Shown: piece by piece, positions 1 to 35,092 of the stretch
Layout: every line of letters begins with the position of its first letter
Numbering within the stretch: position 1 is the first letter of the stretch
NCBI GenBank assembly: GCA_028282145.1
Contig: JANQIN010000019.1
Location: 1 to 35,092 of the forward strand
From: Thermodesulfobacteriota bacterium
Lineage (GTDB): Bacteria > Desulfobacterota > Desulfuromonadia > Desulfuromonadales > Geopsychrobacteraceae
Direction of reading: 5' to 3'
Length of the DNA stretch: 35,092 nt
Made by a program: the position numbers and the translations under genes
Notes under the pieces: model-generated
Seen by the model: only the letters and a program-made list of their open reading frames with translations
The model's database searches: none
What the model was told of the DNA's origin: nothing

Positions 1-492
1 GGTTCGGTCTGTACCACCCGGGTTAAAACCGGCGTCGGTTATCCCCAGCTCTCTGCCGTGATCGAATGTGCCGACGCTGCCCATGGGCTTGGAGGACGAA
101 TCATCTCCGATGGAGGTTGTGCGTGCGCCGGGGATGTCGCCAAAGCTTTTGGAGGCGGGGCCGACTTTGTCATGCTCGGGGGAATGCTTGCGGGGCATGA
201 CGAAAGTGGCGGCGAGCTGATCGAACGCAACGGCCAGCAGTTTAAACTGTTTTACGGCATGAGCTCGGCCACCGCCATGGAGAACTATGCCGGCGGTGTC
301 GCAGACTACCGCTCCTCAGAAGGGAAAACTGTAGAAGTTCGTTATCGGGGCCCTATCGAGACCACCGTAAAAGATGTTCTTGGCGGGCTTCGCTCTGCCT
401 GCACTTACATCGGAGCCGGAGCTCTGCGCGAGTTATCCAAACGCACGACCTTTATCCGTGTCATGGAGCAGGAAAACCAGATTTTTTCCTAA
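1..492 (+). CDS. guaC: GMP reductase, C-terminal part (5' end outside window)
   Basis: Converts GMP to IMP with NADPH in purine salvage; cytosolic IMPDH/GMPR barrel family. The reading frame is open from base 1 and holds the catalytic loop GSVCTTR, whose cysteine matches Cys186 of the E. coli enzyme, then the conserved [12 protein letters not shown] stretch, an SDGGC segment and the [19 protein letters not shown] phosphate-binding region. About 163 codons are present, so roughly the first 180 residues lie upstream of the window. The C-terminal [26 protein letters not shown] stretch favours GuaC over IMP dehydrogenase (split here as [21 protein letters not shown]). It is followed by its own terminator and looks monocistronic or last in its operon. 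Confidence 0.93.
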
Positions 493-851
493 ACACGGTA
501 CCATTTCCTCTCAAGGCAGGGGCTCGTCCCCTGCCTTTCCTTTTGGCAAGGTTGTTTCTTTTTTCGGCATCGAACACAGTGTTTGCATCGTAACGAAAGT
601 TCAATTAAGGTGGCATTTTCATAGGTTAGCGCCGACACCCTCCGAAACTTTCTGGTAGACTGTTTCAGGCATTGTCGTTGCAAGCAACCACGTTTCATTC
701 TTATTTGTTCGTTGGCGAACATACGGAAAGGATCGCGGAGCTGACAGCCCGCCCGGATTTATCTTTATCGATCTGCCCCCGGCTGCGGCGGCAGGTTTTA
801 GTTCGGAACTCAGTTCCACACTGGCATGAATGCGTGAACAAGGAGACGATG
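493..851 (+). promoter_or_regulatory. Intergenic leader of the aap operon
   Basis: This gene-free stretch of about 360 bases holds the guaC terminator and then the presumed aapJ promoter and leader. Visible elements are an extended -10-like TGGTAGACT ending at 661 with CCGACA 18 bases upstream, and three short perfect inverted repeats: GTTGC/GCAAC (677-688), TGTTCG/CGAACA (706-721) and GGAACT/AGTTCC (805-817). A frame open from 672 runs into aapJ, but it precedes a clear signal peptide and Shine-Dalgarno site, so I treat it as non-coding. The promoter assignment is a weak guess. Confidence 0.35.
513..544 (+). terminator. Rho-independent terminator of guaC
   Basis: A perfect 10-bp stem (AAGGCAGGGG at 513-522 with CCCCTGCCTT at 528-537) and a 5-nt loop are followed by a T-rich run to 544. 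It lies 20 bases after the guaC stop codon. Confidence 0.85.
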
Positions 852-1871
852 ATGAAACAACGCAAACTGATCGCCCTGGTACTGTCCATTTTTCTGTTTC
901 TTCCCTGTCTGGCTTTCGCCGGCAAAGACCTGGACGCCGTTCGGAAGAAAGGCTTTATTCAGGTCGGTGTTAACGGTGGTGTCTTTGGTTTTGGCATGCC
1001 CGATGAAAAAGGTGTCTGGAAAGGCCTCGACGTTGATACCGGCCGTGCTGTGGCGGCAGCGGTATTCGGTGATGCCAATGCCATTAAGTTCACCCCGCTG
1101 ACCGCTGTTCAACGCTTCACCGCACTGCAGTCAGGCGAGATCGACCTTCTTGCCCGGAACGCCACCCGTACTCTGAGCCGTGACACCCAGCTCGGTCTGA
1201 ACTTCGTGACGACCAACTACTATGACGGTCAGGGCTTCCTGATTCCCAAGGCCCTTGGCGTCAAGAGCGCCAAAGACCTGAGTGGTGCCACTGTCTGCGT
1301 TCTGCCCGGCACCACGACCGAGCAGAATGCTGCCGACTTCTTCCGCAGCAACAATATGGAATGGTCCCCTGTCGTGATCGAATCGACCAGCGAACTGGCC
1401 AAGACCTTCTTTGCCGGTCGTTGCGATGTTCTGACCTCCGACATCTCTCAGCTGGCCGGCACCCGCGCTACCGCTCCGAATCCGAAGAACTACGTCATCA
1501 TGCCGGAGGTCATCTCCAAGGAGCCCCTGAGCCCGGCCGTACGGCACGGCGATGACCAGTGGAAAGATATCGTCGACTTCTCGGTTCTGGCGATGATCGC
1601 TGCGGAAGAGATGGGAATTACCTCCAAAAATATCGACACCATGCTTAAGAGCAAGGATCCTAAGATCCAGCGCTTCCTCGGCGTAACCCCCGGCAACGGA
1701 AAAGCGCTCGGTCTTGATGAAAAGTGGGCCTACAACATCATCAAACAAGTCGGTAACTACGGCGAAGTCTTTGAACGCAACGTCGGTCCCAAGACCGCTC
1801 TTGGCCTTGAGCGTGGTCTGAATGCCCTTTGGACAAACGGCGGCTTGATGTACGCACCTCCTTTCAAGTAA
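852..1871 (+). CDS. aapJ: Periplasmic polar amino-acid binding protein (AapJ/BztA type)
   Basis: Solute-binding subunit of a PAAT-family ABC importer for polar L-amino acids (glutamate, glutamine, aspartate and similar in characterised AapJ and BztA). The product is 339 residues, normal for AapJ. It starts with a basic n-region (MKQRK), a hydrophobic stretch and a cleavage site near FAGK, so it is exported by Sec. The mature protein opens with the family pattern LDAVRKKGFIQVGVN. The start at 852 is preferred because AAGGAG lies 6 bases upstream; ATG 849 is only 3 bases from it. First gene of aapJQMP. A strong hairpin follows at 1885-1914 and probably raises its expression over the permease genes. 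The ligand cannot be read from sequence alone. Confidence 0.9.
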   Translation: MKQRKLIALVLSIFLFLPCLAFAGKDLDAVRKKGFIQVGVNGGVFGFGMPDEKGVWKGLDVDTGRAVAAAVFGDANAIKFTPLTAVQRFTALQSGEIDLLARNATRTLSRDTQLGLNFVTTNYYDGQGFLIPKALGVKSAKDLSGATVCVLPGTTTEQNAADFFRSNNMEWSPVVIESTSELAKTFFAGRCDVLTSDISQLAGTRATAPNPKNYVIMPEVISKEPLSPAVRHGDDQWKDIVDFSVLAMIAAEEMGITSKNIDTMLKSKDPKIQRFLGVTPGNGKALGLDEKWAYNIIKQVGNYGEVFERNVGPKTALGLERGLNALWTNGGLMYAPPFK

Positions 1872-1884
1872 ACTGCACCAATCC

Positions 1885-1920
1885 ACTCGGGAAGGCCCCG
1901 TGGCCTTCCCGAGTTTCGTT
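1885..1920 (+). terminator. Intercistronic hairpin between aapJ and aapQ
   Basis: A perfect 13-bp stem (1885-1897 with 1902-1914) with a CCGT loop is followed by only a loose T-rich stretch (TTCGTTGTTC). This is typical of a partial terminator or mRNA-stabilising hairpin behind a binding-protein gene. Confidence 0.75.
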
Positions 1921-1963
1921 GTTCTGTTCTGAAACATATTGCGATTCACGGGATGAGGAATTG

Positions 1964-3163
1964 ATGAGTGCCCCCACACCCCAAGGGTCCCCTGCAGAAG
2001 AGTTGCCCCAGGCAGTTCCTTTCTGGCGGGATCCCGCCAAACGTGCCCTGGCGTTTCAGTTGGTCGTTCTGATCATCGTTGGCGCTGTCGGATACGTTCT
2101 TTTCTCCAACACCCAGGCCAACCTGGAGCGTCAGAACATCGCTTCCGGTTTTGAGTTTCTTGAGAAAGAAGCCTCTTTTGAGATCGGAGAGTCCCTGATC
2201 GACTACTCCGCAGCTGACCGGTACAGCCGGGCCCTTCTGGTGGGGCTGTTGAATACTCTGAAGGTCTCCCTGATCGGTATTGTGCTGACGCTGGCCCTGG
2301 GTACGATCGTCGGTATTGCCCGCCTGTCTCACAACTGGCTGGTATCCAAGTTCTCTGCCTGGTTTATCGAAGTCATGCAGAACATCCCCGTTCTGCTGCA
2401 GCTCTTTTTCTGGTACGCCATTTTTTACGAAACATTCCCAGCCCCGCGACAGGCGCTGAACCCCATGCCCGGCGTCTACCTGTGTAACCGGGGGCTTTTA
2501 TTCGGGGTCCCCGAAAGCCACCCGATTCACACCTGGATGTTGTTGGCCTTTATTGTTGCCTGTTTCAGCTGGTGGGGCTTCAACCGCTGGGCCCACGGGT
2601 TCCAGGACCGGACCGGCAAAGCATTACCTGTCATTCGGATGGGATTGACTCTCTGTATCCTTCTTCCGGCTGTGACCTGGTTAATCGGCGGTGCACCGAC
2701 CGCTATGGACCTTCCAGTCTTGAAGGGGTTTAACTTTAAAGGTGGTCAGGCGTTAACCCCTGAATTCTGTGCCCTCCTCTTCGGTCTGGTTCTGTATACC
2801 TCGGCTTTTGTCGCTGAAATTGTCCGGGCGGGTATTCAGGCGATCAATCGGGGGCAGGTCGAGGCCGCCATGTCGATCGGTCTGAAACCTGGCCAGGTCT
2901 TGCGGCTGGTGATTCTGCCACAGGCCCTTCGGGTGATTATCCCTCCGGTGACCAGCCAGATGATGAACCTGACCAAAAACAGCTCCCTGGCAGTGGCGAT
3001 CGGCTATCCCGATTTCGTTGCCGTCACCAATACCACCATCAATCAGACCGGTCAGGCGATTGAAGGGGTTGCCCTGATCATGGTGGTGTACCTGTTCCTC
3101 AGCCTTTCGACGTCGGCCTTTATGAACTGGTACAACAAACGCATGGCGTTGGTGGAAAGGTAG
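1964..3163 (+). CDS. aapQ: Amino-acid ABC transporter permease, AapQ/BztB type
   Basis: Inner-membrane permease of the polar amino-acid importer, 399 residues, the large size typical of AapQ. A first membrane segment lies near residues 33-50. The permease domain begins with the family pattern LLVGLLNTLKVSLIGI near residue 90. The C-terminal part holds the EAA loop (EAAMSIGLKPGQVLRLVILPQALR) that docks on the ATPase (key residues EAA...G.....ILPQA). Between them is the long hydrophilic insertion seen in AapQ and BztB. ATG 1964 is preceded by GAGGAA; the frame is open further upstream to 1829, but that would read through the aapJ hairpin. Pairs with AapM, which starts 4 bases after its stop. 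Confidence 0.9.
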   Translation: MSAPTPQGSPAEELPQAVPFWRDPAKRALAFQLVVLIIVGAVGYVLFSNTQANLERQNIASGFEFLEKEASFEIGESLIDYSAADRYSRALLVGLLNTLKVSLIGIVLTLALGTIVGIARLSHNWLVSKFSAWFIEVMQNIPVLLQLFFWYAIFYETFPAPRQALNPMPGVYLCNRGLLFGVPESHPIHTWMLLAFIVACFSWWGFNRWAHGFQDRTGKALPVIRMGLTLCILLPAVTWLIGGAPTAMDLPVLKGFNFKGGQALTPEFCALLFGLVLYTSAFVAEIVRAGIQAINRGQVEAAMSIGLKPGQVLRLVILPQALRVIIPPVTSQMMNLTKNSSLAVAIGYPDFVAVTNTTINQTGQAIEGVALIMVVYLFLSLSTSAFMNWYNKRMALVER

Positions 3164-3167
3164 ACCG

Positions 3168-4265
3168 ATGAGCGAACCTGTAACCACAACTTCGGCTACC
3201 GAGGAGATCAAGCCCCCAGTCAGCAATGTGGGCGTTCTCGGCTGGATCAAGGAAAACCTTTTTGACGGCTGGTTCAATACCACCCTTACTCTGCTGACCC
3301 TGTTCGTGCTTTACAAGGTCCTGCCGCCTTTTGTCCAATGGGCGTTTATTGACGCAATCTGGTCTCTGACAGAAGGGGCCCGTCCCGGTGGGGACGGTGC
3401 CGTCTGGGCGGTTATTCCGGAGAACGTTCGCTTTATCTTGTTCGGATTTTTTCCGGAAGGCCAGACCTGGCGCCCTATCGCCGCTATTCTGATCCTGTTT
3501 GCACTGGTCTTTTACAGTAAGGACCTCACGAACTGGAATCGCTTCTTTGGCCCGATCTGGACCGTCGGCATCCTTGTGATGGGCGTGCTGATGTACGGTG
3601 GGATTTTCGGACTCCCGGTTGTTGAGACCTCTAAATGGTCCGGCTTCCCCCTGACCCTGACTCTGTCTCTTTTCGGCATGGTTGGTGCCTATCCGCTGGG
3701 AGTTCTGCTTGCCCTCGGACGCCGGTCCCGGATGCCTGCAATCAAATCCCTCTGCGTGGTCTACATCGAACTGATCCGCGGAGTTCCCCTGATCAGCCTG
3801 CTCTTTATGAGTTCGGTCATGTTCCCCCTCTTCCTGCCTGAGGGAATGACCATCGACAAGATTCTTCGCGCCCAGATCGCCATTATTCTCTTTACCGCGG
3901 CTTATATCGCCGAAGTGGTTCGTGGTGGTCTGCAGGCAATCCCCAAAGGGCAGTACGAAGCGGCTGAATCTCTGGGCCTTCCGTACGGGCTGACCATGCG
4001 GTTAATCATTCTTCCGCAGGCTCTGAAGATTGTGATTCCTCCGACCGTAGGTATCCTGATTTCGGCCTTCAAAGATACCTCTCTGGTGGTGATTATCGCC
4101 CTGTATGATCTGTTGAAAACGACCCAGGTGACGCTGTCCAACCCCAAATGGATGGGCTTCTCCACCGAGGCATACATTTTTCTGGCCATCCTTTATTTCA
4201 TCTGCTGCTACGTCATGTCCAGTTTCAGCCGTAAACTGGAAAAGGCGCTGCACACCGGCCGCTAG
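3168..4265 (+). CDS. aapM: Amino-acid ABC transporter permease, AapM/BztC type
   Basis: Second inner-membrane permease of the polar amino-acid importer, 365 residues. The N-terminal half holds four hydrophobic segments (from about residue 42). The second half has the permease signature, with GLPVVETSKWSGFPLTL leading into the core domain and the EAA motif EAAESLGLPYGLTMRLIILPQ. It starts 4 bases after the aapQ stop with AAAGG as ribosome site, and it ends 15 bases before aapP, which indicates tight co-transcription. It is probably a heterodimer partner of AapQ. Substrate preference is not visible. Confidence 0.9.
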   Translation: MSEPVTTTSATEEIKPPVSNVGVLGWIKENLFDGWFNTTLTLLTLFVLYKVLPPFVQWAFIDAIWSLTEGARPGGDGAVWAVIPENVRFILFGFFPEGQTWRPIAAILILFALVFYSKDLTNWNRFFGPIWTVGILVMGVLMYGGIFGLPVVETSKWSGFPLTLTLSLFGMVGAYPLGVLLALGRRSRMPAIKSLCVVYIELIRGVPLISLLFMSSVMFPLFLPEGMTIDKILRAQIAIILFTAAYIAEVVRGGLQAIPKGQYEAAESLGLPYGLTMRLIILPQALKIVIPPTVGILISAFKDTSLVVIIALYDLLKTTQVTLSNPKWMGFSTEAYIFLAILYFICCYVMSSFSRKLEKALHTGR

Positions 4266-4280
4266 CTGTGAGAGCATACG

Positions 4281-5027
4281 ATGACTGAAACGAACGAAAA
4301 CCCGATTATCGAAATCACTGCCATGCACAAATGGTACGGTGACTTCCACGTCCTTAACGATATCAACCTGCAGGTTCAGCAGGGGGAACGGATCGTTATC
4401 TGCGGCCCTTCCGGTTCGGGGAAATCGACCCTGATCCGCTGCATCAACCGGCTGGAAGAACACCAGCGGGGCAGTATTGTGGTGGATGGGATCGAATTAA
4501 CCAACGATATCAAGAACATTGAACAGGTGCGTGCCGAAGTGGGGATGGTCTTCCAGCATTTCAACCTCTTCCCTCACCTGACCATTCTGGACAATCTGAC
4601 CCTGGGACCGATCTGGGTCCGAAAAACCCCCAAAAAAGAAGCGGAAGACATAGCGATGATGTTTCTGGAGAAGGTCCAGATTGCGGATCAGGCCATGAAA
4701 TATCCCGGTCAGCTTTCCGGTGGGCAACAGCAGCGTGTCGCCATCGCACGAAGCCTGTGCATGAAGCCCAATGTCATGCTGTTTGATGAACCAACCTCCG
4801 CTCTCGATCCGGAAATGGTGAAAGAGGTTCTGGACGTCATGATCCAGCTGGCCGAGGACGGTATCACCATGCTGGTGGTCACCCATGAGATGGGGTTCGC
4901 CAAATCGGTGGCCCACCGAGTCATGTTTATGGATGCCGGCAAGGTTGTGGAAGAAAACAATCCCCACGATTTCTTTGACAACCCACAACATGAACGCACG
5001 CAGCTATTTCTCAGCCAGATTCTGTAA
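4281..5027 (+). CDS. aapP: Amino-acid ABC transporter ATP-binding protein
   Basis: Cytoplasmic ATPase of the polar amino-acid importer, 248 residues, the usual size for AapP, GlnQ and GltL. Walker A is GPSGSGKST (about residues 44-52), the ABC signature is LSGGQQQR, Walker B is [14 protein letters not shown] and the switch histidine lies in VVTHEMGF. The opening [16 protein letters not shown] is typical of the PAAT family. Last gene of aapJQMP; a two-way terminator follows 22 bases after the stop. Confidence 0.93.
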
Positions 5028-5049
5028 CCTCTGCTATTTTACAGACACA

Positions 5050-5079
5050 AAAAAGGCCACCCTTCAGGGTGGCCTTTTT
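5050..5079. terminator. Two-way terminator between aapP and asd
   Basis: A 13-bp perfect stem (AAAAAGGCCACCC at 5050-5062 with GGGTGGCCTTTTT at 5067-5079) has a TTCA loop. A-tract and T-tract on either side let it stop both aapP (+) and asd (-), which converge here. Confidence 0.93.
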
Positions 5080-5096
5080 AATTGTTATTCAACCGT

Positions 5097-6215
5097 TTAG
5101 TTCGTATAAGCCAGAATAATTTTCAAAATTCTCCGCACCGGTTCAGCGGCTCCCCACAATAGCTGATCGCCCACTGAAAAAGCGGAGATATATTCAGGGC
5201 CGATATTCATCTTATGAATCCGCCCCACAGGAATCGACAGCGTTCCGGAAACCTTCACCGGTGTCAGCTCCTCTGCAGTTGCTTCACGCTCGTTGGGAAC
5301 GACATTCACCCACTCATTGTGCCCGGCAATAATCTTTTCGATCTGGCCGACCGGAAGATCTTCTTTCAGTTTGATGGTGAAGGCCTGGGAGTGGCACCGC
5401 ATGGCGCCGATACGAACACAGAGTCCGTCGATCGGAATTCGCTCCGCTGCGGAATTTCCAAGGATTTTATTGGTTTCGGAAACGCCTTTCCACTCTTCTT
5501 TGGTCTGCCCTCCTTCAACCGGGACATCGATCCAGGGGATCAGACTGGCTGCCAGGGGAACACCCCACTGATCGAGAGTCAACGACCCATCGTTCAGTTT
5601 TGCAGTGACTTTTTTATCAATATCGAGGATGGCCGTTCTGGGGTTCGCCAGGAGATCTTTCACATCGGCTTCAAGTTCACCCATCTGGGTCAACAGCTCA
5701 CGCATATTTTGCGCTCCTGCCCCGGAAGCCGCCTGATAGGTCATGGAACTGATCCATTGGACCAGACCGGCTTCAAACAACCCGCCCAACGCCATCAGCA
5801 TCAGAGAAACGGTACAGTTGCCACCGATAAAGTTTTTCACTCCGGCAGCCAAACCGTCGTCGATGACCTGACGGTTGACCGGATCAAGAACGATAATGGC
5901 ATCATCTTTCATGCGCAAAGCGGAAGCGGCATCAACCCAGTATCCGTTCCACCGCTGTCTCAACTCCGGATAAACCGCGCGCGTATAGTCGCCACCCTGA
6001 CAGGAGACAATGATATCCATCTCCGCCAACCGATCGATATCCTTGGCATCGACCAGGGGCTGGCTCCCTTGTCCGACATCAGGCCCATTCTGCCCGGCTT
6101 GAGAGGTGGTAAAAAAGACTGGCTCAAACCCCTGAAAGTCCTTTTCGGCGAGCATTCGTTCCATCAGAACCGACCCAACCATGCCACGCCAACCTACAAA
6201 ACCGACACGCATCAT
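5097..6215 (-). CDS. asd: Aspartate-semialdehyde dehydrogenase
   Basis: Reduces L-aspartyl-4-phosphate to aspartate semialdehyde with NADPH, the branch point to lysine/diaminopimelate, methionine and threonine. The 372-residue product matches the gammaproteobacterial form. The N-terminal motif is [14 protein letters not shown], the catalytic cysteine lies in GGNCTVSL, followed by [20 protein letters not shown] (key residues QAASGAGA), and the substrate-binding region is [11 protein letters not shown]. The first of two adjacent ATGs (6215) is chosen because AAGGA lies 7 bases upstream. It sits 21 bases downstream of the LysE/RhtB exporter gene, so the two are probably co-transcribed. Confidence 0.96.
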
Positions 6216-6236
6216 CTTTTTATCCTTTTTCGACGG

Positions 6237-6866
6237 TTATTTCTGACCGGCAAACGCCAGCTTGACGCTAAATCCTAAAAATACCGACCCGGTAAGCCAT
6301 CGCAGAAGCCGCTGGCCACGACCGGTGGTCTGAATCCGGGAAGATAGGTAACCCACCAACAGTACCACATGCGTATGAACGATGCCTGCCATCAAGGCGT
6401 GAACCAAGCCCAACAGAGCAATCTGAGTTCCTGCGTTGGCATTGATCGGATGGATAAATTGAGGCAACAGAGCCACCATCAGCAGGGTAATTTTGGGATT
6501 CAGGAGGCATACCAGAGCACCATTGCGATAGATCTGCCACCCTGTGCGCGCCTGTCGGTCCACAGTCGTACCGGAAACCCCACCCTGCCTGAACGCCTTG
6601 ATGGCAAGCCAGGCTAGATAACCGCAACCCGCAAACTTGACCAGGGTAAACGCCAGAGTTGAGACCTGAAGCAGAGCCGACAGCCCACAGGCAGCCGCAG
6701 CCGCCTGACCGAGAATTCCGGTAGAATTCCCGAGATTTCCGATCATTCCGGCCTTTCGTCCATGGCCAAGGGTGGTTGAAATCGTATAGACCCAGCTGGG
6801 GCCGGGAGACAAAGCGATCATCAGACTCACCACACAGAATCCCAACAGTTGTGACAGTTCGATCAT
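6237..6866 (-). CDS. LysE/RhtB-family amino-acid exporter
   Basis: A 209-residue inner-membrane protein with about six hydrophobic segments. It has the family motif near residues 15-30 (ALSPGPSWVYTIST) and a glycine-rich loop, GRKAGMIGNLGNSTG. LysE/RhtB proteins export lysine, threonine, homoserine and similar amino acids. Its position directly upstream of asd, the entry to lysine/threonine/methionine synthesis, supports efflux of a product of that pathway; this is inference. The upstream region is shared divergently with the SseB-like gene at 6975. RhtB, YggA or RhtC specificity cannot be assigned. Confidence 0.88.
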   Translation of the reverse strand: MIELSQLLGFCVVSLMIALSPGPSWVYTISTTLGHGRKAGMIGNLGNSTGILGQAAAAACGLSALLQVSTLAFTLVKFAGCGYLAWLAIKAFRQGGVSGTTVDRQARTGWQIYRNGALVCLLNPKITLLMVALLPQFIHPINANAGTQIALLGLVHALMAGIVHTHVVLLVGYLSSRIQTTGRGQRLLRWLTGSVFLGFSVKLAFAGQK

Positions 6867-6974
6867 GCGGACAACCCTTTCAAGGAACTTGTGACATCAA
6901 GCAAATCCGGCTGACGTCACGCGAACCTTTCTGGTACCATAAAAGTGCTGATATTATCAATAAAAGGAGCTCGC
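6867..6974. promoter_or_regulatory. Divergent promoter region, rhtB-like / sseB-like
   Basis: Short region between two divergent genes. It contains the perfect 8-base palindrome TGACGTCA (6912-6919) and a -10-like TATTAT at 6952-6957 for the plus-strand gene, with TTTCTG 18 bases upstream. The -35 match is poor, so this is tentative. Confidence 0.35.
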
Positions 6975-7379
6975 GTGGAAACCCAATTAGATAAAGCCCT
7001 TGTTGCGGCGCAACAGGATGCTTCTGCGAAAAAGACCTACTTCGAAACGATTCTCAACACCGCCTTTTTTGTACCAACCGACAATCGCACTGACGGTCAG
7101 TCCGCAGCCCTTGAGGCTCAGGCTGGCGATGAAATCACCCCGCTTGTTCTTAAGCATGGGGAAAGGCCTTACCTGCTTCTCTTCGACACCCATGATCGTA
7201 TGCTTGCCTGGGCGGGCCAGGAGATCGCCCATGTGCAGCTTCCCGGCTACGTCCTGGCAGAGATGACCAAGGGCGATCTCTTCTGGGCACTGAACGTTGG
7301 CACAGAGCATCCGTACGAGCTGAATCCTGATCAGGTCAACTGGCTTCATCAGGAGGTCCAAAAAGCCGCAAAAAACTGA
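6975..7379 (+). CDS. SseB-like domain protein (paralogue 1)
   Basis: A 134-residue soluble protein with no signal peptide, related to the SseB N-terminal domain. The biochemical role of that family is not settled. GTG 6975 is chosen because AGGAG lies 5 bases upstream; an upstream ATG-type start at 6945 has no such site. Landmarks are YFETILNTAFFVPT near residue 22, LLLFDTHDRMLAWAGQEI near residue 68 and the proline/tryptophan-rich C-terminus (PDQVNWLHQEV). It is clearly paralogous to the protein at 18275, and the shared pattern FDT..R...WA.QE....LPG...EMT..DL.WA.N.GTE runs through both. Function unknown. Confidence 0.75.
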   Translation: METQLDKALVAAQQDASAKKTYFETILNTAFFVPTDNRTDGQSAALEAQAGDEITPLVLKHGERPYLLLFDTHDRMLAWAGQEIAHVQLPGYVLAEMTKGDLFWALNVGTEHPYELNPDQVNWLHQEVQKAAKN

Positions 7380-7396
7380 GGAAAACCTTTTTTCTC

Positions 7397-8170
7397 TCAG
7401 GGCGAGAAAAACTCCTTGAGGTACTTGAGATATCCGGGATGATTGTCGACATTGAAATGGTCAGCATCCTCAAGCTCTTGAACCTGAACAATCTCGTCTG
7501 GAAACGCCTCAGCTAGACGCCGACTATGCGCTTCAGGAATAACCTGATCCTGAACGGCAATAATGATTAAGGTCTCTGCGTCGATCCGTGGCACATGCGC
7601 CAGTGAATCGTACCTGTCTTTCAGCATCCAACTCACCGGGAAAAAGGGGTACTCCCTGCGTGCCAGAGCCACCATACTGTCATACGGGGTAACGAGGACC
7701 ATTCGCTTAACCGGACGCTGGGACGCAAGGTAGGTCGCAATACCGCTCCCCAGGCTGCGGCCCACGACCCAGACTTCCTCATGCTGAGACGCAATATGGT
7801 CGTAAAGGGCCACAGCATCCTTAAAAAGTCCCTCTTCTGACGGTTGCCCTGTACTGCCGCCGAACCCACGGTAATGAGGAAGATAGACCGTTTTCCCGGG
7901 AAATAACCGGTTGAAGACCGGCACATTCCATTCAACCGCCTCGGCATTTCCACCAAAGTAGATGATGGCGACGGACTTTCCCGGTTGGAGGTACCAGATT
8001 CTGAGACGTGTATCGTCATGCTCCAGGGTGAATCTTCCCCCCCTCGAATCACCCGGATCAGGTGTAGGGAAGTACAGATAGGCACGCTGGTTGAAATAGA
8101 GATAGGCAGCAAACCCCAAATAGGACAAGAAAAAAATCAAAAGACCTGAGGTCAACACAGAACGATGCAT
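7397..8170 (-). CDS. Membrane-anchored alpha/beta hydrolase
   Basis: A 257-residue serine hydrolase-fold protein with one N-terminal membrane anchor (about residues 5-25, LTSGLLIFFLSYLGFAAYLY), so the catalytic domain probably faces the periplasm. An oxyanion-type FGGNAE lies near residue 85. The nucleophile elbow is GRSLGSG, the acid lies in AVQDQVIPEAHS and the histidine in DADHFN. This pattern fits the BEM46/YfhR-like family. Start 8170 is preferred because GGAGG lies 9 bases upstream; in-frame ATG 8209 and a GTG/ATG-type start at 8278 would add a charged tail before the anchor. Substrate unknown. Divergent from the cyclophilin gene. Confidence 0.8.
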   Translation of the reverse strand: MHRSVLTSGLLIFFLSYLGFAAYLYFNQRAYLYFPTPDPGDSRGGRFTLEHDDTRLRIWYLQPGKSVAIIYFGGNAEAVEWNVPVFNRLFPGKTVYLPHYRGFGGSTGQPSEEGLFKDAVALYDHIASQHEEVWVVGRSLGSGIATYLASQRPVKRMVLVTPYDSMVALARREYPFFPVSWMLKDRYDSLAHVPRIDAETLIIIAVQDQVIPEAHSRRLAEAFPDEIVQVQELEDADHFNVDNHPGYLKYLKEFFSP

Positions 8171-8225
8171 CTCCTTCCGCCTCCCCCCTTCCAGATCAGG
8201 GTGAAACATTTCCGTTTTCGTTCTC

Positions 8226-8270
8226 TTTCGAAATAAACAGTTCTCCCTTATACTGCCCCTTTCAGGGAGG
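8226..8270 (+). promoter_or_regulatory. Putative promoter and ribosome site of the cyclophilin gene
   Basis: TATACT (8249-8254) is a good -10 hexamer, with a weak TTTCGA 17 bases upstream. A strong Shine-Dalgarno (AGGGAGG) ends at 8270, 7 bases before ATG 8278. The -35 is poor. Confidence 0.4.
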
Positions 8271-8277
8271 TCTGACA

Positions 8278-8790
8278 ATGAGCGAATCCAATCCGTTGGT
8301 CCAGATGATGACCAGTCGGGGGGAGATTATCCTGGAGCTCTTTCGGGACAAAGCCCCCATCAGTGTAGAAAATTTTATTCGTTATGCCCGGGAAGGACAT
8401 TATAACGGAACCATCTTTCACCGTGTTATCAAAGGTTTTATGGTGCAAGGTGGCGGCCTGACCGTTGAGATGGAAGAGAAACCAACTCACGATCCGATCG
8501 AAAACGAAGCCCGAAACGGTTTGAAACACAAGGTCGGAACAGTCGCCATGGCACGAACGACGGACGTTCACAGTGCCACCGCCCAGTTCTTTATCAACAC
8601 AGAGGTGAATAAAGAGCTGAATTTCACCGGTAACAATGAACGGGATTTTGGCTATGCCGTCTTTGGTGCCGTGGTTGATGGAATGGATATTGTCTATACC
8701 ATCGAGCAACAACCCGTCGAAGACCGGGATGGATTCGAAGGTGTACCGACAGAACCGATCGTGATCGAGTCTGTAGAAATTCTCGACTGA
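8278..8790 (+). CDS. ppiB: Cyclophilin-type peptidyl-prolyl cis-trans isomerase
   Basis: Catalyses cis-trans isomerisation of X-Pro bonds during protein folding. The 170-residue product has no signal peptide, so it is the cytoplasmic PpiB type. Catalytic and ligand residues are visible in IFHRVIKGFMVQGG (the arginine of FHR and the FMVQGG loop), in VAMAR and in AQFFINT. A strong Shine-Dalgarno lies 7 bases before the ATG. A clear terminator follows at 8809, so it is a single-gene unit. Confidence 0.95.
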   Translation: MSESNPLVQMMTSRGEIILELFRDKAPISVENFIRYAREGHYNGTIFHRVIKGFMVQGGGLTVEMEEKPTHDPIENEARNGLKHKVGTVAMARTTDVHSATAQFFINTEVNKELNFTGNNERDFGYAVFGAVVDGMDIVYTIEQQPVEDRDGFEGVPTEPIVIESVEILD

Positions 8791-8808
8791 ATCTCAAAAA
8801 CAATCTCC

Positions 8809-8835
8809 AAGCCCGTCAATATCGCGGGCTTTTTT
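8809..8835 (+). terminator. Terminator of the cyclophilin gene
   Basis: A 7-bp stem AAGCCCG/CGGGCTT (8809-8815 with 8825-8831), a 9-nt loop and a run of six T to 8835. Confidence 0.82.
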
Positions 8836-8919
8836 ATGTCCAATGCATTTTTATTAGCTTTTTCCAATTTTCAATAGTAGAGTAAAATAATTAAGAATGA
8901 AGCGCTCATTGGGGCTACT

Positions 8920-10386
8920 ATGACCGACTCTAAGGAACAACCGGAAATTCTGCTGTCGGAAAACGATAACGCCTTTTCTCTCCGCCTTACCCTCTCGGCG
9001 GATAACGTAGAGTGCTTTGCGTCCATCCACGACAAAGCACCGGCCGAAAACCTGACGCCACCGACCCTTCGCAGTTTTCTCGAACGGTTCCATATTGTAT
9101 CGCCGGATCTGCCGGCAATCGCTTCCTTCTGTCTCAAAATAAAAAACGACGAATGTCCCATAACAAGCACTCTTGTCGCGAAAGGGACAGAGCCGCAAAA
9201 AGGAAAGGACGAGACCCTTGAGTTGACCACACCACCGGTACCGCCTCCTCTCCCTGTCGATGAGAACGGACGTGTTGATCTCAAAACGGTCCACGTCTTC
9301 GACAATGTAGAACCGGGTCAGAAAATCGCGGTCATTCTGCCGGCCACTCAGGGAGCGGACGGAACCTCCGTCACAGGGACCGTTATTCCCGGCTTATTGG
9401 GGGACCCGACCAAGCGAAAGATTGGATCCGGTATTCGTCATAATCATGAGACAGGTGAGCTCTTTGCTGAGATTTCCGGCCGTATCGTAGAAAAAGGCAA
9501 CGCACTCACGGTCAGCCCCACCTATGAGGTCAGCACGGTGGACTATGAGATTGGCAACATCATGTTTAAGGGCGAAGTGAAAGTGTACAACGATGTCCTT
9601 GACGGGTTTGATGTTCGTGCTACCGGGAAGATTTCTGTGCTTGGAAACGTTGGCGGTTGCTCTATTGAAGGGGGCGGGGATATCGAGATCGGTACGGTTG
9701 CAGGACAAAACCGCGGCCTTATTCGGTGTGAAGGGACTCTGACCGCCGACAACCTGATTGATGCCGAAATCGAATGCGAAGGCGATGTTGTCGTTCGGCA
9801 CGAAATTCGGAATTCGGTGGTAAAAAGTCGGGGCAAGGTTCTCGTAGGATCCGGTGTCGTCGCCGGTGGACAAATTACCGCTCTTAAGGGGATCGAAGTC
9901 GACACCGTCGGCACGATCAGCGGTCTGTCAACACACTTATTGGCCGGAATCGATTATGAAATAGCGGCCGAATTGGCTCTGCTGCGCTCGAGAATCACCG
10001 AAACAGAGATGGACATCACCAGTGCCGCCCGGCTCATCGATGGGATGAAGAAACGGATTCGTCCCGGGGAGGAGGTCCCTTTTAAACTTGAAAATCTGAT
10101 GACCCGTCAAAATGACAGAAAGGAAAAATGGCAGGAGATGGTCAACCGAATGGAAGGTCTTCTTGCCCGTGAAACACCGGGCGCCAACGGAAAAATCAAT
10201 ATCCACAACCAACTGTTTGAGGGGGTTACTCTCTCCCTCGGGGAAGTAACAACCCTGATACGTTCGGACCGAGAAGGCCCCCTGTCGATCATTGAGCACC
10301 CCGACCGGCAGACGTTGAAATCCTTCCCGTTGTCCGATCTTGATCTGACCGCTGACGAGCTGCGCGAAGAGTTCACCGAAGACTGA
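8920..10386 (+). CDS. FapA/DUF342-family beta-helix protein
   Basis: A 488-residue cytoplasmic protein of the FapA (DUF342) family. FapA proteins are tied to flagellar assembly or polar organisation in Vibrio, and many relatives have no known role. The DUF342 core begins near residue 110 after a proline-rich linker (PPVPPPLPVDENG). It includes PATQGADGTSVTG and IEKGNALTV-type segments, then a parallel right-handed beta-helix of short glycine-rich repeats (GGCSIEGGGDIEIG, LIRCEGTLTADNLIDAEIECEGDVVV as separate rungs). A predicted coiled coil follows around residues 345-410. No flagellar gene is adjacent. The start is ATG 8920, with only a weak GGGG ribosome site. Confidence 0.85.
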   Translation: MTDSKEQPEILLSENDNAFSLRLTLSADNVECFASIHDKAPAENLTPPTLRSFLERFHIVSPDLPAIASFCLKIKNDECPITSTLVAKGTEPQKGKDETLELTTPPVPPPLPVDENGRVDLKTVHVFDNVEPGQKIAVILPATQGADGTSVTGTVIPGLLGDPTKRKIGSGIRHNHETGELFAEISGRIVEKGNALTVSPTYEVSTVDYEIGNIMFKGEVKVYNDVLDGFDVRATGKISVLGNVGGCSIEGGGDIEIGTVAGQNRGLIRCEGTLTADNLIDAEIECEGDVVVRHEIRNSVVKSRGKVLVGSGVVAGGQITALKGIEVDTVGTISGLSTHLLAGIDYEIAAELALLRSRITETEMDITSAARLIDGMKKRIRPGEEVPFKLENLMTRQNDRKEKWQEMVNRMEGLLARETPGANGKINIHNQLFEGVTLSLGEVTTLIRSDREGPLSIIEHPDRQTLKSFPLSDLDLTADELREEFTED

Positions 10387-10435
10387 TTCCCTTTTGGCAG
10401 CGACTCCGATAGGATGCGATGTCATGAAGGGAACC

Positions 10436-11068
10436 ATGATCGACCTGTATTGCGAAAGAACAGCCATCGGTTTCTGGAACGAACCGTTCAATGCTTTGAC
10501 CAATCTGGCCTTTCTGGTCGCCGCATTTTTTCTGATGGATCAGGCCAGACAGCATCATCGCCTGCACCCGTCGGTGGTTCTTCTCGCGATTCTCTGCGCA
10601 GCGATCGGGGTTGGAAGCTTTCTCTTTCACACCTTTGCCTCCCCTTGGTCTCTGAATGCCGATGTCTGGCCGATTCTGTTATTCCAGATCGCCTTTCTCT
10701 TCCTGTATTGTCGAAGGATCGTCAATACGGGCTTAGGGCGTTCCCTGCTTATTGTACTGTCCTTCCTGTTGGTAAACGTCTTAACCGGCCAGATCCCGGA
10801 ACGGCTGAACGGCTCCATCGTCTACCTCCCTTCCCTGCTCTTCCTGGGTGCCCTCAGCATTTACCATTTTCGGAATCGTTGTGCAGACCGCTGTCTTTTA
10901 CTGAAGGCGACAGTTCTCTTTCTGGTTTCTCTGTTCTTTCGTACATTGGACCTGGCGCTATGTGGCCTCTGGCCGGTCGGCACCCATTTTCTGTGGCATC
11001 TGCTGAACGGGCTGGTTCTCTACCTGGTAGGCCGCGCCTACATGCTCAACTTGCCCCGGACAACATAA
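10436..11068 (+). CDS. Ceramidase-like integral membrane hydrolase
   Basis: A 210-residue protein with about seven hydrophobic segments. It matches the pattern of bacterial members of the alkaline ceramidase family (part of the CREST metal-dependent membrane hydrolases). Landmarks are IDLYCERTAIGFWNEPFNALTN at the N-terminus (key residues E, FW.EP.NA.TN), GSFLFHTFA with a metal-ligand histidine, ADVWPI, and HFLWHLLNG with two more histidines. ATG 10436 is chosen for the AAGGGA 5 bases upstream and because relatives begin at this point; ATG 10424 is possible. It is 49 bases after the FapA-like gene and probably co-transcribed. Substrate is unproven; not all such proteins cleave ceramide. Confidence 0.78.
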   Translation: MIDLYCERTAIGFWNEPFNALTNLAFLVAAFFLMDQARQHHRLHPSVVLLAILCAAIGVGSFLFHTFASPWSLNADVWPILLFQIAFLFLYCRRIVNTGLGRSLLIVLSFLLVNVLTGQIPERLNGSIVYLPSLLFLGALSIYHFRNRCADRCLLLKATVLFLVSLFFRTLDLALCGLWPVGTHFLWHLLNGLVLYLVGRAYMLNLPRTT

Positions 11069-11070
11069 AA

Positions 11071-11127
11071 AGCCTGCCCCTCCTGGGCAGGCTCTTGAGA
11101 CAACGGAGCCTCCCCTGAAGGGAGGCT
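11071..11127. terminator. Tandem hairpins between convergent genes
   Basis: Two adjacent hairpins: AGCCTGCCC/GGGCAGGCT (11071-11093) and AGCCTCCC/GGGAGGCT (11107-11127). Neither has a good T-tract. They lie between the convergent ceramidase-like gene (+) and cNMP-binding gene (-), so a terminator or transcript-end stabiliser role is likely. Confidence 0.55.
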
Positions 11128-11163
11128 GAAGTTGCATGCGATGAACCGCCAATCTCGTTCATC

Positions 11164-11625
11164 CTAGAATGTGCGAACAATCCGCTCAGCCGCCGCTCTC
11201 AATTTCCGGTTAAAATCCTGATGGATGTGATGCAGCAGGTGGATACCCAGGGGAAGGTGCTCATCGAGCAGATGAGCAAATACGGCATCGCACATTGTCA
11301 GCAGTTCCACGTCCTCCAAGGCCTCAAGGGTCGCCGCTTTGGCCTCGTTTTTTCCGCTGAACGGCAAACCGACCACGGTCCCGGGCTCAAGGATTCCCAG
11401 GACGATCCGTCCACTGCCGAATTCGTTCCTTTTTACCGCCTTCATCCGTCCTCGAACGAGGAAGGCCATACAGGTTTCAGACTTTTCTCCTTCTTCCCAT
11501 AAGGTTTCTCCCGGCCTCAGGGTCTGCTTGGTCAGGTGCTCTTCCAGCAGAGCTTCCTGTAAAGGGGTTAAGTCCAAGGCTCCCCAGAGAAGATCGTGGG
11601 AAGTGGCAAGATTGGATTGGGTCAT
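11164..11625 (-). CDS. Stand-alone cyclic-nucleotide-binding domain protein
   Basis: A 153-residue protein consisting of a Crp/Fnr-type beta-barrel effector domain. The N-terminal half carries LRPGETLWEEGEKSETCMAFLVRGRMKAV (key pattern RPGE.L...GE......L..G), followed by LGILEPGTVVGLPF and a C-helix-like segment. It ends after KLRAAAERIVRTF without the winged-helix DNA-binding domain found in Crp/Fnr proteins of about 220 residues. It therefore probably senses a ligand and acts on a protein partner. The ribosome site AGGAAGG precedes ATG 11625. It lies 93 bases downstream of msrA on the same strand. Confidence 0.82.
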   Translation of the reverse strand: MTQSNLATSHDLLWGALDLTPLQEALLEEHLTKQTLRPGETLWEEGEKSETCMAFLVRGRMKAVKRNEFGSGRIVLGILEPGTVVGLPFSGKNEAKAATLEALEDVELLTMCDAVFAHLLDEHLPLGIHLLHHIHQDFNRKLRAAAERIVRTF

Positions 11626-11718
11626 GATCTATCCTTCCTATATCATCACAAGGTACTTGACTATTTTACTCAACACCCGTCCCAACTGCCAAGAAGAAAG
11701 TTCCTCGTCTTCCATAGC

Positions 11719-12354
11719 CTATCCTTTTCGATCCGGTCCCCAGTATTTGTCGAGGAACTGGTCACGCCCGGACCCATACCGATAGAACTTGTAACGTACA
11801 GGGTTCTTCTTATAGTAGTCCTGATGATAGTCCTCCGCCGGATAAAAAACAGTCGCGTCGGTCACGGGAACCAGGATCGGCTTTTCAAAACGTCCGCTGT
11901 CCATCAGACGCTTTTTCGAGGCCTCTGCGATCTCCCGCTGTTGGGAATTCAGCACAAAAATTTCCGGACGATACTGGGAACCGCGATCGACAAACTGTCC
12001 GTTGGGCGAAGTTGGGTCGATCTGCTGCCAGTAGACCTCCAGTATCTCCTCGTAACTGATGACATCGGGATCAAAGGAGATCTCTACAGCCTCGGTATGT
12101 CCAGTTCGTCCTGAAGCGACCTGTTTATAGGTCGGGTTCTTTTCCGGCCCGCCTGTATATCCGGACACCACCGACAGGACCCCTGCCAGCTTTTCAAAAG
12201 GGTGTTCCATGCACCAGAAACATCCGCCGGCAAGAACAGCTTTTTCCAAAGCGGCCGATTCCGCCGGTATCCGAGTCTCCGTTTTCATTTCCTGGGCTCC
12301 CAGTATTCCATAAAGCAGTAGAAGGCCGACAGGGATCAACAGCAGACGTTTCAT
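11719..12354 (-). CDS. msrA: Exported peptide methionine-S-sulfoxide reductase
   Basis: Reduces the S-epimer of methionine sulfoxide in proteins. The 211-residue product starts with a signal-like sequence ([16 protein letters not shown]), so it is predicted to act in the periplasm. The catalytic motif is GGCFWC (active-site Cys45), followed by [12 protein letters not shown], the [11 protein letters not shown] segment and [10 protein letters not shown] near the C-terminus. The ATG overlaps the msrB stop by four bases, so translation is coupled. It is the third gene of the DM13-msrB-msrA operon. Confidence 0.94.
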
Positions 12355-12896
12355 GATTCACCCTCCCTGGGAACAAAGTTCAGTGCCAGTGAATTGATGC
12401 AATACCGCAACCCGGTGGGTCTTGGCCCGTCACTGAACACATGACCGAGATGCCCTTCACAGCGTGCACAGAGGACTTCCGTTCGTCGCATAAAGAAACT
12501 GAAATCATCTTTTTCGACGATATTCTCCGGGGCGACAGGTTGATAAAAACTGGGCCACCCCGTTCCTGAATTGTATTTGGTCTCGGAGGAAAACAGATCC
12601 AGCTCACAACCAGCACACCGGTAGATACCTTCCTTGTAATGCTTATCGAAAGCGCCGCTATAAGGACGCTCGGTCCCGGCCTGGCGGAGGATGCGATAGG
12701 ACGCCGGATCCAACCTCTCCCGCCATTCCGCAGGAGAAAGGATCAGCATGGTATCTTCAAAATACTCACCTGTAGCGGCGGAATAAAGACGCAGACTCCT
12801 GGGAACAGTCTCCCCTTCAGCCCAAGCAAAAGGACCGACCAGGGCTGCTCCGGCTCCGAATCCCACCAACGATGACAGAAAGTTGCGCCGTTTCAT
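12351..12896 (-). CDS. msrB: Exported peptide methionine-R-sulfoxide reductase
   Basis: Reduces the R-epimer of methionine sulfoxide. The 181 residues begin with a Tat-like signal ([21 protein letters not shown]), so export in folded form is likely. Zinc ligands are Cys94, Cys97 (CAGC), Cys143 and Cys146 (CARC). The catalytic Cys166 lies in [10 protein letters not shown], and SGTGWPSF and [10 protein letters not shown] are conserved. The ribosome site AAGGGAGA precedes ATG 12896. It starts 10 bases after the DM13 gene ends and overlaps msrA by four bases. Exported MsrA and MsrB together would repair both epimers of periplasmic proteins. Confidence 0.95.
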
Positions 12897-12906
12897 AGTC
12901 TCTCCC

Positions 12907-13341
12907 TTATTTGCCAGCCATCAGATCCGCCTGACCGATCCCGACATTGAATGCCCGGCACCAGATCACGACCGAATTTATTCCTTCAAGGGACGTCCCT
13001 GCGGGAACAGCAAAGGTGACATTCCCTTTGAAAGTCTTCAATTTACCAAGATGAACCCCTTGGCGGAATTGACCGTCCCTGGCCAGATAGACCTGTCCAT
13101 CAGGGACTCGATCAACCTTGATCCCTTTCAGGACCAGCAGAGTCTTTCCGTCGACCTCTTTGAGGATGGCCGTTCCTTTGGCATTGTGGTTATCGATGCC
13201 GTAGAAGGAGCCGCTCTGTGTTCCCTCCTGCATCGTATCCATCATATCTTTTCCTTTATGATCCATGCTGTATGCCGAAAAAGGCAAGCCAACAGCCACT
13301 GCAAAAGCCAGTAAAAAAACCAAAATGGATGACAGTTTCAT
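12907..13341 (-). CDS. Exported DM13-domain protein
   Basis: A 144-residue protein with a Sec signal peptide (about residues 1-25, cleavage near AYS-M) and one DM13 domain. Landmarks are [19 protein letters not shown] (key GSF.G...H...G.A), the YLARDGQ segment and the terminal [17 protein letters not shown] motif, whose cysteine is the conserved putative redox/ligand residue. DM13 domains are proposed to take part in electron transfer, but no bacterial one is assigned with certainty. It is the first gene of the operon with msrB and msrA, which suggests a redox helper or oxidative-damage role. Its upstream region carries repeated GTAAA boxes. Confidence 0.8.
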
Positions 13342-13390
13342 GATGTGCTCCCTGGTGAGGGTGATAAGGATGTGTTTCTATGTGAAATCA

Positions 13391-13455
13391 GGCTAACAGA
13401 GAGCTGTAAAGTGGCTTTAACAGGCAGGTAAAGGTTTGGTAAACATGCTCGTAAA
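13391..13455 (-). promoter_or_regulatory. GTAAA direct-repeat operator upstream of DM13-msrBA
   Basis: Plus-strand GTAAA boxes start at 13406, 13428, 13439 and 13451, spaced 22, 11 and 12 bases, about whole helical turns. This is the array style bound by OmpR-family regulators; the CpxR consensus in E. coli is GTAAA-N5-GTAAA. On the minus strand they read TTTAC, and one extends to CTTTACCTGCC. The element CTCTGTTAG (13401 down to 13393) lies 9 bases after the last box. CTTTACCTRCC and CTCTGTTAG both recur upstream of the molybdoenzyme operon. Confidence 0.6.
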
Positions 13456-13469
13456 GAACCGGAGGGCCG

Positions 13470-14546
13470 TCAGGATTCTCGCGGGATATCCAGCCAGATG
13501 GTGGTCTCACCGGCCTGACTTGTCGCCCCCACAGCTCCGCCGTGAGCTTCAATCAGTTCCTTGACGATGGCCAGCCCCAGCCCGGCTCCGCCCACATCGC
13601 GCGACCGGGAGGGGTCGCTCCGGTAAAAACGCTCAAATATCAAAGGCAGGTCCTGCTGCAGGATACCGGGCCCGCTGTTGGTGAACAAAAGTCGCGAAAA
13701 GCCGGGTCTATCTTCCAGAGTGATATGAAAAGTCCCTCCTTCGTCGGTATATTTGCAGGCGTTTTCAATAAGGTTCCTGATGGCCTGCAGCAATTTATCG
13801 CGATCTGCATTGACCTGATTTGCGGTTCCGCCAATGATGGTAGAGACCTGTATATTTCTCGACTCCAGGTTGGGACGATAGAGGGCCAGCATCTGATCAA
13901 CCAGTTCACTCAATTTAACGGTCTGGCACTGGAGGTAGGCCCGGGCTGCATCGGCGCGGGCGAGCTGCTGAAGGTTCTGAACCAGGTCGACCAACCGGAG
14001 GATTTCATCCTGAAGCATTCGAAAGTTCTCAGCCGTCGGGGGGACAACACCATCACTCAGCCCTTCAAGATACCCTCGAAGATTGGTAAGAGGGGTCCTC
14101 AATTCATGGGCCAGATCGGCGGTCATGTCCTTTCGGAGCTGTTCCAGCCCTTGCAGGCTATCGGCCATACGGTTAAACGCCTCTCCCAGCTGGCCAACCT
14201 CATCGTGGGTTTCTATCTGAACCCTGCCCGAAAAATCTCCTGCTGCGTAACGCCGGGTAAACTCCGTCATCTCAACAAGGGGACGAAGGACTCTCCGTGT
14301 GAGCAGAAAACTCAGCAGAACCGCCAGAAGTACCGCTGCTATCGTCGCCCAGATCAGGTAACGGTGGATCGCCGACAGAAACATGGCATGGGTCTCTGTC
14401 GGTGAAACGGCATATTGGTCCATCAAAGCCATAAAATAATCAGCCGCAAGACTTTCAATCGCCCACCAGACCACCAGGATGATGACCCCGATAACCGGCA
14501 AGATGTTGATGAGAAGAAGTTTCCACAGAAGATAACGCCGCATCAC
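13470..14546 (-). CDS. Sensor histidine kinase (BaeS-like)
   Basis: A 358-residue inner-membrane kinase. Membrane segments lie near residues 10-30 and 62-83 around a very short periplasmic loop of about 30 residues, so it may sense membrane or nearby signals. A HAMP domain follows (about 84-137). The phospho-acceptor is His147 in DLAHELRTPL. The ATPase part has an N-box NLIENACKY and G-boxes NSGPGI and GAGLGLAI. The start overlaps the regulator gene stop by four bases. It lies just upstream of the DM13-msrBA operon on the same strand, with repeated GTAAA boxes between. BaeS is the closest named family; the signal is unknown. Confidence 0.9.
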   Translation of the reverse strand: MMRRYLLWKLLLINILPVIGVIILVVWWAIESLAADYFMALMDQYAVSPTETHAMFLSAIHRYLIWATIAAVLLAVLLSFLLTRRVLRPLVEMTEFTRRYAAGDFSGRVQIETHDEVGQLGEAFNRMADSLQGLEQLRKDMTADLAHELRTPLTNLRGYLEGLSDGVVPPTAENFRMLQDEILRLVDLVQNLQQLARADAARAYLQCQTVKLSELVDQMLALYRPNLESRNIQVSTIIGGTANQVNADRDKLLQAIRNLIENACKYTDEGGTFHITLEDRPGFSRLLFTNSGPGILQQDLPLIFERFYRSDPSRSRDVGGAGLGLAIVKELIEAHGGAVGATSQAGETTIWLDIPRES

Positions 14547-15244
14547 TCTTCCTCGGCCAATCGGTAACCAAAACCACGAACCGTCAGAATACGAACCGGG
14601 TGGGCGGGGTCCGATTCGACCTTTTGCCGGATTTTTCCGATATGCACATCAACCACCTTTTCTACCACCGCCTCCGGGTTGTCATAGAGATGGGAAAGGA
14701 GTTCACCTCGGCTGAAGACCTTTCCCGGGGTCTTCATCAGCGCATGGAGCAGCTTGAATTCGGCAGCGGTGAGCTCCACCAGTACCTGGTCTACTCGAAC
14801 CTGAAACTTTTCCAGATCCATCTCGAGTCCCTGCCATGTCAGCCGGGGAAGAACCTTCACTGTGCTTTGTCCGGATCGCCGCAGGATCGCTTTGACCCGT
14901 TCTACAAGTTCGCGGGGGCTGAAAGGTTTGACCACATAATCATCCGCTCCGATGGAAAGTCCCATCACACGATCGATCTCCTCCTCGCGAGCGGTCAGCA
15001 TCAGGATGGGGACATCCGATTCCCGTCGTAACTGACGGCAGACCTCCCAACCATCCATTTTGGGAAGCATGACGTCAAGTACGACAAACATGGGTGATTC
15101 CCGTCGCGCCCTTTCCAGACCTTCCTGACCGTCGTGTACCTGGATCGGTTGGAACCCCTCTCTCTCCAGATAGGTTGCAACCAGGGCCGCCGTGTTGCGG
15201 TCATCCTCTACGATCAACACCTTTTTACCGGAGCCACTTGCCAT
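14543..15244 (-). CDS. OmpR-family response regulator (BaeR-like)
   Basis: A 233-residue DNA-binding regulator. The receiver domain has the acidic pair in VEDD, phospho-acceptor Asp57 (VVLDVMLP) and lysine in VVKPFSPREL. The C-terminal winged helix ends in VRGFGYRLAEEE, with recognition helix VDVHIGKIRQKV, as in CpxR, BaeR and PhoB. A near-perfect Shine-Dalgarno GGAGGTGA precedes ATG 15244. It is co-transcribed with the kinase (4-base overlap). Its likely targets include the GTAAA repeats upstream of the DM13 gene; that is inference from motif type and position. Confidence 0.92.
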   Translation of the reverse strand: MASGSGKKVLIVEDDRNTAALVATYLEREGFQPIQVHDGQEGLERARRESPMFVVLDVMLPKMDGWEVCRQLRRESDVPILMLTAREEEIDRVMGLSIGADDYVVKPFSPRELVERVKAILRRSGQSTVKVLPRLTWQGLEMDLEKFQVRVDQVLVELTAAEFKLLHALMKTPGKVFSRGELLSHLYDNPEAVVEKVVDVHIGKIRQKVESDPAHPVRILTVRGFGYRLAEEE

Positions 15245-15313
15245 GGATTCACCTCCCTGTCGGCCTAATCAACTGAAATTATACACCTTTTCTGTAGAAG
15301 ATTTCGGCCCCAT

Positions 15314-15341
15314 AAAAAAGGCGGTCGAACAATCGACCGCC
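15314..15341 (-). terminator. Terminator of the glutathione reductase gene
   Basis: A 9-bp perfect stem (15320-15328 with 15333-15341) has a 4-nt loop. On the minus strand it is followed by six T (15319 to 15314). It lies 34 bases beyond the gor stop. Confidence 0.88.
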
Positions 15342-15375
15342 TCAATCTTCAAGACACCCATGAACCGAGACGACA

Positions 15376-16752
15376 TCAGTCCATTCCTTCCCCCTTGGGC
15401 TCTACCTTGACCGGTTCCCGCATGGTGACAAACTCTTCCGCGCTGGACGGATGGATGCCGACCGTCCGATCAAAATCAGTTTTGGTGGCACCGGCCTTTA
15501 ATGCAACAGCAAAACCCTGCAGGATTTCGGCCGCTTCCGGCCCGACAAGGTGCACACCCAGAACCTGGTTGGTCGCTGCGTTGACAACCAACTTCATCAA
15601 CGTCTTCTCTTCGATATCTCCGAGACCATATTTCATGGGTCGGAAGGTTGAACGATAAATTTCCACTTGCGAAAATTGCTTGCGCGCTTCTCTTTCTGTC
15701 AGCCCAACTGTTCCCAACGGCGGCTGGCTGAAGATCGTTGTGGGGATCAGGGAGTAGTCCATCGTTCGACTCTCTCCACCGAAATGGTCGGCAGCAAACA
15801 GGCGCCCCTCGTGAATCGCCACCGGCGTCAGATTAACCCGGTTGGTCACATCTCCAATCGCGTAGATCCCCTCTACAGAGGTGCGAAATCGGTCGTCCGT
15901 TTCAATCTCGCCCTGCGAACCGAGCTTGACACCCAATGTTTCCAGTTCCAGCCCTGATATATTGGGTCGTCGACCCGTTGCAAACAACACCGTATCAAAA
16001 GTCATGTTGCTGCATTCTTCGCAGACCAGAGTGATCCCATCCTCTGTTTTCTCAAGCTTTTCCACATGCGTGGCGCAATGGATTTTGAGACCTTTTTTCG
16101 CCTGCTCCACCTGTAAGTGGTCCGCAATATCAACATCAAAACCGCGCAGCAGATGCTGGCACCGGACAACCAGGGTGACATCAACGCCCATTCCGTGGAA
16201 AATACCCGCCATTTCCTGGGCAATATACCCTCCACCGATAATCGCCATTTTCCCGGGCAGTTGCGGCAGCGTAAAAACTTCGTTGGAGGTAACCCCCAAT
16301 TCCTTACCCGGGATATCCGGAACCCAGGGTTTCCCTCCCGTGGCAATCATAAAACGGTCAGCGGTGATAATCTCGTTGCCCACCTGAACCGTTTTGGCAT
16401 CCAGGAATCGGGCTTCTCCCCGAAAAATCATAACGCCGAAATTATCCAGTAACCGTTCATAGACCCCGTTAAGTCGCAGCAGTTCCTGCCGAACGTTTTC
16501 TTTCAGCGTGGGCCAGTCGAACTCGGGTTGTTCCACTTTCCAACCAAAATCGCGAGAGTTTCTGAATTCCTCGGCATAGTGAGAGGCGTAGACCAGAAGC
16601 TTTTTGGGTACGCAGCCGCGATTCACGCAGGTACCACCCAGTCTGTCAACTTCAGCAATTCCGACCCGGGCTCCAAGAGCCGCGGAAGCGCGTGCGCAGG
16701 CAACACCACCGGAGCCTGCGCCCAAGACAAACAGATCAAAATGATTGGGCAT
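15376..16752 (-). CDS. gor: Glutathione-disulfide reductase family flavoprotein
   Basis: NADPH-dependent reduction of glutathione disulfide in the cytosol. The 458-residue product has the FAD-binding GAGSGG (residues 11-16), the redox-active disulfide GGTCVNRGCVPKK (Cys42, Cys47; the RGC form is typical of plant, cyanobacterial and alphaproteobacterial enzymes), an NAD(P) fold at GGGYIAQEMAGI, the second FAD motif YAIGDVT and the C-terminal catalytic VGIHPSSAEE. ATG 16752 is chosen for AAGGAGG just upstream; the frame is open to 16806. Trypanothione-like or other disulfide substrates cannot be excluded. Divergent from the MFS gene. Confidence 0.9.
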   Translation of the reverse strand: MPNHFDLFVLGAGSGGVACARASAALGARVGIAEVDRLGGTCVNRGCVPKKLLVYASHYAEEFRNSRDFGWKVEQPEFDWPTLKENVRQELLRLNGVYERLLDNFGVMIFRGEARFLDAKTVQVGNEIITADRFMIATGGKPWVPDIPGKELGVTSNEVFTLPQLPGKMAIIGGGYIAQEMAGIFHGMGVDVTLVVRCQHLLRGFDVDIADHLQVEQAKKGLKIHCATHVEKLEKTEDGITLVCEECSNMTFDTVLFATGRRPNISGLELETLGVKLGSQGEIETDDRFRTSVEGIYAIGDVTNRVNLTPVAIHEGRLFAADHFGGESRTMDYSLIPTTIFSQPPLGTVGLTEREARKQFSQVEIYRSTFRPMKYGLGDIEEKTLMKLVVNAATNQVLGVHLVGPEAAEILQGFAVALKAGATKTDFDRTVGIHPSSAEEFVTMREPVKVEPKGEGMD

Positions 16753-16856
16753 TTCTTCCTCCTTAAAAACAGAGCCATAAGCATAACATGTGAGATGGCC
16801 CTTCACAGCTCTCTCCTTTCCGTTATGCTACAAAGACGACCCAGGGAGTTTTGGTA
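16753..16856. promoter_or_regulatory. Divergent promoter region, gor / MFS
   Basis: A 104-base region between divergent genes. TATGCT occurs on both strands as a -10-like hexamer (plus strand 16824-16829; minus strand about 16784-16779). No convincing -35 or OxyR-type site is visible. Confidence 0.3.
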
Positions 16857-18212
16857 ATGACCATCAAGAACCAGGGATACCCGTCCCCTTTCTCTTTCCG
16901 CAATATCCGTCTGTTCATACTTTTCCGGGTTCTTTTTAATGCCCGGTTCTATTACCCGGTATTTTCGGTCCTTTTCCTGGATTACGGGTTGACCCTTTCC
17001 CAGTTTGCTCTCTTGAATACGGTTTGGGCTGCGACGATTGTCCTTGCAGAAATCCCTTCCGGGGCCTTGGCGGATATTCTTGGTCGAACAATATTGCTTC
17101 GATTCGCTGGCAGCCTGATGGTTATCGAACTGCTCCTTCTGATGATCGTACCGATAGGAGCATCCCCGATGCTCTTCTACGTTTTCCTTATCAATCGTAT
17201 CCTCAGCGGTTTGGCAGAAGCGGCTGCCAGCGGTGCTGACGAAGCGCTGGCTTACGACACTCTGGCCTTACACGACATGACAGATCGATGGCCGGAGGTT
17301 TTAAAACGGCAAATGCAGGCACAATCCTGCGCATTCCTACTGGTCATGGTTCTTGGGGCCGTGGTCTACGATCCATCGTTGATGCAAACGCTGGTGATGT
17401 CCGTGGGGATGAATCTTGAGGTGACTCGAGAGACCGTCATTCGCCTCCCGGTGTTGCTTAGTCTGATCAATGCTCTCGTTCTTTGGGCAGCACTCTGGTT
17501 CCTTCAGGAACCGAAACGGAAACAACAAGACGACACTGAAAGGGGGCAAAAAACGGTTCTTCTTCGTGCGTTGAGTATCACCTGGGAAACCGCTGTCTGG
17601 GTGACCAAAACCCCTTTTGTTGCTTTCGTTATTCTTTTCGGACTGCTCCTTGATGCGAGCGCCCGCATGCTGATCACGATGGCCAGCCAATATTACCGGT
17701 TGATTGAAATCCCCGAAGCCTGGTTCGGGGTCCTTGGGGCCCTCTTGGCACTACTTGGCTTTGCAACCCCCTCCCTGGCCCACTGGCTCGGTTTGCATAA
17801 AGAGAAAACCGTGCTGGCTTTTCTCGGCGGAATGACGTTTCTGGGCCTGATAGGGATGAGTTATGCCTGGCCCACTTGGGGGCTACTTCCTGCGGTACTG
17901 GTTTTCAGCCAACTCTCACTTGTCGGGTTCCTCACCAGTCATTACCTGAATGAAAGGGCCTCGTCAGCTCGCAGAGCAACGGCATTGTCCTTTAAAGGAC
18001 TGGCCTTCAATATGGGGTATGGTGCCATCGGTATCTTTTACGCCCTGCTTCTTTCCCACCTTCAAAAGGAACAGCGCCAGGACGAAGCCGTAAAAACCCA
18101 GGTATTTGCCGAGTCCCTCGGCTGGTTTCCCTGGTCATTTCTGATCGTTTTTCTATTCTTGGTCGTTTTTGCATATCTCAGCTACCGCAAATCCACTCAA
18201 AAAACCGGTTAA
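16857..18212 (+). CDS. Major facilitator superfamily transporter
   Basis: A 451-residue inner-membrane protein with about twelve hydrophobic segments and a long central loop (around residues 215-240, charged: PKRKQQDDTERGQK). The motif-A-like loop between segments 2 and 3 reads EIPSGALADILGRTILL, which marks it as MFS. ATG 16857 is chosen with GGGAG 9 bases upstream; TTG 16851 is too close. Substrate cannot be told. Divergent from gor and 62 bases upstream of the second SseB-like gene. Confidence 0.85.
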   Translation: MTIKNQGYPSPFSFRNIRLFILFRVLFNARFYYPVFSVLFLDYGLTLSQFALLNTVWAATIVLAEIPSGALADILGRTILLRFAGSLMVIELLLLMIVPIGASPMLFYVFLINRILSGLAEAAASGADEALAYDTLALHDMTDRWPEVLKRQMQAQSCAFLLVMVLGAVVYDPSLMQTLVMSVGMNLEVTRETVIRLPVLLSLINALVLWAALWFLQEPKRKQQDDTERGQKTVLLRALSITWETAVWVTKTPFVAFVILFGLLLDASARMLITMASQYYRLIEIPEAWFGVLGALLALLGFATPSLAHWLGLHKEKTVLAFLGGMTFLGLIGMSYAWPTWGLLPAVLVFSQLSLVGFLTSHYLNERASSARRATALSFKGLAFNMGYGAIGIFYALLLSHLQKEQRQDEAVKTQVFAESLGWFPWSFLIVFLFLVVFAYLSYRKSTQKTG

Positions 18213-18274
18213 CCCTTGGACCCTGATTCACCTTTTTGGTAGTCTGGGCAAAACTTCCGAGGAAAGGAACGACC

Positions 18275-18793
18275 ATGACCCAACTCGATGATGCAATGAA
18301 GGAAGCAGACGCCAACGCCGATGCGCGACCGGCCTATTACGAACTGGTGTTGCAAACGCAGTTTTTTATTCCGACCCACGAAGAAAAATCGGAGGAATCG
18401 GCAGAAGCGGAGGCAAAGGAGGGAGAAGAATCGACGGAGCCATCGCCAAATTCTGTCTTTCCACTGATTGCCGAGTCCGAAGGCACCGATTTCCTGGTGA
18501 TGTTCGACACCCGGGAACGGCTGTTCGAATGGGCCCAGCAGGAAGTCCCTTTTGTTTGCCTTCCGGGCCATATTGTTGTCGAAATGACAACCGAAGATCT
18601 GCACTGGGCTGTCAACGCCGGCACAGAAACCCAACGTGTCTTTGTTCCCGATGAAATCACCTGGCTTAAAAAGGTGGTCAATCAATGCAAAGAGATTGAG
18701 GATATCCAGAATGCTCAGGAAGGGGAGGACTCTGCGCCGGGGGAGGACTCGGAAGAGGATGCACAGAACTCTTCTGAGGAAAAATCCGAATAA
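18275..18793 (+). CDS. SseB-like domain protein (paralogue 2, acidic)
   Basis: A 172-residue soluble protein paralogous to the one at 6975. The shared core runs from YYELVLQTQFFIPT (about residue 20) through FLVMFDTRERLFEWAQQEV and LPGHIVVEMTTEDLHWAVNAGTE to PDEITWLKKVV (here split at conserved blocks). It differs by an acidic insertion near residues 32-55 and a very acidic, disordered-looking tail of about 30 residues (EGEDSAPGEDSEED). ATG 18275 follows GGAAAGGA. A two-way terminator follows. The role of SseB-like proteins is uncertain, and no partner is evident nearby. Confidence 0.75.
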   Translation: MTQLDDAMKEADANADARPAYYELVLQTQFFIPTHEEKSEESAEAEAKEGEESTEPSPNSVFPLIAESEGTDFLVMFDTRERLFEWAQQEVPFVCLPGHIVVEMTTEDLHWAVNAGTETQRVFVPDEITWLKKVVNQCKEIEDIQNAQEGEDSAPGEDSEEDAQNSSEEKSE

Positions 18794-18822
18794 ACGTTAT
18801 CGGCAAGATTTGAAGTGCACAT

Positions 18823-18857
18823 AAAAACGCCCTGATCGATGGTCAGGGCGTTTTTTT
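18823..18857. terminator. Two-way terminator, SseB-like 2 / GGDEF gene
   Basis: A 13-bp perfect stem (AAAAACGCCCTGA at 18823-18835 with TCAGGGCGTTTTT at 18843-18855) has a 7-nt loop and A/T tracts on both sides. The stop codon of the minus-strand GGDEF gene (18856-18858) lies inside the T-run. Confidence 0.92.
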
Positions 18858-19950
18858 ATCGGTCGTCTCCGCTGTTTAATACCGTTCGGTTCCTTCCGGC
18901 CTCTTTCGCCTTGTACAGTCCCTTATCGGCCGCTTCAATCAACGTTTTGGGGTCGATATCCTTTGTAGGGCTTGCGGTGGCAACACCCAGGCTCAAGGTC
19001 ACCATATTCATGGTAGAGGCTTCATGGGGCAAACCGATCGCTTCAACAGCTTTTCTGGCCTCTTCCGCCAACATCATCGCTCCCTCTTCGGGGGTATCGG
19101 GCAGAAGGATGACGAATTCTTCGCCCCCATAGCGAGCAACCAGATCTCCAGGACGCCGTACGACGCCTTTTAAAGCCGCAGCAACGGTACGTAGACAATC
19201 ATCACCGGCCTGATGACCATAGGAATCATTGAATTTCTTAAAGAAGTCAACGTCGCCCAGAATAAGGGACAGCGGCTTCTTCTCCCGCTGCATCCGGTTC
19301 CATTCCTTCTGAAACATCTCATCAAAGGAACGACGGTTGGCTACCTGGGTCAGGCCATCAATGCGAGCAAGGGCTTCCAGCTTGCTGTTGGCTTGCGCCA
19401 GGATCTCTTCGGCCTGCTTGCGCAGGGAAATATCTTTGTACTGGGCAACGATCCCGGGAGAACCGTCCAAAGTGACCAGCGAAGCGGTGGTGACAAGGTA
19501 ATGTTCAACTTCGCCTTCACCTTCGTCTTTGGGTCGGTCAACCTCAAACTCGTGATGGATCTGTGGCTTTCTGGAGGTTTTTAGCGGACATTGACCGTTG
19601 TTACATTTATGATCGCCCAGCAGATCGACGCAGGACTTGCCGACAACCTCGTCATGTTCTTTACCGAGCAGTTCCAGCATCATCTTGTTGGCACGCACAA
19701 TCATGCCATCTTCGCGCACAACCCACATCGCATCGGCACAACTGGAAAAAACCTGTTCCAGCTCCATGCCAAGAAGATCGGCCTGAAGAAGCCTTTGGTT
19801 GCCCTCACCAATGGCTTGTTCTAAAATTTTCTGCATGTTTTCGAGGCTTTCGCATTTCTCTTTAAGGGCCGCTTTTTCCGCTTTAAGCTGCTCCACCCTT
19901 TGTTTTAGCCTCGATGACTCATTTTCATTCACCACGTCAACCGGCTCCAT
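18856..19950 (-). CDS. PAS-GGDEF diguanylate cyclase
   Basis: Predicted to make c-di-GMP from two GTP. The 364-residue soluble protein has an N-terminal coiled coil (about 10-60), a PAS domain (about 65-185) with clustered Cys107, Cys116 and Cys121 (GKSC, HKC, GQCPL), and a GGDEF domain (about 195-355). The active-site motif is GGEEF (275-279). The inhibitory-site RPGD lies five residues before it, so product feedback is likely. ATG 19950 is preferred with GGGGGA upstream; the frame is open to 20019. The cysteines suggest redox or metal sensing, which is inference. No membrane segment. Confidence 0.9.
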   Translation of the reverse strand: MEPVDVVNENESSRLKQRVEQLKAEKAALKEKCESLENMQKILEQAIGEGNQRLLQADLLGMELEQVFSSCADAMWVVREDGMIVRANKMMLELLGKEHDEVVGKSCVDLLGDHKCNNGQCPLKTSRKPQIHHEFEVDRPKDEGEGEVEHYLVTTASLVTLDGSPGIVAQYKDISLRKQAEEILAQANSKLEALARIDGLTQVANRRSFDEMFQKEWNRMQREKKPLSLILGDVDFFKKFNDSYGHQAGDDCLRTVAAALKGVVRRPGDLVARYGGEEFVILLPDTPEEGAMMLAEEARKAVEAIGLPHEASTMNMVTLSLGVATASPTKDIDPKTLIEAADKGLYKAKEAGRNRTVLNSGDDR

Positions 19951-20053
19951 GATATCCCCCAAAAAATCCCCGGGAACATTAAAATAACCACATGACAGAA
20001 TAAAACAAAAAGCACACAAACTGCATCTAAAAGAGCATAAAATACTTAAAAAA

Positions 20054-21043
20054 TCAAGGCATTTCCAGTGGTGGCTCGTGCAAAATAGCGTACTGTTCCC
20101 TCAACTCCAGAATATGTTCGCCCCAATATTGCGGGGAATTAAACCAGGGGAAATGTGCAGGGAAAGCGGGATCGTCCCACCTGTTAGCCAGCCAGGCGGA
20201 ATAATGAAGCATCCGCAAGGTTCTTAACGGTTCAATCAGAACCAGCTCACGCGGGGAAAAACCGTAAAATTCGTCGTAGCCTTCAACCAGCTCGGCGATC
20301 TGGAGTCTCTGGCGGTGTCGATCGCCGGAAAGCATCATCCAAAGATCCTGGATCGCCGGCGCCATGCGCGCGTCATCAAAATCCACGAAATGAGGATTAT
20401 CGTCCCGCCAGAGCACATTTCCGCTATGGCAATCACAGTGGGTACGAATCGATGTGAGTTCCCCAAAGTCCTGAAATACCTGACGAAGCGTATTCAACAG
20501 ATCGTCGGTCAGGGTTCGATACACGTCTTTCAGATCTTCCGGAATAAACCGGTTCAGGATCAAAGAAGCGCTTTCCTCTCCATAGCTGGCCAGAGTTAAA
20601 GCAGGTCGATGGGAAAAGGAACGAGTCGCCCCGATCGCATGCATACGTCCAATCATTCGCCCCATTGTCAGAAGGTTGTCCAGATTGTCAAATTCCGGGG
20701 CATGCCCTCCTTGGCGTGGATACAGGGCGAAAAGAAAATTGCCGTACCGGTGGAGGCTGTGCCCTTTCCTGTCGACCAGAGGAACAACCACCGGCAGTTC
20801 GTGCTCTGCCAGTTCAAAACAGAAATCGTGCTCTTCCTGAATCTGAAGATCGGTCCAACGGTCCGGGCGGTAGAATTTGACAATCAGGGGGGGCTGATCC
20901 TCAACGCCAACCTGATAAACCCTGTTCTCGTAACTGTTCAAGGCATAGGTACGGCAATCACAGTGATAACCGAGGCTCTCAACCGCGTCCATGATGAAAT
21001 CGGGAGAGAGCGCATCAAAAGGGTGCTGGGTGTCTGAAGTCAT
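20054..21043 (-). CDS. srkA: SrkA/YihE-type stress-response Ser/Thr kinase
   Basis: A 329-residue protein of the aminoglycoside-phosphotransferase/choline-kinase fold. It closely follows E. coli YihE (SrkA), a protein Ser/Thr kinase linked to stress-induced death and Cpx/oxidative stress. Landmarks are LIVKFYRPDRWT (ATP-site lysine), QEEHDFCFELAEHELPVV, the catalytic loop THCDCHSGNVLW (catalytic Asp, Asn) and FVDFDDARMAPAIQDLWM (metal-binding Asp). Length is normal (about 328). No good Shine-Dalgarno precedes ATG 21043. Divergent from the dCMP deaminase gene. Confidence 0.9.
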   Translation of the reverse strand: MTSDTQHPFDALSPDFIMDAVESLGYHCDCRTYALNSYENRVYQVGVEDQPPLIVKFYRPDRWTDLQIQEEHDFCFELAEHELPVVVPLVDRKGHSLHRYGNFLFALYPRQGGHAPEFDNLDNLLTMGRMIGRMHAIGATRSFSHRPALTLASYGEESASLILNRFIPEDLKDVYRTLTDDLLNTLRQVFQDFGELTSIRTHCDCHSGNVLWRDDNPHFVDFDDARMAPAIQDLWMMLSGDRHRQRLQIAELVEGYDEFYGFSPRELVLIEPLRTLRMLHYSAWLANRWDDPAFPAHFPWFNSPQYWGEHILELREQYAILHEPPLEMP

Positions 21044-21134
21044 GGGGTGGATTTACCACAGACTGAGCCTGTGGACAAGGTCCGCGCCGGCTGTCATAAT
21101 GCGGCCCTACCAGATTTCTTGAGGGGAGCATACG

Positions 21135-21629
21135 ATGAAGCGCGAAAACTATCTGTCGTGGGACGAATATTTCATGGCGGTTTCTCTTCTGTCCGCCCAG
21201 CGAAGCAAGGATCCCAACACCCAAGTCGGGGCCTGTATTGTCGACCGACACAATAAGATTGTCGGCGTCGGTTACAACGGCTTCCCACGCGGTTGCAGTG
21301 ACGATGATCTCCCATGGGAGCGCGAAGGGGAGTTTCTCGACACCAAATACCCCTATGTTTGCCACGCCGAGCTGAACGCCGTTTTGAACGCCATCAGCCG
21401 TGACCTGACCGACTGCCGGGTCTATGTCGCTCTTTTCCCCTGTAACGAATGCGCCAAGGTCATCATCCAGTCGGGGATCACCGAAGTTGTGTACTTTGAT
21501 GACAAATATGACGGCACCGAAACCGACCGGGCTGCCAAGCGCATGTTTGAGGCTGCGGGCATTCGTCTCCGCAAGATGCGACTGGACAATCCACTCCTCT
21601 GCCAGCTCTTCGAACTGACAGGGGCCTGA
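21135..21629 (+). CDS. Zinc-dependent dCMP deaminase
   Basis: Converts dCMP to dUMP for dTMP synthesis. The 164-residue product has the zinc-binding HAE (His77, Glu79 as the proton shuttle) and PCNEC (Cys103, Cys106). The N-terminal [19 protein letters not shown] and [12 protein letters not shown] are typical of ComEB/dCMP deaminases. It also matches the allosteric nucleotide-site length class. GAGGGGAG precedes ATG 21135. It is followed 40 bases later by the response-regulator gene, so they may share a transcript. Confidence 0.93.
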
Positions 21630-21669
21630 TGCCCCATCTGGATTCCTTCCGTTCGGAGGATCTGTGCCG

Positions 21670-22347
21670 ATGCGCATCCTTCTGATTGAAGACGATATCG
21701 ACCTCGCTGAAAATATTATCGATTACCTGGAAGAGTCCGGGTATGATCTGGATTACGCCATGAGCGGCGAACAGGGGCTGATTCTGCTCAAGGCAAACCC
21801 CTACGATGCCCTGATTCTGGATATCGGTCTGCCCGGAATCGATGGTTTTGCGGTTTGCGAGTACTGTCGCAAGCAATACCGTCTGTCACTGCCCATCCTT
21901 ATGCTGACGGCTCGCACCCAGCTTGACGACAAACTTCACGGTTTTGAATCGGGCACCGATGACTATCTCCCCAAACCGTTCGAGCTGGCCGAGCTTGAGG
22001 TCCGAATCCAGGCCCTGGCACGACGTTCTCGCCCCGTTCAACCTCGTGTTTTAACTTTGGCCGATCTGATCTATGATCTGGACCGAAACGAAGTCCGCCG
22101 GGGAGGAGACTTGATCAACCTTCCTCCCGTCTGTGCTCAAATCCTCAGAGCGCTGATGGAAGCCTCCCCCCGGACCCTGACACGATCTGACTTGGAATAT
22201 CTGATCTGGCGGGACAACCCACCGGAAACGGATGCCCTGAAGGCTCACTTCTATACTTTGCGGCAGATGGTCGACAAACCTTATCCGGTACCGCTGTTGA
22301 AAACCGTCCGTGGCCAGGGGTATCGCATCGAAGCGCCCCCATTATGA
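21670..22347 (+). CDS. OmpR-family response regulator of the molybdoenzyme cluster
   Basis: A 225-residue regulator. The receiver domain starts at MRILLIEDDIDLAENI, with phospho-acceptor Asp51 (LILDIGLPGIDG), threonine in MLTART and lysine in YLPKPFELAEL. The C-terminal winged helix is shorter and less standard than in the regulator at 14543 (TLRQMVDKP in the recognition region, ending VRGQGYRIEAPPL). ATG 21670 is preferred, 9 bases from GGAGGA; GTG 21664 is 3 bases from it. It overlaps the kinase by four bases. The pair sits directly upstream of the reductase operon, so it is the natural candidate regulator. Confidence 0.92.
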   Translation: MRILLIEDDIDLAENIIDYLEESGYDLDYAMSGEQGLILLKANPYDALILDIGLPGIDGFAVCEYCRKQYRLSLPILMLTARTQLDDKLHGFESGTDDYLPKPFELAELEVRIQALARRSRPVQPRVLTLADLIYDLDRNEVRRGGDLINLPPVCAQILRALMEASPRTLTRSDLEYLIWRDNPPETDALKAHFYTLRQMVDKPYPVPLLKTVRGQGYRIEAPPL

Positions 22348-23696
22348 ATCTCTTTCCGCAAAGCCTTCGCTTTCGCATTATCCTGGTTTTTTCCGGATAC
22401 AGCCTGCTTCTGGGGTCGTTGATCGTCGCCGCCATCTTCGCGGCTACCCGCATCGCCGAAGAACAGGCCCTGGAGAAACGTCTGAGCCTCGCAGCGGAAT
22501 ACTACCTTCGCTCCCAGACCGCCTTTCATGCCGGCCCTCTTTCCTCCGGACAGGACGTTCCGATCCCCAGCTCCCCTTATATGACCAGCTACCACGGCGA
22601 AGAGCTTCTTCCCCAGTGGGCAAAAAGCCAGCTCACCGATCTACCGCCGGGAGAATATGTCCGCAAAAACGACAAGCAGAGATACCACATTGCTATACGT
22701 GAACTTCCCGATGAAGAACGCTTTTACCTTATTTATAATGTGACCACTATCAACACCAACCACGAGTTGACCGCCAAGCTGCGAAACACCCTTCTGGTCA
22801 CCCTCCTCCCGGTAGGTCTTTTTGGATTAACGCTCGGTTTGATAACGGCACGCAAATCGATCTCCCCCATGTTGCGTCTGTCCGAAGCGGTGAAAAAGGC
22901 AGAAGAAGACGGGGTTCTCCCCGAAGATCTCTCCCGCGGCTACCACGAGGACGAAGTCGGTCATCTGGCACGCACCCTGGATCATGCTCTGCACGAAATG
23001 GAGGCCGCTATGGAGCGCGAAAAGGCTTTTGCCAGAGATGCCAGCCACGAACTCCGAACCCCCGTGACTACCATTAAGGGGGCGTTGGAGCTCCTTCAAA
23101 AGAGCCCGATGGCCGAGGCCGAACGAGAAGAACGTCTTCTGGGTCGGATCACTCGTGCCACACTGATGATGGAGAACCTGATCCAGTCCCTCCTCTGGTT
23201 GTCACGACAACAGAAGGAAGACGCACTGGGAGAATGCTGCCCGATCGAGGTGATTCGAGAGGTGGTGGAGAGCCATGAATACCTTCGGGCCGCCAAACCG
23301 GTCGATATCCGGGTTGAAGAACATGCAACCCCCAGATTTCCCATAGCTGCACCGATTTTCACCATCCTTGTCGGCAATCTTCTGCGAAACGCCCTCTCCT
23401 ATACGCAACAGGGCGTGATCACGATCGAGATTCATCCACATTGCATCTCCGTTGCAGACACGGGACCAGGGATTCCTGAGGAAAAACTCCAGCAGATATG
23501 CCGTCCCGACGGTCGGTTTCATGCCGAAGGATTTGGTTTTGGCCTCTCGATCGTTCGACGGCTCTGCGAACACCTTGACTGGTCGATGACCATTCACTCT
23601 GTCCCCGGTGAGGGGACACGGGTTAAAATTTGCTCCTGTATCTACCAACCTGATGAGGGCAACTGCCCTCAAACCTGCCTCCGGAATACAACCTAG
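22344..23696 (+). CDS. Sensor histidine kinase of the molybdoenzyme cluster
   Basis: A 450-residue inner-membrane kinase with membrane segments near residues 13-35 and 149-168. They flank a periplasmic domain of about 110 residues (36-148), which probably senses a substrate or redox state outside. A HAMP-like linker follows. The phospho-acceptor is His235 in RDASHELRTPV. The N-box is NLLRNALSY and the G-boxes are ADTGPGI and GFGFGLSIV. Its start overlaps the regulator stop (ATGA). The next gene, the DmsA-like reductase, begins about 150 bases later. The sensed ligand (DMSO, TMAO or another) is not evident. Confidence 0.9.
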   Translation: MNLFPQSLRFRIILVFSGYSLLLGSLIVAAIFAATRIAEEQALEKRLSLAAEYYLRSQTAFHAGPLSSGQDVPIPSSPYMTSYHGEELLPQWAKSQLTDLPPGEYVRKNDKQRYHIAIRELPDEERFYLIYNVTTINTNHELTAKLRNTLLVTLLPVGLFGLTLGLITARKSISPMLRLSEAVKKAEEDGVLPEDLSRGYHEDEVGHLARTLDHALHEMEAAMEREKAFARDASHELRTPVTTIKGALELLQKSPMAEAEREERLLGRITRATLMMENLIQSLLWLSRQQKEDALGECCPIEVIREVVESHEYLRAAKPVDIRVEEHATPRFPIAAPIFTILVGNLLRNALSYTQQGVITIEIHPHCISVADTGPGIPEEKLQQICRPDGRFHAEGFGFGLSIVRRLCEHLDWSMTIHSVPGEGTRVKICSCIYQPDEGNCPQTCLRNTT

Positions 23697-23710
23697 CTTC
23701 ACCCGCCCTT

Positions 23711-23745
23711 CTCTTTACCTACCCTTTACCTTGCCTCTGTTAGGC
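23711..23745 (+). promoter_or_regulatory. TTTAC direct-repeat operator upstream of the molybdoenzyme operon
   Basis: CTTTACCTACC (23713) and CTTTACCTTGCC (23724) form a direct repeat with exactly 11 bases between starts, one helical turn. They are followed by CTCTGTTAG (23735-23743). Read on the other strand this is GTAAA-N6-GTAAA, close to the CpxR-type consensus. CTTTACCTRCC and CTCTGTTAG also occur upstream of the DM13-msrBA operon. The bound regulator is inferred to be one of the two OmpR-type proteins in this window. Confidence 0.6.
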
Positions 23746-23759
23746 TCCCGAATGATCGC

Positions 23760-23787
23760 TGAAAACCCCTATTTATTGGTGTTTTCA
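23760..23787. promoter_or_regulatory. Inverted repeat upstream of dmsA-like gene
   Basis: TGAAAAC (23760-23766) and GTTTTCA (23781-23787) are separated by a 14-base AT-rich spacer between the direct repeats and the start codon. It could be an operator or leader hairpin. No FNR box (TTGAT-N4-ATCAA) is visible in this region. Confidence 0.3.
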
Positions 23788-23849
23788 CGCACTGCACGAC
23801 CATTTTTGACCCGGACCGGCAGGCGATCCGGGCAAGAGGCGAGGTCACT

Positions 23850-26672
23850 ATGGAGGAGAAGATGTCAAACAAGGGTAAAGGGAAGGATCAGGGCTTGACC
23901 GTTTCCCGTCGGAACCTACTCAAAGGGATGGGGGCTGTTGGAGCAGCCGTCGCTGTCAGTGGATGCTCCGCAAAATCTCAGAACACGGAGCAGGCACTCT
24001 TCGATAAAAGCCAGCAGCTCCCGACAGAACCCAAGATCAAGGGTCAGGTGGTTCCCGGAGCCACCCCACACAACTGCGGCGGCCGTTGCGTCAGCAACTA
24101 TTACGTCGAGGAAGGCGTTGTCAAACGGATCGTTACCGACGAGCGTGAAGACAAGGGACTGGACAAAGGAAACGACCCCCAGCGGCGCTCCTGTGTACGC
24201 TGCCGCTCCCGAAGAGAATGGTTTTATCGGGCCGACCGCCTGCAGTACCCCCTTAAACAGATGGGGAAACGTGGCGATATCAACGGATTTGTCCGTATCT
24301 CCTGGGAGCAGGCCTTTAAAGAGATCGCCGAAAAACTGGACCAGGCCTACGCCAAACATTCCCCCGAACAAGTCTTTGTCGCTTACTCCTCCGGTGACGT
24401 TACAAACTGGTCCCGTAACAGCGCCAAACACCTGTTGAACACGGCTTTTCAGGGGTTTGCGGGTTACCGTGACGATTACAGCTGGGCCGCTATCGACCAC
24501 ATGGCCTCTTTTATGGAAGGTGCCGGCTATACCCCCAAGGCCAACTACCGCGACGATGCGGTCAACGCCGATGAGATTATCCTCTGGTCCAATAACACCC
24601 TCGAGAATATCTGGGGGACCCAGAACGGCTGGCTGATCACCCAGATTCGGGAAAAAGGAATCCCTGTCACCTGTATCGACGGCCGTGTTTCGATGACGGC
24701 AGACACCGTCGCCGATACCCTTATCGCTCTCACTCCCGGAACCGATGCGGCGCTGGTCGCCGGCATGATGCACCACCTTCTGACCCACCGTCTGAACGAC
24801 CTGGACATTGACTTTATCAAGGCTCATGTCCACGGCTTCTTCGATGATCCCAAGGCGACCTCCTACCATGCGGATGTGAAAAACTACGGTGTGCCCAACG
24901 GTGCTTCCTTGAGTGCCTTTATTCTGGGAGACGACGATGCCCTCGTACAAGCCGGTCTGAACGGCGCAGCCTCCATCTACCCCGACACTATCGGTTACAA
25001 CGTCACCAGGGAAGACGTCCTGTTCGGCAAGCGTGCACCGATCTACGGTCAGCAGGCCAAAACCCCCGAATGGGCATCTCAGATCACCGGTGTTTCTGCC
25101 AAGCAGATCTGTAAACTGGCCGACACGTACCTCGACAAGAAGGTCACCACGTGGATGGGTACCGGTCTGCAGCGGAATACGGAAGCCGAACAGGGTATCT
25201 GGTACAGCCGCATCCTATCGACCATGACCAAAAACTTCGGTCAGCCCGGTGCGAGCTGGGGGATGCCCAACTGGGCTTATGTCAAAGCCCCCGGCATGGG
25301 TCTGAAAACCGCCGACCTTAACATATCGGTCTACGATTATAGTCAGCTGTCGGTCCCCAAGACCTATCTGAAAAACAGCACCGATAAGGACCTGCCGGCC
25401 TTTATGTGGCTCGACAATGTGGAAAACGGTGTTGGTAAATCTCGCTGGAACGACGGCCAGATTGCCCGGATGAAACCGTTCAAGGCGATCGTCAACTTCG
25501 GCGGCAATACCCTGCTGAACCAGAACGGCGACGTCAACCTGGCGAAAAAGATCATCTCGGACCGCAGTAAAGTGGAATTGATCGTCACCTGCGATCACTT
25601 CATGACCACCTCGGCCCAATTCTCCGACTATGTATTGCCCGGCGCCATGGCGATGGAAAAACCGGCTGCCACTACCGGTTGGTTTGGCCATGAAGTTGTG
25701 GGGGTTAACAAGGTGATGGATCCTCCAGGCGAGGCCATGGCCGAATACGATATTTGCGCCGGAATCGCTGCCGCCAAAGGCAAGAAGGAGGCCTTCACTC
25801 AAGGCGAAACCATGGAGAGTCGACTCGCCAAAGGCTGGAAGAAACTTCAAGACGACGGCTATTACGATATCTCCTGGGAAGAGTTCAAGAAAGAAGGGCT
25901 GTGGAAGGCACCCAAACCCAAGGACATGATCGCCTACGGGGAGTTTTTTGCCGATCCGACCAAGAATCCGCTGCCGACCCCCTCAGGCAAGATCGAAGCC
26001 TTCAGCCGTCTCCTGATGGAGGACTATCAGGGCCGCTACCACAACAATATCGACACCGCTGAAAAGCTGATCGACGGTCAGCTTCCGGGACCGGGTAACA
26101 GTCGTGACATCGATGCAGCACGCTTCGTTTACCCGATTCCGATGTATATTCCCCTGGTGGAGGGCCGCCACGCCAAAGACAGCGCCCTGCCCCACCCTGA
26201 CCTTACCGATGCCGACAACAAAGGGTACCGCTTTACCCTTCACACCTGGCATCGCATGCAGCGCTCTCATTCAACGCTCAATAAGGTTGCTTACCTCAAC
26301 GAACTCTACAAGCAGGACAGCGAGGGAAAACCGGCGTTTGTCGATCCCAAATCCAAATCGCTTGCTGTCTGGGCTGAGAACGTTCTGGAACCGGTCTTCC
26401 TGAATGCAGACCACGCAAAAGCCCTTGGCCTGTCGACAGGCGACAAAGTGAAGGTATTTAACGACCGCGGAGCGATCTACGCTTCAGTCAATTTCACCCA
26501 ACTTGTCCCTGAAGGATTTATTTACATCGGACAGGGCAGTTGGCATCAGGCGGATAAGGATGGAGTCGATATCGGGGGGAACGCCAATACACTGACCAGC
26601 CTGCGTCCGTCCCGTATCGCAAAGATGATGACACTGGCCAACGACTGCCGTGTCGGCATTGTCAAAGCCTAG
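23850..26672 (+). CDS. DmsA-like Tat-exported molybdopterin oxidoreductase
   Basis: Catalytic subunit of the DMSO-reductase family (bis-molybdopterin guanine dinucleotide), 940 residues, longer than DmsA (about 815). A Tat motif SRRNLLKG lies at residues 19-26, and a lipobox-like VSGC ends at Cys39, so it may be a lipoprotein. The [4Fe-4S] segment has Cys76, Cys80 and Cys115, with Thr72 where E. coli DmsA has its first cysteine and an extra Cys118. DDYSWAAI aligns with the DmsA Ser-ligand region. KTPEWASQITGV is identical to a DmsA block. The C-terminal cofactor-cap domain ends in GNANTLTSLRPS. ATG 23862 (GGAGGAG upstream) is an alternative start. Substrate could be DMSO or another S-/N-oxide; unproven. 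Confidence 0.9.
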   Translation: MEEKMSNKGKGKDQGLTVSRRNLLKGMGAVGAAVAVSGCSAKSQNTEQALFDKSQQLPTEPKIKGQVVPGATPHNCGGRCVSNYYVEEGVVKRIVTDEREDKGLDKGNDPQRRSCVRCRSRREWFYRADRLQYPLKQMGKRGDINGFVRISWEQAFKEIAEKLDQAYAKHSPEQVFVAYSSGDVTNWSRNSAKHLLNTAFQGFAGYRDDYSWAAIDHMASFMEGAGYTPKANYRDDAVNADEIILWSNNTLENIWGTQNGWLITQIREKGIPVTCIDGRVSMTADTVADTLIALTPGTDAALVAGMMHHLLTHRLNDLDIDFIKAHVHGFFDDPKATSYHADVKNYGVPNGASLSAFILGDDDALVQAGLNGAASIYPDTIGYNVTREDVLFGKRAPIYGQQAKTPEWASQITGVSAKQICKLADTYLDKKVTTWMGTGLQRNTEAEQGIWYSRILSTMTKNFGQPGASWGMPNWAYVKAPGMGLKTADLNISVYDYSQLSVPKTYLKNSTDKDLPAFMWLDNVENGVGKSRWNDGQIARMKPFKAIVNFGGNTLLNQNGDVNLAKKIISDRSKVELIVTCDHFMTTSAQFSDYVLPGAMAMEKPAATTGWFGHEVVGVNKVMDPPGEAMAEYDICAGIAAAKGKKEAFTQGETMESRLAKGWKKLQDDGYYDISWEEFKKEGLWKAPKPKDMIAYGEFFADPTKNPLPTPSGKIEAFSRLLMEDYQGRYHNNIDTAEKLIDGQLPGPGNSRDIDAARFVYPIPMYIPLVEGRHAKDSALPHPDLTDADNKGYRFTLHTWHRMQRSHSTLNKVAYLNELYKQDSEGKPAFVDPKSKSLAVWAENVLEPVFLNADHAKALGLSTGDKVKVFNDRGAIYASVNFTQLVPEGFIYIGQGSWHQADKDGVDIGGNANTLTSLRPSRIAKMMTLANDCRVGIVKA

Positions 26673-26681
26673 GAGGTCAGC

Positions 26682-27290
26682 ATGACACAACAATACGGAT
26701 TCTACTACGATCAATCCCGCTGTTCGGGGTGCAAAACCTGCGTCGTTGCCTGTAAGGATTGGAACGACGTCAAACCCGGCCCGGCCAACTGGCGACGTGT
26801 GACAATCGTTGAGCAAGGAACCTTCCCCGAAGCCCGGGGCTATAACCTTTCCCTTGGCTGCAACCATTGCGAAAAACCGGCCTGTATGACGATCTGTCCG
26901 GTGAACGCGATCTCGAAGCGTACCGAGGACGGCGTGGTGCTTGTGGACCGTAACGTCTGCATCGCCTGCCAGCAGTGTGGCGACGCCTGCCCCTTCGGAG
27001 CGCCCCAGTACGGGGACGACCAAAGTGAACCGGTGAAGCAAAAGGCCTGGAACGAAGATCATCCGATGCAGAAATGCACCAGTTGTTGGGATCGCAGAGC
27101 CGTTGGGAAAGATCCGGCCTGTGTCGCAGGCTGCATGCAGCGCGCTCTCGATTTCGGTCCCTTGCATGCCATGGAAGCCAAACACCCCAAATCGAAGTTG
27201 ACGGTCGTGGGGCTGCCTTCCGATCGACGGTCCAGAGACGGTGAAGCGATTACCCCGACAAATCCGTCGATTCGTTTCAAAAAGAAGTAA
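26682..27290 (+). CDS. DmsB-like four-cluster ferredoxin subunit
   Basis: Electron-transfer subunit of the upstream reductase, 202 residues, the usual DmsB size. Four cysteine groups for [4Fe-4S] clusters are visible: CSGCKTCVVACKDWN, CNHCEKPACMTICP, CIACQQCGDACPFGAP and CTSCWDRR...CVAGC. AGGAGG overlaps the stop of the preceding gene and lies 5 bases before ATG 26682. In standard DmsABC a DmsC membrane anchor follows. Here an 11-bp hairpin and a radical SAM gene follow instead, so the quinol link is missing from the locus. No Tat signal, as expected for co-export with the catalytic subunit. Confidence 0.93.
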   Translation: MTQQYGFYYDQSRCSGCKTCVVACKDWNDVKPGPANWRRVTIVEQGTFPEARGYNLSLGCNHCEKPACMTICPVNAISKRTEDGVVLVDRNVCIACQQCGDACPFGAPQYGDDQSEPVKQKAWNEDHPMQKCTSCWDRRAVGKDPACVAGCMQRALDFGPLHAMEAKHPKSKLTVVGLPSDRRSRDGEAITPTNPSIRFKKK

Positions 27291-27297
27291 TGTTGTA

Positions 27298-27324
27298 CCG
27301 GTGGAGGGGGAAACCCTCCACCGG
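27298..27324 (+). repeat. Intercistronic hairpin inside the molybdoenzyme operon
   Basis: A perfect 11-bp stem (CCGGTGGAGGG at 27298-27308 with CCCTCCACCGG at 27314-27324) and a GGAAA loop, without a T-tract. It lies 8 bases after the DmsB-like gene, which suggests an mRNA processing or stability element or a partial terminator. Confidence 0.7.
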
Positions 27325-27343
27325 CTTCTCAGAGGAGGCCACT

Positions 27344-28675
27344 ATGGCCGGTTGGGTCCATACCGAACTTGACGCGATTCGAGATCCGGGATTTCGAACC
27401 TATGCAGAACCGTATTTCCGTAAAGAGAAGCGTCTTTTCGATGCCCTGAACGCTGAAGGGTTGAGCATCGGACCGGACAGAACACAAGAAACCACAGCCC
27501 TCTTTCAAAGCCTTCCGGCAAAGGTCATCCGCCGATGCAACGATGGCCGCAGTTTTCACCTCAATGAGCGCTCTCCCGCCTGCCTCCATTGCCAGACCGC
27601 ACAGGGTGCGACCACCTTCATTCTGACACTTGCATGCAACCGGGACTGTTTCTTCTGTACCAACAGGAATCAGCATAACTACGCCGAACTCAGTCAACAC
27701 CTCAACAATGTTACAGAGGCTTTTAACCACTTTCTGGCCGCTGAAGGGCGGGTTCGCTCTGTCGCCCTCACCGGGGGAGAACCTCTTCTTTTCCCCGAAA
27801 ATTGCACCGAGTTCTTTCGTCACGTCAGACAGGTTTCTCCCAGGACCCATACCCGGCTTTACACCAACGGTGACCTGATGACCGAAGAGGTCCTCACCCC
27901 GCTCAAACCGGTGCTGGATGAAATAAGGATAGGGATCAAGGCCGAAGAAAACGGCTCCTTCAACCTTTCCCGGATTGCTCGAACCTTGTCCCTTGCCAAA
28001 CGCTTTATTCCCCAGGTAACGGTGGAGATGCCCGTTCTACCTGACAGTTTCAACACCATGAAACCCTTACTGGACCTGCTGAACCAGGCGCAGATCTTCA
28101 GTGTCAATCTGCTCGAATATCTGTTCCCCTGGCAAAAGGCTGCCGACTACGCTGCCAGAGGGTTCAAGGTCAAACACCGTCCCTACAGGATCCTCTACAA
28201 CTACACCTATGCCGGAGGGGTTCCTGTGGACGGCAGTGAGCTGGAAGCGCTCCGTTGTGTCCGTTATGCCTATGAGAACGATTTCTCCATCGGCGTCCAC
28301 TATTGCAGTCTTGAGAACAAACTCACGTCGCAGATTTTCCAGCAGAATCGACATCTCCCTGCAGGACCGACCGAGATTCAATCGTTAAAGGACTACTTTT
28401 TTAAGTCGATCAAACTGTTCGGAGCCGACGGTCGTAAAGCCTACGCCAGAATGCTTGACGAGGGGTCGGGGCGTTTTCAATGGAATGAAACCGACCAGGT
28501 GTTGGAACTCCATCCCGAAGAGCTTCTTCACCTGGTTGACGCCGATCTGACGGAAGCCGCTGTCACCTACGCTGTGGTGGAACAGGACGGCTGCCAGAAG
28601 CTGGTACGTGAGGTTCACCTGGAACATTTCGATCTACAGAACCGCCATCCGAAGGAAATTTTGGAGTCGTTATGA
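27344..28675 (+). CDS. Radical SAM enzyme of the molybdoenzyme cluster
   Basis: A 443-residue cytoplasmic protein with the radical SAM motif CNRDCFFC (Cys98, Cys102, Cys105) and SAM-binding TGGEP (123-127). An additional CLHC pair (Cys80, Cys83) precedes it. A C-terminal block with VHYCSLENK follows. It resembles pyruvate-formate-lyase-activase-related uncharacterised radical SAM proteins (COG2108-like, from memory). ATG 27344 is chosen because AGGAGG lies 7 bases upstream; a start at 27290 would translate through the hairpin. It overlaps torD-like by four bases. A modification of a subunit, of a cofactor or of a substrate-linked metabolite is possible; no function is established. Confidence 0.85.
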   Translation: MAGWVHTELDAIRDPGFRTYAEPYFRKEKRLFDALNAEGLSIGPDRTQETTALFQSLPAKVIRRCNDGRSFHLNERSPACLHCQTAQGATTFILTLACNRDCFFCTNRNQHNYAELSQHLNNVTEAFNHFLAAEGRVRSVALTGGEPLLFPENCTEFFRHVRQVSPRTHTRLYTNGDLMTEEVLTPLKPVLDEIRIGIKAEENGSFNLSRIARTLSLAKRFIPQVTVEMPVLPDSFNTMKPLLDLLNQAQIFSVNLLEYLFPWQKAADYAARGFKVKHRPYRILYNYTYAGGVPVDGSELEALRCVRYAYENDFSIGVHYCSLENKLTSQIFQQNRHLPAGPTEIQSLKDYFFKSIKLFGADGRKAYARMLDEGSGRFQWNETDQVLELHPEELLHLVDADLTEAAVTYAVVEQDGCQKLVREVHLEHFDLQNRHPKEILESL

Positions 28676-29340
28676 CGGACCTACAGCAGCAAAACGACAT
28701 GCGAAAGACGCGACAAACCATTCTCAGATGGATGGCCGACCTTTTCGCCACCGCTCCGACGCGTCAACAACTGAAGGTCCTTCTGACTATCTTAAATCCG
28801 CTGGCGAATGCCATGGCTGAAGAGATCCCGCAACTACGGGCAGGTTGCGAATTGCTGGAAAAGGCCCTGATCCCTTTGCAAACCCTCTCCGAACCGGAAG
28901 CCGATCTGAACTTGAATCGTGAATATACCCGCCTCTTCTGTCTCAGCCGTCATGTCGTGGGAACAACGGCGTCTGTGATCCTTACCCCCCAGAGACTCAA
29001 CAAAAGAGAGCCCTGGTTTGAGGTTCGTCGGTTCTACCGCAAACACGGTTGGGAGCCAAGAGCAAAGACCCCTGTTCTGGAGGACAGTCTCAGTATGGAA
29101 CTCACCTTCTTCGCCCTGCTCATAGATTCGGAGGAAGAGTCCCTTTTGGAGTTACCGGAACCATCCAAGGTTCCGTTGCAGTTTCTGACGGACCACCTCC
29201 TCAGCTGGGTTCCGGAGTTTGTACGTCAACTGAAGGAAGCAGCACCCGCTTCTTCGCCTTTCGTGGCTGCGGCGCTTCTTTTAGAGGGTTACCTGGAGGT
29301 GGAAAGAACCTTGCTCACTCTGTCACCGGAAGCGGCCTAG
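28672..29340 (+). CDS. TorD/DmsD-family maturation chaperone
   Basis: A 222-residue helical cytoplasmic chaperone. Proteins of this family bind Tat signal peptides and help insert the molybdenum cofactor before export. Landmarks are the EYTRLFCLSRHVVG block near residue 82 and a C-terminal-half pattern PVLEDSLSMELTFFALL that matches the EP.DH...EL.FM..L motif of TorD proteins (here ED.L..EL). It starts inside the radical SAM gene (4-base overlap) and serves one or both of the flanking molybdoenzymes. There is only one such chaperone for two reductases. Confidence 0.85.
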   Translation: MTDLQQQNDMRKTRQTILRWMADLFATAPTRQQLKVLLTILNPLANAMAEEIPQLRAGCELLEKALIPLQTLSEPEADLNLNREYTRLFCLSRHVVGTTASVILTPQRLNKREPWFEVRRFYRKHGWEPRAKTPVLEDSLSMELTFFALLIDSEEESLLELPEPSKVPLQFLTDHLLSWVPEFVRQLKEAAPASSPFVAAALLLEGYLEVERTLLTLSPEAA

Positions 29341-29350
29341 GAGTCGCGTT

Positions 29351-30391
29351 TTGTTCTCTCTGTCCTTTCAAAGTTTTGCTCGCGCCCTGACCCCGGTACC
29401 TCGGTGTAACAACCAAGGGTGTATCCAGCTTTTCCACAAAAACGCCGATTGTCGACGCTGTGTGCAAGCCTGCCCCAGCGGTGCCATAAAGGTCGGTCGC
29501 CCGGGCACCCGTATCTTTCTCGACACCGAACGTTGTCGGGGATGCGAACGCTGCATTGCAGCATGTCCCCTGGGGAACTTTCAGCCTTCGGGTCCCGCCC
29601 CTGGGGCACGTCTTGCGACCTGGCTGGATCGTTCTTCGAACGGCAGGCTAACCTGTGGCTGTCTTCAGGCCGCTGGACGGTGCGTTGCTTCGATCCGTTG
29701 TCACGGTGGGCATTCCGTTGAAAATATCCTTACCCTGACTGCTGAGGGTGTTCGCTACTTCGATTTGAGGAAAGGCGACTGTGCCAACTGTCCGTTCGGG
29801 AACGGAGCACAGTTCCTGGAACAGACATTGATCGGGGCCAATCACCTTCTCAGATCCTTGTCCATCGACAGTATCGAGGTTCGGGAGATGAGCGATGGTC
29901 TCAGCCTCCTCCTGCCTGCCCCATCTCATGCACGACCCGGCAACGCCAAGGTGTCTCATCACGCAGTATCGAGACGGGCTCTTTTTTCCTCCCTGGGACG
30001 TTCTTTTGGCAAAATGGCGGCTTCGACGCTTCCGGGTCAGGAAACGGATCTGTTCCGAACAAAACTTTCCAATCCCGTACCGCGGGCAGGGCTTTATTCT
30101 GCCTTGATGCGATTGGGAGCCACCGATAACGAGATTCGGCCTGCCCTGTTTCCAAGACAGAGTCTCAAGAAGGACCGGTGCAAAGGGTGTCGACTCTGCC
30201 AGAAGTTATGCCGGACAAAGGCATTGGGGTCTTCCAACAGCCTTAAAGAAAGAGTTCATTCCCCCGGTGCCTGTGTCGGATGTCGTCTTTGCGAAACGGG
30301 ATGTCCCCGGCAGGCGATCCGAATCCACGACCCAATGACCAGACGCGGCTACCTTTCCGATTCAACCTGTGGTAAGAAGAACACAGGCTGA
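29351..30391 (+). CDS. Multi-cluster [4Fe-4S] ferredoxin-like protein
   Basis: A 346-residue cysteine-rich protein with a TTG start, set by AGGAG overlapping the torD-like stop 7 bases upstream. The N-terminal part has CRRCVQACP (Cys34, 37, 41; the fourth ligand may be Cys19 or Cys24) and CRGCERCIAACP (Cys62, 65, 68, 72). The middle has a different cysteine set (CGC at 102-104, Cys111, Cys117, then DCANCPFG with Cys144 and Cys147). The C-terminal part has two more classical sites (Cys277-287 and Cys308-318). No signal peptide or membrane segment, so it is probably cytoplasmic or membrane-associated. It may feed electrons to one of the reductases or to the radical SAM enzyme. Confidence 0.85.
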   Translation: MFSLSFQSFARALTPVPRCNNQGCIQLFHKNADCRRCVQACPSGAIKVGRPGTRIFLDTERCRGCERCIAACPLGNFQPSGPAPGARLATWLDRSSNGRLTCGCLQAAGRCVASIRCHGGHSVENILTLTAEGVRYFDLRKGDCANCPFGNGAQFLEQTLIGANHLLRSLSIDSIEVREMSDGLSLLLPAPSHARPGNAKVSHHAVSRRALFSSLGRSFGKMAASTLPGQETDLFRTKLSNPVPRAGLYSALMRLGATDNEIRPALFPRQSLKKDRCKGCRLCQKLCRTKALGSSNSLKERVHSPGACVGCRLCETGCPRQAIRIHDPMTRRGYLSDSTCGKKNTG

Positions 30392-30410
30392 ATTCGGCCA
30401 AGGGTGAATT

Positions 30411-32786
30411 ATGCTCTCGCGACGACGATTTCTGAAACATACGGCCACCGCCATCGCTCTTCTTGGGTGCCCCTGGCCCGACAAAGCGACCGCGGCCCCC
30501 AACTCCCGACTCGTGCCTCATGCAACACACTTCGGCCCGCTACAGGCGGAAGTCCGCGATGGACGATTTATCCGCAGTCATCCTGTCAAAGCCGATCGTT
30601 CTCCCCAGCCGATGCTACAGGCTCTGGTCGACAGGGTCTACGCCCCCAACCGCATTCAGTATCCCTGCGTTCGAAAATCGTTCTTAAACGGTCAAGGCAA
30701 TCCCCACCTGCGTGGAGTGGAAGAGTTTGTCCGGGTCGACTGGGATACAGCACTCGATCTGGTGGCACAACAGATCGATCTGGCACGTGCCGATTTTGGC
30801 AACGAAGCGATATTTCTCCCCGCTTACAGCAACTGGGCTCAGACAGGCTTGGTCAATCGGCCACACCGGCTTCAGGCCCGGTTGATGAATCTGATCGGTG
30901 GGTTTACCGATACCGTCGGCGACTATTCGGCCGGTGCGGCACAGCACACTCTGCCGTACGTACTCGGCTCCCTTGAGGTCTACAGCCAACAGACCAGTGA
31001 AGAGCAGATCGGCCGACACACCGACCTGATGCTCCTTTGGGGAGCAGATCCTTTGAAGACTCTCCGGATTGCCTCACGCGTTCCCGATCATGCCATGATC
31101 GAAAGCTTCCAACGATTCAAGAAGCGTGGGATGAAATTTATCTCCCTCGACCCGCAACGCACAGAGTCGGCCAGAGCCCTTGGAGCCGAGTGGCTCCCTA
31201 TACGCCCCGGAACGGATACGGCATTGGCGCACGCGCTCTGTTACGTTCTCTATCAGGAGAAACGCCACGATCCGAAGTTTCTGGAGCGATATACCGTTGG
31301 CTTTGAACTGTTTCGAGATTATCTTCTGGGCGCATCGGACGGGGTTGCCAAAACGCCTGAATGGGCTGCATCCATCTGTGGTCTTCCCCCGGCCAGGATC
31401 GTCCAGTTGGCGCGACAACTCGCTGCCCAGAGATCGCTCATTGCTGCCAATTGGGCCTGTCAGCGGTCAGAACACGGAGAACAGTTCCATTGGTCAGTCG
31501 TGACCCTTTCGGCCATGCTGGGACAGATTGGTCTCCCGGGCGGAGGATTTGCCTTTGCACTGCACTACAGCGGCGGAGGAACGCCTACTTCCGGTGCGCC
31601 CATGCCCCGCCCTATCCCCGTGGGGCAGAATGCGGTCCGTTCCCTGATACCTGCCAGCCGTATTGGCGAAGTTCTTCGCTTTCCCGGGAAAACGGTTGAT
31701 TTTAAAGGGATGAAACTGACGTACCCCAATATCCGGGTGCTGCATGTTGCTGGAGTCAACCCTGTCGGCTACCAGCAGCATACCAACGAACTGCTACAAG
31801 GAATCAGGTCACTGGATGCGGTCATCGTCCAGGATCCCTGGTGGACCGCTACCGCAAAACATGCGGATATCGTACTCCCTGCCACAACCACTTTTGAACG
31901 GGACGATCTCTGCTATGGCAACACTTTCGGCCGCAACCGTATCTGGGCGATGAAACAGGTGATCCAACCGTTGCATGAAGCCCGCAACGACTACTGGATC
32001 TTTTCTCAACTGGCGAAACGTTTCGGGGTGGAACGGGCATATACCGCCGGTCGGTCTGTTGAAGACTGGGTTCGCTGGAGTTACGGGAGAACACGCCCCA
32101 AGATACCCTTTGAAACTTTTTGGAAAGAAGGCCTGGTCGAGTTTCCAACTCCGTCAGAGGCCAGGGCCTATGTGCGCTATGCCAACTTCCGGAAAAACCC
32201 CGGGCGGTACCCTTTGCGAACTCCCTCCGGACGAATCGAGATATTTTCGGAAAAAATCGCCTCCTTCGGATATCGCTGCTGTCCCGGTTCTCCGACCTGG
32301 ATTCCTCCCAAGGAGGGCCCGAGCGGTATCAAAAGCAAGGCGCTTCCGTTTCAGTTGATCTCCCCTCATCCGACCCATCGTCTGCATTCCCAGTTGGACA
32401 ATACTCCGTTACGTCACAGCTACAAGGTGCAGAATCGAGAACCGATTCGTATTCACCGGGAAGATGCCCAGCAGCTTGGCGTCAAGGACGGAGACCTGGT
32501 GGAGGTCTATAACGAACGAGGAAGTCTTCTGGCAGGTGTCCGAGCGACCGATGATATCCGGCCCGGGGTCGTATCGATTGATGAAGGGGCCTGGTATTCG
32601 GCCGAAATCCCCGGTACACCAAGGAGCCGCTGCCAATCCGGGCATGTCAACGTCCTGACCTCATCCCGACCCAGCTCCCGTTTTTCCCAGGCCTCATCCG
32701 CCAACAGTTGCCAGGTCAATATTCGCCGTGTCGATCAAAAGGTGCAGTCGAATCGGGCCTACGATCCGCCGGTCATTCTCAGCTGA
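30411..32786 (+). CDS. TorA/DorA/BisC-type N-/S-oxide reductase
   Basis: A 791-residue molybdopterin enzyme. A Tat signal has SRRRFLK at residues 3-9, with LLGC as a possible lipobox and a KATA cleavage-like site. It lacks N-terminal iron-sulfur cysteines (HATHFGPLQAEV), as TMAO, DMSO (Rhodobacter) and biotin sulfoxide reductases do. The molybdenum ligand is Ser173 in GDYSAGAAQ. LLWGADPLKTLRIAS and SQLDNTPLRHSYK follow the TorA/DorA pattern. Tyr114 of Rhodobacter DorA appears replaced by Ser140 in the YSNW segment, as in TMAO-preferring enzymes. No TorC-like cytochrome is encoded next to it. A terminator ends the operon. Confidence 0.92.
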   Translation: MLSRRRFLKHTATAIALLGCPWPDKATAAPNSRLVPHATHFGPLQAEVRDGRFIRSHPVKADRSPQPMLQALVDRVYAPNRIQYPCVRKSFLNGQGNPHLRGVEEFVRVDWDTALDLVAQQIDLARADFGNEAIFLPAYSNWAQTGLVNRPHRLQARLMNLIGGFTDTVGDYSAGAAQHTLPYVLGSLEVYSQQTSEEQIGRHTDLMLLWGADPLKTLRIASRVPDHAMIESFQRFKKRGMKFISLDPQRTESARALGAEWLPIRPGTDTALAHALCYVLYQEKRHDPKFLERYTVGFELFRDYLLGASDGVAKTPEWAASICGLPPARIVQLARQLAAQRSLIAANWACQRSEHGEQFHWSVVTLSAMLGQIGLPGGGFAFALHYSGGGTPTSGAPMPRPIPVGQNAVRSLIPASRIGEVLRFPGKTVDFKGMKLTYPNIRVLHVAGVNPVGYQQHTNELLQGIRSLDAVIVQDPWWTATAKHADIVLPATTTFERDDLCYGNTFGRNRIWAMKQVIQPLHEARNDYWIFSQLAKRFGVERAYTAGRSVEDWVRWSYGRTRPKIPFETFWKEGLVEFPTPSEARAYVRYANFRKNPGRYPLRTPSGRIEIFSEKIASFGYRCCPGSPTWIPPKEGPSGIKSKALPFQLISPHPTHRLHSQLDNTPLRHSYKVQNREPIRIHREDAQQLGVKDGDLVEVYNERGSLLAGVRATDDIRPGVVSIDEGAWYSAEIPGTPRSRCQSGHVNVLTSSRPSSRFSQASSANSCQVNIRRVDQKVQSNRAYDPPVILS

Positions 32787-32789
32787 CTC

Positions 32790-32827
32790 AAAAAAAAAGG
32801 CTGCCCTCTCGCGAGCAACCTTTTTTT
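32790..32827. terminator. Two-way terminator after the molybdoenzyme operon
   Basis: A-tract, imperfect stem (AAGG-TGC with GCA-CCTT, one internal mismatch) and a seven-T run at 32821-32827. It lies between convergent genes and can serve both. Confidence 0.8.
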
Positions 32828-32853
32828 GAGAATTCCCCTGTTTGTAAAGCTTA

Positions 32854-34500
32854 TTACACCAAGCAAACCTTCTGACGAAGCATATCCACCAGCACCTTGT
32901 TATTCTCGGAATAATCCACCGGCAGATCGACCAAGTGCACCCCACCCTTCTTGTAACATTTCTCAAGCAGAGGTACCAGTTTGGAAGCCGCCTTGACCCG
33001 ATGCCCGGTTGCCCCGTAGGCTTCGGCATACTTGACAAAATCGGGATTATGAAATTCCAGCCCGAAATCCTCATACCCCATCGCGTATTGTTTCCAGCGG
33101 ATCATCCCATAAGAGCTGTCGTTCAGGATCATGACGACGAGGTTCAGACCGAGACGTACGGCCGTTTCAACCCCTTGACTGTTCATCATGAATCCGCCAT
33201 CACCGACAATCGCCATCACTTGACGCTCCGGCCAGAGCCGGGCCACTTCCATCGCCGAAGGCAAACCTGCACCCATGGTCGCCAGGGCATTGTCCAACAG
33301 AACCGTATTCGGTTCTCGGGCCAGGTAGTTCCGGGCGAACCATATTTTGTAGATCCCGTTATCCAGTGCAATAACCCCATCATCGGGCATCACCTTGCGC
33401 ACATCCGCAACAACCCTTTGCGGCTTCATGGGAAAGGAATCGTTTTCTGTTTCTTCGCGAATGTGCTGGTCCAGATGGTCTTTTACCTGGGCGAAATAGG
33501 CGTTATCTCCCTTCAACGCCCCAAGCATTTCGGTCAGGCGGGCGATCGATGAGGCGATATCGCCAACGACTTCTACCTGCGGAAAGTACACATTATCGAC
33601 AATAGCGCTGTTGAAGTTGATATGAATGACCGTTTTGCCGCCATGCTCCATAAAGAATGGGGGTTTTTCGACCACATCGTGTCCGACGTTGATGACAAGA
33701 TCGGAGCGCCCGATGGCACAATGGATGTAATCGTTATCTGACAACGCAGCTGTTCCGAGGAACTGGGGGCTCCGCTCATCAATGACACCTTTGCCCATCT
33801 GGGTGTTGATAAAATAGATACCGGTGGTTTCGACAAACTTTTCCAGTTCGGAGCGAACACGGCGACGATTGGCCCCCGCCCCGATCAGCAGCAGGGGATT
33901 TTTGGCATTTCTGACGGCTTCGGCAGCCGTCTGCAGCGTTTCCTCATCGGCCTCTGGGATCCTGACATAGGATTTCGGAAAGACAGGAATACTGTTGCTC
34001 TCTACCGGTTCCCTGGCGACATCTTCCGGCAGCTCCAGGTGAACCGCCCCCGGCCGTTCTTCCCGGCTGACCCGAAAGGCTTCACGAACCATGCTGGGAA
34101 TCATATTGACGTTGACGATCTGACGGGTGTACTTGGTCAGAGGCTGCATCATCTTCACCACGTCCACAATCTGGAACTGCCCCTGCTTGCTGGATTTAAT
34201 CGGTTTTTGCCCGGTGATCATCAACATCGGAAAAGCACCGAGATTGGCATAGGCGCCCGCGGTAACAAGGTTGGTTGCCCCCGGTCCAAGTGTTGACAGA
34301 CACACACCGGTTTTGCCGGTCAGGCGACCATAGGTCGCCGCCATAAAGCCAGCACCCTGTTCGTGACGGCAGAGTATCAGCCTGATCGACGATTTGCGAA
34401 GAGCCTCCAGAAAATCGAGGTTTTCTTCACCAGGGACGCCGTAGATCACTTCAACCCCTTCGTTTTCCAACGCTTTCACAAAAAGTTCTGACGCATTCAT
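32854..34500 (-). CDS. Acetolactate synthase-type ThDP enzyme, large subunit only
   Basis: A 548-residue thiamine-diphosphate enzyme, most like acetolactate synthase (two pyruvate to 2-acetolactate plus CO2). The activating glutamate is Glu47 in CRHEQGAGFMAATYGRLTGK (key HEQ.A.FMA). LSTLGPGATNL, the ThDP/Mg site GDGGFMMNSQG through NDSSYGMI, and the central domain GAGANRRRV are present. There is no regulatory subunit gene (ilvN/ilvH) next to it, which points to a catabolic AlsS-like enzyme for acetoin or 2,3-butanediol, or to a related pyruvate/oxalyl-CoA-type decarboxylase. GGAGG lies 10 bases before ATG 34500. Single-gene unit with its own AT-rich control region. Confidence 0.82.
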   Translation of the reverse strand: MNASELFVKALENEGVEVIYGVPGEENLDFLEALRKSSIRLILCRHEQGAGFMAATYGRLTGKTGVCLSTLGPGATNLVTAGAYANLGAFPMLMITGQKPIKSSKQGQFQIVDVVKMMQPLTKYTRQIVNVNMIPSMVREAFRVSREERPGAVHLELPEDVAREPVESNSIPVFPKSYVRIPEADEETLQTAAEAVRNAKNPLLLIGAGANRRRVRSELEKFVETTGIYFINTQMGKGVIDERSPQFLGTAALSDNDYIHCAIGRSDLVINVGHDVVEKPPFFMEHGGKTVIHINFNSAIVDNVYFPQVEVVGDIASSIARLTEMLGALKGDNAYFAQVKDHLDQHIREETENDSFPMKPQRVVADVRKVMPDDGVIALDNGIYKIWFARNYLAREPNTVLLDNALATMGAGLPSAMEVARLWPERQVMAIVGDGGFMMNSQGVETAVRLGLNLVVMILNDSSYGMIRWKQYAMGYEDFGLEFHNPDFVKYAEAYGATGHRVKAASKLVPLLEKCYKKGGVHLVDLPVDYSENNKVLVDMLRQKVCLV

Positions 34501-34555
34501 GCAGAAAAATCCTCCAAGCGTTCAAATCGATGATTTCAACGGCCAAGCAGACGAA

Positions 34556-34584
34556 AATACAGACTGAAACAGGCGGTTGTTCAA
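34556..34584 (-). promoter_or_regulatory. Putative promoter of the acetolactate synthase gene
   Basis: On the minus strand TTGAAC (34584-34579), a 17-base spacer and TGTATT (34561-34556) give a plausible sigma-70 promoter, with the transcript start about 50 bases before the ATG. Confidence 0.45.
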
Positions 34585-34621
34585 TTCTAAACCATTTTGA
34601 TCAGAATTCTAAAATTTTGAT
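34583..34621. repeat. Imperfect direct repeat at the acetolactate synthase promoter
   Basis: AATTCTAAACCATTTTGAT (34583-34601) is repeated as AATTCTAAAATTTTGAT (34605-34621), with 22 bases between starts. It overlaps and extends upstream of the putative -35 box, so it could be a tandem regulator site. Confidence 0.55.
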
Positions 34622-35028
34622 ATTTTAAATACCGCGATTTGATGCGAGAATGTTGCAATCCGTCATTTGACCCACCCTCCAGCCATATCGCCAAACCGTG
34701 ACGGTCTAAAATTGACAGATTTTCGACTTTCCGCCAAACCTCTTGTCGTTTATCCGAAAAGATGAGATTGAATCTAATCGTATTTTTATTAATTATTTTA
34801 ATATTTTATAAAGTGTCTTTGAATTTAAGAAGTTAAATTTTCTAGTCCTAAAGTACTGCATTTTTTCTTTTCTTACGAAATTATTCCGTTGCCTTCTCTT
34901 TTCCAGATAAATTGCTTAAAAAAGAAGAAAATCGACACCATAAGTGACTGTTTTTTCGTCATAAAATTTTTTATAAGAAATAGTTTTACCTCAACGGGAA
35001 GCTGTGGTAGGGTTCGCGCTCTGTTATG

Positions 35029-35074
35029 CCCCGCCGATACGCTCACCCCCTCCGAGCCGGCGGGGATTTTTTTT
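35029..35074 (+). terminator. Strong orphan Rho-independent terminator
   Basis: Stem CCCCGCCG (35029-35036) with CGGCGGGG (35058-35065), an inner GCTC/GAGC extension and eight T at 35067-35074. No plus-strand gene lies upstream within 2.2 kb, apart from the operon that already ends at 32827. Confidence 0.88.
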
Positions 35075-35092
35075 GGTTATTTCGCGGTCCTG

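Follow-up and report, generated by a model that had tools for sequence, protein, structure and literature searches.

Maturation of Mo-bisPGD enzymes has been described with chaperones of the TorD, DmsD and NarJ type, with FdhD, and with NapD and NapF (PMC10609526). E. coli DmsA must have its FS0 cluster in place for Moco insertion to follow, and assembly of the NapA cluster in R. sphaeroides depends on NapF; the term radical SAM is not used in this 2023 review of Mo-bisPGD maturation (PMC10609526). Among the reductases themselves, DmsEFABGH of Shewanella oneidensis is an extracellular DMSO/iodate reductase system in which DmsAB acts at the cell surface (PMC11302344, PMC9048795), and methionine sulfoxide activity has been published for MtsZ and DorA (PMC7402097, PMC7759655).

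The locus compared here with these systems lies in a metagenome-assembled genome (MAG) of the Thermodesulfobacteriota, within a window of 35,092 nucleotides (the whole stretch of DNA that was analyzed). All six open reading frames of the original prediction were found as a tight run on the plus strand, with successive gaps of +9, −1, −4, +10 and +19 nt, and HMM scans (NCBIfam, Pfam) confirmed the families of the six products (Table 1). Its extent of six genes proved too narrow: the six are present, but the response regulator (RR) and histidine kinase (HK) genes directly upstream also belong to the conserved set. Since homologues of both recur in the gene sets of Deferribacterota, the two-component system is counted in the functional unit, which by gene content is best read as eight genes spanning 21664-32786. 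The spacing between HK and dmsA is 153 nt and contains the palindrome, and torA is followed by a convergent acetolactate synthase gene (32854-34500). Scans for consensus promoters and terminators gave no more matches than shuffled sequence. The reported lack of DmsC, TorC/TorY and a multihaem cytochrome was borne out, as no DmsC gene was found between 23696 and 32854 and no TorC/TorY or haem protein within the six-gene run.

Table 1. Features of the island, with positions in the window
Feature	Coordinates	Strand	Basis or remark
OmpR-type response regulator (RR)	21664..22347	+	best NCBIfam matches are OmpR-type RRs
Membrane sensor histidine kinase (HK)	22344..23696	+	4-nt overlap with RR
Imperfect palindrome TGAAAACCCCTAT-TT-ATTGGTGTTTTCA, candidate operator	23760..23787	.	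arms of 13 nt, 85% complementary
DmsA-type Mo-bisPGD catalytic subunit, 940 aa	23850..26672	+	HMM, alignment
DmsB-type four-[4Fe-4S] subunit, 202 aa	26682..27290	+	TIGR02951 match below cut-off
Radical SAM (rSAM) protein, unnamed family, 461 aa	27290..28675	+	PF04055
TorD/NarJ-type chaperone, 222 aa	28672..29340	+	PF02613; 4-nt overlap with rSAM
Four-cluster ferredoxin, 346 aa, TTG start	29351..30391	+	two dicluster [4Fe-4S] domains
TorA/DorA/MtsZ-type periplasmic S-/N-oxide reductase, 791 aa	30411..32786	+	TIGR00509, 903.2 bits

The first reductase shares with E. coli DmsABC the DmsA plus DmsB architecture and a serine ligand to molybdenum, here Ser211, which aligns with the DYS motif of E. 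coli DmsA. Unlike that system, it has no DmsC, carries a Tat-lipoprotein leader and shows a rearranged FS0 site, with the ligands C76, C80, C115 and C118: cysteine is absent at the first E. coli DmsA position, and the new Cys118, in a CxxC, replaces a glycine of canonical DmsA. This cysteine pattern is common to the window DmsA and the aligned Deferribacterota relatives of its subfamily, and was not found by alignment in E. coli DmsA, in DmsA900 of L070 or in the coriobacterial partners. The window DmsA scored 441 bits against dmsA_ynfE (TIGR02166), missing the cut-off of 777.7 bits, and is therefore placed in a subfamily of its own among DmsA-type enzymes; the canonical DmsA900 of L070 scored 891.8 bits, and the two proteins are only 26% identical. 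DmsB likewise missed the cut-off of the DMSO_dmsB equivalog (TIGR02951; 167.5 against 214.1 bits). Identity of DmsA is 54 to 56% to L012 and L127 and 40 to 54% across the recurring Deferribacterota sets, and that of DmsB is 54 to 57% to L012, L071 and G302. The DmsB tree, with its long branches, was given little weight. The DmsA leader (SRRNLLKG...VSGC39) is of the Tat type, with a terminal lipobox containing Cys39, as in most relatives. The enzyme may thus be lipid-anchored via C39, possibly standing in for DmsC, so that the proposed lack of a membrane anchor stands as far as DmsC is concerned but may not hold for DmsA itself.

The second reductase, TorA, fell short of the bisC_fam (TIGR00509) cut-off of 1017.6 bits with the whole model covered, as well as of the curated TorA cut-off (NCBIfam), and is a clear relative of bisC_fam rather than a curated member. 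The DmsA and TorA labels given earlier fit the HMM families; both proteins lie below the curated subfamily cut-offs, and the names are approximate. TorA carries a Tat leader and is a full-length homologue of MtsZ, DorA and TorA. Its nearest solved structures are 7l5i (673 bits), labeled a trimethylamine-N-oxide reductase, and then DorA (650 and 626 bits); we take 7l5i to be H. influenzae MtsZ. The Tyr/Trp pair of the DorA pocket (Tyr114/Trp116) is kept as Tyr139/Trp142, with a one-residue insertion, and plausible substrates include sulfoxides, for example methionine sulfoxide or DMSO. Unlike the MtsZ, DorA and TorA systems, the window has no cognate TorC, TorY, BisB or DorB/C. The sensor kinase and OmpR-type regulator adjoining a torA-type gene recall the TorS/TorR TMAO system, but the window HK, unlike TorS, is a simple 450-aa kinase (60 bits against TIGR02956 torS, where 676 are needed). 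All three genes have counterparts in Deferribacterota: RR is 54 to 57% identical to the cluster RRs of L074, L078, L069, L070 and L131, HK is 40 to 48% identical to the HK preceding torA in L069, L070, L071, L074, L078 and L131, and TorA is 48 to 52% identical to torA products there.

The rSAM protein belongs to the radical SAM superfamily by its CxxxCxxC motif and PF04055 match, and reached none of the curated NCBIfam cut-offs (HxsC 51 of 268 bits, viperin 47 of 180, MoaA 37 of 284, PFLA 29 of 232). Assignment as MoaA or viperin was rejected on these scores. HxsC and geopeptide maturase models matched weakly (NCBIfam), and no SPASM match was seen (NCBIfam, Pfam). Homology places the likely true start near 27353 rather than 27290, and residues are numbered on 27353-28672. 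In an alignment of 37 homologues (the window protein with Deferribacterota and Coriobacteriia members), six cysteines are invariant: C95, C99 and C102 of CxxxCxxC, C77 and C80 in SxxC77xxC80, and C318, usually in HYCSLEN; C77, C80 and C318 could serve as ligands of an auxiliary cluster. The core of an AlphaFold model (pLDDT 93.8) resembles PFL-activase, viperin and RiPP maturases including SuiB, the top fold matches being PFL-activase and viperin. Query-normalized TM-scores were below 0.4, so a large portion of the protein is structurally unaccounted for.

A neighborhood search with the rSAM protein, put forward earlier as a test for a system, was run against 84,980 species genomes and supported one: Deferribacterota keep the set DmsA-DmsB-rSAM-TorD(-ferredoxin), and Coriobacteriia keep rSAM next to DmsAB. 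Relatives were found mainly in Deferribacterota; Coriobacteriales contributed a single one, and those in Elusimicrobia were weak. Two sets recur in Deferribacterota, namely RR-HK-torA(-monohaem cytochrome) and a longer one composed of a putative outer-membrane barrel gene, a 5/6-haem cytochrome gene, dmsA, dmsB, rSAM, torD and ferredoxin; gene order in the window differs from that in Deferribacterota. In 11 Deferribacterota genomes, 13 loci have an rSAM gene adjoining torD and dmsAB on the same strand (the contig of one of them, L130, has room for DmsB only), and at ten of the 13 a ferredoxin homologue follows rSAM-TorD. Homologues of all six genes are present at one locus in L012 (Deferribacteraceae UBA6793), and in L071 and L072 all six are spread over about 25 kb, some of them duplicated. 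The idea of all six as one joint system therefore held only in part: they occur together in L012 and are split in L071/L072, and the tight core is DmsAB-rSAM-TorD(-ferredoxin), not TorA, which partners with the two-component system and adjoins DmsAB in some genomes only.

Linkage between rSAM and the DmsA subfamily extends to whole genomes. Across 51 Deferribacterota genomes, after two orphan-family matches were taken out of the count, 20 have both, 5 rSAM only, 3 DmsA only and 23 neither (Fisher p = 8e-7, uncorrected for relatedness of the genomes). Mucispirillum has a single stand-alone rSAM-ferredoxin pair, with dmsA copies elsewhere in the genome, as expected if rSAM is a trans-acting factor. 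At L131, rSAM-TorD lies beside TorA and DmsAB is missing from the locus, while other DmsA copies occur in the same genome. Within Coriobacteriia, the family was found in 50 of 298 genomes, with up to four copies, and dmsA and dmsB lie within 6 kb of rSAM at 18 of 20 inspected loci; by a rough estimate, chance would give about one locus in ten, assuming perhaps one reductase per 100 to 200 kb, and the adjacency is inflated there by the reductase richness of the class. The coriobacterial partners are diverse MopB enzymes, and no barrel or multihaem cytochrome was found at the inspected loci. What the phyla share is a DmsAB-type reductase, often with TorD; barrel, cytochrome, TorA and ferredoxin are not part of this common set.

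TorD exceeded the PF02613 gathering score clearly (75.6 against 22.2 bits), and the rSAM-TorD spacing of −13 to +72 nt in relatives brackets the overlap in the window. In the ferredoxin, the two dicluster domains flank a middle domain that bears additional invariant cysteines. Neither an export signal on the protein nor a membrane partner was found, which makes a NapF-like cytosolic maturation factor more likely than the respiratory electron relay envisaged in the original prediction. It shares with NapF the layout of a cytosolic four-cluster ferredoxin encoded alongside a Tat-exported molybdenum enzyme; unlike NapF, it is more than twice as long and has the cysteine-bearing middle domain, and its napF HMM score of 30 bits lies far below the cut-off of 102. 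Identity to Deferribacterota homologues is 23 to 29% for the ferredoxin and 37 to 46% for rSAM, and rSAM, TorD and ferredoxin are more distant homologues of their counterparts there than RR, HK, DmsA, DmsB and TorA.

Together, these data are consistent with rSAM, TorD and the NapF-like ferredoxin forming a cytosolic maturation module for DmsAB, with the TorA/MtsZ-type reductase alongside, a reading to which we give about an even chance. Because relatives of rSAM lie beside this type of reductase in two further phyla, the protein is a candidate for a new factor in the assembly of molybdenum enzymes. The L131 locus, with rSAM-TorD and no DmsAB, and the three Deferribacterota genomes with the DmsA subfamily and no rSAM count against the maturase view. 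A tie between rSAM and the rearranged FS0 site was considered and rejected, as the rearrangement is absent from the coriobacterial DmsA proteins linked to rSAM; any modification by rSAM, if on DmsA, is therefore independent of FS0.

Alternatively, rSAM could be a metabolic enzyme that makes or consumes a substrate or product of the reductase, the cluster then encoding an undescribed conversion of the kind raised in the original prediction. Its position outside the named maturase families and its linkage to sequence-diverse reductases in Coriobacteriia would fit, but the same family accompanies reductases with differing active-site regions across phyla, is closely coupled to the chaperone gene torD, and has no transporter or other catabolic gene conserved with it, and we regard this explanation as unlikely. 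Modification of the molybdenum cofactor itself, at the pterin or nucleotide by MoaA-like chemistry, rather than of the protein also appears improbable: the partners are Mo-bisPGD enzymes throughout, and an auxiliary cluster, such as MoaA has, could sit on the invariant non-motif cysteines C77, C80 and C318, yet the MoaA score is far below its threshold and the top folds are PFL-activase and viperin, not MoaA. That the DmsAB operon and torA are independent chance neighbors, with rSAM a passenger, gains from torA not always lying beside DmsAB and from the gene order differing from Deferribacterota; recurrence of all eight homologues together in another phylum, rSAM-DmsAB linkage in a third, and window genes that overlap or nearly touch throughout leave it with little probability. 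Weak HxsC and geopeptide maturase similarity and the fold matches to PFL-activase and SuiB notwithstanding, a RiPP maturase or glycyl-radical activase acting on a peptide or enzyme encoded nearby is very improbable and was rejected in both forms, as no SPASM match was found, a precursor gene cannot fit beside rSAM in the window because it overlaps dmsB by 1 nt and torD by 4 nt, and no glycyl radical enzyme is among the cluster genes.

The window also differs from its relatives in electron supply. The barrel protein of the relatives, of about 475 aa, has a Sec-type leader, is strand-rich and shows the kind of C-terminal pattern usual in outer-membrane barrels, from which we infer its identity; it has no Pfam or NCBIfam match. 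Shewanella DmsEFABGH shares an outer-membrane barrel and a multihaem cytochrome with the Deferribacterota relatives, with a decahaem DmsE in place of their cytochrome of about 160 aa with five or six haems, and electrons in the relatives probably arrive through both components. With the window, Shewanella shares DmsAB without DmsC and a TorD-like chaperone (DmsG). Unlike Shewanella, the window has no homologues of the Deferribacterota-type barrel and cytochrome, and it adds rSAM, the four-cluster ferredoxin, the two-component system, TorA and the rearranged FS0 ligands. Alignments of both Deferribacterota proteins retrieved no homologue of either from the window genome (94% complete), and no convincing NapC/NrfH-type quinol dehydrogenase was found in the MAG. 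Compared with the relatives, this looks like loss or incomplete transfer. Because the window genome and the coriobacterial loci have rSAM without barrel or cytochrome, rSAM follows the reductase and not the conduit.

Within its own phylum the island is nearly unique. The rSAM family was found in 1 of 395 sampled genomes, the window's own, and the DmsA subfamily in 2, the second of which (G302) has only dmsAB, at a contig end; among 78 close relatives, TorA has one weak relative only. Homologues of rSAM from the host's own taxonomic order (about 30% identity) were set aside as a separate orphan family located away from molybdenum enzymes. The window rSAM falls inside Deferribacterota in the tree, as sister to that of Seleniivibrio L071 (SH-aLRT 99; containing clade 95). 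Tetranucleotide use of the cluster and its upstream flank correlates with other contigs of the genome at r 0.88-0.96 and with Deferribacterota loci at r of at most 0.70; for the cluster by itself the values are 0.88-0.92 and at most 0.67. On this host-like composition, MAG contamination was rejected as the source of the cluster. Near-uniqueness in the phylum together with native composition makes it likely that the cluster was acquired horizontally long ago and has since ameliorated, which is also the simplest reading.

The gene set, its conservation, the cysteine patterns and the phylogenetic distribution are observed; cellular location, electron donor, rSAM reaction and substrates are inferred as parts of the following model. 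The island would be a two-component-regulated, horizontally acquired respiratory unit for S- or N-oxides, with DmsAB as a Tat-exported and probably lipid-anchored reductase and the TorA/MtsZ-type enzyme as a second, soluble periplasmic one. In the cytosol, TorD would hold apo-DmsA, the ferredoxin would supply electrons and/or help in cluster assembly, and rSAM would carry out a modification on which active DmsA(B) depends, ahead of Tat export. Outside the cytosol, the electron donor of DmsB would be a c-type cytochrome whose gene lies elsewhere; for Deferribacterota, the 5/6-haem cytochrome and outer-membrane barrel would fill the donor role in a Shewanella-like extracellular arrangement.

More broadly, and more tentatively, the rSAM family may be a general, previously unrecognized maturase that makes DmsAB-type reductases active by modifying the protein or the cofactor; this would apply to at least three bacterial phyla, with Eggerthella lenta probably among the species concerned. 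Open-access PubMed Central full text yielded no published description of rSAM linked to DmsAB, and the novelty of this linkage is provisional. If true, an rSAM maturase would add a missing step to the maturation of Mo-bisPGD enzymes, and the need for it could explain the difficult expression of some DmsAB-type reductases. The window cluster, in which the conduit is absent and rSAM, TorD and ferredoxin are present, is a natural experiment that separates maturation genes from electron-transfer genes.

At the Deferribacterota locus L131 (1825-11377), the cluster lacks dmsAB and retains RR-HK-torA-cytochrome-barrel-6-haem cytochrome-rSAM-torD. In locus L133, from a Deferribacterota genome of 3,222,077 bp, rSAM-torD-ferredoxin is preceded upstream by two dmsA/dmsB remnants flanking a gene (2840-5182) for a 780-aa B12-binding radical SAM protein (PF02310 and PF04055).

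Seleniivibrio genomes carry a second operon, barrel-5-haem-DmsAB-TorD, without rSAM (L070:4078-15206 and L072:282-6239), which is immediately adjoined by HK-torA-RR genes. Its DmsA is canonical, the L070 copy scoring 891.8 bits against TIGR02166 (cut-off 777.7). Genomes G455 and G452 (L067, L076, and L077; Deferribacterales/Mucispirillum) encode a greatly expanded family of DmsA paralogues of ~1,000-1,200 aa; for several of these, a dedicated barrel and 5-haem cytochrome are also present.

At another site in the genome from which the window comes, a PsrABC-like operon (L056:7938-11859) encodes a Mo enzyme, a four-cluster subunit, and a 7-TM subunit. The order to which the window belongs, together with some Deferribacterota, has an orphan radical SAM family (L037-L050, L134, L135, and L142) with the motif SxGCxxC..WSCLFI..CNxxCFYC. 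This family is distinct from the island rSAM, and its genes do not lie near Mo enzymes.

The near-palindrome listed below is a candidate operator.

Further features of the window
Feature	Position	Strand	Remark
Near-palindrome TGAAAACCCCTAT-TT-ATTGGTGTTTTCA	23760-23787		Between HK gene and dmsA
BaeSR-like two-component system	13470-15244	minus	
Glutathione-reductase-like gene	15376-16806		Adjoins BaeSR-like system
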